Shown: positions 1 through 64,000 of the stretch, one piece after another
How positions within the stretch are numbered: the stretch's first letter is position 1
Layout: each line of letters begins with the position of its first letter
Assembly: GCA_021811105.1 (NCBI GenBank)
Contig: JAJZPM010000002.1
Span: forward strand, 1-64,000
DNA length: 64,000 bases
Direction: 5' to 3'
Source of the DNA: Nitrospirota bacterium
GTDB taxonomy: Bacteria; Nitrospirota; Thermodesulfovibrionia; Thermodesulfovibrionales; UBA6898
Translations under genes and position numbers: made by a program
The notes under the pieces: generated by a model
The model's input: the letters and a program-made list of their open reading frames with translations, nothing else
Told to the model about the DNA's origin: nothing
Databases searched by the model: none

Positions 1-73
1 AAACAACAATTTGCCGTAAAATTTCGGGGCACCATCGAGGTGATTGGTACATTCAGGAGTTTTCTCTTTTTTT

Positions 74-283
74 TCAACTCTGTGCCTCCGAGTCTCTGTG
101 GGCATCTACAAAAACAGACGGCTTAAAACCACGGTTGCTGCCGGGGCCCGGCAAATACCGGTCAACCAAGTCTCGCAGCCCTATCCCATGGTTGTATTCC
201 GCCAGAAGAGCCAATCCCCCATGCGCCGTCAGTTCTTCTTCGGTCCTCTCAATCTTGAACCCAAACACCGTTTGTCGTATCAT
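74..283 (-). pseudogene. IS1380-like transposase, N-terminal fragment
   Basis: About 60 residues from an ATG at 283 (MIRQTVFGFK...) resemble the N-terminus of IS1380-family DDE transposases, including the GLALLAEY and SNRGFKPSVFV stretches. A full transposase would have more than 400 residues and its catalytic acidic residues; none remain. Homology stops near position 100, where the reading frame runs into a repeat of the ACCACAGAGAC type (see 54831-54963), so the last eight codons (HRDSEAQS) are repeat sequence. The longer in-frame start at 355 is possible but adds no family-like residues. The family assignment is from memory of the motif pattern, so it is moderate; the truncation is directly visible. 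Confidence 0.6.
75..101. repeat. ACCACAGAGAC-type repeat arm
   Basis: The complement reads CCACAGAGACTCGGAGGC, closely matching the arms of the hairpin repeat at 54831-54963. It forms the breakpoint of the transposase fragment, so the repeat or a recombination at it truncated the IS. Confidence 0.55.
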
Positions 284-619
284 GTTCTCACCTTGTCGGT
301 TAAAGGATTTGAGTCGTGTCTTATCCTTTATACTCGCTTTCGAAGCGGCCGACAAGGTTTTTTTCTTCCCATCTTATTTCTCTATCTCTGTTTTAGTGTC
401 CAATTTTGTTACGCCAACTTAGATTAGAACTGTCCTGTTTAGAAACGCCATCTTGCCGCAATTTGGAGACGCATCCAGCCTGCACCGCATAGACCTCCAG
501 GCGCCGGTGATGCCGGTCATGCCTTCGTCTAAAGTTTTCCCAGGAGATTCCCGATTTAAAAAGCAAAGAGGCATACGCAAATGAGGCGGCTCCATAATGG
601 AGTTTTGTGAGGGTTCAGC
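284..619. other. Non-coding stretch between IS remnant and lipoprotein gene
   Basis: No convincing gene is present. The first 140 bases are T-rich and probably carry the end of the degenerate IS. The remainder has no clear promoter or terminator. A weak GAGGG sits a few bases before the ATG at 620. Confidence 0.5.
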
Positions 620-1345
620 ATGAAAAACAAGAAGTTCCTTTTTTGTCTTCTCGCGGCAATTACGGCCCTGGTACTGGCATCGTGTGCCTCAGTAGGCACC
701 GTCCAGTCCCGGCTCGAAGACGATCAGTTCAAGATGCAGAATTTGCCTGTCAGGACCCTGAGGGTCTGCGTGGTGACCGATCCGGGAAGGAAAAAAGACT
801 CGGTCGCCGGACTGCTCAGGGAAGTCTCTCTGAGCCTTGCCGAGCAGGTGGGGATACGTCTCGAAACGGTCATGACCGCCGATATGACCTTCGAAACATC
901 GGGACAGGACGGCATGATCAACCAGTTATACAAAAAGGTATTTGCCAGAAGAAGCGACTTCGATATCGCCATCGCATTCACCTCTTTTTCAACCGGGGAC
1001 TATCTCCTGAAATTATTGTCTCTTGTGACCGTCCCGCTCCCGGTATGGCATGGCGCCATAGATGACACGTACCGGAGGTATATAGTCGTAAAGTCGCTGG
1101 ACAAACAGGTATTGATCCATGAAATATTCCATGCCTTCATCTTCGCCAGGGCCCACGGAGGCGGGGTGATGAGGGCGGTCTCGCTTCAGCCGCTCCCTTT
1201 TATGCGGCCCGTCGGCACCACGGTTTTTCTTACTGAAAGCGACAGAAAAGAGGTGCTCCTCAATAAATGGAGGAACTTCAGTGAGCCGGCGACGATCGCA
1301 AAGGCAGAGCCCACCGGCGCAGAAAGCAGCATCATCTGGCACTGA
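620..1345 (+). CDS. Putative lipoprotein with HExxH motif
   Basis: A 241-residue protein with a lysine-rich N-terminus, a hydrophobic stretch and a lipobox (LASC, Cys22), so it is predicted to be lipid-anchored in the envelope. Residues 167-171 are HEIFH, the zinc-binding motif of zincin metallopeptidases, inside a hydrophobic helix-like context (VLIHEIFHAFIFARAHGGG). I see no assured third zinc ligand and recognise no named family, so protease activity is only suggested. The ATG at 620 places the signal peptide correctly. It stands alone between an IS remnant and a repeat spacer. Confidence 0.7.
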   Translation: MKNKKFLFCLLAAITALVLASCASVGTVQSRLEDDQFKMQNLPVRTLRVCVVTDPGRKKDSVAGLLREVSLSLAEQVGIRLETVMTADMTFETSGQDGMINQLYKKVFARRSDFDIAIAFTSFSTGDYLLKLLSLVTVPLPVWHGAIDDTYRRYIVVKSLDKQVLIHEIFHAFIFARAHGGGVMRAVSLQPLPFMRPVGTTVFLTESDRKEVLLNKWRNFSEPATIAKAEPTGAESSIIWH

Positions 1346-1359
1346 TAACGATAAAGACA

Positions 1360-1512
1360 AGGGTAATAGGTAAGGAGTGAGGTAAAGGTAAAGAAGAAAA
1401 TAAAGGCCGAGGTCGAGGTTAAGAAATACCCCGTTTCATTCCTCACACCTTACGCCTTACGCCTTACGCCTTACGCCTCACTCCTCAAACCTCACGCTTT
1501 ATCCCTTACCCC
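1360..1512. repeat. Mirrored tandem-repeat spacer 1 (TTACGCC array)
   Basis: A G/A-rich arm (1367-1400, GGTAAGGAGTGAGG...) is followed by a C/T-rich arm with four copies of the heptamer TTACGCC at about 1450-1477, then ACTCC and CCTTACCCC blocks that are complementary to the first arm. The whole can fold as an imperfect hairpin. It fills the gap between the lipoprotein and HAD genes. The same architecture with other units recurs at the next junctions. Confidence 0.7.
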
Positions 1513-1556
1513 CTACACGTTGACTTTGAAGAGTCCCACTGGTTATCGTTAAAATT

Positions 1557-2237
1557 ATGAAGTTCATCCTCTTCGACATAGACGGCACACTGATCGATTC
1601 CGGCGGCGCAGGCTCAAACGCACTCAACCTCGCATTCGAAGAGATTTTTTCAGTGAAGAACGCCTTCCGCACGGTAAGCATGGCCGGAAAGACCGACGTG
1701 CAGATATTGAAGGAGGGTCTCGCCCTGTACGGCATCTCCCATACAAACGGCGAAACCCCGGAATTCTTCAGGGCCTATATCAGACACCTTGCGGAGAACG
1801 TCCGAAACCGGAAGGGCCACGTCAAACCCGGGATACGGGCCGCCCTCGATGCCCTGTCATCGGGCAGGGAGAACATACTCGGCCTTCTTACCGGTAATAT
1901 CAGCGAAGGCGCGCGCATCAAGCTCGAGACCTATGACCTCTATTCTTATTTCCGGCTCGGCGCCTTCGGCGATGACTCCGAGGACAGGAACAAGCTGCTT
2001 CCCGTCGCTGTCGGGAAGCTTGAAAAGACAGCCTCCCTCAGGCTGGACTTTAAGGACTGTATCGTCATAGGCGACACACCCCGGGACGTCGACTGCGCAA
2101 AGCCTTACGGCGCGAAGGCGGTGGCGGTCGCGACCGGCCCATACTCTTCCGCGGCGCTCCGCGACGCCGGCGCCGACCTGGTCTTCGAGGACCTCTCCGA
2201 TACCGGCACGTTCATCGCGGCGATGAAGACAAGATAG
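1557..2237 (+). CDS. HAD-superfamily hydrolase, phosphoglycolate phosphatase-like
   Basis: A 226-residue cytosolic phosphatase of the haloacid dehalogenase superfamily. Motif I is DIDGT with nucleophile Asp7 and acid/base Asp9. Motif II is LLTGN (Thr112). Motif IV is IGDTPRD (Asp173, Asp177). A helical cap follows motif I, as in Gph/PGP enzymes that dephosphorylate 2-phosphoglycolate, though substrates vary and cannot be read from sequence. The ATG has no obvious Shine-Dalgarno because the repeat spacer reaches almost to it. It may share transcripts with the downstream folD-like gene, but a 250-bp repeat spacer separates them. Confidence 0.85.
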   Translation: MKFILFDIDGTLIDSGGAGSNALNLAFEEIFSVKNAFRTVSMAGKTDVQILKEGLALYGISHTNGETPEFFRAYIRHLAENVRNRKGHVKPGIRAALDALSSGRENILGLLTGNISEGARIKLETYDLYSYFRLGAFGDDSEDRNKLLPVAVGKLEKTASLRLDFKDCIVIGDTPRDVDCAKPYGAKAVAVATGPYSSAALRDAGADLVFEDLSDTGTFIAAMKTR

Positions 2238-2435
2238 AGGTAGAGGTAAAGACCGTAAATGCAGGTAGAGATAAAGAAACAAAAGCGTAAAGGACAGAAA
2301 GAAAATCCCCTTTTCTCTATCTGTCTTATTCTCTAGCTTTGCCTGCTTTGTCTTTATCCGGTCTTTTCTCAACCTGTCTCATCCTTTACCTTTACCTTTA
2401 CCTTTACCTTTACCTTTACCTTTACCTGTCTTTGT
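2236..2435. repeat. Mirrored tandem-repeat spacer 2 (CTTTAC array)
   Basis: A purine-rich left arm (2236-2300, AGAGGTAGAGGTAAAG...) faces a pyrimidine-rich right arm ending in seven perfect copies of CTTTAC at 2384-2425. The arms are complementary over short blocks. A TATAAT lies at 2436-2441 directly after the array, so the array occupies the position of a -35 element for the downstream gene. TTTACC, a 4/6 match to TTGACA, recurs every six bases. Confidence 0.75.
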
Positions 2436-2489
2436 TATAATGAAAAGAGCAGCACTGTCGCACCATTCCAACAGTCTGAGGAGGCATCC

Positions 2490-3434
2490 ATGGCAACTAT
2501 CCTTGACGGCAGGAAACTGGCGGAGGAGATCAAGGCGGACGTAAGGAAAGAGGTCGAGACGCTGAACAAGATCGGCGTCGACGTGGGGCTCGCGCTCCTG
2601 CTGGTGGGTGAAAACCCCGCATCGGTCCAGTATTTCCGGGCCACGCTGAGCGCATGCAAGAAAGCCGGGGTGACGGCGTACGAATTCGTGCTGCCGGCGA
2701 CAGTGACTCTGAACGAGATCCTTAATCTCGTCAACAAGATCAACACGGACGAAAGGATACACGGCCTTCTCGTCCTCATGCCGCTCCCGAGACACATGAA
2801 CCCGCGGAGGATCATCAACCACATAGTCCCGGAGAAGGACATCGACGGTCTCGGCGCGATCTCTGTCGGAAGACTCGCCGCGGATGAATCGACGTTCCAG
2901 CTGTTCAAGAAGCGCACGACCGACTCTGATCAGCAGTCGAGGTTCATCCCCTCCATATGGAGTTTTCTCCCCTGCACGCCCTTCGGCGTCATCAGGCTGC
3001 TCGAGCACCACAAGGTCCAGATCAGGGGAAGGCATGCGGTCATCATCGGCAAGAGCCTTGCCGTCGGCAAGCCGCTCTCTTCGATGTTCCTCGCAAAGGA
3101 GGCGACGGTGACGGTCTGCCACAAGGAGACCGCGGACCTCGCCGCCATGACGAGACAGGCTGATATACTCTGTTCAGCAACCGGAAGAGTCGGACTCGTC
3201 AGGGCAGGGATGGTGAAAAAAGGGGCGGTCGTCGTGGACATCGGGATAAACGTGCTCAAGAACGGCTCGATCACTGGAGATGTCGATTTCAAGTCGGTGT
3301 CGAAAAAAGCATCTATGATCACGCCTGTCCCCGGAGGCGTCGGGCCCGTCACGATTGCGATGCTGCTCGAAAATACGGTCAGGTCGGCACAGCGGGACGA
3401 GCTCTTCAAAAGCCCCCTGATTTTGATGGGATGA
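2490..3434 (+). CDS. folD: FolD-like methylene-THF dehydrogenase/cyclohydrolase paralog
   Basis: A 314-residue homolog of FolD, which interconverts 5,10-methylene-, methenyl- and 10-formyl-tetrahydrofolate using NADP. The fold signatures are present: GENPAS near residue 41, KDIDG (Asp119), SVGRL, PCTPFGV, the dinucleotide loop GKSLAVGKP and TPVPGGVGP. Two residues essential in characterised enzymes are changed. The lysine of YxxxK (E. coli Lys54) is Thr52, and the glutamine of the VQLPLP segment (E. coli Gln98) is Leu96. About 20 extra residues sit between SVGRL and FLPCTP (roughly 131-158). A strong AGGAGG precedes the ATG. The protein probably lacks cyclohydrolase activity, so it is a specialised or degenerate paralog. 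Confidence 0.88.
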   Translation: MATILDGRKLAEEIKADVRKEVETLNKIGVDVGLALLLVGENPASVQYFRATLSACKKAGVTAYEFVLPATVTLNEILNLVNKINTDERIHGLLVLMPLPRHMNPRRIINHIVPEKDIDGLGAISVGRLAADESTFQLFKKRTTDSDQQSRFIPSIWSFLPCTPFGVIRLLEHHKVQIRGRHAVIIGKSLAVGKPLSSMFLAKEATVTVCHKETADLAAMTRQADILCSATGRVGLVRAGMVKKGAVVVDIGINVLKNGSITGDVDFKSVSKKASMITPVPGGVGPVTIAMLLENTVRSAQRDELFKSPLILMG

Positions 3435-3447
3435 AAGGAATAGAAAA

Positions 3448-3521
3448 AAGTTTTAAGTTTTAGGTTTTATGTTTTAAGCATTAATCTTTATCCTAAAACC
3501 TAACACCTGAAACCTAAAACC
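3448..3521. repeat. Mirrored heptamer spacer 3 (GGTTTTA family), upstream of uvrB
   Basis: The left arm carries GTTTTAAGTTTTAGG units and the right arm CCTAAAACCTAACACC units, mutually complementary. The right arm, 3485-3521, is the perfect reverse complement of 5542-5578 downstream of uvrB. The repeat ends 12 bases before the uvrB ATG, leaving no Shine-Dalgarno sequence. Confidence 0.85.
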
Positions 3522-3532
3522 GTTTTAATTAT

Positions 3533-5527
3533 ATGTCTGATTTTCGTCTCAACTCAGAGTTCAGCCCGAAGGGGGACCAGCCCCGCGCGATAGAGGAACT
3601 CACCAGGGGGGTCCTGAATGGAGAAAAGCACCAGGTCCTCCTCGGCGTGACCGGATCGGGGAAGACCTTCACGATCGCGAATGTCATTGCGAACGTGAAG
3701 AGGCCGACCCTTGTCATCGCCCACAACAAGACTCTTGCGGCACAGCTCTACGGCGAATTCAGGGAACTCTTTCCGGACAATGCGGTGGAGTTCTTCGTCA
3801 GCTATTACGACTATTACCAGCCCGAGGCCTATATCCCTACAACGGACACGTACATCGAAAAAGACGCGATGATCAACGACGACATCGACAGGCTGAGGCA
3901 TTCGGCGACAAGGGCCGTGCTCGAACGAAGAGACGTGGTGGTCGTGGCTTCGGTCTCCTGCATCTACGGCATCGGCTCCCCCCAGGACTACATGGAGATG
4001 CACCTCCAACTCGAAGAGGGGATGACCGCGGAGCGGGACGAGATACTCGGAAGACTGGTCGAGATGCAGTTTGTCAGGGCGGATGCAGACTTCAAGAGGG
4101 GCTGCTTCAGGGTGAGGGGGGACATCGTAGATATCTTCCCGTCCTTCTCTCTCGACAAGGTAGTACGGGTCGAATTCTTCGGGGACGCCATAGACTCCCT
4201 CAGCGAGATCGACCCGCTGACAGGCCGCAGGCTGAGGAAGGTCGACAAGACCGCCATCTTCCCGAACAGCCACTGGCTTACGCCGAAGGACAGGCTCGAA
4301 GCCGCGATGGTCGGCATCGAGAAGGAGATGAAGGACTGCGCCGAAAAGTTCCTGCAGCAGGGCAAGATCGCAGAGGCGAGGAGGATCGAGGAGCGGACAA
4401 GGTTCGACATGGAGATGCTGAAGGAGTTCGGCTACTGCCACGGCATCGAGAATTATTCGAGGCACCTGAGCGGCCGGGCACCCGGCGACCCTCCGTACAC
4501 GCTGATCGATTATTTCCCGGATGATTTTCTGGTCGTGATCGATGAGTCCCACGCGACCGTTCCCCAGATCAGGGGGATGTTTGAAGGAGACCGCTCGCGG
4601 AAACAGACACTTATAGACTTCGGCTTCAGACTGCCTTCGGCGCTCGACAACCGGCCGCTGAGGTTCGAAGAGTTCGAGAGAAGAGTGGTACAGGCCGTAT
4701 ATGTATCGGCGACCCCGAACTTCTACGAGATCGGGAAGGCGGGCGGTGAAGTCGTAGAACAGATCATCCGTCCCACCGGGTTGACCGACCCGAAGCCGAC
4801 AGTGCGGCCGGTAGCAGGCCAGGTCGATGACCTCCTCGCCGAGATACGGAAGAGGGTCGCAGACGGGGAACGGGTGCTCGTCACCACCCTCACCAAAAAA
4901 ATGGCCGAGGACCTGACCGACTACTATACCGAACTCGGCATCAGGGCGCGTTATCTCCATTCTGACATCGACACGCTTCAGCGGGTAGAGATCATCAGGG
5001 ACCTGAGGCTCGGCAAATTCGACGTGCTGGTCGGCGTCAACCTCCTGCGGGAGGGGCTCGACCTGCCTGAGGTATCGCTCGTCGCGATCCTCGATGCGGA
5101 CAAGGAAGGCTTCCTACGCTCCGAGCGTTCGCTCATCCAGACGACCGGAAGGGCGGCCCGGAACGTACACGGCGAGGTGATCTTCTATGCCGACGTCATG
5201 ACCGGTTCGCTCAAAAAGGCGATCGGCGAGACAACCAGGCGGCGGGAGATACAGGAGGCATACAACCGGAAGATGAAGATCACTCCCGAGACGATAAAGA
5301 GCAGTATCAAGGACATCGTCAGTTCGATCTACGAATCCGATTATTGGACGGTTACTGCTGCTGCAGAAGAAACAGCGGAATACAGCCTCGACGACGAGAC
5401 GCTGAAGCGGCTCGAACGGGAAATGAAAGCAGCGGCGAAGGAGCTCGACTTCGAGAGGGCAGCTGCGATCAGAGACAGGATCAAGGAGATAAAGAAGAAG
5501 ATGATTGAGGTCGGGGTGAAGGCGTAA
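3533..5527 (+). CDS. uvrB: Excinuclease ABC subunit B
   Basis: A 664-residue UvrB, the damage-verifying helicase-like subunit of UvrABC nucleotide excision repair. It opens with the family N-terminus ([20 protein letters not shown]). Walker A is VTGSGKT (39-45). The damage-binding beta-hairpin region contains [21 protein letters not shown] is the Walker B region, followed by SATPNFYE and the arginine-rich QTTGRAARN helicase motif VI. The C-terminal UVR domain ([22 protein letters not shown]) binds UvrA/UvrC. Length is normal and no key residue is missing. The leader and trailer are repeats; no LexA-type box was recognised. Confidence 0.97.
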
Positions 5528-5528
5528 C

Positions 5529-5624
5529 GTTTTAGGTTTTAGGTTTTAGGTTTCAGGTGTTAGGTTTTAGGATAAAGACCCGATACCTAAAGCTTAAAAC
5601 CTAAAACCTAAAACTTAAAACCTT
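5529..5624. repeat. Mirrored heptamer spacer 4 (GGTTTTA family), downstream of uvrB
   Basis: The left arm is built of GGTTTTA heptamers with GGTTTCA and GGTGTTA variants. The right arm is CCTAAAA units, so the region folds on itself. Its segment 5542-5578 is an exact inverted copy of 3485-3521. It lies between the convergent stops of uvrB and the S1-domain gene and may act as a bidirectional terminator-like hairpin. Confidence 0.85.
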
Positions 5625-5625
5625 C

Positions 5626-7125
5626 TTATCCCGCGAGTTTCTTTTCCTCGAGTTTCGCCTTGAGGATATCGCCGAGGCTCCCGAGCCCCGAGGACCCGCC
5701 GTCCGCCTGCTTGACTGTCCCGACGTACTCGGCGTATTCCTCTTTGGTTTTCTTGTCCAGCACCGCCTTGCGACTGAGTCTGATCTTGCCGCTCTGCTGC
5801 TCAACATCGGCCACGATCGTCTGTATTGCGGTCCCTGAGGCGAACATGCGCCTGGGGTCTGCTCCGTCGGTGGCGCCTATTTCGGAGTTGGGGATGAGGC
5901 CGGAGAGCCCGCCCTGCAGCTTCACGAAGATCCCGAACGGCATCACCTTGTCGACAGTGCCCTCCATCAGAGTCCCGACCTCCGGCAGCACCACGACCTT
6001 GGGGACCGGCTTAGGCTGCATCGAAAGCGAGATTTTGCGGTTTTCGGGGTCAACGCCGAGCACATACACCTCGACCTCCCGGCCGGCCTCAACCACCTCC
6101 CTGGGGTGGTTGATCCGCCTGCCTGCGCCGAGGTTGGATATATGGATAAGGCCTTCGACACCGGGTTCGAGTCTGACGAACACGCCGAAAGGCGCAAGAC
6201 GCACAATGGTGCCGCTCACCCTCGTGTCGACGGGATATCTTTCCGTAACCCCGGCCCAGGGGTCCGGCTCCAGTGCCTTCAGGCTGAGGGTCAGGCGGTT
6301 CTTCTCCCAGTCGAGGGCGATGATCCTAACGGTCACTTCCTGCCCGACCGAAAGCACGTCCTCCGGCCTCTTCGAACGGTCCCATGAAACCTCGCTCGCC
6401 GGGATCAGTCCGTCGACCCCTCCGAGGTCCACGAAGATCCCGAAATTCTGTATCGACCGCACAGTCGCGCTGATATCCATGCCCACCGACAGCGACTCTC
6501 TTAGCTTGCCGACTTTTGCCCTTCTCTCTTCCTCGAGCAATGCCCTCCGGGACAGAATCACGTTCTTCCCGTTCTCCTCGAACTCGAGGACCCTAAACGG
6601 GAAGGACCTGCCGAGGAACAGTCCACCCTCGCGGCCGCCCTTCAGGTCGATCTGCGAAAAGGGGCAGAAGCACCTTACCTCGCCTACCGATACCTCGAAT
6701 CCGCCCTTTACCTCGCGCTTGACGGTCCCGGTTACGGCCACTCCCGCATCAAAGGCGTCACGGAGAGCGCCGAGGGTGGCGGCAGAGTATCCGTTGACAA
6801 GCGTCGTCATTCTCCTGACCCCGTCCCTGACGTTGACGTAGTATGCCTCTATTTCATCTCCGGCCTTCACCGAACAGCTGCCGTCCTCGTTCGTCAATTC
6901 GGCCAGGTCGATCACCCCTTCGCTCTTGCCGCCGAGATCGATGTAGACAAGGTCGCCGGATATGCTGACCACACTCGCCCTGACCTTCTGTCCCGGTGCA
7001 AGTCTTTCCTGCAGGCCCGAACTCTTCTCGAGAAGCTCGGCGAAGTCCTCTTTCGCCTCGACCGCAACGTCGGCCCTGGCCGGATTATTTACCTCAGTAG
7101 GATTTTCGATATTTTCATCAGACAT
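5626..7125 (-). CDS. rpsA: S1 RNA-binding domain protein, ribosomal protein S1-like
   Basis: A 499-residue protein with an acidic N-terminus and about five S1 (OB-fold) repeats at roughly 45-115, 120-190, 205-278, 290-365 and 375-450. Each shows the G-x-V-x4-FG-(I/V)FV-x-L core (for example NFGIFVDLGGVDGLIPASE). Ribosomal protein S1 recruits mRNA to the 30S subunit. E. coli S1 has six domains, and the first two here are less canonical. It could be a secondary S1-family RNA-binding protein rather than the essential S1, since no ribosomal or cmk context is present. The ATG at 7125 is preceded by GAGG. Confidence 0.85.
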   Translation of the reverse strand: MSDENIENPTEVNNPARADVAVEAKEDFAELLEKSSGLQERLAPGQKVRASVVSISGDLVYIDLGGKSEGVIDLAELTNEDGSCSVKAGDEIEAYYVNVRDGVRRMTTLVNGYSAATLGALRDAFDAGVAVTGTVKREVKGGFEVSVGEVRCFCPFSQIDLKGGREGGLFLGRSFPFRVLEFEENGKNVILSRRALLEEERRAKVGKLRESLSVGMDISATVRSIQNFGIFVDLGGVDGLIPASEVSWDRSKRPEDVLSVGQEVTVRIIALDWEKNRLTLSLKALEPDPWAGVTERYPVDTRVSGTIVRLAPFGVFVRLEPGVEGLIHISNLGAGRRINHPREVVEAGREVEVYVLGVDPENRKISLSMQPKPVPKVVVLPEVGTLMEGTVDKVMPFGIFVKLQGGLSGLIPNSEIGATDGADPRRMFASGTAIQTIVADVEQQSGKIRLSRKAVLDKKTKEEYAEYVGTVKQADGGSSGLGSLGDILKAKLEEKKLAG

Positions 7126-7289
7126 GGTTTAATACCTCACAGTCAATTTAAGTCCTCTTCGCCAAACTACGTCCGAAGGTTAATACCCTGAAGGAGTCTG
7201 AACTGACAGAGGTATTAAGTTTAAAAAATTTAGTGCCTCCGAGTCAATGGCGATCCCCACACACAGGCAAAGGTAGAGAAAAGACCAGG

Positions 7290-7398
7290 CAGGGCAAGAG
7301 GTGAAAAGGCTAATGGTGCATGGGAGTAAGGCGCAAGGAGTGAGGAAGTTTTTTACCCCTTACCCCTGGCCCCCTACTCCTCCTCGTGTTAAGGTATA
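7290..7398. repeat. Mirrored repeat spacer 5
   Basis: A G/A-rich arm (GTAAGGCGCAAGGAGTGAGG, about 7327-7346) is followed by a C/T-rich arm (CCCCTTACCCCTGGCC... to CCTCC), with complementary blocks as in spacers 1-4. It ends just before the small cysteine-rich ORF at 7406. Confidence 0.6.
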
Positions 7399-7405
7399 CT
7401 TGAAT

Positions 7406-7573
7406 ATGGAGAAGAAGATAATGGTGCTGAGGAAGAACGCATGTCCCGACTGCTCTTTCTGCCAGTGCTGCAGCCCGACCCGCTGCAGCATCTGCCTGCC
7501 GAAGGGCGGCGAGAAGCAGAAGGACAAAAAACCGAAGGACAAAATCCACAAACCGCTCTTCCGCCCCTATTGA
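7406..7573 (+). CDS. Small cysteine-rich protein
   Basis: A 55-residue ORF starting MEKKIMVLRK. It has seven cysteines within about 21 residues (CPDCSFCQCC...CSIC), then a lysine-rich tail (GGEKQKDKKPKDK) and PLFRPY. The cysteine pattern could bind zinc or an iron-sulfur cluster. I recognise no family, there is no strong Shine-Dalgarno, and the ORF abuts a repeat, so it may be chance coding. In its favour, the composition is far from random and the ORF lies between two gene-sized units without overlap. Confidence 0.4.
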   Translation: MEKKIMVLRKNACPDCSFCQCCSPTRCSICLPKGGEKQKDKKPKDKIHKPLFRPY

Positions 7574-7637
7574 CCCTGCAACGAACTAACAAGCGCAGTA
7601 CTTATTAACCGTCTCAAAATTGAATTTGCCTCACCGG

Positions 7638-7827
7638 AAAATCTCCCCTCGCCCCTGCCTACCGGCAGGCAGGCCTTTCCGGGATCATAACTCCCCCTTT
7701 ACCCCCTCTTATCTTTTCTCCTCGGCGAATCCGCCTGAGTGCGGAAAGAGGGGGTGCCGAAGGCGAGGGCGTTATTCCAGAGGGGTATAATTCCTCCCTT
7801 TGGCAAAGGGAGGACAGGAGGGATTTT
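7638..7827. repeat. MITE-like intergenic element, copy 1 (190 bp)
   Basis: The element begins AAAATCTCCCCTCG and ends GGAGGGATTTT, so the termini are imperfect inverted repeats. It contains an inner palindrome CCTGCCTACCGGCAGGCAGG and a CCTCCCTTTGGCAAAGGGAGG hairpin. Related copies lie at 33740-33907 and 51119-51196. It fills the gap between the small cysteine-rich ORF and the S26 peptidase gene; nothing else is seen in this 304-bp gap. Confidence 0.75.
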
Positions 7828-7877
7828 ATAAAAAAATGTTGTCACTATTCCAACAACTTAGGACGAAAAGGCCGTCG

Positions 7878-8327
7878 TCAGCCGAGCAACGAGGCGAGAC
7901 GTTTTGCGAGGGAGAAAAGAAAGACATGCCGGGAGAACCTCGAAGGCCGGAGTAGTCCCCTGGCGATGAGGATGCTGAACGGGAACCTGAGGTGAAAGTT
8001 GAATCCCCTGCCCGACACCCTGACCACCCTGCCGAGCGTGTTTTCGATGGAGGTGAAGCCGTCGTCTGTCAGACAGGCGTCGCCTCTCGTGACAACGCCG
8101 GAGGTCGTCACCTTTACGACGCGGTGAAGAATGAGCCTGCCTTCGGGTGCCTTGCAGAGGGTGGTATCGCCTATATGCAGGGACTGTGCGGGCTGCACGA
8201 CGACAGTGTCGCCGTCTTTAATAAAGGGCGACATGCTGGATCCGCCTGCGATAAAGGAGAGATTGTTCCCCTTTCGGAGCACCTCTTCGGCGATCCCGCG
8301 GAAATCGTCCATCCCGATATGGAACAT
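7878..8327 (-). CDS. S26-family signal peptidase-like protein (SipW/S26B type)
   Basis: A 149-residue peptidase-like protein. Residues 28-36 (GGSSMSPFI) match the signal-peptidase nucleophile motif (Ser31), followed by KDGDTVVV and HIGDTTL. The lysine general base of bacterial LepB is replaced by the LILHRVV motif (His68), as in SipW/ER-type S26B enzymes. Classical S26B proteins are membrane-anchored; here only a short C-terminal hydrophobic stretch is present (about 120-149), so it may be soluble or peripheral. It is divergent from the PqqD-like gene with about 110 bp between starts. Its placement suggests a role in removing the leader of the peptides encoded downstream, which is inference. 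ATG 8327 or 8312 could be the start. Confidence 0.75.
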   Translation of the reverse strand: MFHIGMDDFRGIAEEVLRKGNNLSFIAGGSSMSPFIKDGDTVVVQPAQSLHIGDTTLCKAPEGRLILHRVVKVTTSGVVTRGDACLTDDGFTSIENTLGRVVRVSGRGFNFHLRFPFSILIARGLLRPSRFSRHVFLFSLAKRLASLLG

Positions 8328-8333
8328 GCCTCC

Positions 8334-8363
8334 ATCTTATTCCTTTATTGGCGGAACTGTCAA
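8334..8363 (-). promoter_or_regulatory. Possible sigma-70 promoter of the S26 peptidase gene
   Basis: On the minus strand TTGACA (8358-8363) and TAAGAT (8334-8339) are separated by 18 bases. The -10 lies about seven bases before the ATG at 8327, implying a leaderless transcript or use of the ATG at 8312. Confidence 0.35.
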
Positions 8364-8438
8364 TTGCGGGGCGCTTGGATGAGTCCGCTTTCGCGGCCGG
8401 GGGTTTATTTTTCCTATTTCGGGGCATTATACTATCTC

Positions 8439-8732
8439 ATGCCCCTATCTTTGGAGAGCGTCCCGAGAAGAAGCTCGAAGGTCGTCTTCAGAAAGATCGA
8501 AAACGAGTATATCCTCGTCCCCCTGTTGTCCACGACCGAAGAAGCAGAATCCATCTTCAACCTGAACGAAATCGGCGCGGTCATATGGGAAAAGGTCGAC
8601 GGCGGCAAGAGCATCGCCGGTATAATCGACGAGCTCTGCAGAGAGTATGATGCCGACGCCGATACAATCCGCAAAGACGTATATGCCTTCATCAACGACC
8701 TCCAAGAATGCAGTCTCCTGGAACTGACATGA
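8439..8732 (+). CDS. PqqD-like RiPP recognition element protein
   Basis: A 97-residue protein of the PqqD family. These winged-helix RRE domains bind the leader of a precursor peptide and present it to the modifying radical SAM enzyme. Family features are visible: an alternating hydrophobic strand (ENEYILVPLLSTTEEAESIFNLNEIGAVIWEKVDGGKSI), then IIDELCREYDADADTIRKDVYAFINDL. The ATG at 8439 excludes an upstream antisense extension. The stop (8730-8732) overlaps the start of the radical SAM gene (8729), indicating translational coupling. Confidence 0.85.
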   Translation: MPLSLESVPRRSSKVVFRKIENEYILVPLLSTTEEAESIFNLNEIGAVIWEKVDGGKSIAGIIDELCREYDADADTIRKDVYAFINDLQECSLLELT

Positions 8733-9805
8733 AGACGCTGTCCTATGCCGACTTCAGCAGCAGGCTCCACGAGGCTTCTGCCGGCAAACGGATACCGGTC
8801 AATGCGACGCTGGAACTCACGTACCGGTGCAACAACCGCTGCGTCCACTGTTATTGTTCTCTCCCTGCGAATGACCCTTCGGCCGCCGGGGAGCTTTCGA
8901 CCGCCGAGATAAAGAGGCTCTTCGACGGCCTCGCTTCGATGGGCAGCCTCTGGCTTCTCCTCACCGGTGGAGAGCCGCTCCTCAGGGAAGACTTTGAAGA
9001 GATTTACATGCATGCAAAAAAGAAGGGGTTTCTCATCACCTTCTTTACAAACGGGACGATGGTCGATGAAGAGATCGTCGCACTTCTCGCAAAATATCCT
9101 CCGTTCGTCGTCGAAATAACCCTTTACGGATCAGCCGAAGAGACATATGAGAAGGTCACGCGCGTCAAAGGATCGTATAAGAAGTGTTTGAGCGGAATCG
9201 AGAAAATTCTAAAGGCGGGCATCCAGCTGAAACTCAAGACGATGGCGCTCACCATCAACCAACATGAGATCGCCGAGATGGACAGGATGGCGCGGGAATG
9301 GGGGTGCGAATTCAGATTCGATCCGGTCATCCAGAAACGGATAGACGGCAACGATTACTCCACCCCTGAGAGCTGCCGGATACCCCCCGAGGAGGTGGTC
9401 CAACTGGACAAGACGTTCCCGAAGAAAATGGAGGAATACAGGAAGTTCTGCGATAGGTTCATCAAGGGGCCCGCTGGCAGCAGGAGGCTTTATCGTTGCG
9501 GGGCAGGCGTAGGATCAGTCCACGTAAATCCCTGTGGTCTCGCGACGGGCTGCTCCATGATGGTACGGAACAGTTTTTCAGTGCGTGAGCATTCGCTGGG
9601 CTGGATCTGGGAAGAAGGGATACGGTCGGTAATCGACCGGGGGAAAGACTTTCCGCTCCCCTGCGATGACTGCCGACTGGTAAATCTCTGCGGCCAGTGC
9701 GCGGCATGGAGCATCCTAGAAAACGGGGGGCCTGAAAAAGAGGTTGAGTATTTGTGCAGGATAGCTAAAATAAAGGAGAAGGAATTCGATTTCCTGAGGA
9801 GATAA
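8729..9805 (+). CDS. Radical SAM/SPASM peptide-maturation enzyme
   Basis: A 358-residue enzyme. The CX3CX2C radical SAM motif (Cys34, Cys38, Cys41 in TYRCNNRCVHCYC) binds the [4Fe-4S] cluster that cleaves S-adenosylmethionine. The LTGGEPLL motif follows near residue 76. The C-terminal third has a SPASM-type cysteine set (YRCGAG, NPCGLATGC, CDDCRLVNLCGQC, EYLC) for auxiliary clusters. Such enzymes install thioether, C-C or epimer modifications on ribosomal peptides. The start at 8729 is chosen over 8708 because of the ATGA overlap with the PqqD-like gene. Two precursor genes follow 12 and about 210 bases after it. The specific reaction cannot be inferred. Confidence 0.92.
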   Translation: MKTLSYADFSSRLHEASAGKRIPVNATLELTYRCNNRCVHCYCSLPANDPSAAGELSTAEIKRLFDGLASMGSLWLLLTGGEPLLREDFEEIYMHAKKKGFLITFFTNGTMVDEEIVALLAKYPPFVVEITLYGSAEETYEKVTRVKGSYKKCLSGIEKILKAGIQLKLKTMALTINQHEIAEMDRMAREWGCEFRFDPVIQKRIDGNDYSTPESCRIPPEEVVQLDKTFPKKMEEYRKFCDRFIKGPAGSRRLYRCGAGVGSVHVNPCGLATGCSMMVRNSFSVREHSLGWIWEEGIRSVIDRGKDFPLPCDDCRLVNLCGQCAAWSILENGGPEKEVEYLCRIAKIKEKEFDFLRR

Positions 9806-9817
9806 AGAAGCGGAGTT

Positions 9818-9976
9818 ATGAAGCTGAAGAAATGGTCAAAGCCCGAGTGCACGCGGGTCAAACTGGTGCCCGAGGAAACGCTAGTTCAAGGGTGTAAGAC
9901 TATCTCCAGCGGTGGTAAGAATACGAATAACTGTCAAGCTGCTCCCGGCAACTCTTGCAATGTCGCTGTGAGTTAA
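9818..9976 (+). CDS. RiPP precursor peptide 1
   Basis: A 52-residue peptide with a CGGAG ribosome-binding site before the ATG. Its leader contains KKWSKPECTRVKLVPEE and ends at GCK (Cys26). The core (27-52) is Gly/Asn/Ser-rich with Cys39 and Cys47 and ends NVAVS. The leader is nearly identical to that of precursor 2, while the cores share no obvious similarity, as expected for substrates sharing one leader-dependent enzyme. It lies 12 bp after the radical SAM gene. It is too short for routine ORF calling. Product structure is unknown. Confidence 0.85.
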   Translation: MKLKKWSKPECTRVKLVPEETLVQGCKTISSGGKNTNNCQAAPGNSCNVAVS

Positions 9977-10013
9977 ACGACAGAACGGCCGCAATAGGAG
10001 GGGAATTCACTTT

Positions 10014-10187
10014 GTGAAAACCGGCGAAAAAAAGAAATGGTCAACGCCTGAATGCACGCGGGTAAAACTGGTGCCCGAGGAGTCTGTGCTCTGGGGATGC
10101 AAGACGTGGACTGGTTCTGTTGCAAAAGACGGTTTTTGGCAGGGAACATGTATCACCGGGGCATCGTGCCCCAGCTTACAGAGTTGA
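10014..10187 (+). CDS. RiPP precursor peptide 2
   Basis: A 57-residue peptide starting with GTG after a strong AGGAGGGG (9996-10003). The leader region KKWSTPECTRVKLVPEE and the GCK junction (Cys29) match precursor 1 at 19 of 24 aligned positions. The core contains Trp31, Trp42, Cys46 and Cys52 and ends SLQS. Both precursors therefore end in serine, next to an HprK-like kinase gene. An overlapping ORF in another frame (10052-10252) is not supported. Confidence 0.85.
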   Translation: MKTGEKKKWSTPECTRVKLVPEESVLWGCKTWTGSVAKDGFWQGTCITGASCPSLQS

Positions 10188-10238
10188 CCGATAGAAACAT
10201 ATATACCGACCTGCCGCTCTGTCCCAAGTTCCTAAGCA

Positions 10239-11126
10239 ATGCAGACATATAGATTTTCTATCGGCGAATTGCGAATACAGCTCAAGTGGCCTTCCGAGCG
10301 GTTTCAGGTCATTCTTGATTCTGCGCTCGACGCCTTTTCTGCCGCCGCCGATTCCGACCTTGCGGACATCTCCTTCACTGTAACGGAACCTTATCCGATC
10401 GATTTCAGCTCTTATCGTGAGCTCTTCAGTTCGCTCCCGGGCGGCCTATGGAAGGCATGGAAATCGGCAGACGAAGAATCTTATATCTTTTCGCTTCACG
10501 AAGTCCTGACCGATAATAGCCCTTACCGTATCGCGGTGGCCGACAACACCATTCGGAAGATCGAGGTCTTCAGTCCTGACGCCGGCCGGAAGAGTATCAG
10601 CCCCCTCGAATACCCGCTTGACGAACTCGTCATATCCGGCCATCTGAACATCAACGGAATCGGGATGCTGCTCCACTCCGCTATGGTATCCCTGGACGGG
10701 CGAGGCTATCTCTTTTCCGGCACCTCAGGTTCCGGCAAGTCGACGATCTCGGAACTCTGGCAGGCTGAGAAGGAGGCCGAGGTCCTTACGGACGAAAGGG
10801 TCATCATCAGGGAAAAGGACGCGGCGCTATGGGCCTTCGGCACACCCTGGCACGGGACCGCCGGGGTCCACAGGAACAAAGGGGCGGTCATAGACAGGAT
10901 TTTTTTGCTGAGGCACAGCGACCGGAACGAATTGAAGAGGCTCTCGCCGATCGAGGCGGCTAACAGGCTTATGGTCAGGTGCTTCCCTACCTTCTGGCAC
11001 AAGGAGGGCATGCAGTTCGCCCTGGATTTCTGCGCCCGCATCGCCTCTGGAATCCCCTGCTACGAATTCGGGTTCGTCCCGGATGAATCCGCCGTGAATT
11101 TCATCATGGCGTCGCTCGTAAAATAG
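10239..11126 (+). CDS. HprK-like P-loop kinase of the peptide cassette
   Basis: A 295-residue protein resembling the C-terminal kinase domain of HPr kinase/phosphorylase. It has a histidine-containing LLHSAMV strand (His146), a P-loop GTSGSGKST (161-169), and LTDERVII in the position of the HprK L-x-DD segment. The N-terminal 130 residues are unlike HprK. Related HprK-like proteins occur in several RiPP cassettes, and the lasso-peptide kinase of the paeninodin cluster phosphorylates a C-terminal serine. It follows precursor 2 by 51 bp on the same strand. Phosphorylation of the terminal serines is a hypothesis. Confidence 0.82.
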   Translation: MQTYRFSIGELRIQLKWPSERFQVILDSALDAFSAAADSDLADISFTVTEPYPIDFSSYRELFSSLPGGLWKAWKSADEESYIFSLHEVLTDNSPYRIAVADNTIRKIEVFSPDAGRKSISPLEYPLDELVISGHLNINGIGMLLHSAMVSLDGRGYLFSGTSGSGKSTISELWQAEKEAEVLTDERVIIREKDAALWAFGTPWHGTAGVHRNKGAVIDRIFLLRHSDRNELKRLSPIEAANRLMVRCFPTFWHKEGMQFALDFCARIASGIPCYEFGFVPDESAVNFIMASLVK

Positions 11127-11204
11127 TTGAGGAAAAGAGTGGCGCAGCAGCGAATTTCATTGACAAGTCTCCTCCATTTTGAAATAATAACTTCAGGGTT
11201 CCTA

Positions 11205-11678
11205 ATGATACAACGCTTATTTATATCCTTCACGTTTATCCTCGTTCTTTTCTCCGCAGCAACATTCGTCTCTGCGGCCGACTCCCCGAAGGATACCCTT
11301 TTAGGCCATAACGGCAAAGAAAAGGAAGTCTGCGGCCTCATCAAAGACAACCTGCAGCGGGGTGTCGGCGCAAAGGCGGTCACGAAGACGAATATCCGGC
11401 TGGGTAACGAGGTCTGTTATGTAGTCCGTTGTGCCATCGACGGAGGGGGAGAGCTGAAGCTAATCATTGCCGGCGCGGTCGAAGCGGGCGCTACCCCGGA
11501 CGTTGTCTCTAAGTGTTGCGTTGAGGCAGGCGCTGAACCGGCGAAGATAGCGGAAGTCCTTCAGGGCATGGGGGAAGGACTCGGCTATTCTCTACCGGGA
11601 GATCAGTTTGTCCCTATGGACACCGCGACGGTCGGCAGGAACGCCGGCACGAGGTTCGTCAGTCCCTCGTCTTTCTGA
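11205..11678 (+). CDS. Exported hypothetical protein, cysteine-containing
   Basis: A 157-residue protein with a clear signal peptide (MIQRLFISFTFILVLFSAAT... cleavage after VSA). The ATG at 11205 is preferred over the upstream TTG because it begins the signal peptide. The mature part has paired cysteines (KEVCG, NEVCYVVRC, SKCCVEAGA) and a repeat-like alternation of GAxPxxV helices. I do not recognise the family. It lies 78 bp after the kinase gene and might belong to the cassette transcript, but nothing in its sequence ties it to peptide maturation. Confidence 0.7.
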   Translation: MIQRLFISFTFILVLFSAATFVSAADSPKDTLLGHNGKEKEVCGLIKDNLQRGVGAKAVTKTNIRLGNEVCYVVRCAIDGGGELKLIIAGAVEAGATPDVVSKCCVEAGAEPAKIAEVLQGMGEGLGYSLPGDQFVPMDTATVGRNAGTRFVSPSSF

Positions 11679-11758
11679 GCTTAGGCCTGCCCACGCCGCG
11701 TCTTCAAATTCTATAACTTCTTATTACTTCATCCTCATTATCATCGCGAAAATCCTCC

Positions 11759-12292
11759 CTAGTCCTTCAGATGGGTCTCCACGAACTGGGCGAGCACCTC
11801 ATGTATCTTCGTGGGCGGAGAGACGCCGAAATAGCGGTCCAGGACCACGTGCGTCAGTTCATGCGCAAGGACCCCGAGCCGGATATCGTCGACCGAGACA
11901 TACACCGTCTTTTCTTTCGGAGAATAGAAGGCGACATAGTCGACGTTCACGCCGTATTTTGCCCTGTAGACCTTTTGCACGTCGGTATCGCGGGGGAGCA
12001 GGACGATAGTAAATTTCAGACCTCCGGGGAACATATCCAGGACCGCCTCGACCCGTTCGACCACAACGTCTATCTTGTTCCGCACCTCGTCCCCGGAGGT
12101 GATGCTCTTCCTGTTCCGGAGAAGATAGGAGAGGCTTCCGAGGGATATCGCGTCGTTGAACTCCTGCAGCAGTGCCTGATTGTCGTAGACTACGGTCGCG
12201 TATTGCGTCTTCAGCTCATACGCGGGGGAAACCGCAACCGAAGAAAAGAAGAGAAGTCCCGCAAGAAGCAGAATGGAAGAGGCGCGGTGCAT
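11759..12292 (-). CDS. Secreted zincin metallopeptidase-like protein
   Basis: A 177-residue protein with a signal peptide (cleavage after SPA, near residue 24). HELTH (144-148) supplies two zinc-binding histidines and the catalytic glutamate. The following KIHEVLAQFVE helix (about 162-172) offers a glutamate third ligand, as in gluzincins. The substrate is unknown. It is the last gene of a three-gene minus-strand operon, two bases after the HAMP-protein gene, and so is likely co-translated with it. Confidence 0.75.
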   Translation of the reverse strand: MHRASSILLLAGLLFFSSVAVSPAYELKTQYATVVYDNQALLQEFNDAISLGSLSYLLRNRKSITSGDEVRNKIDVVVERVEAVLDMFPGGLKFTIVLLPRDTDVQKVYRAKYGVNVDYVAFYSPKEKTVYVSVDDIRLGVLAHELTHVVLDRYFGVSPPTKIHEVLAQFVETHLKD

Positions 12293-12294
12293 GG

Positions 12295-12885
12295 CTACTT
12301 ATCATTCTTCAGCCTGAAAGAGCGGAGCTTCTCCCCGATCTTCCCGTTCGCGGCGGCGGCCTTGTCGAGTTCCGTGCCGGCCGCATCACCGGCCGCCCCA
12401 CGGGCGTTAGAAATATGAGAACCCGTTTCTTCGGCAAGCTCCCGGATTTCCCCGAGACGGGAAGAAAGGGAGGCGGTTAACTCGTTCAGCAGCAGTGCGA
12501 GTTCCTTGGCCTCATCCCCGCTCCGCAGGCGTATCTCGAAATCGAGGTTGCCCTTGAGCATCTCTTCGAGCGATCTTTCGAAGCGGTAGACAGGCCCGGC
12601 AAACCGGTGGGTAAGCATCATCGATGCAATTACAACCAGGAGCCCCCCCGCGAGAATGAATATCCAGTTGGCGCTCAGGATCTCCCGGAGGAGGATGATC
12701 GGTGTCTTGCCAAGTCTGAGGTCGTAATTTCTATACTCGATCGTCAGCGTATCTGCCGAAAGGAGGCTGAAGATGATCGTAAAAAAAAAACTGCCGGCAA
12801 TCACAAATATGAAGAAACTGAAGATGTATCTCCCCTGCAGGTCCTTCTTGATAAAATAATTCCTTCTTCTCCAGGTCCTTTTCAT
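12295..12885 (-). CDS. Membrane protein with HAMP domain and no output module
   Basis: A 196-residue protein with two membrane segments (about 21-43 and 73-94) around a short periplasmic loop of about 30 residues. A HAMP domain follows (about 95-147, HRFAGPVYRFERSLEEMLKGNLDFEIRLRSGDE), then a coiled coil and an alanine-rich tail. There is no kinase, methyl-accepting or cyclase domain, so it cannot signal alone. It might regulate or scaffold a partner. It is the middle gene of an operon with a SurA-like protein and a zincin. Confidence 0.8.
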   Translation of the reverse strand: MKRTWRRRNYFIKKDLQGRYIFSFFIFVIAGSFFFTIIFSLLSADTLTIEYRNYDLRLGKTPIILLREILSANWIFILAGGLLVVIASMMLTHRFAGPVYRFERSLEEMLKGNLDFEIRLRSGDEAKELALLLNELTASLSSRLGEIRELAEETGSHISNARGAAGDAAGTELDKAAAANGKIGEKLRSFRLKNDK

Positions 12886-12900
12886 TTCGACTCCCCCGCC

Positions 12901-13647
12901 CTACTCTTTCACCATGATTTGTACAGCCGCCTTCTTCCTTAGACCCGCGACCCAGTCGTTGATCATCTCCTCTTTTTTCCCCTCTGCAAGCATCTTCCTC
13001 ACTTCCCCCTTGTCCGGGGCCGGCGGCGCCGGGGAGGCGCTCTCGATTCCGTCGAGCCTTACGATGAGGTAACCCTCTCCGTTTCTTATCGGTCGGGTGG
13101 CCCCTCCCACTTTAAGCGCGGTGACGGGACCCCGCAGATCGCCCGACAGGTCGCTCAGGAAAAGTGCCCTTCTCTCGCCGTCTTTTAAATCTCCCTTTTC
13201 CGCCTCCTTCAGGTCCCTGAACCCGAATATCGTGAGGCGCAGTTTCTTTCCCCAAAGGGCGAGATAACGGTCGACCTCGCCATCGGTGATGACGGGATGA
13301 AGAGAGGCATACTTTCTGTCCATAAGGAGTTTGATCAGCGACTGCTCGTAAAAATTACGTATCGACTGCCTGAACGACTCTTCCTTATCGATCCCTTCCC
13401 TCTCGGATTCCTGGATGAGCAGTTCCCGTGTAATCAGAGAGTTAATGAAGGAACCTTTATCGGAAAGACCCCGCGTCCGGGCAAAGTAGAGCCTGTCGAA
13501 CTCATCGGCCGTGACCACCTTGCCGTTGATCACCAGGGCGGCCCCCTGTTTCGGGGCAGACGCAGGCATCAGCAGATAGCCGATCAGAGCCGACACGGCG
13601 AGCAATATGGCAATTATGTAGTAAATATACCTCACATGCAACCTCAA
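12901..13647 (-). CDS. SurA/EpsD-like periplasmic chaperone
   Basis: A 248-residue protein with an N-terminal membrane anchor (8-27). A SurA N-terminal domain follows (VINGKVVTADEFDRLYFARTRG... to YLALWGKK). The C-terminal part (about 130-248) matches the position of a PPIase domain but is short and lacks a confident parvulin core. Proteins of this type (EpsD family) often accompany exopolysaccharide genes and assist outer-membrane protein folding. Divergence from the beta-barrel/Wza operon across 145 bp fits that role. Confidence 0.72.
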   Translation of the reverse strand: MRLHVRYIYYIIAILLAVSALIGYLLMPASAPKQGAALVINGKVVTADEFDRLYFARTRGLSDKGSFINSLITRELLIQESEREGIDKEESFRQSIRNFYEQSLIKLLMDRKYASLHPVITDGEVDRYLALWGKKLRLTIFGFRDLKEAEKGDLKDGERRALFLSDLSGDLRGPVTALKVGGATRPIRNGEGYLIVRLDGIESASPAPPAPDKGEVRKMLAEGKKEEMINDWVAGLRKKAAVQIMVKE

Positions 13648-13724
13648 TGCCGCAGGGCTTGGCTAAGTATAGCAAAGCTACCCGGAAAAAGTCACCGGTA
13701 CGTATCAGAAAATGCTTATTTTGC

Positions 13725-13753
13725 TTGACATTACATGCTCATTTCCTGACAAT
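13725..13753 (+). promoter_or_regulatory. Sigma-70-type promoter of the polysaccharide operon
   Basis: A perfect TTGACA (13725-13730), a 17-base spacer and GACAAT (13748-13753, 4/6 to TATAAT). Transcription would begin about 13760, giving a leader of about 33 bases to the ATG at 13793. Confidence 0.6.
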
Positions 13754-13792
13754 ATCGGAAGATTTCATGGATCCGGGTAGCGACGCTAAATT

Positions 13793-15373
13793 ATGAAAAG
13801 AAACTTTCTCTCTTTCATTGTAGTCACCCTCTTCATTCTTTTGCCGATTGCCGACTGTTTCGCTGAGGAAAAGTCCCCACCCGCTCCAATTGTCGATTCC
13901 GGTCATGCGGGTTCCCAAAGCGAGGTCGAGATCTCGGTATTCGCGACAAAGGGTGAGGCGGAAAAGCTCGCCGAGAAGGTGAGAACAGGCGGGTTCGAGA
14001 CAACGGTGCGCGAATACACTGCAAAAGGGGGCCGGACCGTTTATGGGGTTTTCGTGATAGTGCACGAAGCACCTCCGGGAGGGCGGGTCAGGTTACCGCT
14101 TATGGAATCCGGCAAAGAAGCAGTTTCCGGGGCACCGCCTCTGGGGGAGAGACCGATCGGCGTATCAGGGGTCCCGAAGGACATCTTTGCGAGGAGGGCG
14201 AGCTACTTCCATGCGGCGCTTGCCGTACAGGGGATTTATACCGACAATGCGTTCAACAGCAATACGTTCAAGAAAAGCGACTTCAGCACCATATACTCCC
14301 CTGAATTCTGGGTGTCGGTGCCGCGTCTGAACCAGAGGCCGGAGGGGCTCGGGAGCATATCTCCCCAGTCGCCGGGCGGACTCCTGATCGGAAGGGGGCC
14401 TTACGACATGTCGAGACGGTATCAGGCATATGCCCATTATCAGGCCGACATCCCGCAGCATTCGCAGAACTCTCCTTCCGGCAACACGACGGTCCACACC
14501 GCAGAAGGGGGATTCACCTATAACCTTGCCAGCGGGGTATCCCTCGACCTGCGGGACACCTTCATCCGCTCCTACGAGACGGTAGACACGGCGGCACTGA
14601 CGGGGGCGGGAGAAGTCGACCGATACAAAGGCAATCTCTTCTATCTGCTCATCTCATACGACACGGGGAACAGGTTTCGCGTGAGATTCGATTACTCTAA
14701 TTTTCTGATCAGATATGATGCGGAGAGGAACTTCCCCAGGAACCGGACGGACAATTCGTTTTCCGGATACCTCTACTACAAACTGAAGGCGAAGACCTCG
14801 CTTTTCGTCCAGTATTCGTTTGTCGACGTAGGGTATGTGGAGGACGCAAGCCTGAACAGCACCGAACACGACGTCTACGGAGGACTCGAGTGGGACATCA
14901 CCGCCAAGTCCAAAGGCAGCGTCAAGGCCGGCTACGGGACCAAGGACTTCTCGAATTCGGGGACAAAGAACGACAGCCTTATCTTCGAGGCGAAGATAGA
15001 CCACCGGTTTACCCCTAAAACGTCTCTGGGGCTGACCGCATTCAGGAAGACCGGCGAAACCAATATCCCTTCCACGTTCTTCGTGCTCGCCCAGGGCGTG
15101 AGCGCCGATTATCAGCAGCTCCTCACGTCGCGTATCACTGGCTCCGTAATGCTCTCCTATACAAACGAAAAATACGGCGCCGACCTCACTATAGGGGAAA
15201 ACACTGCCGAAAGGAGAGACAACATATACCAGGCATCTCTCGGCTTTCAGTACGAGTTCAGAAAATGGCTCAAGGCAGGAATCGTCTATGTGTTCACCAA
15301 GGACGACTCGACCTTTCCCGAGTTCGATTATTCGTCGAACACCTGGTTTTTCAGGATAACTGGTTCTCTGTAA
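13793..15373 (+). CDS. Outer-membrane beta-barrel protein of exopolysaccharide operon
   Basis: A 526-residue protein with a signal peptide (cleavage after CFA, residue 24). A SPOR-like peptidoglycan-binding stretch (about 44-90, VEISVFATKGEAEKLAEKVR) is followed by a long region of alternating amphipathic strands rich in Tyr, Phe and Asp. The last strand ends WFFRITGSL, with a hydrophobic pattern typical of barrel closure. Barrels of this type occur in EPS/PEP-CTERM loci, presumably as accessory export or assembly proteins. It is first in the operon with the Wza-like, Wzc-like and ligase-like genes. Confidence 0.8.
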   Translation: MKRNFLSFIVVTLFILLPIADCFAEEKSPPAPIVDSGHAGSQSEVEISVFATKGEAEKLAEKVRTGGFETTVREYTAKGGRTVYGVFVIVHEAPPGGRVRLPLMESGKEAVSGAPPLGERPIGVSGVPKDIFARRASYFHAALAVQGIYTDNAFNSNTFKKSDFSTIYSPEFWVSVPRLNQRPEGLGSISPQSPGGLLIGRGPYDMSRRYQAYAHYQADIPQHSQNSPSGNTTVHTAEGGFTYNLASGVSLDLRDTFIRSYETVDTAALTGAGEVDRYKGNLFYLLISYDTGNRFRVRFDYSNFLIRYDAERNFPRNRTDNSFSGYLYYKLKAKTSLFVQYSFVDVGYVEDASLNSTEHDVYGGLEWDITAKSKGSVKAGYGTKDFSNSGTKNDSLIFEAKIDHRFTPKTSLGLTAFRKTGETNIPSTFFVLAQGVSADYQQLLTSRITGSVMLSYTNEKYGADLTIGENTAERRDNIYQASLGFQYEFRKWLKAGIVYVFTKDDSTFPEFDYSSNTWFFRITGSL

Positions 15374-15438
15374 CCCCCGCTGCTCCGCCGCCGTTTCATT
15401 TCCTGTTGTTTTTCATTTATAATCTATAAGCGGAAATA

Positions 15439-16233
15439 ATGAAAAGATACTTTTTCGTCTTGCTTGCGGTCGTCTTTTTCTGCAGGGCCGAAATGACCTT
15501 CGCCCAGGATTATCTCGTTGGTGAAGAGGATATATTAAGGGTCACCGTCTACGATCATCCCGACCTCACCACTGTCGTGAGGGTCAGCGGCGACGGGGAG
15601 ATCAGGCTTCCGCTCATAGGGGACGTCAAGGTCTCCGGACTTTCCGTCACCCGGATTGCCGAAAAAATTTCGGGTCTCCTAGCCGACGGCTACATCGTGG
15701 ACCCGCATGTCACCGTGTTCGTCGAGGAGTTCAGGGCCAGAAAGACGATCATCATGGGACAGGTGAACAAGCCGGGCGTCTATACGCTGAGCGGCAATAC
15801 CACCTTTCTCGAGCTTCTTTCAAAGGCGGGCGGACTCACCAAGGATGCCGGGGACACGGCGATCATCAAGAGAAAGTCCGCCTCTCAGGGCATGCCGGAG
15901 CGCATCATCACGATCGACCTGAAGAAGCTCCTCGAGGAAGGAGATACGAGTTCGGACATCCCGCTGATGGACAACGACAACGTATATGTCGCAAAGGCGG
16001 GGGTCTTCTATATCACCGGCGAGGTGAAAAAACCCGACGCGTATAAATACGAGGAAGACACGACCGTGATAAAGGCGGTGACGATGGCCGGCGGGTTTAC
16101 GGACAAGGCGTCGACCGGCAAGGTGAAGATCATACGGAAGGTGCAGGGCAAGGAGAAGGTGATAGAGAACGCCGAAATGGACCAGGCGGTGCAGCCCGAC
16201 GACATAATCGTCATCCCGGAGAGCTTCTTCTGA
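15439..16233 (+). CDS. Wza-like polysaccharide export protein
   Basis: A 264-residue outer-membrane polysaccharide translocon component. A signal peptide ends near TFAQ (residue 23). The poly_export domain follows (DYLVGEEDILRVTVYDHPDL... VDPHVTVFVEEF). Two SLBB beta-grasp repeats are at about 99-160 (KTIIMGQVNKPGVYTLSGN) and 180-250 (FYITGEVKKPDAYKYEED). No lipobox is visible, unlike E. coli Wza, and the C-terminal membrane helix of Wza is absent, so it resembles shorter EpsE-type exporters. It pairs with the Wzc-like gene 27 bp downstream. Confidence 0.9.
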   Translation: MKRYFFVLLAVVFFCRAEMTFAQDYLVGEEDILRVTVYDHPDLTTVVRVSGDGEIRLPLIGDVKVSGLSVTRIAEKISGLLADGYIVDPHVTVFVEEFRARKTIIMGQVNKPGVYTLSGNTTFLELLSKAGGLTKDAGDTAIIKRKSASQGMPERIITIDLKKLLEEGDTSSDIPLMDNDNVYVAKAGVFYITGEVKKPDAYKYEEDTTVIKAVTMAGGFTDKASTGKVKIIRKVQGKEKVIENAEMDQAVQPDDIIVIPESFF

Positions 16234-16260
16234 GTTCCCGGCAGCGGACAGGATAAGGAC

Positions 16261-18459
16261 ATGGAAGAAGAGAAGGAGATACACTTAAGGGATTACCTGA
16301 AGATCATCGTCAAGAGGAGACAGCTCGCCTTCACGTTTTTTGGCGTAGTCTTCGCGCTGTCGCTGATACTGACCCTGTCGTCGACCCCCCTCTACATGGC
16401 GACAACCAAGGTCCTGATAGAAAAATCCGAGCCGAACAACCTCGCGATGATGAACATGTATTATACTCCGTACGACCCCGAGTTTTACGAGACGCAGTAC
16501 CAGCTCATCAAAAGCACATCCGTGGCGCAGAAGGTGGTCAAGGTGCTCAACCTCGACAAAACCTACAGCTCTTATTTCAGGGAAAAAGGGGAAGGTTTCA
16601 ATATCGTCGGCGGGACGATTGCATGGTTCAGGGACGTCTATTCGACGATCTTGAACGTGGCGGGAATGACCGGGCAGGCCCCGCCCGACCCGGCCGGCAA
16701 GGACGCCGAGTCCGAACTCCAGGCGAAGACGGACCGAATCGCAAAGACGATCGCGGGCTCGATTATAGTTACGCCGATCAAAAACAGCAAACTCGTCAAC
16801 ATCAGTTATCTGTCGGCGAACCCGGAATTTGCTGCGCTGATCGTAAATTCCGTGGCAAAGGCATATATCGAGGACCTTCTCGACATGAAGATGACCTCAT
16901 CCCGGTATGCGATGCGGTGGCTTACCGAGAAGGCAGAGGAAGAAAGGGTGAAACTCGAAAAGTCAGAAGAGGCGCTGCAGGAATATACCCGGGAGAAGGA
17001 CATCGTCACCCTCGAAAACAGGATCGCAATGGTCCCGGAGAAGCTCTCTGAGGTTGCGACGAAGATCGCCGCGGCCGAGACGAAGAGAAAGGAGATGGAA
17101 TCTCTCTACAACTCGGTAAAAGACCTTTCCAGGAACCCTGAGAAGGCTGACACCATACCCGCAATCGGCTCTGACCCCACTATTCAGTCCCTCCGGCTGC
17201 AGATATTCAAATCCGAGCAGAACATCAGCGACATGTCAAAAAAATACGGCCGGAAGCACCCTGCCATGATCACCGCCATGAACGACCTCAAGGGGCTGAA
17301 GGACAAGAAGGACCAGGAGATCAAAAGGGTGATCGAGTCGATCAAAAACGAGTATGAACTCGCCAAGGCGAACGAGGAGAACTTCCGCAAGATGGCCTCC
17401 CAGACAAAGGCCGATACGCTCAACCTGAACGAGAAATTTATCCAGTACGGCGCCCTCAAGAGGGAGGCGGAGACGAACAAGCAGCTGTTCGACGCGATCA
17501 TCAAAAAGATCAAGGAACAGGACATTACCCAGGACATCCAGACGGTCAATGTCTGGGTGGTAGAAAAGGCGGAGGTCCCCAAGTCGCCTGCAAAACCGAA
17601 TAAGGCCCGCAACATCCTGCTCGGACTCATCGTCGGTCTACTGGGAGGAATCGGTCTCACCTTTTTCGTGGAGTACCTCGACAATACTATCAAATCCGTC
17701 GAAGATACTGAAGCTAAACTAGGGGTGCCCGTACTCGGGGTCGTGACTCTCCTGAAGGACAAGGGGAAAAGCATGGACCAGATAGTGCGGGACGAGCCGC
17801 AATCAGCTTTTGCAGAGAGCTACAAGGTCCTGAGGACGGCGATACTCCTTTCCTCGGCCGTCAATCCGCCGAAGAATATCCTGATCACGAGCATATCGCC
17901 CGGTGAGGGAAAGACGGTGACTTCCGTCAATCTTGCGATGACGATCGCGCAGTCCGAGCACAAGGTCTTGCTTGTGGACAGCGACCTGAGGAAGCCGCGC
18001 ATCCACAAGATATTCGGAATGGACAATTCCAGGGGGCTCAGCACGTACCTCGCCGGTGCCTCCGACATGGACATCATCGGCAGGGACGTAGTCCCCAACC
18101 TGAGCATCATCCCCTCGGGCCCCATTCCGCCGAACCCCTCTGAGCTTCTCAGCTCCGGCAAGATGTTCGACCTTCTGAAGAGATTGAATGAGCTTTACGA
18201 TATTGTCATCTGGGACGCGGCCCCGCTTCTTACCGTCACCGACAGCCTCATCCTGAGCAAAATCCTCGACGGCACGATCATCGTGACGAAGGCGGGCGAG
18301 ACCACCTACGAGAACGTCGGCAGGGGGATGAAATCTCTCCACGACATCGAGGCGCATTTCCTCGGGGTCGTGATCAATGCGCTTGACGTGCGACATAGCG
18401 ATTATTATTATCACCGGTATTACAACTACGGCTCGGGCGAAAAGGACGCTTCAAAGTAG
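16261..18459 (+). CDS. Wzc-like polysaccharide co-polymerase with BY-kinase domain
   Basis: A 732-residue inner-membrane protein that controls chain length and export of polysaccharide. It has a Wzz domain with TM1 at about 24-42, a long coiled-coil periplasmic region (about 220-440), a PxP-containing TM2 region (KSPAKPNKARNILLGLIVG), then a bacterial tyrosine kinase domain. The kinase has Walker A SPGEGKT, Walker A' LLVDSDLRKP and Walker B DIVIWDAAP. The C-terminus has a tyrosine cluster (SDYYYHRYYNYG) that would be autophosphorylated. It is complete as a one-piece kinase. Confidence 0.94.
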   Translation: MEEEKEIHLRDYLKIIVKRRQLAFTFFGVVFALSLILTLSSTPLYMATTKVLIEKSEPNNLAMMNMYYTPYDPEFYETQYQLIKSTSVAQKVVKVLNLDKTYSSYFREKGEGFNIVGGTIAWFRDVYSTILNVAGMTGQAPPDPAGKDAESELQAKTDRIAKTIAGSIIVTPIKNSKLVNISYLSANPEFAALIVNSVAKAYIEDLLDMKMTSSRYAMRWLTEKAEEERVKLEKSEEALQEYTREKDIVTLENRIAMVPEKLSEVATKIAAAETKRKEMESLYNSVKDLSRNPEKADTIPAIGSDPTIQSLRLQIFKSEQNISDMSKKYGRKHPAMITAMNDLKGLKDKKDQEIKRVIESIKNEYELAKANEENFRKMASQTKADTLNLNEKFIQYGALKREAETNKQLFDAIIKKIKEQDITQDIQTVNVWVVEKAEVPKSPAKPNKARNILLGLIVGLLGGIGLTFFVEYLDNTIKSVEDTEAKLGVPVLGVVTLLKDKGKSMDQIVRDEPQSAFAESYKVLRTAILLSSAVNPPKNILITSISPGEGKTVTSVNLAMTIAQSEHKVLLVDSDLRKPRIHKIFGMDNSRGLSTYLAGASDMDIIGRDVVPNLSIIPSGPIPPNPSELLSSGKMFDLLKRLNELYDIVIWDAAPLLTVTDSLILSKILDGTIIVTKAGETTYENVGRGMKSLHDIEAHFLGVVINALDVRHSDYYYHRYYNYGSGEKDASK

Positions 18460-18551
18460 CGGCGATTCCAACGCAGTTTTTCGGGGATCGGTAGTTCGAC
18501 ATCAAACCGGGGCAGCCTGTCCCCGGAACGGAAAGAGGAATACCTGAAGGG

Positions 18552-20891
18552 ATGAAAGGCACGATATTCCTGATCTTTATTTTCCTGCTGGTCTTCCCGC
18601 CCCTTGCCTTCGGCACGGTCGAACATTGGTCGTATGCGGTGATGGAAGGCCTCACTTTTGTCTCCCTCGTGCTGTTCTTGTACAAAAGCGGGGAGGGAAA
18701 GGAACATCCCCTTTACCGGGTCCCGGGGGTCGTCCCGATCACGGTATTCCTGTTCTATATCCTTCTGCAGCTCGTTCCGCTTCCGCCCTTCCTGTTAAAA
18801 CTGGCCTCGCCGGGTACCCACGCCCTGTATACGGAAACCCTTTGGGCTGCAGAACCGGATTCATGGGGCTCCCTTTCCGTCAACAAAAGGGCGACGCTGG
18901 GCGAATTCTTCAGGATCGCCTCGTATGCCGCCTTCTATATACTCACCGTGCAGCTGCTGTCCCGTAAGGACTTGCTGAAAAAGACCGTCCGCATAGTTGC
19001 GGTCTTTATCGCCGGCCTCTCCTTTTTCGGCATGATCCAGCATTTTCTCTGGAACGGGAAGATATATTGGATCAGGGAATTGACGCTCGGGGGGACCCCT
19101 TTCGGTCCGTTTGTCAACCGCAACCACTATGCAGGCCTCGCAGGGATGGTCCTGCCTCTGGTCCTCTGCCTCTTCCTCTATTACCGGCCCCGCTACGCCT
19201 ATGTATCCCGCAGGGACAGGATAGTCGAATTCCTGAGCCATCCGATGACGAACATCCACTTACTCATCGGGTTTGCGGTCGTACTGATCGGGACATCGGT
19301 CTTCCTGAGCCTCTCGCGGGGCGGCATCATAAGTCTTTGTCTTTCGCTGCTCTTTCTGGCCAGCATGAAAATGCACAGGGGGAGGCAGGGCAGGGGGTGG
19401 ATATTCGGCGTTCTTATTATACTGGTCGTCTTCTATTCGGTCGGATGGTTCGGCTGGGACAAAGTGTTTCAGAGATTCGACTCCATCAGGGACACCCGGG
19501 GCAATATCACCGAGATGCGACTGCAGATATGGAAGGACAGCCTCGGCATCATAAAGGACTTCCCTCTTACAGGGACAGGTCTCGGCAGCTACATGAGCAT
19601 CTATCCTAAATATCGGTCCGTCCCTGCGGACGGGATTGTCGATCACGCCCATAATGATTACCTCGAACTCTTCTCCGATGGCGGCCTTATCGGCGCGGCA
19701 CTCTTCGGCTGGTTTTTGTATTCGGCCCTCGGCGGGACATACGCCGTCTTCCTGAGGAGACGGGAGCGCTACTCGGTTTCTCTCTTTATGGGTGCAGTCG
19801 CCGGCATCGTTTCCATCCTTATCCACAGTCTTACCGATTTCAATCTTCACATCGGAGCAAACGGACTCTACTTCTTCTTTCTTCTGGGGCTTGCGGTCTC
19901 GGCGGCGCATACGCGGATGCAGGACAGCCTGGAGGAGACATTACTGGCGAAGGCGACTCGTTTCAGTCCGCAGCTGCTGCTCCTGCCCGCGCTTGCGGTC
20001 CTGACGGCAGGCACGGTATTCAACGGCGGCGTTCTGGCGGCGAAGGCCGCTCTTTTCCCTCTCGGGGTAAAACCTCTCACGGCGCGGACATCGAAGACGG
20101 AACTCGGGACGGCGAAGGAGGCACTTCGCCGGGCAATTTTTTTCGACCCACTCTATGCGGAATATCGTTACCGGCTCGCGAACGCCGGGTGGTTTTTGGC
20201 AGACAAGAAAAGTGCGCAGGACAATTACGGCAAAGCGGTCAGTCTCTCCCCTGCTGACGGCAAGTACCTCCAGGCGCTCGGGTCCGTCCTGTCAAAGGCC
20301 GGAGAGGACAACAGGGCCGACCGCCTGTTCCTGGGCGGGCTGAGGTGCGACAGGGAAAACCCGCGGCGTTACCGGAGTTACGCGCTGTGGCTTCTTGCAA
20401 AGGGGAAGAGGGTAGAGGCGCTCGACTATCTGAAGTCCGCGATCGCCCTGGAGCCCGACAACACAAGGGATTATATCACGCTTCTCGTACTCTCCGGGTG
20501 GGATGATGCCGCGATCGGGTCCGTTCTTCCCGATATGGCAGCGCCCCGCATGCTCTTCGCCGACTATCTGGCCCATACAGGGAACAGGGCCATGGCCATG
20601 GAGGAATACCGTCTTGCCATAGGGCTTGTGAAAAACGATGCAGGGCCGGGACCCGCATACTTTTATCAGGCTTACCGCTACTTCATGCAAACCGGTATGC
20701 CGGACGACGCCCTGTCGGCGATGAGGAGGGCCGAAGAATTATTCCCGGCTGACGCAGGCATCAAGTTGACACTCGCAGAGACATATGAAAAGGCCGGGAT
20801 AGCGTACAGGGCGGCGGAAGAATACCGCAAGGTACTGATCATCGATCCCGGCAACGCAACGGCCAGGAAGAAGCTTGCGGAATCAAAATAG
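18552..20891 (+). CDS. O-antigen ligase/polymerase-like protein with TPR tail
   Basis: A 779-residue integral membrane protein with about 11-12 predicted membrane segments in residues 1-510. The Wzy_C/O-antigen ligase signature includes FLSLSRGGIISL and a following periplasmic loop with HAHNDYLELFSDGG, containing the histidine typical of WaaL/Wzy enzymes. The C-terminal 240 residues form TPR repeats (for example AKEALRRAIFFDPLYAEYRYRLANAGW and AEEYRKVLIIDPGNATARKKLAE). It likely polymerises or transfers the operon's polysaccharide. A 92-bp gap separates it from the Wzc-like gene. Confidence 0.88.
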   Translation: MKGTIFLIFIFLLVFPPLAFGTVEHWSYAVMEGLTFVSLVLFLYKSGEGKEHPLYRVPGVVPITVFLFYILLQLVPLPPFLLKLASPGTHALYTETLWAAEPDSWGSLSVNKRATLGEFFRIASYAAFYILTVQLLSRKDLLKKTVRIVAVFIAGLSFFGMIQHFLWNGKIYWIRELTLGGTPFGPFVNRNHYAGLAGMVLPLVLCLFLYYRPRYAYVSRRDRIVEFLSHPMTNIHLLIGFAVVLIGTSVFLSLSRGGIISLCLSLLFLASMKMHRGRQGRGWIFGVLIILVVFYSVGWFGWDKVFQRFDSIRDTRGNITEMRLQIWKDSLGIIKDFPLTGTGLGSYMSIYPKYRSVPADGIVDHAHNDYLELFSDGGLIGAALFGWFLYSALGGTYAVFLRRRERYSVSLFMGAVAGIVSILIHSLTDFNLHIGANGLYFFFLLGLAVSAAHTRMQDSLEETLLAKATRFSPQLLLLPALAVLTAGTVFNGGVLAAKAALFPLGVKPLTARTSKTELGTAKEALRRAIFFDPLYAEYRYRLANAGWFLADKKSAQDNYGKAVSLSPADGKYLQALGSVLSKAGEDNRADRLFLGGLRCDRENPRRYRSYALWLLAKGKRVEALDYLKSAIALEPDNTRDYITLLVLSGWDDAAIGSVLPDMAAPRMLFADYLAHTGNRAMAMEEYRLAIGLVKNDAGPGPAYFYQAYRYFMQTGMPDDALSAMRRAEELFPADAGIKLTLAETYEKAGIAYRAAEEYRKVLIIDPGNATARKKLAESK

Positions 20892-21002
20892 CGTCATCCA
20901 CTGTTCCCCGGGGATCGGGGTTGGGGACACCCTCCTGAGAGCGGCGATCTTTGGGGAATCATGGAGGGTTCGCCGTCCTTATTCATTCTATTAAAAAGTA
21001 AC

Positions 21003-23033
21003 CTATTGCAGCAAATCAAATGAGCATTGTGACCCCGCAGGTGGGAGATTGGTATATATTTGCGGGCTGCCCCACCACATCCTTGCGCCTCTGAACGTAA
21101 AAAAATTCGTTGTCTGCCAGGCTGGGAAGGAAGTGCTTTCGCCGGGGTAATAGTCAAGATAGCAAGGAGGATTGCCTCCGCAAAGTCCGCTGTCCTCCGA
21201 ATAGTCCACCTGCCTCTTTATGGCATAGTTGATGTGCAGATATTTCACATCGGTAATCGGCCAATTATCAGGAGCGTCTCTCTTCACCCAATGAACGTGA
21301 CTCGTATCATCAAATTGGTAATCGCTAAGTAGACACATCACGCGTTTGTGATTGGCAGGTGCCAGATTAGAGACCTTGATATCATAAAATGTGGGCGAAG
21401 CTATTCTGTAGGTCGTCTCGGAGTAAGGAGAAAACAGAATGTATATATCCTGTGGATCATGCCCATATACGTCCGCTTCGCTCGGATAATCTGCAACCCC
21501 GTTATGGTTTGCATCTACTTGTTCAATAGCTTGCTGACTGCCCGCCACATACCAGCTACCGCTAATGCATATCTGGTCGGTATTGCTGAAGAGATCCATG
21601 GGTGTGGGTTCGCTGATGTCCTTAAAGCCGACAGCCACGGCATTTTCTTCGTTGCCAAGTGTCCCCTTGAAGACAACCTGTAGATATACGTCTGTTGCCC
21701 ACAGGGGTATCGGGTTCTGGCTTAAGTCAAAATTTAGCTCAGTAGGGCTGGCGCTATAAAGGGCGCTAACGTTATTTTTCTCCGGCACGACGATATAGGA
21801 AAAATCGGCGTCCTTTTCTATGGGGCCAGGTTGAAATGGGTCTGCGTGGGCCACCTTGTATTTCACCACCAGCTGTATCGTGCCATTTGTCATGTTCTCG
21901 CCGGTCGTCGTCGTATTTGTGGCCTTGAGTTTTATGGCTGTAAATGCTGGGGTGAAGCCTTCCTGTGTTGCATCTATCATTGAATAAAGACCGTTGGTTG
22001 GCACGGATATGTCTATGGTGCCTCGGAAAAAGTAATTCAGGAGACCTGCAGAATAACCTACGGCTCGGGGGATGAGCAAATCCGCATACTCTTTGTGAAT
22101 TTTGTTATTCAATGAATATACTCGCTGTGAATAGCCATATTTGTTCATTTCAAAATCCATATAGGAATAGACAGACAGGCGAGATATGGGCTTGGATTCC
22201 CCCGGACGGTAATTGTCTGTGGCATAACCCTGCAAATATCTAACTGTATATTGATTCCCATCTGAGGTTTCCGTCGTGTTCCAGTCTCCTATAGGGACAG
22301 GTAAAGCATACCGTGCGTCATCAATATTCGTGTCGCGGCTCAGGAAGTTGCTGTTTGTATACTCGGCAAGACCTTTGCCTCCGTTAATCCAGAAGGTATC
22401 AAAGTTATTAAATACTGAAAGTTCAACGGCACCGTATCCTGCAAAAGTTAGATCAGCGGCATCTCGCGTATATCTTTCATACATATCCCGCTGTTTATTG
22501 GAATATGGAAAATGTGCGTCATTTCTTGTATGCGCTGGAACCGCTTTATCTTGGATTAGATGGATTATTTGCCCTAACCCCCTAAAAAGATGAGCGAATG
22601 CGAGTTTCCTATCAGGTGCTACAGTATTCGTCAAAGCAAGATAGTAATAGTAGCGCATTTTTTCCAGCGTCCAATCATTATTTATATAGTTTTTCCCCCA
22701 TTCCAATGATGGGTGCCCATATGGAATGCCAGCTGCATTCAAACCCTGACCTGTGGTAGGGTCGTAGAAATGATTAAGCCATCTAAAGGTTATATCTTCG
22801 TCTTCCTTGATACTTCCATCCTGAATCTCTTGAAGTGCCGTCATATTGTTGTCTAGTTGATCTATTTTAGAAATGCCGAGATTAGTAAGAAATCCTGAAC
22901 CTAGAACGGAAGCATTGAAAGCATTCTTAGATATTGCTGAATGAACATTTGTCTCATATGCTAATGCCTTGGCTTCCGCAAGACAAAATGCCATCAGCAT
23001 GGACATACATATTGCTAATGATTTAAATTTCAT
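21003..23033 (-). CDS. Secreted zinc-dependent phospholipase C-like protein
   Basis: A 676-residue exported protein (signal peptide ends near KALA, residue 25). The N-terminal 250 residues carry features of the zinc PLC/S1-P1 nuclease fold: an N-terminal YETNVHSAI and a central HLFRGLGQIIHLIQDKAVPAHTRND, with histidines and aspartates spaced for a trinuclear zinc site. The remaining 400 residues are beta-rich and unassigned, possibly substrate- or surface-binding. Codon use and base composition are noticeably more AT-rich than in flanking genes. It lies with two other AT-rich genes on the minus strand and is probably acquired. Confidence 0.68.
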   Translation of the reverse strand: MKFKSLAICMSMLMAFCLAEAKALAYETNVHSAISKNAFNASVLGSGFLTNLGISKIDQLDNNMTALQEIQDGSIKEDEDITFRWLNHFYDPTTGQGLNAAGIPYGHPSLEWGKNYINNDWTLEKMRYYYYLALTNTVAPDRKLAFAHLFRGLGQIIHLIQDKAVPAHTRNDAHFPYSNKQRDMYERYTRDAADLTFAGYGAVELSVFNNFDTFWINGGKGLAEYTNSNFLSRDTNIDDARYALPVPIGDWNTTETSDGNQYTVRYLQGYATDNYRPGESKPISRLSVYSYMDFEMNKYGYSQRVYSLNNKIHKEYADLLIPRAVGYSAGLLNYFFRGTIDISVPTNGLYSMIDATQEGFTPAFTAIKLKATNTTTTGENMTNGTIQLVVKYKVAHADPFQPGPIEKDADFSYIVVPEKNNVSALYSASPTELNFDLSQNPIPLWATDVYLQVVFKGTLGNEENAVAVGFKDISEPTPMDLFSNTDQICISGSWYVAGSQQAIEQVDANHNGVADYPSEADVYGHDPQDIYILFSPYSETTYRIASPTFYDIKVSNLAPANHKRVMCLLSDYQFDDTSHVHWVKRDAPDNWPITDVKYLHINYAIKRQVDYSEDSGLCGGNPPCYLDYYPGESTSFPAWQTTNFFTFRGARMWWGSPQIYTNLPPAGSQCSFDLLQ

Positions 23034-23051
23034 CTTAATCCCCCTCGGATG

Positions 23052-23360
23052 TTATGCTTTGTTTCGCATCCTTCTTGCCACATGCCCTATCAAACTGCCT
23101 ACCCCAAAAAAAACAACTGCATTAATTAGCGTAATCAGCAAAATGGAAGAGGAAATTACAAGATTAACACCAAGCAAATGAAGTAGCCATGAAGAAGGTA
23201 TCATTAGCAACAGCATTGCCCAGCCGAACAAGTCGTTTTCACCCTTGCCAGCAACTCCTGATGCGCTGCCTATCAATAATAAACCCGTCAGACTCAAATA
23301 CAGTAACGCCGCGATGAAGCCGCATCTTTTCCATGCAGGTTGATTCTTAAGAAAGTTCAT
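23052..23360 (-). CDS. Small integral membrane protein, hypothetical
   Basis: A 102-residue protein with three hydrophobic segments (about 14-34, 45-64, 67-90) and a positively charged C-terminus (ARRMRNKA). No family is recognised. It sits 18 bp upstream of the phospholipase-like gene and 25 bp after the fibronectin-domain gene on the same strand, so the three likely form one transcript. It could assist membrane passage or confer protection, but nothing in the sequence shows this. Confidence 0.65.
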   Translation of the reverse strand: MNFLKNQPAWKRCGFIAALLYLSLTGLLLIGSASGVAGKGENDLFGWAMLLLMIPSSWLLHLLGVNLVISSSILLITLINAVVFFGVGSLIGHVARRMRNKA

Positions 23361-23385
23361 TTTCTCTTCTTATCCTCCACCTCTA

Positions 23386-25323
23386 TTAGAACCCCTGTAT
23401 TTTCCATAGCCCATCCTCATCCTTCACAAAATAGATAAAATACATAACGTCGGTCGGTTTACCGTTTACCGTTTCGTTTCTAATTATGCGGTATTCTGCG
23501 ACGTCACTGCCGATGTAATTCAGACTTATGTCCTGCATATTGGCGACGATTTCTGGCAGGTTGCTCACGAGTGCTGAAAAGATACCACTATATTTCGCCT
23601 TGGATACCGCGCTGTAATAGTTTGATGCTCCTGCTACATCTTGAACCTGCAACCGTCCCTTCATGGAATTCCATATGCCTTTAAGCATTGCATCATAGTT
23701 GTTACCGTCTACCGGGACTATGGCAATCGTATCCGTATAAGTAGTCTGGGCAATATCTGCTACACCCAGAGTTGCAAAGAAAATGCCCGGAGATGAATAC
23801 AGATTGCTCACGTTGTCAAATGTTGGTCCGGAATAGTCAATCGTCGCATTGCCGTCAAAATCAGCCTGATATGTTTCCACTGCGTTCGGTATAGCCGTAG
23901 ACGCTGAGAAGTTCACCGTCAGCGGTGACACACCGGATTCAACATTAGCAGTCAAAGTCACATATGGATACGAAGTATCTGCAGTTATCGCAATCGCCGT
24001 AGTCGCTGTATTACCTGCGGTATCTGTTGCAGTTACGAATATTGTATTCGCCCCATCCGTAAGCGGCACATGATTCGCCACAAACTGGTTGTTATAAACC
24101 ATTGCAACCTTTCCATTGACAGTCACCCCTGTTTCGTTGCCTGGCGTAACAAGGATTCCCTTAACCATAATATCCGGTCTATAGATGGTGCTTCCATCTG
24201 TAGGGGAAGTAATCGTTATCGTAATAGGCGGTGTCGTAAACGTCATATCAGGACCATAACTTGTCCCATCTGTATTAGTGGCGACGACCCTGAAGTGATA
24301 TGTCATGTTTATAGAAAGTCCTATAATATTTGCCGCTACAGAAATGTCATCGTACCCCGCTGGCAACAACTGAGCCGAGAATGTGGCGGAATTGCCCGCC
24401 GTATTATTGCTAACGGCGTTCGTTGTTGCAGAAGGGGCAATTATCGGCGTTGTGAAGGGTACATCGGAACCATTAGTCGTCCCTACGGAATTTGTAGCAA
24501 CGATCCTAACATGGTAAGGGGTGTTTGCTGCGAGTCCAATGATATTCGCTGTAACGGCAACATCGCCTGTTCCGGCAGGTATTATCTGCGTTGGTGTCGT
24601 ATTCCCATAGGAGGTAGTGGTCCCCCATTCAAAATGAACGGAAGTCTCTGCCCCGCCGGGATTGACTGTTGCGTTTAATGTGGCGGAAGTACCGACATTA
24701 TTGCTGACGGCATTCGTTGTGGCAGATGGTGCAACAGCTGCTGTTGTGGCGTTGGCTTCATTGCTGTAGGATGAATCCGAGAATATATCATACGCCCTTA
24801 CTCGGTAATAATAGATTGTTCCAGGCAATAAAGAAGGACCGGTATCGGAATATGCCGTTGCTTCTGCGCCTACCGTTCCTATCTGGCTATAAGTTCCGGT
24901 ATCTCCCGTTTTGCGTTCAATCTTAAAGCACTGCTCGCCGCTGGAATTATCTGTCCATGACAAATCTATGCTGCTTGAGGAAATTGCAACAGCGTTAAGT
25001 CCGGACGGCGCTGCAGGCGGAACGTAACTGCCTGAAAGGGTAAGAGTTGAAGTTGAATCTATGGTTACTGTCCCGGCATATCCGCCGTCGATGGCAAGGG
25101 CAGTATAAGTTTCGGCTAAATCCCATGTGCAGTCTTTTGATGATGTGCTATTAAAAATAATACTGTCGCCAGGTGAAGGTAAAACGGTACCGGTCCAGTT
25201 CTCCGGAGTTGATGCAAGTTCATCAGAACCACCACCATTCCAAGTGGCGGAAAAAGCAGTCGAGAAGGAGATGAAGACAACAAACAGGAAGACAATAATT
25301 CGCAGAGAATTTTTCATGGACAT
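23386..25323 (-). CDS. Secreted multi-domain protein with fibronectin type III and PKD-like repeats
   Basis: A 645-residue exported protein with a signal peptide to about residue 25. A short N-terminal beta-helix-like region (WNGGGSDELASTPENWTG...) is followed by a canonical FN3 domain (about 97-192) and two FN3-like ATTNAVSNN repeats (about 195-290 and 293-365). A Big-like domain (ITSPTDGSTIYRPDIMVKG) and a PKD-like domain (about 455-535) come next. The C-terminal 100 residues are unlike known repeats. This is the architecture of an extracellular binding or adhesion protein. It shares the AT-rich composition of its two downstream neighbours. Confidence 0.75.
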   Translation of the reverse strand: MSMKNSLRIIVFLFVVFISFSTAFSATWNGGGSDELASTPENWTGTVLPSPGDSIIFNSTSSKDCTWDLAETYTALAIDGGYAGTVTIDSTSTLTLSGSYVPPAAPSGLNAVAISSSSIDLSWTDNSSGEQCFKIERKTGDTGTYSQIGTVGAEATAYSDTGPSLLPGTIYYYRVRAYDIFSDSSYSNEANATTAAVAPSATTNAVSNNVGTSATLNATVNPGGAETSVHFEWGTTTSYGNTTPTQIIPAGTGDVAVTANIIGLAANTPYHVRIVATNSVGTTNGSDVPFTTPIIAPSATTNAVSNNTAGNSATFSAQLLPAGYDDISVAANIIGLSINMTYHFRVVATNTDGTSYGPDMTFTTPPITITITSPTDGSTIYRPDIMVKGILVTPGNETGVTVNGKVAMVYNNQFVANHVPLTDGANTIFVTATDTAGNTATTAIAITADTSYPYVTLTANVESGVSPLTVNFSASTAIPNAVETYQADFDGNATIDYSGPTFDNVSNLYSSPGIFFATLGVADIAQTTYTDTIAIVPVDGNNYDAMLKGIWNSMKGRLQVQDVAGASNYYSAVSKAKYSGIFSALVSNLPEIVANMQDISLNYIGSDVAEYRIIRNETVNGKPTDVMYFIYFVKDEDGLWKIQGF

Positions 25324-25656
25324 CCTCTTTTTCAGACAAGACTTAATCTAACCCCGAAGCAATATAACCATAGAACTTTTTTCATGTCAAGGGAAAATTG
25401 CAGGAAGATGCAATTGCAGCATGGAAGATCGCACTCAATATAGATTGTTCTCGCAGAGACGCGCTAAGTCGAAAACTGTCGTGGAACGTCCCTCTGTTCC
25501 GACCGGCATACACTGCGTCTTTGCCGGAGCACCCGGCCGCAATGGAGCGGAATAGTTAACTGAATGGTCCGGAAAATGCACAGATATGGACTGGACCGAT
25601 TCCCGCGCGCCCATGTGTAACGCTTGCGAAAAATGTAAGGGGCCGATAGACTCGTC
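25324..25656. other. Intergenic stretch with no recognised feature
   Basis: A 333-bp gap between the starts of the AT-rich island and the stop of the Crp/Fnr gene. A short ORF at about 25589 (MDWTDSRAPMCNACEKC...) has two CxxC-like pairs but runs antisense into the regulator and is not supported. No terminator was identified. Confidence 0.5.
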
Positions 25657-26337
25657 CTATTCCTTTGCGAAAAAGACTTCGTTCAGAAGTATGTTCCTGC
25701 TGCGCGGGATGGTGATCAACCCTTCTTTGCGCCACTGATTCAGGACCCTTGTCACAGTCTCCCGCGTCAGTCCCGCCATGTCGGCAATCTCCTGGTGGGT
25801 GAGCCTGAGGTTGATCTTCATCCCGGCAGGGGTCTTCTCTCCGTTCTCCCCCGCCAGTATCTTCAGCAGCATCCTCATTCTCTGAGGGGCGTCTTTGAAG
25901 TTGAGGATGTGTATCCTCTTCCATGACTCGCGCAGACGGAAGCAGAGAATTCGGAGAAGGTTTTCGAGCACCTTTCGCTGACTGTAGAGAAGCGAATAAA
26001 AATTGGTCTTCGATATGATCGCCACCAGCGACTCTTCCATCGCGGCGACCGCCGCCGAAGACGTCTTTCCGTCAATCAGGGATATCTCGCCGAAAAATTC
26101 CTGGGACTGGTGGATCGCCAGGATAATCTCTTTCCCCTGCTCCGTCGTCTGCGCCACCTTTACCTTCCCGAGCAGTATTATGTACATGAATTCATTCGTC
26201 TCTTCTTCATGCAGGATCACCTCGTTCTTCACGAATTCTTTAATCACGACCTTGTTGCTTATCTGGAGCAGCTCATCGTCGGTAAGCGACGAAAATAGAT
26301 CGATATTTTTGAGAAATTCGATTTTTATGTTTTCCAT
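25657..26337 (-). CDS. Crp/Fnr-family transcriptional regulator
   Basis: A 226-residue regulator. The cyclic-nucleotide-binding-like beta-roll spans about 15-125 (LHEEETNEFMYIILLGKVKV, GEISLIDGKTSSA). A winged helix-turn-helix lies at about 165-215 (LTHQEIADMAGLTRETVTRVLNQWRKEG). The N-terminal cysteines that bind iron-sulfur in FNR are absent, so it is not a classical oxygen sensor; the ligand is unknown. The ATG at 26337 gives the standard N-terminus. It is divergent from a sigma-factor gene, with a Crp/Fnr-like palindrome between them. Confidence 0.9.
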   Translation of the reverse strand: MENIKIEFLKNIDLFSSLTDDELLQISNKVVIKEFVKNEVILHEEETNEFMYIILLGKVKVAQTTEQGKEIILAIHQSQEFFGEISLIDGKTSSAAVAAMEESLVAIISKTNFYSLLYSQRKVLENLLRILCFRLRESWKRIHILNFKDAPQRMRMLLKILAGENGEKTPAGMKINLRLTHQEIADMAGLTRETVTRVLNQWRKEGLITIPRSRNILLNEVFFAKE

Positions 26338-26408
26338 AGTACTTTTCAAAAGGTTACCGCAAATCAGCATGGAATGTAAATGCCCCCGGCTATTCAACAA
26401 AAAACCCT

Positions 26409-26428
26409 AATGTGATCTGAATTACATT
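26409..26428. promoter_or_regulatory. Crp/Fnr-type operator palindrome
   Basis: AATGTGATCTGAATTACATT is a 20-bp imperfect palindrome with TGTGA and TTACA half-sites six bases apart, one base from the TGTGA-N6-TCACA consensus. It lies between the divergent regulator and sigma genes and may serve autoregulation and control of the sigma gene. Confidence 0.6.
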
Positions 26429-26566
26429 CTTTTCCCTTTTTTTTAGATAAGCTCAAATCGAATTCTGTGGAGCCGGTTTTACTACGGCGGGTCTAATTTG
26501 CGAGGAGAGATAACAGCTAAGTCGCAATTTGGCTCAGGGAAAAAAGAAAAAGACAGAGGGAGCGCT

Positions 26567-27850
26567 ATGAAAAGAAACGACATGTTTGGCGAAAGTCAGG
26601 CCCCGGGAGAACATTCCAGCACGCTGGTGTGTGACGATATCGAAGACACCCCGGAAGTCCTATTCGGGAACACGGAAGAAAAAAACGCCTTTCCGGATGA
26701 TATCGACCTTCTCGATATAGACACGGAACTTCCGGAAATCGGGGAAGAACATGAAGACGCGGGGGGATGCGAGAGGACGGAAGACCTTGTTCGCTCATAT
26801 TTTCATTCCATGGGCGACATAGCGGTGCTGACGAAAAAAGAGGAGACAGAGCTCGCAAAAAAGGTGGAGGAGGGCAAGAGGCTCATCCGCGAGATAGTCT
26901 GCTCCCTCCCCGTGTACAAGAAAATCGAGGCCGACCTTGGCGATGACCGCAACGAAGAGTCCGCATCGAAGGCACTGGAAATGTGCCTGACGGTCCTGGA
27001 CGGAATCATGGAAGAAGCCGGGACAGCAGACAGCACCGTCACCCGGCGGACCGGGGCCGGGATGGTGAACGACATAGACGCACTGAAGAAAAAATGGGCG
27101 CAGATCAAGGATGCGAGGCGGTCGATCACGATGGCAAAAGACGAGCTGATCATAAGAAATCTCAGGCTTGTCATCACGGTCGCCAAGCATTATGTGGGCA
27201 GGGGCCTCCCCCTTCTCGATCTTATCCAGGAAGGCAATATCGGGCTCATGAGGGCGGTCGACAGATTCAAGTATGAGATGGGGTTCAAGTTCAGCACGTA
27301 TGCGACGTGGTGGATACGGCAGGCGATCACGCGGGCGATCATGGAGCAGGGCAAGACGATAAGGATCCCGGTGCACATAGTGGAATTTTACAACCGGGTG
27401 TCCAAGGCCGCCAGGGAATTGACCCAGGAACTGGGGCAAGAGCCCGAGAACCGGGAAATCGCAAAGAGGCTGGGCGTTCCGCTCAAGAAGGTCGAAGAGG
27501 TCTGCAAGGCGGTCCGCACGCCGATTGCGCTGGAGACCCCGGTAGGCGTCGAAGACTCGGTGGTCGGTGATTTCATCGGCGACCGCGGCTCACCCCTGCC
27601 GGATGCCGGAGTCGAGAGAAAGGAGATCTCGAAGCATCTGCTCAAGATGCTCAAGACTCTGACCTATCGCGAAGAAAAGGTGATCAGGATGAGGTTCGGA
27701 ATAGGTGCCGAGCGTGACCATACGCTCGAAGAAGTGGGCAGGCGGCTCTCGATAACCCGGGAACGGGTGCGGCAGATAGAGTTCCAGGCGATGCGAAAAC
27801 TCCGCCACCCGAGCAGGCTGCAGACCCTGCAGCAGTTAGGGGCTTTCTGA
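26567..27850 (+). CDS. RNA polymerase sigma-70 family factor, RpoD-like
   Basis: A 427-residue sigma factor. It has region 1.2 (DLVRSYFHSMGDIAVLTKKEE), a spacer of about 80 residues, and region 2 (RNLRLVITVAKHYVGRGLPLLDLIQEGNIGLMRAVDRFKY). The -10 recognition helix is YATWWIRQAITRAIMEQGK. Region 3 (IPVHIVEFYNRV...) and the region 4 helix-turn-helix (LEEVGRRLSITRERVRQIE) follow. Region 1.1 is missing, so it is shorter than most housekeeping RpoD proteins and may be an RpoS/group 2 factor. The start at 26567 follows AGGGAGCG and is preferred to 26498. Confidence 0.9.
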   Translation: MKRNDMFGESQAPGEHSSTLVCDDIEDTPEVLFGNTEEKNAFPDDIDLLDIDTELPEIGEEHEDAGGCERTEDLVRSYFHSMGDIAVLTKKEETELAKKVEEGKRLIREIVCSLPVYKKIEADLGDDRNEESASKALEMCLTVLDGIMEEAGTADSTVTRRTGAGMVNDIDALKKKWAQIKDARRSITMAKDELIIRNLRLVITVAKHYVGRGLPLLDLIQEGNIGLMRAVDRFKYEMGFKFSTYATWWIRQAITRAIMEQGKTIRIPVHIVEFYNRVSKAARELTQELGQEPENREIAKRLGVPLKKVEEVCKAVRTPIALETPVGVEDSVVGDFIGDRGSPLPDAGVERKEISKHLLKMLKTLTYREEKVIRMRFGIGAERDHTLEEVGRRLSITRERVRQIEFQAMRKLRHPSRLQTLQQLGAF

Positions 27851-27866
27851 AAACCGGGGATCGGCA

Positions 27867-27896
27867 TGCATGACCGGGCCGGGCACCGGTCATGCA
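27867..27896 (+). terminator. Hairpin after sigma gene
   Basis: A perfect 11-bp stem, TGCATGACCGG with CCGGTCATGCA, and an eight-base loop, 16 bp after the stop. No uninterrupted T-tract follows (ATGTTAATGTT), so it may be a weak or factor-assisted terminator. Confidence 0.5.
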
Positions 27897-28024
27897 ATGT
27901 TAATGTTATAATCCTCAGGGAACGGCAGGAAGTTACGGCAGGAACACGGTGCCTTCAGGGACACACGCTCCCAGGTAAAGAAGTTATAAAATAAGAGAAT
28001 TGGCAGTAATAAGGGAATAAAGCG

Positions 28025-28837
28025 GTGCGGTCTTTTTTGAAGTGTCTGTTGATTGTCGCGCTTTTTCTCGCCTTCTTCAGGGTGTCCCTGGTGGAATGTA
28101 GTCCCCGGCAGAGAGTCTATTCCCAGGGAGAGGTCCAAGTCCCGATTCTCCTTTATCACCGCTTCGGGCCTGCCGTCCCGGACAGCATGACCGTTACGAC
28201 CGCGGTATTTAAGTCTCACCTGGATTACCTCAGGGCCAACGGCTTTACCGTCATACCCCTCAGGCAACTGGTCGAATACTACCTGAAAAAGGGGCCGCCG
28301 CCACCCGCGGGGTCGGTGGTGATCGTTGCGGATGACGGACATAAATCCGTGTATTCCGAGATGCTGCCGCTGGTGAAGAAATATCGCGTCCCAGTGACAC
28401 TTTTTATTTACCCTTCCGCGATATCCAACGCCCCATATGCGATGACGTGGGATGAGTTGAGGGAGGTGAGAAAGACCGGCCTCTTCGATATCCAGAGTCA
28501 CACGTTCTGGCATCCCAATTTCACGAAAGAGAAAAAAAGGCTTACACCGGCCGAATATGAAAGGTTTACCGGGATGCAGCTGCGGAAATCGAAAGACCGG
28601 CTGGAGAAGGAACTCGGGGGAAGGATTGACATGCTTGCCTGGCCGTTCGGGATCTGCGACGACGAACTCGTCAGACAGGCGGCCGACGCAGGGTACATCG
28701 CTGCGTTCACTATCAAGAGGAGGCACGCGGCCGGCGGGGACAACGTGATGAAGCTGCCCAGGTATCTGATTCGCAATGCCGATCGGGGCAAGGCCTTCGA
28801 GACCCTCCTGGGGCGGCCCCCGGCGCATAAAGGATAG
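28025..28837 (+). CDS. Polysaccharide deacetylase (CE4) family protein
   Basis: A 270-residue exported enzyme starting with GTG, with a hydrophobic signal sequence to about residue 24. The NodB fold shows VPILLYHRFG, the metal-binding aspartate pair in VADDGHKS (normally FDDG) and the SHTFWHPN histidine motif that completes the zinc site. The later LAWPFG motif is also typical. It removes N-acetyl groups from a polysaccharide, possibly a PNAG-like polymer or peptidoglycan; PgaB-type proteins share the N-terminus. It is followed 29 bp later by a DUF4015 hydrolase gene. Confidence 0.85.
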   Translation: MRSFLKCLLIVALFLAFFRVSLVECSPRQRVYSQGEVQVPILLYHRFGPAVPDSMTVTTAVFKSHLDYLRANGFTVIPLRQLVEYYLKKGPPPPAGSVVIVADDGHKSVYSEMLPLVKKYRVPVTLFIYPSAISNAPYAMTWDELREVRKTGLFDIQSHTFWHPNFTKEKKRLTPAEYERFTGMQLRKSKDRLEKELGGRIDMLAWPFGICDDELVRQAADAGYIAAFTIKRRHAAGGDNVMKLPRYLIRNADRGKAFETLLGRPPAHKG

Positions 28838-28866
28838 TCGTGTTTTTCAGGAAAGGAGATTGCAGC

Positions 28867-30177
28867 ATGCAAGGCAGGATAAGGATCATCTCTTCTATGG
28901 TTTTCTGTGTCGTATTTTTCTTCGCGGGCGCCGCGTCGGCGTCCGATTACGCAGCGGGAAGGGTCTTCGATTATTCGACCCTGAAGCCGATTGAAGGCGC
29001 CATTGTTACGGGGAACAATGAGGTCGTCCGCACAGACGGCAGCGGCATGTTTGTCCTGAAGAACCCTAGTCCCACAATCGGCGTCCGGGCCTGCGGGTAT
29101 GCACGGGGAGAGCAGAGACTACCTTTCCCTCCGGTCAGACGGCAGGTAAATGTGTATCTTCTGCCCTTCACGTCGAAGGCCCTCTATTTGACGTCCTATG
29201 GAATAGGCGACAGGAGACTGCGGGAATCCGCGATTGACCTTTTGAAGGAGACCGAACTCAATTCGCTCGTCATCGACGTGAAGGGGGACAGGGGAGTCAT
29301 CACCTACAGGAGTTCCATCCCCCTTGCATCTGAAATCGGGGCGCAGAAACCGATACTCGTAAAGGACATGGGGAAATTGATCAGGTCCCTGAGGGAAAAG
29401 GGCATTTACACCATTGCGCGCATAGTTGTCTTCAAAGACAACCTCCTCGGCGCCGCACGCCCCGACCTGACCGTGCGGACACAAGGCGGCGGAGTATTCC
29501 ATGACAGGGAGAACCTGATCTGGGTCGACCCTTCAAGAAAAGAGGTATGGGATTACAACATCGATATCGCCATCGAGGCGGCCCGGCAGGGGTTCGACGA
29601 AATACAGTTCGATTACGTCCGTTTCCCCGATAAGAAGGGTCTGCAGTTCGCCGTTCCGAACACGGAAGAAAACAGGGTAAAATATATTTCGGGCTTTCTT
29701 TCGGAGGCTGGACGGCGACTTGCCCCCTACAATGTCTTCGTATCTGCGGACATATTCGGGTACGTTTCGTGGAACCTCAATGATACCCTGATCGGACAGA
29801 AGATCGAAAAGCTCTCACCCTGCGTCGATTACCTGTCCCTGATGTTATACCCATCCGGGTTTCAGTTCGGCATACCGGGCTACCGGAACCCGGTTGCTCA
29901 CCCCCGGGAGATCGTCTCCTTATCGCTGAAGAGGGCCCAGGAGCGGACAGGGATTGCGTCCGTCCGATTCAGGCCCTGGCTTCAGGCGTTCAGGGATTAT
30001 GCATTCGACAGGAGATACTTCTACGGCCCCGGGATAAGAGAGCAGATAAATGCCGCCGAAGGGTTCGGCTCCGGCGGCTGGATGCTTTGGAACCCGAGGA
30101 ACGTGTATACGGATGCCGGCCTGAAACGGGAAGTTGCGCCCAAAAAATATGCGGGTATTGAAGGTCCGAAGGGCTGA
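28867..30177 (+). CDS. DUF4015-type putative glycoside hydrolase
   Basis: A 436-residue exported protein. The ATG at 28867 follows an AAAGGAG at good spacing and starts a signal peptide ending ASAS. A carboxypeptidase-like beta-sandwich of about 70 residues is followed by a TIM-barrel of the DUF4015 family. Recognisable segments are ALYLTSYGIGDRRLRE, VIDVKGDRG, FDEIQFDYVRFPDKKG and SLMLYPSGF. Asp/Glu in QFDYVRFP would be catalytic candidates. The substrate is not established; envelope polysaccharide is likely from the neighbouring deacetylase and muramidase genes. Confidence 0.8.
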   Translation: MQGRIRIISSMVFCVVFFFAGAASASDYAAGRVFDYSTLKPIEGAIVTGNNEVVRTDGSGMFVLKNPSPTIGVRACGYARGEQRLPFPPVRRQVNVYLLPFTSKALYLTSYGIGDRRLRESAIDLLKETELNSLVIDVKGDRGVITYRSSIPLASEIGAQKPILVKDMGKLIRSLREKGIYTIARIVVFKDNLLGAARPDLTVRTQGGGVFHDRENLIWVDPSRKEVWDYNIDIAIEAARQGFDEIQFDYVRFPDKKGLQFAVPNTEENRVKYISGFLSEAGRRLAPYNVFVSADIFGYVSWNLNDTLIGQKIEKLSPCVDYLSLMLYPSGFQFGIPGYRNPVAHPREIVSLSLKRAQERTGIASVRFRPWLQAFRDYAFDRRYFYGPGIREQINAAEGFGSGGWMLWNPRNVYTDAGLKREVAPKKYAGIEGPKG

Positions 30178-30206
30178 GGGCCGAGGAACGCGGAACGCGG
30201 AAGCGG

Positions 30207-32582
30207 ATGAGATCATTCCTGTCTGCGATCTTATGCATTGTCTGCGGGCTGGCCGTCCCCTTCAGTGCACACGCAGAGCCCGCCGCTCAACCTCTGCAAA
30301 GTCTGCATGCCGAGCGGCTTGCAGCCATAGCCGATATCGTAGAAACATCGGTCCGCGACCGGAAGACACCGGGGGCCGTTGTCCTGGTCGGTAATCGGGA
30401 TGAGGTGGTTTATCGCCGGGCATTCGGTTTCCGCTCACTCGAGCCGGAGAAGGCGCCCATGACCGAAGACACCGTATTCGACCTCGCATCGCTGACCAAA
30501 GTAGTCGCAACCACTACCGCGATCATGCAACTGGCCGAAAAAGGAAAGCTGGACATCGAGTACCCTGTTGACCGCTATTGGCGGGCGTTCGGGAAAAACG
30601 GTAAGGGGAAGATCACCGTGAGACAGCTCCTTACGCATTATTCCGGACTCCGCCCTGACCTTAGCCTGAGGCCTCAGTGGTCGGGGTACAGAAATGCGAT
30701 GCGGAAGATCGTCGCCGAAAAGCCCGTCATTCCCCCGGGGACAGGGTATATCTACAGCGATATCAATTTTGAAGTGCTCGGCGAACTTGTCCGGCGGGTC
30801 TCGGGACTTTCCCTCGACAAATACTGTTCGACATATATCTTCGGCCCTCTCGGGATGAGAGACACCGTTTTTTTGCCTCCTGTTTCCCTGCAGAGACGCA
30901 TTGCACCCACCCAGTATTACCTCGGCAAGATGCTCTGCGGAAAGGCACATGATCCCTCGTGTTTTCGCATGGGCGGTGTGGCAGGGCATGCCGGGCTTTT
31001 TTCGACGGCAGACGACCTCTCCCGCTTCGCACGGATGCTCCTGAACAAAGGGAGCTACCAGGGAAAAAAGATCCTCAGCCCGAAGTCAATCCAGGAGATG
31101 ACCATGCCACAGTCGCCTCCCGGCGGGAAAAAGCTGCGGGGTTTCGGATGGGAGATTGAACGACCGCTCGGGTCCGACGGCGAAGGATCTTCTTCTTCCG
31201 GGGCATACGGGCATCTCGGCTATACGGGGACAGCGCTCTGGATAGACCCTGCGACAGAAACATACATCATTCTCCTGACTAACCGCGTCCATCCCGACGG
31301 CAAAGGCGACGTAAAGGAACTGCGGGCCGGGATCAAAAGGGTCGTTGCCGATGCACTGAGGTCCGTCTCTGCCGGACAGGTTCCTGCGAAGGGGCACTCT
31401 CCGGCGGCTTTTTATGCTTCCGCCAAAAAAGGGCCGCTGCGCGATCCGGCAGGCGAAAAGGTGATGACCGGTATCGATGTGCTGTCCGCCGGAGATTTCC
31501 TGCCGCTGAAGGGCTTGCGTGTGGGACTCGTGACCAATAATACCGGTCTCGATTCCGGGGGACGCAGCACTCTCGATCTCCTCTTTAACGCGCCGGGCGT
31601 ACATCTCAAGGCAATCTTCAGTCCTGAACACGGCCTATCGGGTACATACGACAGGGAGATCAAATCCGGAACAGACCCCGGCACCGGACTGCCGGTATAC
31701 AGCCTTTACGGCAAGGTCAGGAGACCGACCGGGGAAATGCTCACCGGTCTTGATGCGCTCGTATTCGATATCCAGGATGCGGGTGTCCGCTTTTACACCT
31801 ACATCACTACTCTGGGATATGCGATGGAGGCCGCTGCCAGCAACAGGATCGCGTTCTACGTTCTTGACAGGCCCGACCTGCTAAATGCCACATCGGTCCA
31901 GGGACCGGTTATGGACAAAGGCTTGAGGTCTTTCACCGGTTACTTCCCCTTGCCCGTGCGGTACGGCATGACAGTCGGCGAGCTTGCAGAGATGTTCAAC
32001 AGTGAAAACAGGATAGGCGCGGACCTGCACGTGGTCAGGATGTCCGGATATGCGCGCTCCGATTGGTTCGACGAGACAGGATTGCGGTGGACGAACCCTT
32101 CACCGAACCTTCGCAGCCTCACGGAGGCGACTCTTTACCCTGGCGTTGCGATGGTCGAGGGCGCAAACGTAAGTGTCGGGCGCGGAACGGGCACGCCGTT
32201 CGAACTCCTTGGGGCCCCATGGATCGATGGGCAGAAACTCGCGCGCTATCTGAGGGACCGGAAGATAGCAGGGGTGTTTTTTTCTCCGGCCGTGTTTACG
32301 CCCAACAGTGACAGATATAAGCACAAAGAGTGTCATGGAGTCAGGATGACGATGACGAACAGGGAGACGCTGGACATAGCCCGCATGGGCATCGAAATCG
32401 CGGCGGCGCTCCATAAGCTATATCCAAAAAAATTCCGTCTTGATGACACACTCGGCGTCATCGGATCACGCAGGACCCTGCAGTACCTTAGGGACGACAT
32501 GTCCCCACGATCAATCGCGCTCCACTGGAAAAAGGACATCGACCACTTTCTCGCCCTGCGCTCGAAATATCTGCTGTACTGA
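30207..32582 (+). CDS. AmpC-like serine hydrolase fused to NamZ (DUF1343) exo-muramidase
   Basis: A 791-residue exported fusion (signal peptide ends SAHA, residue 23). Residues about 35-395 form a beta-lactamase/penicillin-binding-protein-like serine hydrolase, with SLTK (Ser95, Lys98) and a YSD box replacing YxN. Residues about 415-790 are a DUF1343 domain with SPEHG, FDIQDAGVRFYTY, WTNPSPN and VGRGTGTPFE, the family of NamZ enzymes that cleave terminal N-acetylmuramic acid from peptidoglycan chains. A role in muropeptide recovery or recycling is inferred. It is third gene of the deacetylase-DUF4015 operon. Confidence 0.88.
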   Translation: MRSFLSAILCIVCGLAVPFSAHAEPAAQPLQSLHAERLAAIADIVETSVRDRKTPGAVVLVGNRDEVVYRRAFGFRSLEPEKAPMTEDTVFDLASLTKVVATTTAIMQLAEKGKLDIEYPVDRYWRAFGKNGKGKITVRQLLTHYSGLRPDLSLRPQWSGYRNAMRKIVAEKPVIPPGTGYIYSDINFEVLGELVRRVSGLSLDKYCSTYIFGPLGMRDTVFLPPVSLQRRIAPTQYYLGKMLCGKAHDPSCFRMGGVAGHAGLFSTADDLSRFARMLLNKGSYQGKKILSPKSIQEMTMPQSPPGGKKLRGFGWEIERPLGSDGEGSSSSGAYGHLGYTGTALWIDPATETYIILLTNRVHPDGKGDVKELRAGIKRVVADALRSVSAGQVPAKGHSPAAFYASAKKGPLRDPAGEKVMTGIDVLSAGDFLPLKGLRVGLVTNNTGLDSGGRSTLDLLFNAPGVHLKAIFSPEHGLSGTYDREIKSGTDPGTGLPVYSLYGKVRRPTGEMLTGLDALVFDIQDAGVRFYTYITTLGYAMEAAASNRIAFYVLDRPDLLNATSVQGPVMDKGLRSFTGYFPLPVRYGMTVGELAEMFNSENRIGADLHVVRMSGYARSDWFDETGLRWTNPSPNLRSLTEATLYPGVAMVEGANVSVGRGTGTPFELLGAPWIDGQKLARYLRDRKIAGVFFSPAVFTPNSDRYKHKECHGVRMTMTNRETLDIARMGIEIAAALHKLYPKKFRLDDTLGVIGSRRTLQYLRDDMSPRSIALHWKKDIDHFLALRSKYLLY

Positions 32583-32590
32583 CCCGGGAT

Positions 32591-33500
32591 TCAGGATCGT
32601 TCTTTGCAAGAAGCTCCGGCAAGGGGCAGTTCTATCTCGACAACGAGGCCTCCGGCCGGATCATTTGACGCCTTTACAGTCCCGCCGTGCAGATTGACCG
32701 CCCGTTCGGTGATAGCCAGGCCGATACCGGTCCCGCCCGTTTGACGGTCTCGTGCATCGGCAACGCGGTAAAATGGCCTGAAGAGCTGCGTAAGCGCGGC
32801 CTCGGGAACGCCGCGGCCGTGGTCGCGCACCCTGATCACCGCAGCCGTCCGCCCGCGCTCTTGACGACAGAACAGGCCCACTTCCACTGCAGTACCTTCA
32901 TCAGTATAGCGGACCGCGTTTCGGACCACATTCTCGACGGCCCTGCGGAGCAACTCTTCTGATCCGGTGACAGCGATTTTTTCACTTGACACAATCTCCA
33001 CCGAACGGTTGCTGTCCTGTGCCTCGAAATTCGCATCGTCCACGACATCCTGCACCAGGTGTGAAAGATCGACCCGCATCTTTTCGATTTTTTCGGCCCC
33101 GCTCTCAAGCAAGGTAAGCGTAACCAGTTCTCCAATAAGCTGATTGAGCCTCTCCGCCTCGCGTTCGATACGGTCGAGGGGCTTGGCAGCTTCAGGGCCG
33201 GAACGCTGCCGCGCCAGCTCCAGCGCGACGTTGAGGCGGGCGAGCGGCGACCGCAGCTCATGGGATATGTCCCGCAGCAGCCGCTGCTGGCCATCCAGGA
33301 GGGTCCCGATACGCGACGCCATAATGTCAAAGTCCCGTCCGAGGTCTGCGATCTCGTCCTTCCGTCCGCCGAGAAGAGGACCGACCCTTGTGCTCAGCGC
33401 GCCGGCCGCAAACTGGCGGGCGGCTTTCTGCAGCTGAAGAATCGGCGCAGTCAGGGAACGGGCAAGGAAATAACAGACAACTCCCGCCGATAGCGAGGAT
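32591..33500 (-). pseudogene. Sensor histidine kinase, N-terminally deleted (CpxA-like)
   Basis: An open frame from about 33500 encodes the end of a membrane helix (VVCYFLARSLTAPI), a complete HAMP domain, the dimerisation/phosphoacceptor helix (DISHELRSPLARLN) and an ATPase domain (N box ENVVRNAVRYTDEG, G1 DHGRGVPE, G2 GGTGIGLAI). The first membrane helix and periplasmic sensor are missing. Upstream the frame runs into receiver-domain DNA in the wrong frame. An internal ATG at 33322 could express a soluble kinase core. An intact homolog would be about 450 residues. Confidence 0.75.
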
Positions 33501-33678
33501 CCTCGATCCCCGGCAGCATCACATCGAGCACCACGAGTTTATGTTCCCCGGAAAGTGCCCGCACGACCCCCTGCGCTCCGTCGAAAACTGCTTCGACATC
33601 GAATCCCTCGGGTTTCAGGTAATCCGAAAGCAGCTCGCAAAGCTCCCTGTCGTCGTCAATCACCAGCATACGGTTCAT
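33451..33678 (-). pseudogene. Response regulator, truncated after half of the receiver domain
   Basis: The start at 33678 follows GGAAGGGA. MNRMLVIDDDRELCELL and LVVLDVMLPG are the first half of an OmpR-type receiver, with acidic pocket (DDD) and phospho-Asp. After LPG the frame turns into unrelated residues (IEDPRYRREL...) and stops; the rest of the receiver and the DNA-binding domain are gone. The fusion point with the kinase gene is near 33490-33505. Confidence 0.75.
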
Positions 33679-33739
33679 CGCAGTCCCTTCCGTGAGCCAT
33701 ATTACTAAGAAGTTCATAAGTATGAAGACATTAGATTAG

Positions 33740-33907
33740 AAAATCCCTCCTAACCTCCCTTTGCTGAATCCCGAAAGCTTTCGGGACCCTTTGGAGTAAC
33801 GCCCCCAGGTGCCCTGCCTGCCGGCAGGCACGGCGCCTCTCCCCCTCTTAAGATAAGAGGGGGTAAAAGGGGAGTTATGATCCCGGAGAGGGGTGCGGGG
33901 AGATTCT
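33740..33907. repeat. MITE-like intergenic element, copy 2 (168 bp)
   Basis: The element begins AAAATCCCTCCTAACCTCCC and ends GGGGAGATTCT. It carries CCCGAAAGCTTTCGGG, CCTGCCGGCAGG and CCCCCTCTTAAGATAAGAGGGGG hairpins. Its right half (GATAAGAGGGGGTAAA...GGGAGTTATGATCCCGG) matches the complement of copy 1. It lies upstream of the gspA-like gene. Confidence 0.75.
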
Positions 33908-34250
33908 ATATCCAATCTTTTACCTATGCACCTATTAGTAATTAGTATTCTACCCTGATAGTATCCGCCGGAGGTGTAAAGAATTGTAAAAAAAATCTTT
34001 ACAGAAATTTGCCAAGCTTTTCCTTCCTTGATCGTGTCTTAACCCATACTTTAAGAAAATTCGCGTATGCTAATACCATGAACGGCGTTGCCGTCTTCCG
34101 CAGTGCCCTCAGGGCCGGGCGTTTTTTTTGCGCGACACAAGGCGGTTGTTTTTTCCCCGGTCTTTGGTTTAATCTTTAAAAGAACATAAAAAATCCTGCG
34201 GAGTAGACTGCAGGTCATCACAATTCACATTTATAGAGACCGGTATCACG
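33908..34250. other. Leader region of the gspA-gspB operon
   Basis: A 343-bp stretch without a gene. It has T-rich runs at 34129-34137 and 34147-34155 after GC-rich segments, and a small CCTGC-GCAGG hairpin at about 34194-34213. No riboswitch class or clear promoter was recognised. Confidence 0.4.
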
Positions 34251-35444
34251 ATGTATAAAGAACACTTCGGCCTGAAAGAGACCCCCTTTTCGATAGCACC
34301 TGATCCGCGCTACCTTTTTTTGAGTGAAGGCCACCGGGAGGCGCTGGCCCATCTCGAGTACGGGATGCGCGGCGGGGGGGGCGGGTTCGTCCTGCTCACC
34401 GGCGAGGTGGGAACGGGAAAGACGACCGTCTGCAGATGCCTGCTTGAAAAAATTCCTGATGATTCTGAAGTGGCCTTCATACTGAACCCCAAGGTGACGG
34501 CCGAAGAGCTGCTGGCGACCGTGTGCGACGAGTTCGGGATCCGGTATCCGGAAGGCAATCGAAGCATCAAGGTTTTTGTCGACAGGATCAACGAATTTCT
34601 TCTCGATGCCAGCGTCCGGGGCCGCAAGACGGTACTGATAATCGAGGAGGCGCAGAATCTGGGGTTCGATGTGCTCGAGCAGTTGCGGCTGCTCACCAAC
34701 CTCGAGACAAACCAGGCGAAGCTTCTCCAGATCATCATGATCGGCCAGCCTGAGCTCAGGGACATGGTTGCGAGGCCGGAACTCAGACAACTGGCCCAGC
34801 GGATCACTGCCCGCTATCATCTCGGCCCACTGACCCGTGAAGAAGTCTCGTCGTACGTAGCACACCGCCTGTCTGTTGCAGGCGGACATGCCAGGCTGTT
34901 CCCTTCCTCAACGACCCCTAAGATCTTCAGACTGACAGGAGGTGTCCCGAGGCTGATCAATGTAGTATGTGACAGGGCGCTGCTCGGCGCCTATGTCGAG
35001 GGCAAGGATGCTGTCGACCGATCGACCCTCACCAATGCGTCGCTGGAAGTCCTGGGGGAAGCCGCCCACAAAGGTCCATTGAGGGAAAGACATGCAATAG
35101 TTGCCGCCGGCCTCCTGCTGGCTGTACTCTGCACAGCGCTGCCGGCGGCGTACTACCATCTCCGTTCCGGGCATGCAAGCGACCGTCCCCGTCCCGCCGA
35201 AAAAAACCTGCCGGAGGAAGAGTCGGCCGGCAGGCCCCGACTCGATACCCTCTGGTGGCTCGATGACCGGTCCCTGCCGGGTCAGAGTCTGAAGGGGCAC
35301 AGACAGGCCGGGGGAAATATTGATCGATGGTCCATTTCGGGCCGTTTTCAGAAGCGGACGGCCGAGGGCGAAGGGCTTGCCCGGAACAGTTCCGAGAAGC
35401 CTGTGCCGCAGCCTGATGCCGCGGCACACGGGACCGGAGATTAG
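34251..35444 (+). CDS. gspA: GspA/ExeA-type AAA ATPase
   Basis: A 397-residue membrane-anchored ATPase. The N-terminus MYKEHFGLKETPFSIAPDPRYLF is characteristic of ExeA/GspA. Walker A is GEVGTGKTT (about 50-58), Walker B is VLIIEEAQN (about 123), and a sensor segment QPELRD is present. A single membrane helix lies at about 285-303, followed by a Pro/Arg-rich periplasmic tail without the peptidoglycan-binding domain of some ExeA proteins. With GspB it helps insert the secretin through peptidoglycan during type II secretion assembly. The downstream gspB start follows two bases after the stop. Confidence 0.9.
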   Translation: MYKEHFGLKETPFSIAPDPRYLFLSEGHREALAHLEYGMRGGGGGFVLLTGEVGTGKTTVCRCLLEKIPDDSEVAFILNPKVTAEELLATVCDEFGIRYPEGNRSIKVFVDRINEFLLDASVRGRKTVLIIEEAQNLGFDVLEQLRLLTNLETNQAKLLQIIMIGQPELRDMVARPELRQLAQRITARYHLGPLTREEVSSYVAHRLSVAGGHARLFPSSTTPKIFRLTGGVPRLINVVCDRALLGAYVEGKDAVDRSTLTNASLEVLGEAAHKGPLRERHAIVAAGLLLAVLCTALPAAYYHLRSGHASDRPRPAEKNLPEEESAGRPRLDTLWWLDDRSLPGQSLKGHRQAGGNIDRWSISGRFQKRTAEGEGLARNSSEKPVPQPDAAAHGTGD

Positions 35445-35446
35445 CC

Positions 35447-36124
35447 ATGTCATATATTCTCGAGGCACTGAAGAAATTGGAGCAGAAGCGGCGGCGTGAA
35501 GAGGGGACCCACCTGCTGTCTGATCAGCATCCGGCGGCACTTCCCCGGAAACGGCGGCCGCTCTGGCCTTATTTGCTCTTCCTCGCCCTGCTCCTGAACG
35601 CGGGGCTCCTTTTATGGTGGCTCCGTCCCTGGCCGCAGGCCCAGTCCGGCAGGAGCGCAGCACTTCAGTCCCGCGAAACGATAAAAGAAGATTCACGCAC
35701 CGATGCCTTCCCCGGCCGGGAAGACAGAAGAGACAGCGGGGCGGCTTTGCCGGCGCCTTCATCCGGCATATCCATGCCGCCCGCCCAGGAACGCGTCGCA
35801 AATGAGACACCTCCGCCCGCGGCCGCCCGCGATGCCGACCTGCATTCCCCTGAGACCCGGCAACTCCAGAAACGCGACCTCACTCCAAGGCAGCGCACCA
35901 TAGGCATAAACGAACTCCCCCCGGCACTGAGGACGGCACTGCCGGATTTGACGATATCCGGCCATTTCTTCGATGCAATCCCGTCGTCCCGGGTTGTGAT
36001 AATAGGAGGGCGCACACTTCACGAAGGCCAGGCGGTCGCCCCGGGATTGAAACTCGAGCAGATCACGCGGGACGGGGTGGTCTTCAGCTATCAGGGATAC
36101 CGTTTCCGGGAGGCCGTTTTTTAG
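35447..36124 (+). CDS. gspB: GspB/PulB-type assembly protein
   Basis: A 225-residue protein beginning MSYILEALKKLEQKRRREEG, the family hallmark cytoplasmic helix. A membrane segment follows (about 45-62), then a Pro/Ala-rich linker and a C-terminal GspB domain (about 150-225, LPDLTISGHFFDAIPSSRVVIIGGRTLHEGQ). It partners with GspA to position the type II secretin. Its stop codon overlaps that of the convergent Usp gene (36121-36124). The gspEF and pseudopilin genes lie about 22 kb further on. Confidence 0.9.
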   Translation: MSYILEALKKLEQKRRREEGTHLLSDQHPAALPRKRRPLWPYLLFLALLLNAGLLLWWLRPWPQAQSGRSAALQSRETIKEDSRTDAFPGREDRRDSGAALPAPSSGISMPPAQERVANETPPPAAARDADLHSPETRQLQKRDLTPRQRTIGINELPPALRTALPDLTISGHFFDAIPSSRVVIIGGRTLHEGQAVAPGLKLEQITRDGVVFSYQGYRFREAVF

Positions 36125-37017
36125 GGAGGGCACTGCTTACCGATGAGAACAGCACATTTGGAATGGGCGACAATGTTCCTCGAGACGCTCCCCAGCATGC
36201 CCTTTATCCCCCTCAGCCCCCTGCATCCGACGGCGATCAAATCCGACTGAATCTTCTCGGCCGCTTTCAATATCTCCGCCGAAGGGTCCCCGACCTTTGT
36301 CATGACATCGACGTTGGCGAATTTGGCCGCGAGGAGCTTTCTCGCCTCGTCGGTGATCCTTTCGGCCTCGCGTAACTCTGCCGACCCCGTCTCGGCCACG
36401 ACCTCCTTGATCCTGTCGTTCACCTCCAGGACAAACCGCTGCGGTATGTCCGAGAAATCGGACCATATGACGTTCAATACGGTCACCTCTGCGCCGGACG
36501 GGAAGGGGATCATCGTCAGCAGTTTCCCGGCCGCCATCGAATAATCGGAACCGTCGGCCGCGACGAGGATGCTCATCTTCTTCGCCCTGCCGCAGACCGG
36601 AAGCTTCGTTACAAGTACCGGCATCGGGGAAGAGGCGGAAACCGACTTTGTCACGCTCCCTATGAAGAGTGACTGGATGCCCTGCACCCCCCTCGCACCC
36701 ATCACGATCAGGTCCATGCCGGACTTCACCGCGGCGTCCACGATGTAATACTCTGCCGCGCCGTCGACTATCGCGGTACTGAGCTTCGCACCGCAGGGCC
36801 TGAGGGCCTCGAGCGCCGAATCGAGGATCTTCGGCGCGATCTCCTTCCTGATCTCTTTCAGTGTCTCGATATAGGACTCCCTGTCATAGAGAAAAGGGAC
36901 CCAGCTGACTGCATGAAAAACCGTGATTTCGTCGTCAGTGGTGAGGTCGAGACAGGTCAGAAACCTTGCGGCGCCTTCTGAACATTTCGACCCGTCGGTA
37001 GCGAGCAGTATCTTCAA
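36121..37017 (-). CDS. Tandem universal stress protein (UspA x2)
   Basis: A 298-residue protein of two Usp domains (about 1-145 and 150-298). Each begins with the KILLATDGS or SILVAADGS strand and ends with the ATP-binding glycine motif (MGARGVQGIQSLFIGSVTKSV and VGCRGLRGIKGMLGSVSRNI). ATP-binding Usp proteins act in stress survival; the target is unknown. The gene is monocistronic. Confidence 0.92.
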   Translation of the reverse strand: MKILLATDGSKCSEGAARFLTCLDLTTDDEITVFHAVSWVPFLYDRESYIETLKEIRKEIAPKILDSALEALRPCGAKLSTAIVDGAAEYYIVDAAVKSGMDLIVMGARGVQGIQSLFIGSVTKSVSASSPMPVLVTKLPVCGRAKKMSILVAADGSDYSMAAGKLLTMIPFPSGAEVTVLNVIWSDFSDIPQRFVLEVNDRIKEVVAETGSAELREAERITDEARKLLAAKFANVDVMTKVGDPSAEILKAAEKIQSDLIAVGCRGLRGIKGMLGSVSRNIVAHSKCAVLIGKQCPP

Positions 37018-37235
37018 GGCCCTGCCTCCTTTTTTTCATCATATCACCTCAGAAGGTTTTTACAAGCCGTTCTCGCGGCACTTTTTCGGCCATCTGGAAT
37101 TCGCCGGCCGCTCATGATAAAATGTTCAAAGGTCCGGAAAGTCCTAAACGCGGCACCTCTCAGTTTCTGACGGCATACCGGAAGCTTTCACCGGTTCGGA
37201 ACCTGCACAGTCAACGGTAGCGGAAAGAGGAAAAG

Positions 37236-38708
37236 ATGTTCATCGTCATGATAACGCCGGAATGCGCCCCGGTGGCAAAGGTGGGAGGACTCGGCGACGT
37301 GGTCTTCGGACTCTGCCACGAACTCGAGATGCGGGGCAACGACGTCGAGATCATTCTGCCGAAGTACGACTGTATGCGCTATGACCAGATCTACGGACTT
37401 CAGCCGGTCTACAACGACCTCTGGGTCCCTTTTTATGACCGCTGGGTACACTGCTCCGTCTTCTTCGGGTTCGTTCACGGCAGAAGATGCTTCTTCATTG
37501 ACCCGCATTCGGAGAAGAATTTTTTCAACCGGGGCATATTTTACGGCCATCATGACGACCCTGAGCGCTTCGTCTTCTTCTGCAGGGCCGCGCTCGAGTT
37601 CATGCTCAAAACGAACAAGCACCCGGATGTCATCCACTGCCACGACTGGCAGACCGGGATCGTTCCGGCCCTTCTCTTCGATATATACAAGCAATACGGC
37701 ATGACCCACCCCAGGGTCTGCTACACCCTCCATAATCTCAAGCATCAGGGCGTCACAGGCGAGTTCATACTGCGCGCTGCCGGCCTGAACAGGCCGGACT
37801 ATTATATCCATCCCGACCGTATGCAGGACAATTTCAACCGCCCGGCAGTGAACCTGATGAAGGCGGGGATCGTCTATTCGAATTTCGTCACCACCGTGTC
37901 TCCGAGCTATGCGGGGGAAATCCGGCATACAGACCTCTCTTACGGCCTGGGCCATACCCTCGACGTCCACGGCGGAAAATTCGGCGGGATCCTGAACGGG
38001 ATTGACTACGACGTCTGGAACCCCGAGATCGACGGGCATATCGCCTGCCGGTACGGCATTGCGACGATCCAGGACAAGTACAGGAACAAGGATGCCCTCA
38101 GACACCGGCTCCTGCTGCAACAGGTATATAAACCGATCGTGTCTTATGTCGGAAGACTGGACCATCAGAAAGGCGTCGAGCTCATCAGGGACGCGATATT
38201 CTATTCCCTGGCGAACGGCTGTCAGTTCGTACTCCTCGGATCGAGTCATGACCGGGGGATCAACCAGTACTTCTGGCAGCTCAAGCACCACCTGAACGAC
38301 AACCCTGATTGTCATATCGAGATCGGATTCGACGAGGAACTCTCCCATCTCATCTATGCAGGCTCGGACATGATCGTCCTGCCGAGCCTCTTCGAGCCCT
38401 GCGGCCTGACGCAGATGATCGCACTGAAATACGGCACCGTGCCGGTCGTGCGGGCCACCGGCGGGCTGAAGGACACGGTCTTCGACGCGGACTATGCCGA
38501 CAAGCCTTATCACGAGCGTAACGGCTACGTCTTCAACGACTTCAATTTCCGGGGGCTTGAGTCAGCCATGCGGCGCGCAATCGGCATGTGGTATTCCTAT
38601 CCGCATTATTTCAGGGAGCTCATTGCAAACGGCATGCGCTACGACTTCTCATGGAACCACCCCGGCCGGCACTACCTGAACGTCTACGAGTATATCAGGG
38701 ACAAGTAA
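37236..38708 (+). CDS. glgA: Glycogen synthase (GT5)
   Basis: A 490-residue ADP-glucose:glycogen glucosyltransferase that extends alpha-1,4-glucan chains. The N-terminal KVGGLGDVV loop binds ADP-glucose, HCHDWQTG lies near residue 130, and the GT-B acceptor helix (GILNGIDYDVWNPE) is intact. The C-terminal E-x7-E motif is present in FEPCGLTQMIALKYG. RBS AGAGG precedes the ATG. No other glycogen gene lies nearby. Confidence 0.95.
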   Translation: MFIVMITPECAPVAKVGGLGDVVFGLCHELEMRGNDVEIILPKYDCMRYDQIYGLQPVYNDLWVPFYDRWVHCSVFFGFVHGRRCFFIDPHSEKNFFNRGIFYGHHDDPERFVFFCRAALEFMLKTNKHPDVIHCHDWQTGIVPALLFDIYKQYGMTHPRVCYTLHNLKHQGVTGEFILRAAGLNRPDYYIHPDRMQDNFNRPAVNLMKAGIVYSNFVTTVSPSYAGEIRHTDLSYGLGHTLDVHGGKFGGILNGIDYDVWNPEIDGHIACRYGIATIQDKYRNKDALRHRLLLQQVYKPIVSYVGRLDHQKGVELIRDAIFYSLANGCQFVLLGSSHDRGINQYFWQLKHHLNDNPDCHIEIGFDEELSHLIYAGSDMIVLPSLFEPCGLTQMIALKYGTVPVVRATGGLKDTVFDADYADKPYHERNGYVFNDFNFRGLESAMRRAIGMWYSYPHYFRELIANGMRYDFSWNHPGRHYLNVYEYIRDK

Positions 38709-38744
38709 GGAACGACAGAAGAGGTTTTCGATCTTTTTCCCGGG

Positions 38745-41700
38745 TTATGCGACAGAAAATGCCTGCCAATGATGTTGAGCCGCGGCAAGCGCGTGTTCCA
38801 TATTTTTCCTGACTGCCTCGGGTTTCCGTGCTACAGCGTACTGCCAAAAGCCAAACCTCTGATCGACGTTGACCGCCTTGATCCAGCGCTCTGCAGCGGC
38901 TGTCTTGACCGATTCAAGCTCATCGAATCCCTTAGTTTCAAGGACTAAATATGATTCGCCGGAGTCAGTGTTCAACCTTATTATGAAATCGGGAATATAA
39001 TCATGGCTCTGGCCGTTATGGAAATAAGGCACTGCAAACCCCAATCCCTGGTTTTTCACAAAAGCGGCAGTTGCAGGATGCGTATCGATATAATATGCCG
39101 CTGACTGTTCCCATATGCGGGTGTCAGCAACGATATAGTTAAGGTGCGACCGCTCAACTTCACGGACTTCTTTGCTCGTCCAGAAATCAACGTCCGAAGT
39201 CGAGCCCGGCCCTCTGCTTGACTCATAGACAGCTATCTCAGGAGTTTCACCTGTAATTACATCAGGCTTTATACTGTTTAAAAGGCTTTCTATGGCCCAG
39301 CCATAATACGGGGAAAGAAAAACATCAAGGATATTTGCTGGTTCGACAGGTTTTACTTTTTCGCTTAGATAATGATCAACTATTCCAGCAATTTGCGGAA
39401 AAAGGACCTGAACGGGAACCTCGCAACCTGGCTGTAATGCATACACCCGAGTCAAGTCACGGGCAAGCTCAAAGACCAATTCCTGAAATCGACGTCCTGT
39501 TCTAAATGGGTTCAAGTCCACACTTTCCAGCTTGCCCGGCCCCAAAAGAGACGGCCTTCCTTGATTGCTAAGAAGGGCCGCTTTCATCTGTACCTCGGGA
39601 GGAATGTGGAGAGGGTTCAGAATGAGTTCCGGAATTACATCCCATTCCACTGATATTCTGTTGCGTATTGCCTGAGTATATCCCTCAACGCGCGGAAACT
39701 TAATTTCATAGCGGACCTTCGCCGGGATAGCATAGACATGGTGCCGTTTGACCGGTGGTGTCCTGGGGCCATCCTTCGTTTCCTTGAAAGGAATTATTTC
39801 AAAGGGAACACCAAAAACCTTTGCTACTTCTTCAGTAAGTTTTCCGTCCTCACCTACATCGTAGTTTGATCTCCTCAGCCCACGGCCCACGACCTGTTCA
39901 CATAGCAGTTGAGACATGAAGGGCCGAAGGCCGATTATATGCGTCACGGTGTTACAATCCCAGCCTTCTGTTAGCATGCCGACGCTGACGATACAGCGGA
40001 TGTCTCTGCCGGGCGGGAATAACGGTCTGTCCAGTTTCTTTGCCAGTTCCTCGAAGCCCTCGGGATAGAGCGTTCGGCCCTGTTTGTCCCTGGGCCAATC
40101 CAATTTGCCGACGGTGTCTAATGTAAAATGCATCCATCGTTCTTCGTCGTTTTTCGCTTCTCCTGTTTCCATCTCATGAACAACCTTGGAGTCGACTCGA
40201 ATAGTATTAATCTTACCGTTATTACGAAACCCGTCGATCTTCGATGGCGGAATTCCAGCAGGAGGTTTATTCTCAGCAAGCCACTCATAAATCACCTTGG
40301 CGATCTTTATATTCTTGCAGACGAGAATAAACACCGGCGGCCTGGGATCATCCACGTTCTTCTCCCACTCAATGCAGAGTTCCGCCCAAAGCCCCCCGAG
40401 CATCACAATAGGTGTGTGCGCCCACTTGAGGATCGCCTCAGGTTTTGGCGCCTCTTTCTTGCCGCCACGCTCGGAAGTTGTCAGATGCGGCAAAATCCAG
40501 CGCCAGATATTGAAGTAGCCGGGGATCTCTTTGCCTGTTGTGTCACGCACTGCAAGCTGAGGTATCTTGGTAAGCCCTGATTCTATTGCATCGGTCAACC
40601 CAAATTCACTCACAACCCAGGGGAAGATGCGGTTGCTGTCCGGCCCCATTCTTCCAAGAAAGTATGGAGTTGCGGAGAGGTCAATGCAAAAATTTACGCC
40701 ACGATGTTTGTGAACGCGGTCAAGCCCCTCCACCCAAACAGTCGCTTCTTTGAAAAACTCCTCGATCTCCTCTTCTTCGCCAAAAAGGTCTTCCTCGCCT
40801 TCTTCTGGTTCTGGCCTCCTGATTCTGTAAGCGTGATGGGCCTCATCGTTAAGAACAAGGATGTTCTGCTTTGCGCCGATGTCCCGTCCGAGCACCCTGT
40901 TCAATAATGCGGTATCACTCTCCACATACTTCGTGGATTCAACCTTCACTTTCCTGAGATTTCCCTGTTTGTCGCGGTCCTCAGAAACGATATGCAATAT
41001 CCCGGCATCAACCTGCTTTGTCAGGTCCTCCAACGTCAGATACCGTGTGCCACGGGCGGTAGTTGTCTTTTCGCCGATGGTAATCGTTTCTGTAATGCTT
41101 ACAGGAACCCCGGTCTTTGCCACTTTTGCACTGATACCTCCGGTCTGCATGACCTGCGGCTCAAATACATGCCAGTTCGTTATCAGTATTCTCCCTTTTG
41201 TAAGGTCAGGCATGAAATGAGTCGGCACAAGATCACGGGTCCGGTAAATGCTCGCCTCTCCTCGTTCAGGGTCAAGTTCCTGCAGCCTGCTCCTGATTGG
41301 CACGCTCGGACAGACAACAAGCGCTGCATCGGAAAAGCGGCTGTCACTCTTATTGTTGATCTTGTTAAGGATGCTCCACGCGATTATCATGCCCATGACC
41401 GTTGTCTTGCCGGACCCAGTGGCCATCTTGCAGGCATAACGACTGAATGTCTTGAACCCTTCGGCTTTGCGATCTTCGCTCGGCTCGTCGGGTGGAATAG
41501 AAATTCCCTGCAAAAAGTCCGCGCGGGCTTCTTTAAGAAATATTACTGTCTCAGCAGCTTCAAGCTGGGCGAAGAAGAGTTTATGTTGTCTTCCGTCTCG
41601 ATGCCAGTAATTAAGGAGTTCATAGGTAACTCCTGTTACGCCACCCCCGCCTTTGAGCGCCAGAGGCAGCCATTCCTTCATGCGTTCACGAATGCGGTTG

Positions 41701-41900
41701 ATTAGTTTTAGCTCAATTGCAGTGCCGAGACCTTCTGCCGAATCAGAGAGCGATTTTACGGGCGGGCGATAATAATACATTGCCGGTCTCCGACCTTTTA
41801 CTTGCACCGGCGGCTCGCCTTCGATTATGCGCCAGTACGAAGAAGGCTCAAGGTAAGGAGAGTTTAATATTGGCTCGGGAACTTCGTAGCTGTTACTCAT
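38745..41900 (-). CDS. Type III-like restriction subunit (Res), DEAD/DEAH helicase-nuclease
   Basis: A 1051-residue helicase-nuclease. Walker A is MATGSGKTTV (about 159-168), a DEAH box lies in LNDEAHHAYR (about 350), and later motifs include VVGRGLRRSNYD (motif VI). A PD-(D/E)xK-type nuclease is suggested near the C-terminus by IPDFI (about 968) and LVLETKG (about 987). In type III restriction the Res subunit translocates or diffuses on DNA and cleaves after Mod recognises a site. It resembles the BPTD_3080-type proteins. Its start overlaps the end of the OLD-like gene by eight bases. Confidence 0.88.
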   Translation of the reverse strand: MSNSYEVPEPILNSPYLEPSSYWRIIEGEPPVQVKGRRPAMYYYRPPVKSLSDSAEGLGTAIELKLINRIRERMKEWLPLALKGGGGVTGVTYELLNYWHRDGRQHKLFFAQLEAAETVIFLKEARADFLQGISIPPDEPSEDRKAEGFKTFSRYACKMATGSGKTTVMGMIIAWSILNKINNKSDSRFSDAALVVCPSVPIRSRLQELDPERGEASIYRTRDLVPTHFMPDLTKGRILITNWHVFEPQVMQTGGISAKVAKTGVPVSITETITIGEKTTTARGTRYLTLEDLTKQVDAGILHIVSEDRDKQGNLRKVKVESTKYVESDTALLNRVLGRDIGAKQNILVLNDEAHHAYRIRRPEPEEGEEDLFGEEEEIEEFFKEATVWVEGLDRVHKHRGVNFCIDLSATPYFLGRMGPDSNRIFPWVVSEFGLTDAIESGLTKIPQLAVRDTTGKEIPGYFNIWRWILPHLTTSERGGKKEAPKPEAILKWAHTPIVMLGGLWAELCIEWEKNVDDPRPPVFILVCKNIKIAKVIYEWLAENKPPAGIPPSKIDGFRNNGKINTIRVDSKVVHEMETGEAKNDEERWMHFTLDTVGKLDWPRDKQGRTLYPEGFEELAKKLDRPLFPPGRDIRCIVSVGMLTEGWDCNTVTHIIGLRPFMSQLLCEQVVGRGLRRSNYDVGEDGKLTEEVAKVFGVPFEIIPFKETKDGPRTPPVKRHHVYAIPAKVRYEIKFPRVEGYTQAIRNRISVEWDVIPELILNPLHIPPEVQMKAALLSNQGRPSLLGPGKLESVDLNPFRTGRRFQELVFELARDLTRVYALQPGCEVPVQVLFPQIAGIVDHYLSEKVKPVEPANILDVFLSPYYGWAIESLLNSIKPDVITGETPEIAVYESSRGPGSTSDVDFWTSKEVREVERSHLNYIVADTRIWEQSAAYYIDTHPATAAFVKNQGLGFAVPYFHNGQSHDYIPDFIIRLNTDSGESYLVLETKGFDELESVKTAAAERWIKAVNVDQRFGFWQYAVARKPEAVRKNMEHALAAAQHHWQAFSVA

Positions 41901-43593
41901 TGCCCATTAACGCTTGCTGAATACCATCAAGTTTTTCCTTGATTTCATTACACAGTTCGTCTTGTTTCATTTGGGCGGCGATCAGATAATACTCGTTCTT
42001 ACCTATCTGCATATCAAGCTTACGGAAGAGTTCAGGCAGCAATGTTTTGCTCGCCGGAGTACTCTCCAGATAATCGTGCTGATCGAGAGGCGAACGATAA
42101 ACGGCCGGAGGTAACTGGTCATGAAGATAATCTTCTGCTCCCTTCAGAAATAGAGGACCCGTATGATGTTCCGCAAATCTCAGTAATGCGGTAGGATGAA
42201 TAAGATAATTCTCAGCCTCATACCTACGCCAACGGCCGATAACTAGTCTATCTGCTGCTACCTCGTGATCTGCAATCTCTCTGTTATCACCATCGAGCAA
42301 CATATACGCCTTTATTCCCTGCGCCATCGCCTGAAGCGCAAAAAAATGTCCGCGCGCTTCTTTTGGTTGCCGCCCTTGCATGCTATGCCAAAAAGGTTTA
42401 CGCATAAACCAATCGTACAGCGGGTGCTTTAACACCTCAGCCCATGCCTTAAGCAAATTAAAATCACTTTCACCCTCAACGTAGAGAATGCCGGGCGATT
42501 GTTCAGATAGAAGCACATCTATCGCGGTCAACCTCTTTAGTGCTTCCGCCACTTGCTGCCGTTCAATATCATGAAGCAAGCAATGGGGTTTGCCGTATAA
42601 CGAAAGAATCATTTCAGGACTTGTGCTATTTATGAGCACTTCAGAATGTGTCGCGATGATTAACTGACAATCCTTGTCGGCTGCTATCTGCCTGAGCCTG
42701 TCGTAAATCTGTTTTTGAAGAATGATGTGAAGATGGGCATCTGGCTCGTCCAGTAAAAGCACAGACGCAGGTCGGGCATAGAAAAAGGCAAAAATCAGCA
42801 AGACTTGGTGAAAGCCACTGCCAGCGCTTGCAATATCAAGCCTGGGCAACCCTTCTTTGCCTCTTCCTTCTGGCACACCTGGTATATATTCACAAAAAAT
42901 GAATGGTTTGCCTTCGTATTCAGGGGCTGATAGTTTATAGCCAAAAATTGTTTCAATCTCTCTGGAAAAAGAAGTCCACGAGGATTTATCTTCCTTTTTG
43001 TGAATCTCAAGAAGAAGATTACGAAGTATATCGCCTGCCTTACCTTGTCCTATCAACATGTCTTGATATGGGCGATCATATCTCGTTTCCTCAGCGCCGA
43101 TACCTGAAAAGGGCGGAACGTGCACGACCCCGAATTCCTTCAAGGCATTAGGCAAACTCTCCAAATGTTCTTGCGCGGGCTTAACGTAAATCTGCTCGCT
43201 GCTCTGATATCTAAACTCAAACGACAATTCCCATGGGACGGCTTGCGTTCTCCCCTCTACGGATATCTTCATAACACGGGGATATCCCGGCTTTCCCTCT
43301 GACTCATCCTTTTTCATAGAGACAGAACAATCTTTCCATAGAAGGTTCATTTCCCGAAGAGGCAGCACGGTAAAATCTTTACGAGTTATAGGGACGCCAG
43401 ACCGCTTCTTAGCCTGAGAACCAGAACCTCGCTCAGCAGTCCATTTTTGCAAGGCAAGATGCCACACTTTTATTGCCTGAAGAAGAGTCGTTTTCCCAGA
43501 GTTGTTAGGCCCCGCCAAAATTATATGCTCGCGGAGATCAAAGTCCTCGTCTTCAAATTGCTTAAAGTTATGCACTCTAACTTTGGTAATCAT
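41893..43593 (-). CDS. OLD-like AAA ATPase with TOPRIM domain
   Basis: A 566-residue ATPase of the RecF/SMC/OLD type. The N-terminal strand (VRVHNFKQFEDEDF) leads to P-loop GPNNSGKTT (28-36), and LLLDEPDAHLH near 281 is Walker B and D-loop. An ABC-type Q/S signature lies around SAGSGFHQVLLIFAF. The C-terminal TOPRIM segment begins ILYVEGESDF (about 371), with LLDGDNRE as the DxD-like motif. OLD proteins and GajA of Gabija combine these domains as nucleases. Placed between and overlapping mod and res, it is likely part of the same defence operon. Confidence 0.86.
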   Translation of the reverse strand: MITKVRVHNFKQFEDEDFDLREHIILAGPNNSGKTTLLQAIKVWHLALQKWTAERGSGSQAKKRSGVPITRKDFTVLPLREMNLLWKDCSVSMKKDESEGKPGYPRVMKISVEGRTQAVPWELSFEFRYQSSEQIYVKPAQEHLESLPNALKEFGVVHVPPFSGIGAEETRYDRPYQDMLIGQGKAGDILRNLLLEIHKKEDKSSWTSFSREIETIFGYKLSAPEYEGKPFIFCEYIPGVPEGRGKEGLPRLDIASAGSGFHQVLLIFAFFYARPASVLLLDEPDAHLHIILQKQIYDRLRQIAADKDCQLIIATHSEVLINSTSPEMILSLYGKPHCLLHDIERQQVAEALKRLTAIDVLLSEQSPGILYVEGESDFNLLKAWAEVLKHPLYDWFMRKPFWHSMQGRQPKEARGHFFALQAMAQGIKAYMLLDGDNREIADHEVAADRLVIGRWRRYEAENYLIHPTALLRFAEHHTGPLFLKGAEDYLHDQLPPAVYRSPLDQHDYLESTPASKTLLPELFRKLDMQIGKNEYYLIAAQMKQDELCNEIKEKLDGIQQALMGNE

Positions 43594-46511
43594 GCCTTTG
43601 TCTCCTTCAAACTCTTCACTACCAACAGTTCGTTCCCTCTATCATCGATTACCTTCACCGCGATCTGCCCGTGTTCACCAGCCGCAAATGGCGCACTAAC
43701 GGTCCCGGCGAGATGGTCCCATACGCTTTCGTCGTGGGTAGCTTTTAAGGCCCGTTTCAGGTTGTCCCATGCGCTTGTGCGGGGGAAAAATGCCTGGCTC
43801 ACATGAAAGCAAAGGCCGTTATAGTTCGCATCAAGGAACCATGCAGGCACATCTTTTCCGCTGCGGTGATCTATATCCATAGTCACTGGATCGAAGACAT
43901 CAAGGCCGATGAGTTCTATCTCATACTTCGCAGGTTCACCGGATTTCGGTTTTATTTTTCTCAAGGCAATCTCCGGCAGGCCGCATACGCTGAAGATCTG
44001 GCTTGAGCGCATATTTTTCAAAAGATCGCCCATCAACAGATCAGGCGTTGCCTGCACATAGGTTGCCGGGACTCCGACAGCGGCCTCGCAATTATCCAGG
44101 AAATTTCTCGCACCCGGCTGAATGGCAAAGCCGATCACAAATAGATGTGAATAATTCTTCGCATGCGCCTCTCGCGCAGCTTCATAGACAAGTTTTTCGC
44201 TAATCGCCCCGTTTTCAGGGCCGAAGAGAATCGCAACCGAAGAATCACCCTCCCCTTCATCCCCTCCCCTCAAGGGATGGGATAACGCCCCCGCGCCCCC
44301 TCTTACTTTAAGAGGGGGAGTTAATTCTTCACCCTCGCCCCTTGGGGGAGAGGGTTGGGGTGAGGGGTTTTTCTTTACAACAGCTTCTGCCGAAAGTGAA
44401 AGTGTCTTTGCGGGTTTTCTGATCCCTTTGAGCTCGACGGTCTTTCCGCCGTCAAGATGAAGCACCGGAGACCGCCGCAGGACTTCAAGCATCCGGTCGA
44501 CAAAAGAGCCATATTCCTTCGCCTCCGGCGCTCCGGAATCCTCGACACCGTCGCCTTCCCAATCAACAGGCGTAGGAATCGTCGCTTCGAGGCAGAACGG
44601 CCCAGTAACGCGAGTAATGCTGTTTACAGTTTCCGGCCTGTCAACCAACACTTCTTCTGAGGGTGGTTCATTGTTGGCGATGGACTTCAGCGTGATATGC
44701 GGCACAATGCCGCCGACCTCTTCACCTTTATTGTTCTGCTTGCGCCTGTAGACAAAGCCGCCTGCCGGTCCATGATCGGGTTCCTTCAGCTCATAATATG
44801 GAAATGTGGCTGTCAGCAATCTCTGCCGTGCAAGAGCAAGAGGTACTCGGCTCGTATCAATCGAAATCCACCGCCTGCCCCATTGTTCGGCAACATATGC
44901 CGTCGTGCCACTGCCGCAAGTTGGATCGAGCACCAAGTCGCCTGGATCGGTTGTCATGAGGAGACAGCGTTCAACCGTCAAAGGGCTAGTTTGAACAACA
45001 TAAAACTTTTCAGAATAAGTGCCAAGGATGGTATCATCCCAAACATTTGCATAAGGCATAAACGGAAAATCGTCATCATATCTTTTATAAGCGAGTATTT
45101 TCCCTATCGGAATAATACGGTTCTTCTTAATTAATTCATTCATACCTTCCCAAGTTGTTTTCCAATGACTATTTGGGCTGGGCAAGTATTCATTTCCATT
45201 AAAGAGGACGGGTTTAGAACCACCGGTTGGGGCACCCGGACTGACAATGGTGTCAGCGCGGAAACGTCTCCCTTTTGGAAGCTCAACGTCACCTCGAACC
45301 TCAGCGGCAGTTAGTCTTCGACAATCCCCGTTTGTTAATTCAATCCAGTTATAGGTGCCTCCCTCAGTTCGTTCTCGCTTTGGTTGCCATAAGGGATTGT
45401 ATTTAATAAGATCTTTGTCTCTTGAATACCACAGCAAAAAATCGTAAGCACTGCTAATCAATTCAGATGTAAAAGCAGATGTCTTGGCAAATGCTATAAC
45501 GGCCACAAAATTCTCCGCCCCAAATACCTCATCCATAACTTCCCTAACATGATGCAGATTCTCATCACTTATCTGCACAAAGATGCTACCGCTTGGTGTA
45601 AGGAGTTCGCGGGCAATAAGCAGCCTGTCGCGCATATAGGTGAGATACGAGTGCAAGCCCAGTTCCCATGTGTCCCGATAAGCCTTGACCATCTCGGGCT
45701 CGCGGGTCATGTCGTCGTCTTCATTGTGCTTAACGTCGCGCTTGCGCACGAAGGGCTGAAAGTTCGAGCCGAATTTTACGCCATAGGGCGGGTCCATGTA
45801 GATCATCTGCACCTGGCCACCCAAACCCTCGTAATGCACAAGTGAGTTCATCACAACAAGCGAGTCACCGAGGACAAGGCGGTTGACCCACTTGTCTTTA
45901 TATTCATATGCCTTGAGTATCTGGTCCGTAATCGAATGCTGCGGATCGCCGAAGAGACTGAACATATCAGTCTGCTTGTCCTTCTTGTGGCTTGCAAGCG
46001 TCTCGATGATCGCCTTTGTCGAAAGCCTCTCATGGACAAACAACGGCAGCGTCGGTACGTCGAACGACAATCTCTCAGCCTTCCCCGCCCAATTAAGAAA
46101 CGGCTTGCCGAGGGCCTTGAGCCCGTCCGCAATCGAGTTGACAGCAGACTGGGCCTTATCAATTTCTGTCTGAATCTTTGCCCTCTGTTCCTCCGTCTTT
46201 GCGGTCTTGAGCTTTGTCCGGAGTTCAGCTAACGACGCAGTAACGTCATAGAGCTTAGCTATAAGAGCCTCACCCTGTTCACGCGCTGGATTCTGCCCGT
46301 CCCACTCAAGGGAAGGTGAAAGTGACGAATCGTAGCGATAGATGACAGGCGGCTTCTTCTTCCTGAACTGCGCCTGCGTCCCGACCTCCGGCCGCATGAG
46401 ACTTTCAGCGGTTGAATGGCGATACGTCTCGGTAAGAGCCTGCTGTGGGGTGCGCCCTTTCCCGGCAACACTTGTTTTCCTGATTATTGTTTTCTTTTTA
46501 GGTCCCGGCAT
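43590..46511 (-). CDS. Type III-like DNA methyltransferase (Mod) with intragenic palindromic insertion
   Basis: A 973-residue beta-class adenine/cytosine-N4 methyltransferase. Motif IV is DPPYG (240-244) and comes before motif I DPTCGSGTT (about 526-534), as in type III Mod proteins. An N-terminal lysine-rich basic region and a long C-terminal target-recognition region flank the catalytic core. Residues about 713-755 (NPSPQPSPPRGEGEE...) are encoded by a palindromic repeat inserted in frame. The stop overlaps the ATPase start by four bases. The methylated base and site cannot be read from sequence. Confidence 0.9.
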   Translation of the reverse strand: MPGPKKKTIIRKTSVAGKGRTPQQALTETYRHSTAESLMRPEVGTQAQFRKKKPPVIYRYDSSLSPSLEWDGQNPAREQGEALIAKLYDVTASLAELRTKLKTAKTEEQRAKIQTEIDKAQSAVNSIADGLKALGKPFLNWAGKAERLSFDVPTLPLFVHERLSTKAIIETLASHKKDKQTDMFSLFGDPQHSITDQILKAYEYKDKWVNRLVLGDSLVVMNSLVHYEGLGGQVQMIYMDPPYGVKFGSNFQPFVRKRDVKHNEDDDMTREPEMVKAYRDTWELGLHSYLTYMRDRLLIARELLTPSGSIFVQISDENLHHVREVMDEVFGAENFVAVIAFAKTSAFTSELISSAYDFLLWYSRDKDLIKYNPLWQPKRERTEGGTYNWIELTNGDCRRLTAAEVRGDVELPKGRRFRADTIVSPGAPTGGSKPVLFNGNEYLPSPNSHWKTTWEGMNELIKKNRIIPIGKILAYKRYDDDFPFMPYANVWDDTILGTYSEKFYVVQTSPLTVERCLLMTTDPGDLVLDPTCGSGTTAYVAEQWGRRWISIDTSRVPLALARQRLLTATFPYYELKEPDHGPAGGFVYRRKQNNKGEEVGGIVPHITLKSIANNEPPSEEVLVDRPETVNSITRVTGPFCLEATIPTPVDWEGDGVEDSGAPEAKEYGSFVDRMLEVLRRSPVLHLDGGKTVELKGIRKPAKTLSLSAEAVVKKNPSPQPSPPRGEGEELTPPLKVRGGAGALSHPLRGGDEGEGDSSVAILFGPENGAISEKLVYEAAREAHAKNYSHLFVIGFAIQPGARNFLDNCEAAVGVPATYVQATPDLLMGDLLKNMRSSQIFSVCGLPEIALRKIKPKSGEPAKYEIELIGLDVFDPVTMDIDHRSGKDVPAWFLDANYNGLCFHVSQAFFPRTSAWDNLKRALKATHDESVWDHLAGTVSAPFAAGEHGQIAVKVIDDRGNELLVVKSLKETKA
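44246..44371. repeat. Palindromic repeat inserted in frame in mod
   Basis: The segment holds three inverted blocks: CCCCTCAAGGGATGGGG-like, CCCCCTCTTACTTTAAGAGGGGG and CCCTCGCCCCTTGGGGGAG. The middle block, with TAACGCCCCC and GGGGGAGTTAA flanks, matches the intergenic MITE-like family. The insertion keeps the frame and adds a Pro/Gly-rich loop to the protein. Confidence 0.8.
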
Positions 46512-46555
46512 AACTCACGCTGTGCATTACAAAGGGTTAAGAAATCCCTTTAAAT

Positions 46556-46582
46556 ATTATAAGTTTCGCGAAATATTTGCAA
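46556..46582 (-). promoter_or_regulatory. Possible promoter of mod-OLD-res operon with TTTCGCGAAA palindrome
   Basis: On the minus strand a perfect TATAAT (46556-46561) lies 15 bases from TTGCAA (46577-46582). The spacer contains the ten-base palindrome TTTCGCGAAA, a possible operator. Transcription would begin near 46550, about 40 bases before the mod ATG. Confidence 0.5.
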
Positions 46583-46695
46583 CCCTGGCAGAGCGGCACG
46601 CGACGATATCGGGGAACAGTTTGCTTGACCTACGAAGTGACGACCCAGGAACTGCGGCTTTTTCAAAACCCGTCCAGGTGAGACAGAAGCACGTG

Positions 46696-47220
46696 CTATT
46701 TTTTTGTGTCCGCCCCGTCCAACAGCCGCGTCAGCCCCTGCATAAGCTGCAAGGGAGTAGGCGGGCATCCTGGAATGCGGGCGTCGACCGGTATCACCTT
46801 GTCGACCCCTCCCAGGGATGCATACGTCTCACCGAATATACCGCCCGTGCATGCGCAATCACCGACTGCGACCACGAACTTTGGGGAAGGAGTGGAGACG
46901 TATGTCCTCCTGAGGGCGATCTCCATGTTCCTGGTGACCGGCCCGGTAACAAGCAGCAGGTCTGCAAAACGCGGCGATGCGGTAAAGTGAATACCGTACT
47001 TTTCGCAGTTGTAGATCGGGTTATTGATCGCGTGGATCTCCAGCTCGCAGCCGTTGCACGAGCCCGCGTCGACCTGCCGGATCGTGATGCTCCTCCTGAA
47101 CCTTTCCCTGACCGCCGCTTCGAGTTTAAGTCCGGCTGCCTGGATCTCTCTTGTCACCTGATCTGGAAGCGGCTCGGTCACGATGCCCGTGCGGAATATC
47201 TGGCGGAGTATTCTAATCAT
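46696..47220 (-). CDS. hyfI: Hydrogenase-4/Ehr small subunit (HyfI/NuoB-like)
   Basis: A 174-residue NuoB/HycG-family protein. The iron-sulfur ligands of the proximal [4Fe-4S] cluster are all present: SCNGCE (about 54-59), GDCACTGG and PGCPPTP. In complex I and group 4 hydrogenases it passes electrons between peripheral clusters and the catalytic subunit. It is separated from hyfG by 203 bp of repeats, unlike the other tightly overlapping genes. Confidence 0.88.
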   Translation of the reverse strand: MIRILRQIFRTGIVTEPLPDQVTREIQAAGLKLEAAVRERFRRSITIRQVDAGSCNGCELEIHAINNPIYNCEKYGIHFTASPRFADLLLVTGPVTRNMEIALRRTYVSTPSPKFVVAVGDCACTGGIFGETYASLGGVDKVIPVDARIPGCPPTPLQLMQGLTRLLDGADTKK

Positions 47221-47239
47221 GACAATCCTTCATAATAAT

Positions 47240-47370
47240 AGTCACAGCGTTTCCACTTTATCCGTCATGCCCGAGGTCCTCAGTCGGGCATCCATTCTCG
47301 GGCTAGATTGGATTCCCGCCTTCGCGGGAATGACAGCTGGACAGAGGGTCGCCCCTACCGGTACGTCGCA
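47240..47370. repeat. Composite hairpin repeat inside hyf operon
   Basis: Two widespread-type hairpins: TCATGCCCGAGG...TCGGGCATCC (about 47265-47294) and GGATTCCCGCC...GGGAATGACA (about 47310-47336). A GTAGGGGCGAC-like REP end (complement, about 47348-47358) follows. The segment splits hyfG from hyfI. Confidence 0.75.
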
Positions 47371-47423
47371 GTGACGAGTTTTGAAGAGCAACGCACCATA
47401 TGGACTTTTTACAAAGCCTTCAA

Positions 47424-49007
47424 TCATAAATCGTGCCCCGAATACGATTGGTTGAAGCTCTTGTTGCAGAGCGGGAAGTCCGGCACGATGTTGCCGTGGA
47501 TCGCCCGTTCGAGCCCGAGCCAGTTGACGCTGGAAGGGTCTCGCACCATGCAGCGGTTCAACTCGCCGTTGGGTCCGGACTGGAGCCAGTAGATGATCTC
47601 ACCCCGCCAGCCCTCGACCGCGGCAAAACCTGCTTTGTCGGGAAAAGGCGCCGCAACAGGAGCCGATATCGCACCATCGGGCATATTATCCAATATCCAG
47701 CGGATGATCCTTATCGACTCCCGCACCTCCTGTATCCTGACCCATGTCCTGGCATGTACATCGCCGGTGATCATCACCGGCACACCGAGTTCGAGCCGGT
47801 CATATTGGTCATACGGCGGGAAGGGGTTGAATATACGGCAGTCGAGGTTCAGACCGCTCGCCCTCGCCACTATCCCCACCGCGCATATCTCCCTCGCCCT
47901 CTTCGGTTTGAGCATCCCTGTGTTCCTTACCCTGTCCTCAAGAGAAGGGTTCTCTTCGTAAATGACTACCAGCCTCTCGAAATCCTTCGAAAGCCGGTCG
48001 AGTTCGGCCAGTATCACTTCACGGCAGGCAGTGTCGATATCGACCGCAACGCCTCCGGGTACCACCCTGTCCATGATAAACCGGTGGCCGAAGAGCGCAT
48101 GATTTGTGCGGAGGAGCATCTCCTTCAGCCGCATCATCTGATAGAGCATGAACGCGAAGGCTGCGTCATTGCATATCGCACCGATATCGCCAAGATGGTT
48201 GGCGATGCGCTCCCTTTCGAGGAAGAGCGCCCTCAGCCAGTGGACCCTTTCAGGTAGATTGCATCCCGTCATGGATTCGAGCGCCATGCAGTAACCGAGA
48301 CTATGCGCGACAGTGGTGTCACCCGATACCCGGCCCGCAAGCCGGTACCCCTCGTCCCAGGAAAGAGACTCGAACCTCTTTTCAATTCCCTTATGCACGT
48401 AGCCCAGCCTTTCCTCGAGGTTCAGGACGTCTTCCCCCACCGCCTGGAACCGGAAGTGGCCGGGTTCGATTATGCCTGCGTGGACGGGCCCGACAGGGAT
48501 CTCATAGACGCCTTCGCCCTCAGCCTTGGTCCATTTATATTCTCCCTCGACCCTCGGCATCGGCTTCGAGGCATCAAACGATTTTCTGAGCGGCCAGGCG
48601 TCTTCCGGCCAGTCCTCGAACTTGATCCACGGTCTCGTGTCCGGATGGTTGAGCGGCATAACGCCCATCAGACTCTGTATCTGCCTCTCGAAGCGCCAGG
48701 CCGGTAAAAAATGCTTCGTCAGGCTCGGAAACACGGGGGCATCGGCCGCGGTCTCCGTTTTTACGATAAGGTATTCATGGCCCCAGCGGTAACAGGCGAA
48801 TATCCCATATCCCCTGCCGAAAGTCGTTTCGTCGGTCGCCCATTCAGCCGCGAGCAACGCATATGCCTTTTTCATCGCCTTCGCCGCATCGACAAACTTC
48901 TCCTGCGGAACGATGCAGAATATGGTCCGCGCCGGATGTTGATAACCTTCGACAAACCTGACTTCAGCGCCGAGCTGAGAGGAGATTGCATCCTTCAGAA
49001 TGCTCAT
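47424..49007 (-). CDS. hyfG: Hydrogenase-4/Ehr large subunit lacking Ni-Fe ligands (HyfG/HycE-like)
   Basis: A 527-residue protein fusing a NuoC-like N-terminal domain (about 1-150) to a NuoD/HycE domain. GPVHAGIIEPGHFRF (about 173-187) is the usual group 4 N-terminal motif. The first Ni-Fe ligand pair, normally CGIC, reads SGDT within RVSGDTTVAHS (226-236). The C-terminal DPCxxC is replaced by PDFPLCNKSF (about 510). No four-cysteine site can form, so this is an Ehr-type relative rather than a hydrogenase. The ATG at 49007 overlaps the hyfF stop. Confidence 0.9.
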   Translation of the reverse strand: MSILKDAISSQLGAEVRFVEGYQHPARTIFCIVPQEKFVDAAKAMKKAYALLAAEWATDETTFGRGYGIFACYRWGHEYLIVKTETAADAPVFPSLTKHFLPAWRFERQIQSLMGVMPLNHPDTRPWIKFEDWPEDAWPLRKSFDASKPMPRVEGEYKWTKAEGEGVYEIPVGPVHAGIIEPGHFRFQAVGEDVLNLEERLGYVHKGIEKRFESLSWDEGYRLAGRVSGDTTVAHSLGYCMALESMTGCNLPERVHWLRALFLERERIANHLGDIGAICNDAAFAFMLYQMMRLKEMLLRTNHALFGHRFIMDRVVPGGVAVDIDTACREVILAELDRLSKDFERLVVIYEENPSLEDRVRNTGMLKPKRAREICAVGIVARASGLNLDCRIFNPFPPYDQYDRLELGVPVMITGDVHARTWVRIQEVRESIRIIRWILDNMPDGAISAPVAAPFPDKAGFAAVEGWRGEIIYWLQSGPNGELNRCMVRDPSSVNWLGLERAIHGNIVPDFPLCNKSFNQSYSGHDL

Positions 49008-50452
49008 TTCAGCAACTCCACCGCGATATGAAACCACTGGTTCAGGAAGTCAGGCATATATATGCCGATTATAAGGACGAGGGCCATATGCAACAGGACC
49101 GGCAGGTTGGCGACGGTCATCGGCTTCTGGTACGAAGGCACTTCCCCCGAGACCATAGGCTGGACCTTTCTGAACAGCGCAGCAAAAGCCACCGCGAGCC
49201 CGAGAAGGAGAAAGGGCGTCAGAAGCGGCGCGTCCTTTATCGTTGCCGTGAGGATCAGGAACTCGCTCGTGAAGACACCAAAGGGCGGCATTCCGACGAT
49301 CGCCATTACCCCGAACATGAGCCCCCAGCCTACGAGCGGGTTGCCTTTGATCAGCCCCTTTATCCTGTCCATCTCCTGCGTCCGGTGCATCTGGGACGCA
49401 TGCCCGACGGTGAAGAATATCGAGGATTTTGCGAGGCTGTGGACGAGCATGTGGAGAAGGCCGCCGAAGGTCGCGATCGGTCCCCCGAGGCCGAACGCGA
49501 AGGTGGCGATCCCCATATGCTCGATCGACGAGTATGAGAACATCCGTTTGATGTCCTTCTGCCTGAGGAGCGAGAATGCCGCAACCAGGATCGAAAGGAG
49601 CCCGAAGCCCATCATGATATCCCCCGCATGGTGCGTACCGGTGGAGCCGTCCACCAGCACCTTGCAGCGCACAAGCGCGTAGAGGGCCACGTTCAGCAGC
49701 AGTCCGGAAAGCACGGCAGAGATCGGCGTAGGGCCTTCACTGTGCGCATCGGGGAGCCAGTTGTGCAGCGGCACAAGACCGACCTTGGTACCGTAGCCGA
49801 CCATCAGGAAGACGAAGGCGAGCGAGAGAACGGTCGGTTCGAGCTTGTCGCTCACCAGGCTGAGGTTCGTCCAGAGGAGAGCATCACCTCCTTCGCCCAG
49901 CACCTTCTCGGCGGCGAAATACAGGAGCACGGTGCCGAAGAGCGCCTGGGCGATGCCGACGCCGCAGAGGATGAAGTATTTCCATGCCGCCTCGATAGCA
50001 GTCGGCGTGCGGTAGAGTGAGACGAGAAGCACGGTGGACAGCGTTGCCAGCTCCATCGCAATCCATAGGACGCCGACGTTGTTCGTCAGAAGACAGAGGA
50101 GCATCGCGAAGATGAAGACCTGAAACATCGCGTGGTAGAACCGCATCCCCATATGTCCGACGCGGCCGTGCTCCCTCTCCCTTCGCATATACCTCCTGCT
50201 GAAGACGGCCGTAGTCATCGACACGAAAGAAGTGAGCACCGCGAGATAGACGTTGAAGGCGTCGACGAAAAAAAACTTTCCGGCCGCAAGAGACGGGCCC
50301 TCTAAATAGACCTGAAAGGCAAGCCCCAGCCCTGCGGCAAAATTCAGCGCCGAGCCGAGGATATTGATTTCGGCCGCATACTTCCTGTCACCTACAAAGG
50401 CCAGAACGACTGCGGCAAAAAGAGGCACGCCGAGGAGGATAAGAAGCATCAT
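49004..50452 (-). CDS. hyfF: Hydrogenase-4/Ehr antiporter-like subunit (HyfF/NuoN-like)
   Basis: A 482-residue antiporter-like membrane subunit with about 13-14 helices. Proton_antipo_M features are visible: MELATLSTVLLVSLYRTPTAIEAAWKYF (conserved Glu and Lys region), PLHNWLPDAHSEGPTPISAVLSG and a KDIKRMFSYSSIEHMG lysine loop. It starts directly after the hyfE stop (TGAATG), suggesting coupling. Confidence 0.9.
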   Translation of the reverse strand: MMLLILLGVPLFAAVVLAFVGDRKYAAEINILGSALNFAAGLGLAFQVYLEGPSLAAGKFFFVDAFNVYLAVLTSFVSMTTAVFSRRYMRREREHGRVGHMGMRFYHAMFQVFIFAMLLCLLTNNVGVLWIAMELATLSTVLLVSLYRTPTAIEAAWKYFILCGVGIAQALFGTVLLYFAAEKVLGEGGDALLWTNLSLVSDKLEPTVLSLAFVFLMVGYGTKVGLVPLHNWLPDAHSEGPTPISAVLSGLLLNVALYALVRCKVLVDGSTGTHHAGDIMMGFGLLSILVAAFSLLRQKDIKRMFSYSSIEHMGIATFAFGLGGPIATFGGLLHMLVHSLAKSSIFFTVGHASQMHRTQEMDRIKGLIKGNPLVGWGLMFGVMAIVGMPPFGVFTSEFLILTATIKDAPLLTPFLLLGLAVAFAALFRKVQPMVSGEVPSYQKPMTVANLPVLLHMALVLIIGIYMPDFLNQWFHIAVELLK

Positions 50453-51118
50453 TCAGTCGCCCTCCTTCAGTCTTGCCATCTGTTCAACATCAAGACTGTC
50501 GAAGGTGGTGTGGATATGGAAGAAGAATATCCCGAAGATGAAGGCCGCAATCAGCACGTCGAGAGCGACGCCGAGTTCCACGACCAGAGGCATGCCGTAC
50601 GTGGCGCTGGTGGCGGCGAAGAAGAGCCCGTTCTCCATCGCGAGAAACCCGATAATCTGGGTGACGGCGTGCCTTCTCGTGATCATCATCAGAAGCCCGA
50701 TCATGACCGTAGCAAGCGCAATTGCGAGGACGGAGCGGGTGACGAGGGTAGAAATCTCCCTCACAGGCGCGGTGAGGTGATACGAAAAGATCACAAGCAC
50801 GATGCCGATCAGCATCGTCATCGGCACGTTTACGACCGTCTCGACTTCTTTCTGGATCTTGAGGCGCTGGATCAGGACATGCAGTATGTAGGGCAGCAGG
50901 ACCACCTTGAGGGAAAGCGTCAGGACTGAGGAGATGTAAAGGTGGTGTTTCCCGGCGACGAACCCGACCACAGCGGTACTGATAGAAAGGAAGAGCCCCT
51001 GCCATGCGAAGAGGTGGATGAGGCCGTACATCCTCCGCTGCACAAGCATGCCGAAGGCGCACAGGAGCACGAGCGCCGCAAGGAAACTGATTATCTGCGC
51101 CGCGTTATGAATATTCAT
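50453..51118 (-). CDS. hyfE: Hydrogenase-4/Ehr membrane subunit (HyfE-like)
   Basis: A 221-residue membrane protein with about seven helices. It is related to HyfE, with the NuoK-like part in the C-terminal half (IGFLAMENGLFFAATSATYGMPLVVELGVALDVLIAAFIFG). It supplies a membrane helix bundle that links the quinone/proton module to HyfF. A MITE-like repeat (51119-51196) lies immediately upstream of its start, so its ribosome-binding site is not obvious. Confidence 0.87.
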   Translation of the reverse strand: MNIHNAAQIISFLAALVLLCAFGMLVQRRMYGLIHLFAWQGLFLSISTAVVGFVAGKHHLYISSVLTLSLKVVLLPYILHVLIQRLKIQKEVETVVNVPMTMLIGIVLVIFSYHLTAPVREISTLVTRSVLAIALATVMIGLLMMITRRHAVTQIIGFLAMENGLFFAATSATYGMPLVVELGVALDVLIAAFIFGIFFFHIHTTFDSLDVEQMARLKEGD

Positions 51119-51196
51119 AAAATCCCTCCTTTCCTCCCTTTGCCAAAGGGAGGTCTAAGTCCCCCTCTTTGGCAAAGAGGGGCGAGGGGAGATTTT
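51119..51196. repeat. MITE-like intergenic element, copy 3 (78 bp, minimal)
   Basis: The element begins AAAATCCCTCCTTTCCTCCC and ends GGGGAGATTTT. Inside are CCTCCCTTTGCCAAAGGGAGG and CCCCTCTTTGGCAAAGAGGGG hairpins. It abuts the hyfE start codon and looks like an internally deleted form of copies 1 and 2. Confidence 0.8.
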
Positions 51197-51232
51197 CCGG
51201 TAATAGCTATTTCTCTCATGGGATTCTCGTCA

Positions 51233-52177
51233 TCACTCCAGAATAAAGTACGACAGCATCCCGAGCGTCGCCAATAGAAAAGCGGACCCGAGAAATTCGG
51301 TCAGTCTGAACAACCTCATCTTCGCCAGTCCCGTCTCTATCAGGACCAGGACGATCCCCGCCGCTCCGAGTTTCAGCAGCATAAAAAAAAGGGCGGCTGC
51401 CACCGCGAGCAGGTCTGCCGAAGAGGCGATGCCCCACGGCGCAAACACGGCGATACCCAGCGCGGTAAAGAGAAAGAGCTTCATCATCGAAGCCCATTCG
51501 ATCAGTGCCAGGTGCCTGCCGGAATATTCGAGGATCATCGCCTCATGGATCATCGTCAGTTCGAGATGGGTCGCCGGATTGTCCACCGGTATCCTGCCGG
51601 TCTCGGCCAGGGTAATGAGGATGAAGGCGAGAAGGGCAAAGACGATCGAAGGCCTCAGCACAGACTGTCCGCTCATCACCAACTGCGCCATATACGAAAG
51701 CGAAGTCGACCTGCTTGCAAGGGACATCGTGAAGATCGCCATGAGCATCGCCGGCTCCGCAAGGGAGGCGACCGTCATCTCGCGGCTCGCGCCCATGCCG
51801 CCGAAGGCGGTGCCGATATCCATCCCGGCAAGCGCGGTAAAGAACCTGGCGATCGCAAAGAGCGAAACGAGCACGATCACGTCGGCCGTCGCCGCAAGGG
51901 GCAGGTCCGTAGAGAGTATCGGGATGATGCCGCCGGCAAGTACCGCCGTCCCGAAGACAAGATAAGGCATGAAACGGAAGATCCAGGAGGCATTCTCCGC
52001 AAGGACCACGTCCTTCGAAAAGAGCTTTCTCAGGTCCCGGTACGGCTGGAACAGTCCGGCGGAACTCCGGCCCTGCGCCCAGCACTTGAGCACCCTGACC
52101 CATCCGACGAACGCGGGCCCGATAGCAAGCAGGATCAGCACCTGCAGGATCTCCATCACAAAGGGGTAGAGGTTCAT
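51233..52177 (-). CDS. hyfC: Hydrogenase-4/Ehr membrane subunit (HyfC/NuoH-like)
   Basis: A 314-residue NuoH-family membrane subunit with about eight helices. The conserved segments GLFQPYRDLRKLFSKD and TGRIPVDNPATHLELTMIHEAMILEYSG (quinone/proton channel glutamates) are present. The start at 52177 overlaps the hyfB stop as ATGA, so the longer frame from 52276 is not used. It is the membrane partner nearest the catalytic subunits. Confidence 0.92.
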   Translation of the reverse strand: MNLYPFVMEILQVLILLAIGPAFVGWVRVLKCWAQGRSSAGLFQPYRDLRKLFSKDVVLAENASWIFRFMPYLVFGTAVLAGGIIPILSTDLPLAATADVIVLVSLFAIARFFTALAGMDIGTAFGGMGASREMTVASLAEPAMLMAIFTMSLASRSTSLSYMAQLVMSGQSVLRPSIVFALLAFILITLAETGRIPVDNPATHLELTMIHEAMILEYSGRHLALIEWASMMKLFLFTALGIAVFAPWGIASSADLLAVAAALFFMLLKLGAAGIVLVLIETGLAKMRLFRLTEFLGSAFLLATLGMLSYFILE

Positions 52178-54219
52178 CTCAGAAACACCAGAAGGACTAT
52201 GATCGTGACGAACGAATAGATGAGATAGGCCTGTATGCGGCCCTGCTGTAAACGGCCTACCTTCCGCGATCCCCAAAAACTCGCCCTGATCACCGGCTTA
52301 TAGAGCCACCCCCAGAAGCGGTCCCTCACATGCAGCGAATAATACAACTTCTTGGGAAAGGCCTTATGCACGGTCTGCTGGCTCGTCCTCACCCGTTCTT
52401 TTACGTTGAAGAGAAAACCGAAGATCCTCCGTATCGGCATCGCAAAGGAGGTCGCGTTATACTGCATCCTCTGGTCTATTTTTTCGAAACCGCAGTCCCA
52501 GATAGGGACCCTATGGATCGCGCCGGGCCTCACGTGGAGAAGCAGATATGCGGCGATCACGATGCCGAGTATGCCGAAAAATACGATAGGCCCCGAATAC
52601 GATGCGCGCTGGTAGGCAACCGGCGTGAGCCACATCCACCCGAAGGCGCCTGCGGAAGTGCCGATACTGGCGCCGATCAGCTGTTGAGGGACCGCATCCA
52701 TCCAGCCGATAGCAAGGGTGGGCAGGATGCCGAGGAGGAGACATGCGGCCGCGGCCATGATCATTCCCATCCGCATCGGCCAGTCGGCCTCGCGTACGTT
52801 CGGTCTGTGGTGCCCCCGCCAGTGTCCGAGAAACGTCACGCCGAACGCCTTTACAAAGCAGGCAGCGGCAAGCGCCCCGGTGAGGGCTAGCAGGGCCGCG
52901 CCCATCGGTATCAGGAGCTTCAGCAGAGGGCTCGGCAGCGACGGGGAGAGCAGGAATGCCTGGAAGGTGAGCCACTCCGAGACGAACCCGTTAAACGGGG
53001 GAAGCGCGGAGATCGAAATGCAGCCGATCAGAAAGAGTGCGGCGGTCCAGGGCATAAGGTGGATGAGCCCTCCCATCTCCTCCATGTTGCGCTCATGCGT
53101 CGCATGGAGCACCGCCCCGGCGCCCATGAAGAGAAGCCCCTTGAACATTGCATGGTTCAGCGTATGATAAATACCTGCGGTAAGGGCCAATGCCGCAAGG
53201 AGAGGCAGCTTGAAGGCGGTGAATATCATCGCGAGACCGATCCCGATAAGAATGATGCCGATATTCTCGACCGAGTGATAGGCGAGGAGCCTCTTTAAGT
53301 CATGCTGCATCAGGGCATAGAGCACGCCCATGACCGCCGAAACCAGGCCGAAGACAAGCACAATCGCCCCCCACCACCAGGGGAATACCCTGATGAGGTC
53401 GAAGGTGACGCGGATGATCCCGTAGATCGCGGTCTTCAGCATCACGCCGGACATCAGCGCCGAGACGTTCGAGGGAGCGACCGGATGGGCCTCGGGAAGC
53501 CAGACATGAAGGGGGATGACACCCGCCTTGGCGGCGAAGCCGAAAAAAGACAGGAGAAATGCAACGGTGGCCCATTCGACCGGGAAGTGGGCGCTCCGCA
53601 TCGCATCGAACGTATAACCGCTGAAGCTTCCGAAGCCGGTTGCGAGACCGGCAAGCACACCGAATGAAAGCAGGATCGCGATAGCCCCCACATGTGCAAC
53701 GACCATATAAAGAAAGGCGGCCCTCCGGTTCTCGATGCGCTCGTCCTCGAACATCACGAGGAAGTAGGAAGCGGCTGCCATGACCTCCCAGGAAATCAGG
53801 AAGATCAGGGCGTCATCGGAGAGGACCACCATGTACATGCCGGCAAGGAAGAGACAGTAAAAAATAGCGAGGCTCGTCACGGACCTTTTTCCCAGGAACC
53901 CTTTCACATAACCGATCGAGTACACCGAAACAAAAAACGAGAGGAGTCCGATCACCACGAGAAAGAAGCCGGCAAGAGGGTCGAGCCTGAGATGAAACGG
54001 CAGGTCGGGGAGCCCAATGAGCATAATAAGTTTCTGCGTCTCTCCGCTCCATACAGTCCATGCCCCGGCAAAAACGGCTAGGAGCGAGGCGGCGGCCGTC
54101 AGGGCAAATCCTGAATAAATAAGAAGCCTCTGGCTACGCGAGAGGAGCGAAACCAGCAAGGGCGCGCACAATAGGATGATTACGGAAAGAGAGGCGAGGT
54201 CGACCGGTCCGGGATTCAT
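52174..54219 (-). CDS. hyfB: Hydrogenase-4/Ehr antiporter-like subunit (HyfB/NuoL-like)
   Basis: A 681-residue membrane subunit with about 15-16 helices, first gene of the complex. The Proton_antipo_M core shows SWEVMAAASYFLVMFEDE, PLHVWLPEAHPVAPSNVSALMSG and LMQHDLKRLLAYHSVENIG. The C-terminal soluble segment (WDCGFEKIDQRMQYNATSFAMPI) is typical of HyfB/HycC. The gene has its own promoter upstream. Ferredoxin-like HyfA/HyfH and HyfD genes are not in the operon. Confidence 0.92.
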   Translation of the reverse strand: MNPGPVDLASLSVIILLCAPLLVSLLSRSQRLLIYSGFALTAAASLLAVFAGAWTVWSGETQKLIMLIGLPDLPFHLRLDPLAGFFLVVIGLLSFFVSVYSIGYVKGFLGKRSVTSLAIFYCLFLAGMYMVVLSDDALIFLISWEVMAAASYFLVMFEDERIENRRAAFLYMVVAHVGAIAILLSFGVLAGLATGFGSFSGYTFDAMRSAHFPVEWATVAFLLSFFGFAAKAGVIPLHVWLPEAHPVAPSNVSALMSGVMLKTAIYGIIRVTFDLIRVFPWWWGAIVLVFGLVSAVMGVLYALMQHDLKRLLAYHSVENIGIILIGIGLAMIFTAFKLPLLAALALTAGIYHTLNHAMFKGLLFMGAGAVLHATHERNMEEMGGLIHLMPWTAALFLIGCISISALPPFNGFVSEWLTFQAFLLSPSLPSPLLKLLIPMGAALLALTGALAAACFVKAFGVTFLGHWRGHHRPNVREADWPMRMGMIMAAAACLLLGILPTLAIGWMDAVPQQLIGASIGTSAGAFGWMWLTPVAYQRASYSGPIVFFGILGIVIAAYLLLHVRPGAIHRVPIWDCGFEKIDQRMQYNATSFAMPIRRIFGFLFNVKERVRTSQQTVHKAFPKKLYYSLHVRDRFWGWLYKPVIRASFWGSRKVGRLQQGRIQAYLIYSFVTIIVLLVFLR

Positions 54220-54383
54220 TAGCGGAGGTCTCCGGTGTCACGACGTTCCTGAGGAAAGAAGTTATGGATCTGGCGTTTTTCCCGACACTGGGGGGCCGAG
54301 GCTTCCGCCGCACTCACGTTCATCTTGTCCAGATCCGTCTATCTCTCTATTAGAAAATCGCAAAATTAATGCAAACTCTCTAA

Positions 54384-54411
54384 AGTATCTTAAACGCTTC
54401 CGCCTTGTCAA
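54384..54411 (-). promoter_or_regulatory. Sigma-70-type promoter of hyf/Ehr operon
   Basis: On the minus strand TTGACA (54406-54411), a 16-base spacer and GATACT (54384-54389). It would start transcription near 54376, giving a leader of about 157 bases before hyfB. Confidence 0.6.
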
Positions 54412-54424
54412 GAAAAACCGCATG

Positions 54425-54802
54425 CTACTCGTATCTTCTCAGGTCCTCCTCGGATAGACCGAAGTAGTGGCCGACTTCATGGATGAGGGTCTTGCGGATC
54501 TGATCGAGAAGTTCCTCCTCGGACGAGCAGATCATCTCTATATTTTTCCGGTAGAGGGTTATCTTGTCCGGCAGGGGATAGGGAATATCGAAGAACCCCC
54601 CTTTATGAGGATAGGGCACCCCGCTGAAAAGGCCTAGCAGCAGGCCGCCTCTCCCGCCGCCCCGCTCAAGATCATGGGCACCCGGAAGGTCCTCCACGAT
54701 TATCGTGATATTCGTGAAGTACTTCGTATACTCCTCCGGCAGAGTCTCGATCGCCCTATCGACCAATTTTTCGAAATGTTCCCTGCTCGTCCTGTATGCC
54801 AT
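54425..54802 (-). CDS. Zincin-like metallopeptidase family protein
   Basis: A 125-residue cytosolic protein of the short zincin family (DUF/PF06262-like). HEVGHYFGLSEEDL (His108, Glu109, His112 plus an acidic residue at about 118-120) matches HExxHxxGL...D. The N-terminal half has the FEKLVDRAIETLPEEY helix typical of the family. No substrate is known. It is followed by the hyf promoter. Confidence 0.88.
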   Translation of the reverse strand: MAYRTSREHFEKLVDRAIETLPEEYTKYFTNITIIVEDLPGAHDLERGGGRGGLLLGLFSGVPYPHKGGFFDIPYPLPDKITLYRKNIEMICSSEEELLDQIRKTLIHEVGHYFGLSEEDLRRYE

Positions 54803-54830
54803 GTACTTATTTTAACCTGAAAAGGGCTTT

Positions 54831-54963
54831 TAACCACAGAGACACAGAGTCACGGAGTTTAAAAATAAGAGAAAGCCCGAAATAATACGTCCTCATCACA
54901 TCTGGGACAACAAACTTTCTTGTATTTCTTCATTTCCTCCGTGACTCCGTGTCTCTGTGGTTA
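54831..54963. repeat. ACCACAGAGAC hairpin element
   Basis: Two 27-bp arms, 54831-54857 and 54937-54963, are inverted copies with a single mismatch. The 79-bp interior is AT-rich. A diverged arm lies at 75-101. It separates the zincin and NUDIX genes. Confidence 0.85.
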
Positions 54964-54966
54964 TTA

Positions 54967-55425
54967 CTAAGGACTGACGCGCCCGAGTTCTTCAAGCAAG
55001 GGGACCTGCCCCTTGTTGATCTTCCCTTTCGCCTCCTCCAGGCCCAACCACATCGCACGATCGACCTCCGGAAATTCCTGCTGCCTGCCGGACCGCGGAG
55101 GCCATTCCATCGAAAACGTGTTGCTCCTGATTGCCTCCGGATCGCAGTCGCCTTCGACCGCCCATGCATGGACCACTTTGCCGCTTTTCAGCCTTACCGG
55201 CGAAAGAGGAATAAAGTTCCCCGAGATCGGCAGTCCTGTTTCTTCTTCGAACTCCCGCCGGGCAGCCGAGAGCGCATCTTCCCCCGGATCGATTTCGCCT
55301 TTGGGGATCGACCATGCGCCAAGATCTTTCTTTTCCCACAACGGCCCTCCGGGATGAACAAGAAAGACTTGTAAAACACCACCTTGCCTCCGGAAGAGAA
55401 GAATGCCTGCACTGATCTTGGCCAT
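54967..55425 (-). CDS. NUDIX hydrolase
   Basis: A 152-residue protein with the NUDIX box GEIDPGEDALSAARREFEEETGL (about 44-66), the GX5EX7REUXEEXGU motif that binds Mg2+. The preceding WSIPKGE and the N-terminal SAGILLFRR suggest a house-cleaning diphosphatase such as a dinucleoside polyphosphate hydrolase. Substrate is unknown. It ends four bases after a repeat arm and follows dinB by five bases, so it may be cotranscribed with it. Confidence 0.9.
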   Translation of the reverse strand: MAKISAGILLFRRQGGVLQVFLVHPGGPLWEKKDLGAWSIPKGEIDPGEDALSAARREFEEETGLPISGNFIPLSPVRLKSGKVVHAWAVEGDCDPEAIRSNTFSMEWPPRSGRQQEFPEVDRAMWLGLEEAKGKINKGQVPLLEELGRVSP

Positions 55426-55429
55426 GCCC

Positions 55430-56743
55430 CTACACCTTCACTTTCAGCACCGGCAGGCCGAGTCTCTGTCTTTTATTTTCTCCCTTGAAGAGCTCCCCTT
55501 TCCGCTGCGGGGCATCGCCCCTTTCTCCCTCGTGCTGCGTCTGGAGCTTCGTGGGAAGACTCGACGCGTGATAGACCGTGTATTTCCCGAATTTTTCGGA
55601 CACCTTATCGACGGCGCTATAGATCTTCGAGAACTTCTCTATCTTTGCGGTGTCGTCAAAAAGCGTATACTGGACCGTCTCCTCCGGCACAAGGCCTGAA
55701 AGGACAACCCCGGTCTGGCGATACCGGCTACCGGCACGGTAGATTTGCTCGAAGCCTTCCCGCAAAGGCTTAAAAAGATCGATAGGATACGCAGTAGGTC
55801 TGCTCAATTTCATCTCCAGACCGGCATCCCTGAACTCCTGAGTGCGAAGAAAGAGGATCAGCCTCGTCGCCGAGAGCTTGTAGCGCCGCGCCTTGATGCA
55901 GGCGTTCTCGAGGTTCTTCGACAGTTGGGCAAAGACAAAGGTCTCGTCGCCGGACGGAGGCGTGAAGGTCTTTGTCTTGCTGATCGACTGATAGCTGCTC
56001 TTCGATTCGGTCACGACCGGATAGACGGACCTTCCGTTCAACTCATGCCAGATCTCCTGATAGGGTTTGGAGAGATGTTTTTGTATGAACTGCTCGTCCT
56101 TTTTCGCAAACTGCAGGGCGGTGATGATGCCGAACTTCCTCAGAAAGGCGGCGGTATTCGGCCCGATCCCCCAGACCTTTTCGACCGGCAGCTTTTCGAG
56201 ATACAGATGGATGTCCCTGCCCGGGATAAGGGTTAGTCCGTGCGGTTTGTTATGCTTCGAGCCTATCTTTGCCAGGACCTTCGAGAGGCTGACGCCGACC
56301 GATACAGTGATCCCCAATTCCGTCCCGATCGTCTCCTGCATCTTTTTCGCGATCATACCGTAAGGACCATGGAAGCTCCTCCTCAGGCCTGTCAGGTCCA
56401 CGAATGCCTCGTCGATCGAATATTCCTCAACGTCCGGCGAGAAACGCCTGAGTATCTCGAACATCCGGACCGAAAAAAGACTGTAGGTCTCGTAATCAGA
56501 AGGGACTATCACGGCGTCGGGGCAGATCTTCTTCACGTCATAAAGACTCACTCCCCTCGTGATCCCCTTCGCCTTCGCCTCATAGCTTGCAGCTGCGACG
56601 ATCCCGCGCTCCTTGCCGGTGATCACCGGCCTCCCCCTGAGTTCAGGGTGCACCGCCTGCTCGCAGGACGCGAAAAAAGCGTCGGCGTCCAGATGGAGGA
56701 TCGCCCTCGGCCAGGAACGTATGGTGAGAGGTTGCGTGGTCAT
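55430..56743 (-). CDS. dinB: Y-family DNA polymerase (DinB/Pol IV)
   Basis: A 437-residue translesion polymerase. Metal-binding residues are in HLDADAFFASCE (Asp19, Asp21) and YSIDEAFVDLTG (Asp-Glu near 115). The helix-hairpin-helix region VWGIGPNTAAFLRKFG and a little-finger domain (LSATRLILFLRTQEF) follow. It lacks a beta-clamp motif at its extreme C-terminus as far as I can see. The ATG overlaps the stop of a RAYT fragment, and a 28-bp REP palindrome lies nine bases upstream, where a Shine-Dalgarno would be. Confidence 0.93.
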   Translation of the reverse strand: MTTQPLTIRSWPRAILHLDADAFFASCEQAVHPELRGRPVITGKERGIVAAASYEAKAKGITRGVSLYDVKKICPDAVIVPSDYETYSLFSVRMFEILRRFSPDVEEYSIDEAFVDLTGLRRSFHGPYGMIAKKMQETIGTELGITVSVGVSLSKVLAKIGSKHNKPHGLTLIPGRDIHLYLEKLPVEKVWGIGPNTAAFLRKFGIITALQFAKKDEQFIQKHLSKPYQEIWHELNGRSVYPVVTESKSSYQSISKTKTFTPPSGDETFVFAQLSKNLENACIKARRYKLSATRLILFLRTQEFRDAGLEMKLSRPTAYPIDLFKPLREGFEQIYRAGSRYRQTGVVLSGLVPEETVQYTLFDDTAKIEKFSKIYSAVDKVSEKFGKYTVYHASSLPTKLQTQHEGERGDAPQRKGELFKGENKRQRLGLPVLKVKV

Positions 56744-57054
56744 GGGATATCCGTAGGGGCGGTTCGCGAACCGCCCCTACAATCGCCATTAATAATCAAT
56801 ATTCCATGCAAATGATTGGGCATTACAACCCATTCATCAATATCAACATGGCCGTATTGCCGGGATAACCATTCCCACGATTCACCGGCAATATGGCCAT
56901 GGCGATTCAAATGGATTTCCCCATCGACAATATCCCCGAACAGGCATTCCCTGTCCTTTGCGCAGATTGTCACAAAATATGCCCCTGCCTGTGAATAATC
57001 GTATCCCTTCAGGCGGATTGAACGGCGGTGGTGTATGTCATGGTCATGTTTCAT
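56740..57054 (-). pseudogene. RAYT (REP-associated Y1 transposase), N-terminal fragment
   Basis: A 104-residue fragment of a Y1/HUH transposase: SIRLKGYDYSQAGAYFVTICAKDRECLFG and MPNHLHGI, the HUH metal site. The catalytic tyrosine helix is missing. The last residues RGGSRTAPTDIP are encoded by the REP palindrome 56753-56780. A second REP-like hairpin lies upstream at 57068-57093, so the fragment is bounded by REPs. Confidence 0.85.
56753..56780. repeat. REP palindrome, perfect 28 bp
   Basis: GTAGGGGCGGTTCG followed by its exact complement. It lies nine bases before the dinB start. Confidence 0.9.
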
Positions 57055-57067
57055 GCGTGTTTATTTT

Positions 57068-57093
57068 GTAGGGGCAACCCTACGTGGTTGCCC
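57068..57093. repeat. REP-like hairpin
   Basis: GTAGGGGCAACC, loop CTACGT, GGTTGCCC. It lies 13 bases upstream of the RAYT fragment start. Confidence 0.8.
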
Positions 57094-57184
57094 AATTTTG
57101 TGTGTGGGCATCCGGTTGGTTGTCTATCTTTGTCAAATAAGTAGGCACTCAATAGGCCGACCAAAATTTCTACTGACGTATCTC

Positions 57185-57319
57185 TTATAAATATAAGTTC
57201 CCAATGTGCGTGAGCAGTTTCTCCAAGGCAGGATAGAACGAGGTCTCCGGCGCATTTGCACGTGTGTTGCGAATCTCTGCCATGTCAGTCAAGTATTGCT
57301 CTATTACGTTTTCGAACAT
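57185..57319 (-). pseudogene. Remnant of a type ISP-like restriction/methylase gene
   Basis: A 44-residue ORF (MFENVIEQYLTDMAEIRNTR, then APETSFYPALEKLLTHIG) resembles the N-terminus of large restriction-modification methylases, which open with a helix of this type followed by ETSFYPALxxLL. The parent gene would exceed 900 codons; only this start survives. Bases 57320-57444 contain nothing recognisable. Confidence 0.55.
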
Positions 57320-57444
57320 TACTGTAAGAGATCCTTTACATTCTATGCAGTCTCAAATTCTAAGGCACAATAGTTGTGCTTCTTAGCCCGCTTCTTGCCA
57401 TCAGGTTCTTTCTTTAAAGTCCGCAATCCCTCACAGCCGCATCA

Positions 57445-57852
57445 TCACGGCTCTTCCCTCTTCATCCCTTCCACCTTATCGAAGTCCTCATCGTAAGAAT
57501 AAATCGCGTTCATCCTGTGATATCTCATGAATACCGCATTGTAGGCATCGATATAGTCTATGTTATGTCTGCCGTAAAGGACGAGGGCATCGGTAATAAT
57601 ATCCTTGTCGGGGATGTACAGGCCTCCGGTGGCAACTATAATCGATATTTTTTCAATCACATCAGATTTGGGCACCTTGTAATATGAAAGAAGCGTCCAG
57701 ATCAGTTCGGCAATGACCAATCCTGAAGTTGCAAGTACTGCCTTCCCTTCAAGGACCCGCTTAAAAAGCTCCCTGCATTTTGCGTATTTAGCAGGATCGT
57801 CCTTAGTGAGATACCTCAGAAATATATTGGTGTCTATGAACTTTCTCGTCAT
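57445..57852 (-). CDS. vapC: PIN-domain toxin (VapC-like)
   Basis: A 135-residue PIN ribonuclease. FIDTNIFLRYL (Asp7), AELIWTLLSYY (Glu about 49) and DYIDAYNAVFMRY plus YSYDEDFD supply the four acidic metal ligands. It starts three bases after the AbrB-like antitoxin gene. VapC toxins cleave tRNA or rRNA when free of VapB. Confidence 0.9.
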   Translation of the reverse strand: MTRKFIDTNIFLRYLTKDDPAKYAKCRELFKRVLEGKAVLATSGLVIAELIWTLLSYYKVPKSDVIEKISIIVATGGLYIPDKDIITDALVLYGRHNIDYIDAYNAVFMRYHRMNAIYSYDEDFDKVEGMKREEP

Positions 57853-57855
57853 GGG

Positions 57856-58110
57856 CTATTTCCCGGCAGCCTTCCTTCCAATCCGTTTTTTTACCTCTTC
57901 ACGGATTTTGCGAAAATCGGAAGGGTGGTCTCCGACAGGCGCCTTTACCGTTCCCCCGATATCGAGAATATCGCCCTTTAACGGTTTTATCACGGCATGA
58001 TCGTCCTCTATGACAATCGTCACCTTTTGCTCTGGCTTCAGATCCAGCGCCTTGCGTATCTCTTTCGGTATCGTCATCTGTCCTTTTGAGGTAAGTACAG
58101 CTATAGGCAT
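57856..58110 (-). CDS. vapB: AbrB/SpoVT-type antitoxin (VapB-like)
   Basis: An 84-residue protein with an N-terminal swapped-hairpin DNA-binding domain (LTSKGQMTIPKEIRKALDLKPEQKV). The C-terminal basic tail would contact the toxin. The ATG at 58110 follows a strong GGAGG and is chosen over the TTG at 58122. It probably autorepresses the operon with VapC. Confidence 0.88.
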   Translation of the reverse strand: MPIAVLTSKGQMTIPKEIRKALDLKPEQKVTIVIEDDHAVIKPLKGDILDIGGTVKAPVGDHPSDFRKIREEVKKRIGRKAAGK

Positions 58111-58186
58111 TTTTTCCTCCAATTTATTTATTTTCTTACATTATACTATATTTCTTACAGTGAAGAACCTCCTGGTGGCCTCATGA

Positions 58187-58603
58187 TCACCTTTGCCCTT
58201 CTTCCCCAGTATCCACCGCCTTGAGAACCTCCGGCATGATAGCATCGAGAAACTCCACAGGCGTTACTATTCTGAATAAACATTTTCCTTTCATCTTGCC
58301 GAAGTCTTTCTTGTCCACTGTCACGAGAAAGTCCACCTTGCCGCTGACCGCCGAAGCGAGAACAGGCATGTCCTTATCGGAAGTGGTCCCGGACAGCTTA
58401 TTGATTTCTGCCGGGGAAGGCAAAGGGATTACCTCAAGGTTCAGCAAGGGAAGATATTTTTTGTATATCGGAAGAACATCCGGCATTTTTTTAGCCAGGT
58501 TCCGTTCAATTTCAATGAGATTGTACTCTCCTGTTGCGCACGTGAGAACCCCTGATCGGAACGGCCACAAAGTTGAGGGTAAAGTAAAGAAAGAAGGTTG
58601 CAT
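58187..58603 (-). CDS. PIN-domain-like protein with degenerate N-terminus
   Basis: A 138-residue protein whose second half (DKDMPVLASAVSGKVDFLVTVDKKDFGKMKG) matches PIN domains with conserved aspartates. The first beta-strand DTN motif is absent; the N-terminus reads MQPSFFTLPSTLWPFRSGVL and an in-frame stop lies shortly upstream, so it looks truncated. No antitoxin gene adjoins it. Nuclease activity is doubtful. Confidence 0.6.
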   Translation of the reverse strand: MQPSFFTLPSTLWPFRSGVLTCATGEYNLIEIERNLAKKMPDVLPIYKKYLPLLNLEVIPLPSPAEINKLSGTTSDKDMPVLASAVSGKVDFLVTVDKKDFGKMKGKCLFRIVTPVEFLDAIMPEVLKAVDTGEEGQR

Positions 58604-58696
58604 TGTAAATGTCGCACCAATTGTCCTTACGGTTACATCTTAGACGGCGCAAAACGGTCTTTGGTAAAAGGCGCAATCCGTGTGTTATAATTTTTT

Positions 58697-60241
58697 ATGA
58701 CTGATTCAGAGTCTGCTCCCACGACGGACAGGTCCGTGCTCGGCGCGGACGACCTGCCGAAAGTGCCCTTTGTCATAAACGGCTTATCATCCCGTTTCAT
58801 CCGCGAAAACATGATCGTCCCGCTCGAGATGAAGCAGGACAGTCTGAAGGTGGCGATGGCGAACCCGGCGGACGAACAGACGATCGATGCCCTTAGGGTG
58901 GCGACGTCCGCGGAGGTCTCGGTCTGCGCGGCCGACCCCAAGGCCCTCGGCGAATACATCTCCCGTTTTTACGGGCAGGAGCCCCAGAATATCAACAAGA
59001 TAGTCGAGGACATGGGAGAGAAGGGGTTCGAATTCATCAGGGACGAGGAAGAGGACGTCGGCCATCTCAAAGACCTTGCCTCGGAAGCGCCGATCATACG
59101 TCTCGTCAACCTCATTCTCACGAGGGCGGTCGAAAGCAGGGCGAGCGACATCCATATCGAGCCGTTCGAGGATGAATTAAAGGTGCGGTACCGCATCGAC
59201 GGCGTCCTCCATCAGACCGAGTCAACGCCGAAGAAACTCCAGGCGGCGATTGTGTCGAGGGTCAAGATCATGGCAAAACTGAATATCGCCGAGAGGAGAC
59301 TGCCCCAGGACGGAAGGATCAAACTGAAGGTCGGCCCCAAGGAGGTCGACCTAAGGGTCTCGACCATACCCGTGCTCCACGGCGAGAGCGTCGTTATGAG
59401 GATCCTCCACAAGGAGGGGATCGTGATCGACCTCGACCTGCTCGGTTTTCCGCCGAAGACGCTCTCGCTCTTCAATCTGCTCATCACCAAACCAAACGGC
59501 ATTATCCTCGTCACCGGTCCTACAGGCAGCGGGAAGACCACCACGCTTTACGGGGCATTGGACAAAATCAATTCGCCCGACGTAAAGATCATCACTGTCG
59601 AAGACCCCGTCGAGTACCAGCTCAAGGGGGTAAACCAGATACAGGTGAAGCCGCAGATCGGACTGAACTTTGCCAGCACGCTGCGTCACATAGTGAGACA
59701 GGACCCTGACATAATCATGATCGGAGAGATCAGGGACCTTGAGACCGCCGAGATTGCGATACAGTCGGCCCTGACCGGCCACCTCGTTTTCTCGACGCTG
59801 CATACGAACGATGCCCCGAGTGCGATCACGAGGCTGCTCGACATGGGCGTCGAAAACTTTCTCCTCTCCTCGACGGTAAGGGGGATCCTTGCGCAGAGGC
59901 TCGTGCGGGTGATCTGCCCTTCCTGTAAAACCCTGGACACGACAGGCGCCGACCGCGAAGGACTCGCAAAGATCGGCATCGGTCCAGAGGTGCCGATGTA
60001 CCGGGGGACAGGGTGCGAGCAGTGCGCCTTCACAGGCTTTTACGGCAGACTCGGGATATTCGAGCTCCTGATGATCGATGAAGAAATCCGCATGCTCATC
60101 CTCAAGAGCGCGGATGCCAACCAGCTCAGGGACGCGGCACGGCGGCACGGCATGAGGACGCTCCTCGAAGACGGGGCCGACAAGATACGGGAGGGCGTCA
60201 CCACACTCAGCGAAGTGCTCAGGGTGACCCAGGAGGTTTAA
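58697..60241 (+). CDS. gspE: Type II secretion ATPase GspE
   Basis: A 514-residue ATPase that powers pseudopilus assembly. The N1E domain covers about 1-100. Walker A is GPTGSGKTTT (274-283), the Asp box lies in RASDIHIEP, and DPDIIMIGEIRD is Walker B. A tetracysteine zinc element (CPSC...CEQC, about 407-445) is intact. A TATAAT (58686-58691) ends five bases before the ATG, so the mRNA may be leaderless. The stop abuts the gspF start. Confidence 0.95.
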   Translation: MTDSESAPTTDRSVLGADDLPKVPFVINGLSSRFIRENMIVPLEMKQDSLKVAMANPADEQTIDALRVATSAEVSVCAADPKALGEYISRFYGQEPQNINKIVEDMGEKGFEFIRDEEEDVGHLKDLASEAPIIRLVNLILTRAVESRASDIHIEPFEDELKVRYRIDGVLHQTESTPKKLQAAIVSRVKIMAKLNIAERRLPQDGRIKLKVGPKEVDLRVSTIPVLHGESVVMRILHKEGIVIDLDLLGFPPKTLSLFNLLITKPNGIILVTGPTGSGKTTTLYGALDKINSPDVKIITVEDPVEYQLKGVNQIQVKPQIGLNFASTLRHIVRQDPDIIMIGEIRDLETAEIAIQSALTGHLVFSTLHTNDAPSAITRLLDMGVENFLLSSTVRGILAQRLVRVICPSCKTLDTTGADREGLAKIGIGPEVPMYRGTGCEQCAFTGFYGRLGIFELLMIDEEIRMLILKSADANQLRDAARRHGMRTLLEDGADKIREGVTTLSEVLRVTQEV

Positions 60242-61435
60242 GTGGGCATCTTTTCCTACAGGGCCACCACGACCGACGGTGCGATCGTGGAAGGGGTGAT
60301 AGAAGCCGCCGATGAAAAAGATGCGGTCGACCGGCTGAAGAATTCGGGGATAATCCCCCTGAAGATAACGACCCCCAGAGAGGGGATCAGCAAAAGGTTC
60401 CTGCGGAAATCGTCGAAGGGGGACATCCTCACGTTCACGACGGAACTGTCGGCGCTCCTGAGCGCCGGACTGCCGCTCGACAGGAGCCTCAATATTCTCT
60501 CGGACATCTCCGAAAGCGGCGAGATGAAGAACATCGTCAAATCGGTCCTGAAGTCGATCAGGGAGGGAAGTTCCTTCTCCGACGCGCTCTCGAAGCATCC
60601 CAGGGCCTTCCCCAAGCTCTACGTAAACATGATCCGGGCCGGCGAGGCCGGGGGAGTGCTCGACGTGGTGCTCGACAAGCTGAACGAATTCCTCGAATCC
60701 TCCCAGGAATTGAAGGACCATGTCTTTTCGGCCATGATCTACCCGGTCATCCTGCTCCTGACCGGCGGTTTTTCGATCATCGTGCTTCTTGTCTATGTGC
60801 TCCCGAAATTCTCGACGATCTTTTCCGAGATGCACGTTGCGCTTCCCCTTTCGACGCAGATCATCATCAGTGTGAGCAACGCCATCAGTGCATACTGGTG
60901 GGTCCTGCTCGCGTGCGCCGCAGGGGCATGGGTCCTCTTCAGGAATTACACCAGGAGCGAGGCGGGAAGGTACTCATGGGACTCCTTTAAGATAAAGATG
61001 ATGGGCGAGGTGATAAGGAAGATCGAGACGGCCCGCTTCACCCGTACGCTCGGCACCCTGTTGAAAAGCGGCGTTCCCCTGCTTCAGGCGCTGCACAACT
61101 CGAAGGACGTCATTAGCAACCAGGTGATCGCCTCGGCTATCGACGGTGTCGCCAAGGGGGCCAAAGAGGGCAAGGGCATCGCTGCGCCGCTGACGAGCGC
61201 AGCCGTTTTCCCTCCCCTTGCCCTTTCGATGATCAAGGTCGGCGAGGAAACCGGACAGCTCGATACCATGCTCCTGAAGGTCGCGGAGACATATGAAAAA
61301 AGCCTGAAAGTCTCGATAAAGCGGTTCGTCAGTTTCGTCGAACCTGCCATGATCCTCGCCATGGGAATGATCATCGGATTTATCGTGGTCTCGATGCTGA
61401 TGGCGATATTCAGTATCACGAACCTGCCGATGTAG
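60242..61435 (+). CDS. gspF: Type II secretion inner-membrane protein GspF
   Basis: A 397-residue platform protein starting with GTG directly after the gspE stop. Two T2SSF domains (about 68-190 and 270-391) contain LSAGLPLDRSLNIL and LKSGVPLLQALHNS. Three membrane segments are at about 170, 220 and 370. It interacts with GspE and GspL. Confidence 0.95.
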   Translation: MGIFSYRATTTDGAIVEGVIEAADEKDAVDRLKNSGIIPLKITTPREGISKRFLRKSSKGDILTFTTELSALLSAGLPLDRSLNILSDISESGEMKNIVKSVLKSIREGSSFSDALSKHPRAFPKLYVNMIRAGEAGGVLDVVLDKLNEFLESSQELKDHVFSAMIYPVILLLTGGFSIIVLLVYVLPKFSTIFSEMHVALPLSTQIIISVSNAISAYWWVLLACAAGAWVLFRNYTRSEAGRYSWDSFKIKMMGEVIRKIETARFTRTLGTLLKSGVPLLQALHNSKDVISNQVIASAIDGVAKGAKEGKGIAAPLTSAAVFPPLALSMIKVGEETGQLDTMLLKVAETYEKSLKVSIKRFVSFVEPAMILAMGMIIGFIVVSMLMAIFSITNLPM

Positions 61436-61449
61436 CCGGCCGTATCGAC

Positions 61450-61881
61450 ATGGAAAAAGAAAAAGGCTTTACGCTTCTGGAGTTGGTCATCGTGATGTTT
61501 CTCATCACGCTTCTCATGTCCCTCGCCGCCGCGTTTTTCGCCAACACCCTCCCCGCGAGCAAGTTCAGCGCGTCGGTGCGTGAAATCGCCGCGATGATGC
61601 GCCATGCGAAGGCGCTCGCGCAGATCACAGGCGAGACGCAGACCGTCACTATCGACATGGACGCCGGCCGGTACCGGATCGGCGACGCCGGCGGGAAGGC
61701 CGTTCCCGACGGTGCGCACATCAAGATCATCGATCCTCATAAAGGAGAGATCGACCGCGGCACCTACCGGATCGATTTCTCTCCCGCCGGCGGCATCGAA
61801 GGCGGCACGATCGTGCTCTGGAACGAAAAGAAGACCGCGACCATAACCATAGACCCGATCGCGGGTCCGGTGGTGCAATAA
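61450..61881 (+). CDS. gspH: Minor pseudopilin GspH
   Basis: A 143-residue pseudopilin. The prepilin peptidase site is KGFTLLE with Glu at mature position 5, followed by a hydrophobic helix and a beta-rich head domain. No gspG gene lies between gspF and this gene. It overlaps gspI as TAATG. Confidence 0.85.
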   Translation: MEKEKGFTLLELVIVMFLITLLMSLAAAFFANTLPASKFSASVREIAAMMRHAKALAQITGETQTVTIDMDAGRYRIGDAGGKAVPDGAHIKIIDPHKGEIDRGTYRIDFSPAGGIEGGTIVLWNEKKTATITIDPIAGPVVQ

Positions 61882-62300
61882 TGCGGCCCACCTGCGGGTC
61901 TCGGCGTCGGGGTCGGGTCCAGTGCCCGGAAGGGTTTACGCTGCTGGAGGTCCTCGTGGCCCTTGCGCTGCTCAGCATTGCCCTGGTCGTAATACTGCAG
62001 CTCTTTTCCGCAAACATGAGGGGAATCGGCGCTTCGGACAGCTATGCCAAAGCCGTGATGACGGCGGAGTCCAAGATGCGGGAGGTCCTCGATGACGAGG
62101 CGATACACGAAAAGACGTGGTCCGAAACAACGGATAACGGATATCGGATAGACGGCTCGATCGCCGGAACTGAAGAGAAGCGCACCGAAAACCTGCCGGT
62201 GGAACTTCTGGATATAACCCTGACGGTCCACTGGACCGACGGGACCAAGGAGCGCGCGGTCAGCCTCAAGACGATGAAGCTGATCCCGAAAAAAGTATGA
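61881..62300 (+). CDS. gspI: Minor pseudopilin GspI
   Basis: A 139-residue pseudopilin with an unusually long arginine-rich leader (16 residues) before EGFTLLEVLVALALLSIAL. The small head domain ends KTMKLIPKKV. It overlaps gspJ as ATGA. Confidence 0.87.
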   Translation: MRPTCGSRRRGRVQCPEGFTLLEVLVALALLSIALVVILQLFSANMRGIGASDSYAKAVMTAESKMREVLDDEAIHEKTWSETTDNGYRIDGSIAGTEEKRTENLPVELLDITLTVHWTDGTKERAVSLKTMKLIPKKV

Positions 62301-63064
62301 CGCGCAACTGCCGGCAGAGGGGACCCGCATCCGGACGCGCGCTGCTCAGTGACAACGAGCGGGGCTTCACGCTTCTGGAACTCCTGATCTCCTTTGCGAT
62401 CCTCGGCATCATCGTGGTGATCATCGCGGGCGCGATGAAGGTCAGTATCCAGGCGGTCGCCAGAGGCGAAAAGAAGCTCGCATCGATCGAGCGGTTCAGG
62501 ACATCCCTGAATGCCGTCGAGGCCCAGATCCAGTCCCAGTCCGGCCTCACCTATGACGACAACGGCGAGAGGAAGCGCTACTTTAAAGGTGACCGCGAAT
62601 CGATGCAGTTGTCCACGAATTATTCCCTATGGGGGGGTGACAAGGGATATGCGGTCGTGTCGTACGAGGTCGAGACCGACAGGGACGGGAAGCAGTCGCT
62701 GAAGGCGACCGAAACCGTGATCGGCATGGACAACCCGAGGGAAACAACGCTCTTCAATCTCATGGACAAAATCTATTTCGAATATTTTTACAAGGGGCCG
62801 ACGGACGAAAAGGGGACCTGGGTGGACTCATGGACCGACGACGTCACGGTCCCCGAGAAGGTGAAGCTCCACCTCATTGCGGGTGAGAGGGACTTCTCGA
62901 TCATCATCCCGTTGAGGACGGCTTCTTCGCAAAACGCCACTTCAACTCCGCCTTCCTTTACAAATTCGCAGAATGGCCCCGTATCCATACCGGGGATCTT
63001 TTCAAAGCTGCAGAATATGCAGAACAGTGCCGCACCGGCACCCTTTTCGAGTCTGAACAGATAA
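62297..63064 (+). CDS. gspJ: Minor pseudopilin GspJ
   Basis: A 255-residue pseudopilin with a 22-residue leader, then RGFTLLELLISFAILG. The long head domain and Ser/Pro-rich C-terminus fit GspJ. With GspI and GspK it caps the pseudopilus. Confidence 0.87.
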   Translation: MTRNCRQRGPASGRALLSDNERGFTLLELLISFAILGIIVVIIAGAMKVSIQAVARGEKKLASIERFRTSLNAVEAQIQSQSGLTYDDNGERKRYFKGDRESMQLSTNYSLWGGDKGYAVVSYEVETDRDGKQSLKATETVIGMDNPRETTLFNLMDKIYFEYFYKGPTDEKGTWVDSWTDDVTVPEKVKLHLIAGERDFSIIIPLRTASSQNATSTPPSFTNSQNGPVSIPGIFSKLQNMQNSAAPAPFSSLNR

Positions 63065-64000
63065 TGACAAAACACAGTGAAAACATAGGTCCCGCTCGCC
63101 AGCGCATTCCCGGCCTCACGGACGACAGCCGGGGGATCGCACTGATCATGGTCCTCTGGGTGCTGGCTGTCCTGATGGTGATCGTCCTCTCTTTCTCATA
63201 TCTGTCGCGGACGGAGTCCCTTGCCGCGGTTGCGTTCAGACAGGGCGTCGAGAAGAAGTTCCTCGCGGAGGCCGGCATAGAAAGAGCGGTGATGGAGATC
63301 ATTTACCGCAGGATGAACCCGAACGTGCAGACCGATGTCGAAGGCGTCACGACCTGGAGAGTCGACGGTGCCCCCTACACCGTGACAACCGGCGGCGACC
63401 ATTATACGGTCGCCATTACCGATGAATCGGGCAAGATAAACCTCAACACTCTCAACGACACATCTGTTATAATACTGAAAAACCTTCTGATTAATATGGG
63501 TGTTGAGGGGACGCAGGCCGACACGATCGCCGATTCCGTTCTGGACTGGAAAGACCCCGATGACCTTGTGAGGTTGAACGGCGCCGAAAGCGACTACTAT
63601 ATGGCCCTTCCAAACCCCTACAAGGCGAAAAACGCCAATTTCGATACGCTTGAAGAGCTCTTGCTCGTAAAGGGGATGACACCTGAGATACTATACGGCG
63701 ACGGGACAAAGAAGGGCATTATCGATTTCCTTACGGTGAATGCGAACAGCGCCCAAATCAACGTAGACACCGCGCCGAAGGAGGTCTTGATGGCGATCCC
63801 CGGCATGACCGCAGACGTCGTCGCTGCGATAATGGACGCCCGGGAGAACCCTGTCGATTATGCAACGGCGATGCAGGGCCTCACCGCGGTCGTCCAGGCC
63901 TCCTTTAACCAGTTCATCACCCATGGAATGACGGGCAACGTCTTCTCGATAGAGTCTTCCGGGTTCAAGGGCGACGCGAAAGGCGGTTATACGATCAAGG
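63064..64000 (+). CDS. gspK: Pseudopilin GspK, partial at window end
   Basis: The first 312 codons of GspK; the gene continues past the window. After the leader, SRGIALIMVLWVLAVLMVIVL lacks the Glu5 of other pseudopilins, as GspK does. The SAM-like helical domain (DEVSVRAD-like DSVLDWKDPDDLVRLNGAE) and NVDTAPKEVLMAIPGM are typical. The start overlaps the gspJ stop (TAATG). Confidence 0.92.
   Translation, partial: MTKHSENIGPARQRIPGLTDDSRGIALIMVLWVLAVLMVIVLSFSYLSRTESLAAVAFRQGVEKKFLAEAGIERAVMEIIYRRMNPNVQTDVEGVTTWRVDGAPYTVTTGGDHYTVAITDESGKINLNTLNDTSVIILKNLLINMGVEGTQADTIADSVLDWKDPDDLVRLNGAESDYYMALPNPYKAKNANFDTLEELLLVKGMTPEILYGDGTKKGIIDFLTVNANSAQINVDTAPKEVLMAIPGMTADVVAAIMDARENPVDYATAMQGLTAVVQASFNQFITHGMTGNVFSIESSGFKGDAKGGYTIK

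Follow-up and report, generated by a model that had tools for sequence, protein, structure and literature searches.

Positions 7878-11126 of the window (the whole 64,000-nucleotide stretch that was analysed, from an uncultured Nitrospirota bacterium) hold an S26-type peptidase gene on the minus strand and, divergent from it, a compact plus-strand operon whose order is PqqD-like carrier, SPASM radical SAM enzyme, precursors A and B and HprK-like kinase; all the genes that the first-pass annotation had listed here were recovered. Between the peptidase gene (7878..8327, minus strand) and the operon lies a divergent intergenic region (8328..8438) in which a promoter scan gave one promoter-like match (minus strand, 8363-8334) that is not above chance, and scanning for promoters and terminators gave no clear excess over chance. 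The first operon gene (8439..8732, plus strand) encodes a 97 amino acid PqqD-like protein that is a stand-alone RiPP recognition element (Pfam PF05402, E=3.3e-19, 69 bits; an own-genome match). The next (8729..9805, plus strand) encodes the radical SAM/SPASM maturase (Radical_SAM E=4e-26), 358 amino acids long from the ATG at 8729; this start, in an ATGA overlap with the PqqD stop, is most likely the correct one rather than 8708, because alignments with most homologues begin no earlier than residue 7-8 of the longer frame. The enzyme has a CX3CX2C motif and seven conserved SPASM cysteines, the cluster ligands typical of sactipeptide and ranthipeptide maturases, and its best PDB match by sequence is the sactionine synthase SkfB (6efn).

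Precursor peptide A (9818..9976, plus strand, 52 amino acids) runs through ...VQG into CKTISSGGKNTNNCQAAPGNSCNVAVS and has its terminal Ser codon at 9971-9973; precursor peptide B (10014..10187, plus strand, 57 amino acids), which has a GTG start with a strong Shine-Dalgarno sequence AGGAGG, runs through ...LWG into CKTWTGSVAKDGFWQGTCITGASCPSLQS and has its terminal Ser codon at 10182-10184. These are genes and not chance ORFs, a possibility ruled out by small-ORF dN/dS values of ~0.1-0.4 in same-genus pairs and by the presence of precursor homologues in 61 of 396 Nitrospirota genomes. The family shares the leader motif [WY]xxP...L..EE..L..GCK, but in the distant family f29 the Lys next to the first Cys gives way to another residue, most often Ser. 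A lipoprotein reading of the L-x-G-C part was rejected, as the leader is charged and has no hydrophobic segment. The cores are Cys-rich and highly variable in length and sequence, several paralogues are possible per locus, and the core evolves faster than the leader in three of four pairs; linked short precursors with a conserved leader and a variable core are what is expected of a RiPP. Three core cysteines are present in 27 of 33 precursors, a pattern compatible with, rather than diagnostic of, thioether crosslinks.

The C-terminal residue of these peptides is almost invariably Ser, a new observation that the first-pass annotation had missed. With a leader-only profile, all 42 peptides found at E<=1e-6 end in Ser, and at E<=1e-3 the terminal residue is Ser in 49, Thr in two and any other in none. 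All six Ser codons are used (TCN 40, AGY 16). Two Chlorobia peptides end in Pro.

This near-invariance suggests a likely job for the product of the last operon gene (10239..11126, plus strand), a 295 amino acid HprK/PEPCK-fold protein that we propose is a C-terminal Ser kinase. It contains H146, a GTSGSGKST P-loop, D185-E-R187 and GTPWHG; its P-loop, His, Asp and Arg are invariant in 28 compared sequences, and its structure model (pLDDT 94.5) matches PEPCK and HPrK/P, so that fold, P-loop and catalytic Asp of this kinase family are all in place. One Chlorobia locus (L139) has an HprK-like gene that lacks the P-loop Gly, and its peptide keeps the terminal Ser. A plasmid tblastn search with the kinase returned three weak matches that carry no informative annotation.

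The peptidase (149 amino acids; SEC11C E=1e-10) is the proposed leader peptidase. The first-pass annotation had called it a His-type S26 enzyme, and Ser31, His68 and Asp83 are indeed invariant in 20 relatives, which places it with the S26B (SEC11-like) enzymes that have Ser/His/Asp in place of Ser/Lys. It has no signal or membrane segment, and in Foldseek its similarity to the LexA/signal-peptidase fold was no more than modest. In some relatives it is fused to a GNAT acetyltransferase (L043, L044) or to a methyltransferase-like domain (L046), which suggests that it makes an N-terminus that is afterwards capped.

The gene set is widespread. Among 57 fetched loci that carry this radical SAM enzyme, PqqD is present in 56, HprK in 54, a precursor in 54, the S26 peptidase in 51 and all of them in 49, and most of the missing genes fall at contig ends. 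Many of the assemblies searched for relatives are fragmented. In the 396 Nitrospirota genomes the radical SAM enzyme and precursor occur together in 58, the enzyme alone in two and the precursor alone in three (Fisher p=2.6e-63); radical SAM homologues that consistently lack the small peptides had been named as evidence against a RiPP, and the opposite was found, with a peptide in 58 of the 60 enzyme-bearing genomes. The cassette is in ~15%, or about one in seven, of the sampled Nitrospirota genomes, and it is also present in Chlorobia. When genome contigs were scanned with the radical SAM protein, no more than three loci emerged. The window and most loci have one radical SAM gene, against two or three in the variants from f29 and Chlorobia. 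The idea that these are unrelated neighbours or a decayed locus, in favour of which nothing was found, can be dismissed with near certainty, as the gene sets are conserved and under purifying selection and the 57-locus survey refutes it.

We consider it reasonably probable that this operon makes the peptides of a radical-SAM RiPP class that has no name yet and whose kinase acts on the terminal Ser. From the genes and motifs above we infer the following order of steps. The PqqD-like protein would bind the [WY]xxP...L..EE leader of both precursors and present them to the SPASM radical SAM enzyme, which would then modify the core, most likely by forming thioether links from the three conserved cysteines; the thioether is our guess from the core cysteines and the nearest relative of the enzyme, and other SPASM enzymes make C-C links, ether links or cofactors. 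The HprK-like kinase would phosphorylate the Ser at the end of the core, in the way that HprK homologues act on lasso precursors such as paeninodin, and the soluble, cytosolic Ser/His/Asp peptidase would remove the leader, probably by cutting directly before the first core Cys. In lasso cores an HPr kinase homologue is known to phosphorylate the C-terminal Ser, largely irrespective of the remaining sequence (PMC8498205).

The same cassette could instead use its terminal Ser as a recognition or attachment point (for export, for a surface C25 peptidase, or for an ester or glycan), in which case the HprK-like protein would phosphorylate another residue or be a regulatory ATPase. A giant surface protein whose C-terminal domain is a gingipain-type C25 domain is encoded beside or inside the cassette at 19 of the 57 loci and occurs almost exclusively in genomes that carry the cassette (18 of 19, p=4e-11). 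It is in keeping with such a role, as is SynChlorMet, where an HprK-like protein accompanies peptides with other terminal residues and which indicates that a terminal Ser is not required by the kinase fold as such. However, the terminal Ser is retained in the window genome and its closest relatives even though they lack a C25 gene, and Thr, which Ser/Thr kinases also accept, is the sole replacement seen at E<=1e-3; we regard this alternative as unlikely. If the preferred reading, with its kinase acting on the terminal Ser, is extended, then we may tentatively see a class that spans Nitrospirota and Chlorobia, radical-SAM crosslinked, phosphorylated on its C-terminal Ser and freed of its leader by a cytosolic SEC11-like peptidase, in one branch of which the giant C25-peptidase surface protein would be a partner that uses the phosphopeptide.

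SynChlorMet (TIGR04248-TIGR04251) is the nearest named relative, and the likeness remarked on by the first-pass annotation, a PqqD-like carrier and an HprK-like protein, goes further than was stated there, since bona fide Chlorobia Scm loci also have an S26 peptidase in addition to SPASM radical SAM enzymes and Cys-containing peptides with a W..P leader. These shared parts would fit a divergent SynChlorMet branch that differs only in degree, but several features make this quite improbable. The window proteins fall far under the curated cut-offs (score/cut-off in bits: ScmC 24/125, ScmD 31/100, ScmE 81/400, ScmF 68/400), which are also missed by the radical SAM and PqqD proteins of a Chlorobiaceae locus (L037) and, in an f29 locus (L086), by the radical SAM protein and the kinase; the window has a single radical SAM gene, as do most loci, whereas SynChlorMet has the ScmE/ScmF pair; the leader here has EE..L..GCK; the kinase here has DxR...GTPW and the Scm kinase has neither DxR nor GTPW; the peptides here end in Ser and Scm peptides end otherwise; and two Chlorobia genomes (G405, G443) contain one cassette as well as the other.

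A cofactor pathway of the PQQ or mycofactocin type, in which a few residues are converted into a small redox cofactor and the bulk of the peptide is lost, shares the PqqD and radical SAM parts and would suit the lack of a transporter gene, a claim of the first-pass annotation that holds for the cassette of the window. In two close relatives (L040, L041), however, an ABC exporter gene with the same orientation as the kinase gene lies next to it, and the variable cores, possible paralogues and faster core evolution are unlike cofactor precursors, which leaves this pathway very unlikely. The radical SAM enzyme is also under the equivalog cut-offs of PqqE (87/381 bits) and the mycofactocin radical SAM maturase (112/265 bits).

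We know of no other radical-SAM RiPP class with C-terminal phosphorylation, and if our proposal is true this would be the first. It would make the role of the "HprK-related" proteins of peptide cassettes directly testable, and the leader profile, the DxR...GTPW kinase motif and the near-invariant Ser give handles for genome mining and in vitro assays.

The cassette had been described as lying outside the named classes, and this agrees with our comparisons: none of the curated models for named RiPP cassettes was matched at its cut-off, only the generic PqqD model being reached, marginally, and no description of the cassette was found in the open-access literature. GeoRSP (TIGR04302, TIGR04303) likewise pairs a PqqD-like protein with a radical SAM/SPASM protein, but the scores are only 35/100 and 59/400 bits. 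The Ni-SOD maturation protease SodX (TIGR02754), which removes an N-terminal leader and so exposes a functional N-terminus, is a similarly small signal-peptidase-like enzyme, but it scores 23/63 bits and its substrate is different. Sactipeptide and ranthipeptide maturases (SkfB, AlbA, StsB, PapB) resemble this system in their SPASM radical SAM enzyme and Cys-rich core, but their models score far under cut-off here, and this cassette has a separate PqqD carrier, a kinase and an S26 peptidase, its thioethers being putative. A lasso cluster was rejected: as the first-pass annotation had noted for the cyclase, the ORFs and domains of the cassette and of the neighbours that were checked include neither an asparagine-synthetase-like cyclase nor a B2 protease. 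Nevertheless, the paeninodin-type lasso clusters share with this cassette a PqqD-like B1 carrier, an HprK-like kinase and precursors with a C-terminal Ser in common (PMC8498205), and the combination of a C-terminal Ser precursor with such a kinase is present here, with the radical SAM enzyme and S26 peptidase standing in place of the cyclase and B2 protease.

The cassette (7878-11126) holds the full gene set claimed for it in the first-pass annotation. A small S26-type peptidase gene on the reverse strand is divergent from a tightly packed forward-strand operon that encodes PqqD (8439-8732), a radical SAM/SPASM enzyme (8729-9805), precursors A (9818-9976) and B (10014-10187) and an HprK-like kinase (10239-11126). 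The first two genes overlap at ATGA, in agreement with the translational coupling proposed for them, and successive gaps from the radical SAM gene onward measure 12, 37 and 51 bases. The PqqD and Radical_SAM matches are strong in Pfam and NCBIfam, and generic PqqD is the only NCBIfam model past its cut-off among the matches listed, though marginally (47.8 vs 46). The peptidase (Peptidase_S24, 23.5 bits) and HprK domain matches are weak; both are backed by alignment and structure prediction.

Across 29 sequences, the CX3CX2C motif and seven SPASM cysteines of the radical SAM enzyme are at least 93% conserved. The solved protein closest to this enzyme in sequence is SkfB, which makes thioethers. 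The predicted structure of the kinase (pLDDT 94.5) matches the PEPCK and HPrK/P folds, and His146, GxSxxGK, Asp185, Arg187 and GT.W.G are invariant across 28 Nitrospirota sequences. Peptidase residues Ser31, His68 and Asp83 are invariant across 20 relatives, a profile of the peptidase hits human SEC11 with E=1e-10, and no obvious membrane segment was found in it. Its fusion partners are a GNAT acetyltransferase at L043 and L044 and a methyltransferase-like domain at L046; we read these fusions as possible capping of the N-terminus that the peptidase makes. In a Chlorobiaceae MAG (L037:3784-5823) the radical SAM and HprK-like domains share one 679-aa frame, in which the kinase P-loop looks degenerate. 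The window's genome has a second PqqD domain (G000:C31:61037-61222, locus L068) near a radical SAM gene 25% identical to that of the cassette.

The locus is a genuine cassette. Of 101 relatives, 30 have a radical SAM homologue (this count includes the genome of the window), as do 60 of 396 phylum genomes; many of the genomes compared are fragmented assemblies. A profile scan of 57 fetched radical SAM loci found PqqD at 56, HprK at 54, a precursor at 54, S26 at 51 and all parts at 49; a contig end cuts most loci that miss a part, and the precursor is absent from one uncut locus, that of a distant homologue (L083). Gene order is variable, the kinase and peptidase switching strand and the peptidase lying upstream or downstream, so the linkage is more than inherited synteny. 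A precursor-only profile matched 61 of the 396 genomes. As to whether the enzyme consistently occurs without the small peptides, both are present in 58 genomes and the enzyme alone in two (G099, G300; Fisher p=2.6e-63, kinship inflating the count of independent events); the precursor stands alone in G062 and G395, both with an internal stop, and G369. A distant Nitrospirota family, f29, has a variant in which the radical SAM genes number two or three. The precursor profile matches 7 of 98 genomes from the class to which the Chlorobiaceae genome G405 belongs; radical SAM, PqqD and S26 are together at five of six fetched loci and HprK at four of those five, the other (L136) being truncated on the relevant side.

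Precursors were selected by leader similarity, C-terminal ends playing no part, and have the consensus xxxxxKKxYxKPxxxxVxLxPEEVxxxGCKx(n)Cx(n)Cx(n)GS; the window's branch has W for Y. To avoid bias, a leader-only profile, ending at the residue before the first core Cys, was run on all ORFs of all loci then fetched; it was built with many of the leaders it matched, so matches are partly non-independent, but the terminal residue was never modelled. That residue is Ser in 42 of 42 matches at E<=1e-6, and Ser in 49 and Thr in two, with no other, at E<=1e-3; at E<=0.1 one Phe end appears, from a broken gene. Ser makes up about 10% of core residues. All six Ser codons are used at the terminus (TCN 40, AGY 16), indicating conservation of the residue rather than of the DNA. 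Pro is the last residue of two Chlorobia peptides. Precursor B and its L042 counterpart give dN/dS ~0.24 (dN 0.097, dS 0.40), and the core evolves more quickly than the leader in three of four pairs. One Chlorobia genome (G443) carries about five precursor genes in tandem (L136, about 6230-8078).

In lasso peptide clusters, an HPr kinase homologue phosphorylates the core at its C-terminal Ser, largely irrespective of the other residues (PMC8498205). The same fold here adjoins peptides that share little beyond leader, Cys and terminal Ser (or Thr), which argues for phosphorylation of the C-terminal residue as the most likely kinase reaction; taken alone, this step is fairly probable. The radical SAM enzyme might form thioether crosslinks, a more tentative proposal than phosphorylation. 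A small residue, in most cases Gly, usually precedes the first core Cys, as is seen at signal-peptidase sites; removal of the leader by the S26 peptidase seems quite probable.

Among neighbouring genes, a small Cys-rich forward ORF (7406-7573; CPDCSFCQCCSPTRCSIC) is 82% identical in L035/L006 and is probably a gene, because its dN/dS is ~0.19; no counterpart was found at the other loci. Immediately 3' of the kinase, 11127-11678 (+) encodes a conserved secreted-looking protein with no Pfam match; relatives of it in two parts lie after the peptidase in L050, L052 and L054, sharing the peptidase frame in L054. Downstream, 13793-20891 (+) carries exopolysaccharide-type genes (porin-like BBP2_2, Poly_export/SLBB, Wzz/GNVR with an AAA domain, Wzy_C), homologues of which also adjoin the cassette in L035, L043, L050, L052 and L054. 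A probable defence locus (38745-46511, reverse strand) has a type III methyltransferase and a weak type III restriction match, with an OLD/Gabija/AriA-like AAA ATPase in between. Giant surface proteins with a C-terminal C25 (gingipain-type) peptidase domain (E about 1e-80) are encoded at 19 of the 57 loci, their genes adjoining PqqD except in L053 and L067, where the kinase and peptidase genes flank them. Such proteins were noted at L050-L059 and L061-L067 (e.g. L052:321-6308, L067:4507-8727). In the set of 101 relatives, 18 of 19 C25 genomes have the cassette (p=3.8e-11, inflated by kinship); no C25 gene was found in the window's genome.

SynChlorMet, the nearest named system, whose shared PqqD and HprK-like parts the first-pass annotation had pointed out, was compared through bona fide ScmC loci fetched from Chlorobia. 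These resemble the cassette in having PqqD, radical SAM enzymes, HprK and an S26 peptidase, but their candidate peptides end in, for example, Val, Thr, Ala or Phe, whereas those of the cassette nearly always end in Ser, and their kinase motif is CDD[EQM]...P[TS]W rather than DxR...GTPW. Beside the cassette at L039 lies another set of genes, SynChlorMet-like, with a candidate peptide that ends in Asp. Since gene parts are held in common, peptide ends and kinase motifs differ, and both cassettes are together in G405 and G443, the cassette is, judged from its sequences, a sister class of SynChlorMet that would work along similar lines.

Follow-up and report, generated by a model that had tools for sequence, protein, structure and literature searches.

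Gene Content of the Locus

The window, that is, the whole 64,000-nucleotide stretch of Nitrospirota DNA analysed here, contains a five-part cluster made up of a PqqD-type protein, a SPASM radical SAM enzyme, two precursor peptides, an HprK-like kinase and a signal peptidase (Table 1). In our judgement it is almost certainly a RiPP cluster. The signal peptidase is a divergent one of the archaeal type, which the earlier note on this DNA had omitted. It scores 38.8 bits against TIGR02228, below the cut-off of 51.85, and 23.5 against the 23.3 of PF00717, and its Ser, His and Asp are kept in at least 96% of 108 relatives.

Table 1. Features of the cluster and its surroundings in the window
Feature	Position	Strand	Details
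Archaeal-type signal peptidase (SpI-like), probable leader peptidase	7878..8327	-	S31, H68, D83
PqqD-family RiPP recognition protein	8439..8732	+	97 aa, start codon uncertain; PF05402 3.3e-19
Radical SAM/SPASM peptide maturase	8708..9805	+	365 aa; PF04055 3.6e-26
Precursor peptide A1	9818..9976	+	52 aa, ATG start; leader KKWSKPECTRVKLVPEETLVQG; core from C26; end ...NVAVS
Precursor peptide A2	10014..10187	+	57 aa, GTG start, AGGAGG upstream; core ...TWTGSVAKDGFWQGTCITGASCPSLQS
HprK-like kinase	10239..11126	+	295 aa; H146, K167, T169, D185, E186
Small Cys-containing protein, apparently secreted	11127..11678	+	directly 3' of the kinase; signal-like N-terminus
Polysaccharide (exopolysaccharide) export genes	13793-20891		downstream of the cluster
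Beta-lactamase-fold domain joined to NamZ exo-muramidase	30207-32582		single ORF

Pfam and NCBIfam scans gave no family above cut-off for the small protein that follows the kinase, and its homologues adjoin the cluster in five other loci (L063, L067, L068, L074 and L098); an accessory role is possible. No exporter was recognised beside the cluster among the flanking ORFs scanned in the window.

The Two Precursor Peptides

Both precursor ORFs are complete. Their leader segments, KKWSKPECTRVKLVPEETLVQGCK in A1 and KKWSTPECTRVKLVPEESVLWGCK in A2, are identical at 19 of 24 residues and differ at five, which bears out the near-identity that had been claimed for them; at the DNA level 56 of the 72 bases match, with 13 codons identical, six changed synonymously and five non-synonymously. 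The cores, TISSGGKNTNNCQAAPGNSCNVAVS and TWTGSVAKDGFWQGTCITGASCPSLQS, have two cysteines and the terminal Ser in common and little else, so the earlier description of divergent cores with shared cysteines and a Ser at the end of both peptides stands as well. The terminal Ser codon is AGT in each, followed by TAA in A1 and TGA in A2. A third Cys common to the two peptides sits in GCK, the last residues of the leader segment, where it is invariant across the precursor family and probably begins the core. Scans of NCBIfam and Pfam returned no family for either peptide.

The two cores differ in how they vary among relatives. Five genomes from two genera (the host genome G000, G001, G004, G011 and G017) share a near-identical A2 core; the two closest pairs of A2-type cores both have a dN well below dS, and for A2 in G000 and G004 the values are 0.06 and 0.40. 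The A1 core is far more variable, with dN 0.62 and dS 0.82 against the same-genus relative G001. From these few genomes, A2 may have a fixed role and A1 may be diversifying. The pair is unlikely to be two chance ORFs, since homologues of both adjoin the same enzymes elsewhere and dN of A2 is well below dS.

Distribution and Conservation of the Gene Set

Of 61 relatives, 25 carry precursor homologues, and so do 43 of the 176 genomes of the host's order within the Nitrospirota. Stretches of 3-19 kb were read around each of 40 such homologues, and the 26 loci with at least 3.5 kb of contig on both sides of the precursor were scored for their gene content. In 25 of them the precursor is accompanied by the PqqD protein, the radical SAM enzyme, the kinase and the signal peptidase. 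The 26th (L092) holds a solitary precursor-like copy with no partner gene and no terminal Ser, and was set aside as degenerate. The kinase or the precursor has been moved or flipped in seven loci (L062, L070, L078, L079, L093, L094 and L096); as gene order and strand vary in this manner, the grouping is not mere inherited synteny.

The same gene set extends well beyond the order. When a single genome from each species was scanned with the radical SAM alignment as the query, the set was found in Thermodesulfobacteriota, Myxococcota, Omnitrophota, Kiritimatiellota, Verrucomicrobiota and Aminicenantes, and in MAGs named Methanomicrobiales, a type of genome bin that may be contaminated. A separate search that started from the kinase was positive in 76 of 395 Nitrospirota genomes, 31 of them from the family that includes the named Nitrospira. 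The Nitrospira clusters (L123, L143 and L215-L241, with L123 and L232 representing one and the same sequence region) have three radical SAM ORFs each, and their precursors, two or three in a row in several loci, mostly end in DSG-x-R-[AP/L/V]-S. Remoter clusters (L249, L252, L253 and L254) combine two or three radical SAM enzymes with a kinase and an SpI peptidase, and carry runs of Cys- and Gly-rich precursors, four in tandem in L253, that have no [HEQ] leader and mostly no terminal Ser; these clusters are possibly another family.

Several other genes recur beside the cluster in relatives, among them a C25 peptidase, a porin and a Wzc-like protein but no cyclase, and an ABC transporter family lies near it in five of the order-level loci. 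The C25 (gingipain-family) peptidase gene, mostly giant, adjoins the cluster in 18 of the 40 order-level loci (L061, L065-L067, L069, L072, L074, L075, L077, L081, L082, L084, L085, L089, L091, L095, L098 and L100) and, in other phyla, in five of 20 loci with kinase and precursor (L107, L112, L120, L122 and L125); in L132 it stands beside a kinase with no precursor detected. A search of the host genome for the C25 peptidase gave no match, and neither did the control search.

Leader, Core and Radical SAM Enzyme

When the precursors are aligned on the invariant Cys, a regular pattern precedes it. The aromatic residue of a [Y/W]xxP motif lies exactly 20 residues upstream in 89 of 100 precursors; position -12 is Val or Ile in 92, position -10 is Leu in 86, position -3 is Leu in 69, and position -1 is Gly, Ala, Thr or Ser in 87. 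The positions -1, -3 and -10 are reminiscent of those recognized by LppS, an SpI peptidase that needs its S29/H68/D93 residues and an RRE, and that cuts after T-1 of a leader in which L-10, F-3 and T-1 matter (PMC13381572). By analogy with LppS, a cut by the SpI-like peptidase just before the invariant Cys is our best prediction, and we hold it to be probable. The LxGC sequence at this site also resembles a lipoprotein signal; that reading was rejected, as there is no hydrophobic stretch, acidic residues stand just before the site, and the peptidase is SpI-type rather than type II. The cores predicted from the invariant Cys onward span 16-58 residues. A1 and A2 both have Thr at the third position of the core; across the family this position is variable.

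The radical SAM enzyme has the features expected of a SPASM protein. Its CxxxCxxC at residues 41-48 and seven SPASM cysteines (264, 282, 319, 322, 328, 331 and 350) are invariant in 15 relatives, and the last SPASM pair is spaced CxxC, not CxxxC. None of the curated maturase families matched it above cut-off. Its nearest solved relatives in the PDB are SkfB, which is a sactisynthase, and PqqE. The conserved core cysteines, proposed in the earlier note as thioether donors, make thioether formation plausible, though we would give it somewhat less than an even chance; epimerisation, carbon-carbon links and other radical SAM chemistries are also possible.

Might the product simply be a peptide with thioethers of the sactipeptide or ranthipeptide type, for which phosphorylation is minor or absent? 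SkfB is the closest match in the PDB and 71 of 100 precursors have three core cysteines, a count that also answers the question of core Cys conservation raised in the earlier note. However, PqqE matches too, some cores have only two cysteines, and thioethers are compatible with phosphorylation rather than opposed to it. As this explanation would also leave the terminal Ser unaccounted for, we regard it as highly improbable.

The HprK-Like Kinase

The earlier note had placed an HprK-like gene next to the precursors, and structure prediction agrees: according to an AlphaFold2 model with a pLDDT of 94.8, the protein has the HprK/PEPCK fold together with a conserved His-Lys-Asp-Asp/Glu set, both as in the HPr kinase/phosphorylase superfamily. 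Foldseek ranked PEPCK (E 6e-7) ahead of HprK (E 1e-5 to 1e-4), and VIA-align returned PEPCK (Z 13.9) as well as HPr kinase/phosphorylase. An identity as a carboxykinase was considered and rejected, as PEPCK and HprK share one kinase fold. By sequence the protein does not fall within the superfamily, with scores below the cut-offs of both NCBIfam HprK_rel_A (29 bits) and Pfam Hpr_kinase_C (14.7 against 33.3). Every relative whose sequence spans these positions has His146, Lys167, Thr169 and an Asp or Glu at 186; Asp185 is present in 116 of 125. A search of plasmids with the kinase as the query gave only one weak match. The host genome, at 3.9 Mb, was found to have a single copy of the kinase.

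In six loci (L108, L113, L114, L119, L121 and L127) the kinase domain follows the radical SAM domain in a single ORF of 661-725 codons, with the catalytic residues of the kinase retained.

The C-Terminal Serine

The earlier note had suggested that the kinase might phosphorylate the C-terminal Ser, as an HprK-like kinase does in the paeninodin cluster, and that an alignment of homologues would tell whether this residue is conserved. The alignment largely favours the idea. All loci were searched with a profile of the leader only, so that the ends of the peptides were not selected for, and 93 of the 98 distinct complete precursors from kinase-bearing loci were found to end in Ser; grouped by similarity at about 60%, 51 of 56 clusters do. 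All six Ser codons are used at this position (TCA 25, TCG 20, TCC 16, AGT 15, TCT 9 and AGC 8). Upstream of it, the mean frequency of Ser across positions -2 to -15 is about 11%, with 3% at -2. It is worth pointing out that the profile first used to gather the precursor-first loci took in the peptide tail, which may bias them toward a terminal Ser. In two sets that were not chosen by precursor, the terminal Ser is present in 34 of 36 peptides (11 of 13 clusters) when the search starts from the kinase, and in 18 of 20 when it starts from the radical SAM enzyme.

The five exceptions deserve a closer look. Two of the 98 end in Thr (L098 and L236), and the other three, despite a kinase nearby, have no terminal hydroxyl residue at all: Cys in L119, Gly in L247 and Gln in L107. 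Precursors of this kind, lacking a C-terminal Ser near an HprK-like gene, had been named in the earlier note as what would speak against terminal phosphorylation. They do occur, but rarely, in these three loci and in the remoter kinase clades (L249, L250, L252 and L253), whose precursor ORFs, picked by motif and by eye, have other ends. A kinase tree of 94 loci, a quick build with many weak forks, has few non-Ser labels, some of them on branches that are long and uncertain, and the terminal Ser persists across its deep divisions. The rule of the terminal Ser is thus confined to one broad kinase clade; the remoter clades limit the rule and do not overturn it. The kinases of L119 and L107 have Glu at position 185, but so does that of L114, where the Ser is kept, so Glu185 is not a clean correlate of Ser loss. 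L119 comes from a cultured strain, Desulfosediminicola flagellatus (NZ_CP050698.1), and has the fused version of the kinase. Because its precursor ends in Cys, read-through of the TGA was considered; only two further codons precede the next stop, and the idea was dropped.

In our judgement the terminal Ser is quite likely to be phosphorylated by the kinase, as it is in paeninodin. One could argue instead that the kinase targets another residue, such as a Ser or Thr in the core, and that some other role preserves the terminal Ser, for instance docking to the kinase, the radical SAM enzyme or an exporter. There is a precedent in LppK, whose target is Ser3, close to the cleavage site (PMC13381572), and the termini are free to vary in the remoter kinase-bearing clades. 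The cores, however, offer no fixed hydroxyl residue: between positions -2 and -15 Ser never exceeds 37 of 98, neither Ser nor Thr is fixed at core position 3, and two of the five exceptions at the terminus are Thr. A different target is, on balance, rather unlikely.

A terminal phosphoserine could also be a leaving group, giving way to dehydroalanine (or being displaced directly) and ending in a Cys thioether ring as in lanthipeptides. Phosphorylation followed by elimination is established chemistry in class III and IV lanthipeptides, and both a kinase and conserved cysteines are at hand; but the conserved parts of the cluster include no lyase-like gene, and the HprK-like RiPP kinases described so far in two reports (PMC9266682, PMC13381572) all leave stable phosphates, which makes this route a slim prospect. 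It is very unlikely, too, that the kinase acts on a substrate other than the precursor peptide, for instance HPr or a sugar from the polysaccharide pathway next door, and that its place in the cluster is regulatory. The HprK fold and the exopolysaccharide export genes downstream would fit such a role, yet the pairing of the kinase with precursor and radical SAM enzyme survives rearrangement and crosses phyla, the kinase is fused to the radical SAM enzyme in six loci, and the presence of a terminal Ser goes with the kinase clade.

Comparison with Known Systems

Two groups of phosphorylated RiPPs come close to the phosphorylation and cleavage steps envisaged here. The lasso peptide kinases PadeK, ThcoK and SyanK phosphorylate the C-terminal Ser of their precursors, and a His-Lys-Asp-Asp set is essential in these enzymes (PMC9266682). 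The cluster in the window resembles the paeninodin type in its HprK-like kinase beside precursors with a strongly conserved terminal Ser, and in the [Y/W]xxPx motif of the leader. Unlike it, the cluster has a radical SAM enzyme and an SpI peptidase in place of the Asn-synthetase-like macrolactam cyclase; between 5626 and 13793 no ORF is large enough for a lasso cyclase, apart from an S1-like ORF.

The linear polyphosphorylated peptides (LPP), found mostly in Bacillota, carry a phosphate on Ser3 of the core and have free C-termini (PMC13381572). The lpp cluster of P. alginolyticus shares with ours an SpI-like leader peptidase with Ser, His and Asp, a discrete PqqD-type RRE, an HprK-like kinase, a leader with [Y/W]xxPx and with Leu at -10, a hydrophobic residue at -3 and a small one at -1 before the cut, variable cores and a neighbourhood of polysaccharide genes. 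The differences are just as clear. The LPP motif YxxPxVLxHQxIxFETxxS is not matched, as HQxIxFETxxS is absent and the spacing from Pro to Leu is 7 rather than 3; Ser3 belongs to LPP, while A1 and A2 have Thr at this position; the words radical SAM do not occur in PMC13381572, while such an enzyme is present here; and neither the NTP transferase nor the MsbA exporter of the lpp cluster was recognised beside ours, among the part of the flanking ORFs that was scanned.

The SynChlorMet cassette (NCBIfam ScmC, ScmD, ScmE and ScmF) also brings together a PqqD-like protein, SPASM radical SAM enzymes and an HprK-like protein, with two radical SAM enzymes to the one found here. The window's proteins score far from its curated cut-offs, at 23.8 against 125 for ScmC, 31.3 against 100 for ScmD, 81.4 against 400 for ScmE and 68.3 against 400 for ScmF, and the proteins of relatives likewise stay far below. 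No paper on SynChlorMet was found in our literature search, whose scope left out most subscription journals. Sactipeptide and ranthipeptide clusters (SkfB, CteB and PapB) have in common with ours a SPASM radical SAM enzyme and Cys-containing cores; to our knowledge, neither a kinase nor an SpI peptidase is part of their defining sets. Filing the cluster under LPP, paeninodin-type lasso peptides or SynChlorMet was rejected, as it departs from defining features of each. Most likely, it joins the logic of the paeninodin and LPP types with radical SAM chemistry.

A Proposed Pathway and Its Meaning

In the pathway we favour, the PqqD protein would bind the leader through the motif [Y/W]xxPx[L/I/V/C], and the SPASM enzyme would modify the Cys-containing core. 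The kinase would phosphorylate the C-terminal Ser of A1 and A2, once or several times, after which the SpI-like peptidase would remove the leader between the small residue at -1 (Gly, Ala, Thr or Ser) and the invariant Cys. The product would be a core of about 27-30 residues with Cys first and phosphoserine last. We consider the pathway as a whole likely, because the gene set is kept in spite of rearrangement, in 25 of 26 loci and in other phyla; because the terminal Ser is found in 93 of 98 precursors with all six codons, and in the kinase-first and radical-SAM-first sets too; because the kinase has an HprK/PEPCK fold in the model and is fused to the radical SAM enzyme in six loci; and because the lasso kinases (PMC9266682) and LppS (PMC13381572) offer precedents. 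It is weakened by the five of 98 precursors that lack a terminal Ser despite a kinase nearby, by a kinase that is far below the curated HprK cut-offs and closer to PEPCK in Foldseek, by the related LPP kinase that targets Ser3 rather than the terminus, and by the fact that no exporter was recognised beside the cluster among the flanking ORFs scanned in the window.

The precursor family is widespread and apparently undescribed. In the literature searched, with most subscription journals outside its scope, there was no paper that joins an HprK-like kinase with a radical SAM enzyme in a RiPP, no account of HprK with PqqD or of a C25 peptidase with PqqD or radical SAM, and no described RiPP from Nitrospira. 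A bolder view, which we put forward tentatively and with more doubt than confidence, is that these peptides make up a RiPP class of their own across many phyla, modified by radical SAM chemistry, with Cys first and (poly)phosphoserine last, and made jointly by a SPASM enzyme and a terminal-Ser kinase that are fused in some lineages. Their function in Nitrospira would then be a standing one at the cell surface or envelope and not that of an antibiotic, and in many lineages it would be tied to the giant C25 surface protein.

With this pathway the phosphorylated RiPPs, a small group, would gain radical SAM chemistry, and the substrate of many unassigned HprK-like kinases would become directly testable. 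The tandem precursors, with a common leader and different cores, and the kinase-radical SAM fusions offer ready substrates for studying how a single recognition protein can serve three enzymes. Nitrospira are important nitrifiers, and the cluster is present in many of their genomes.
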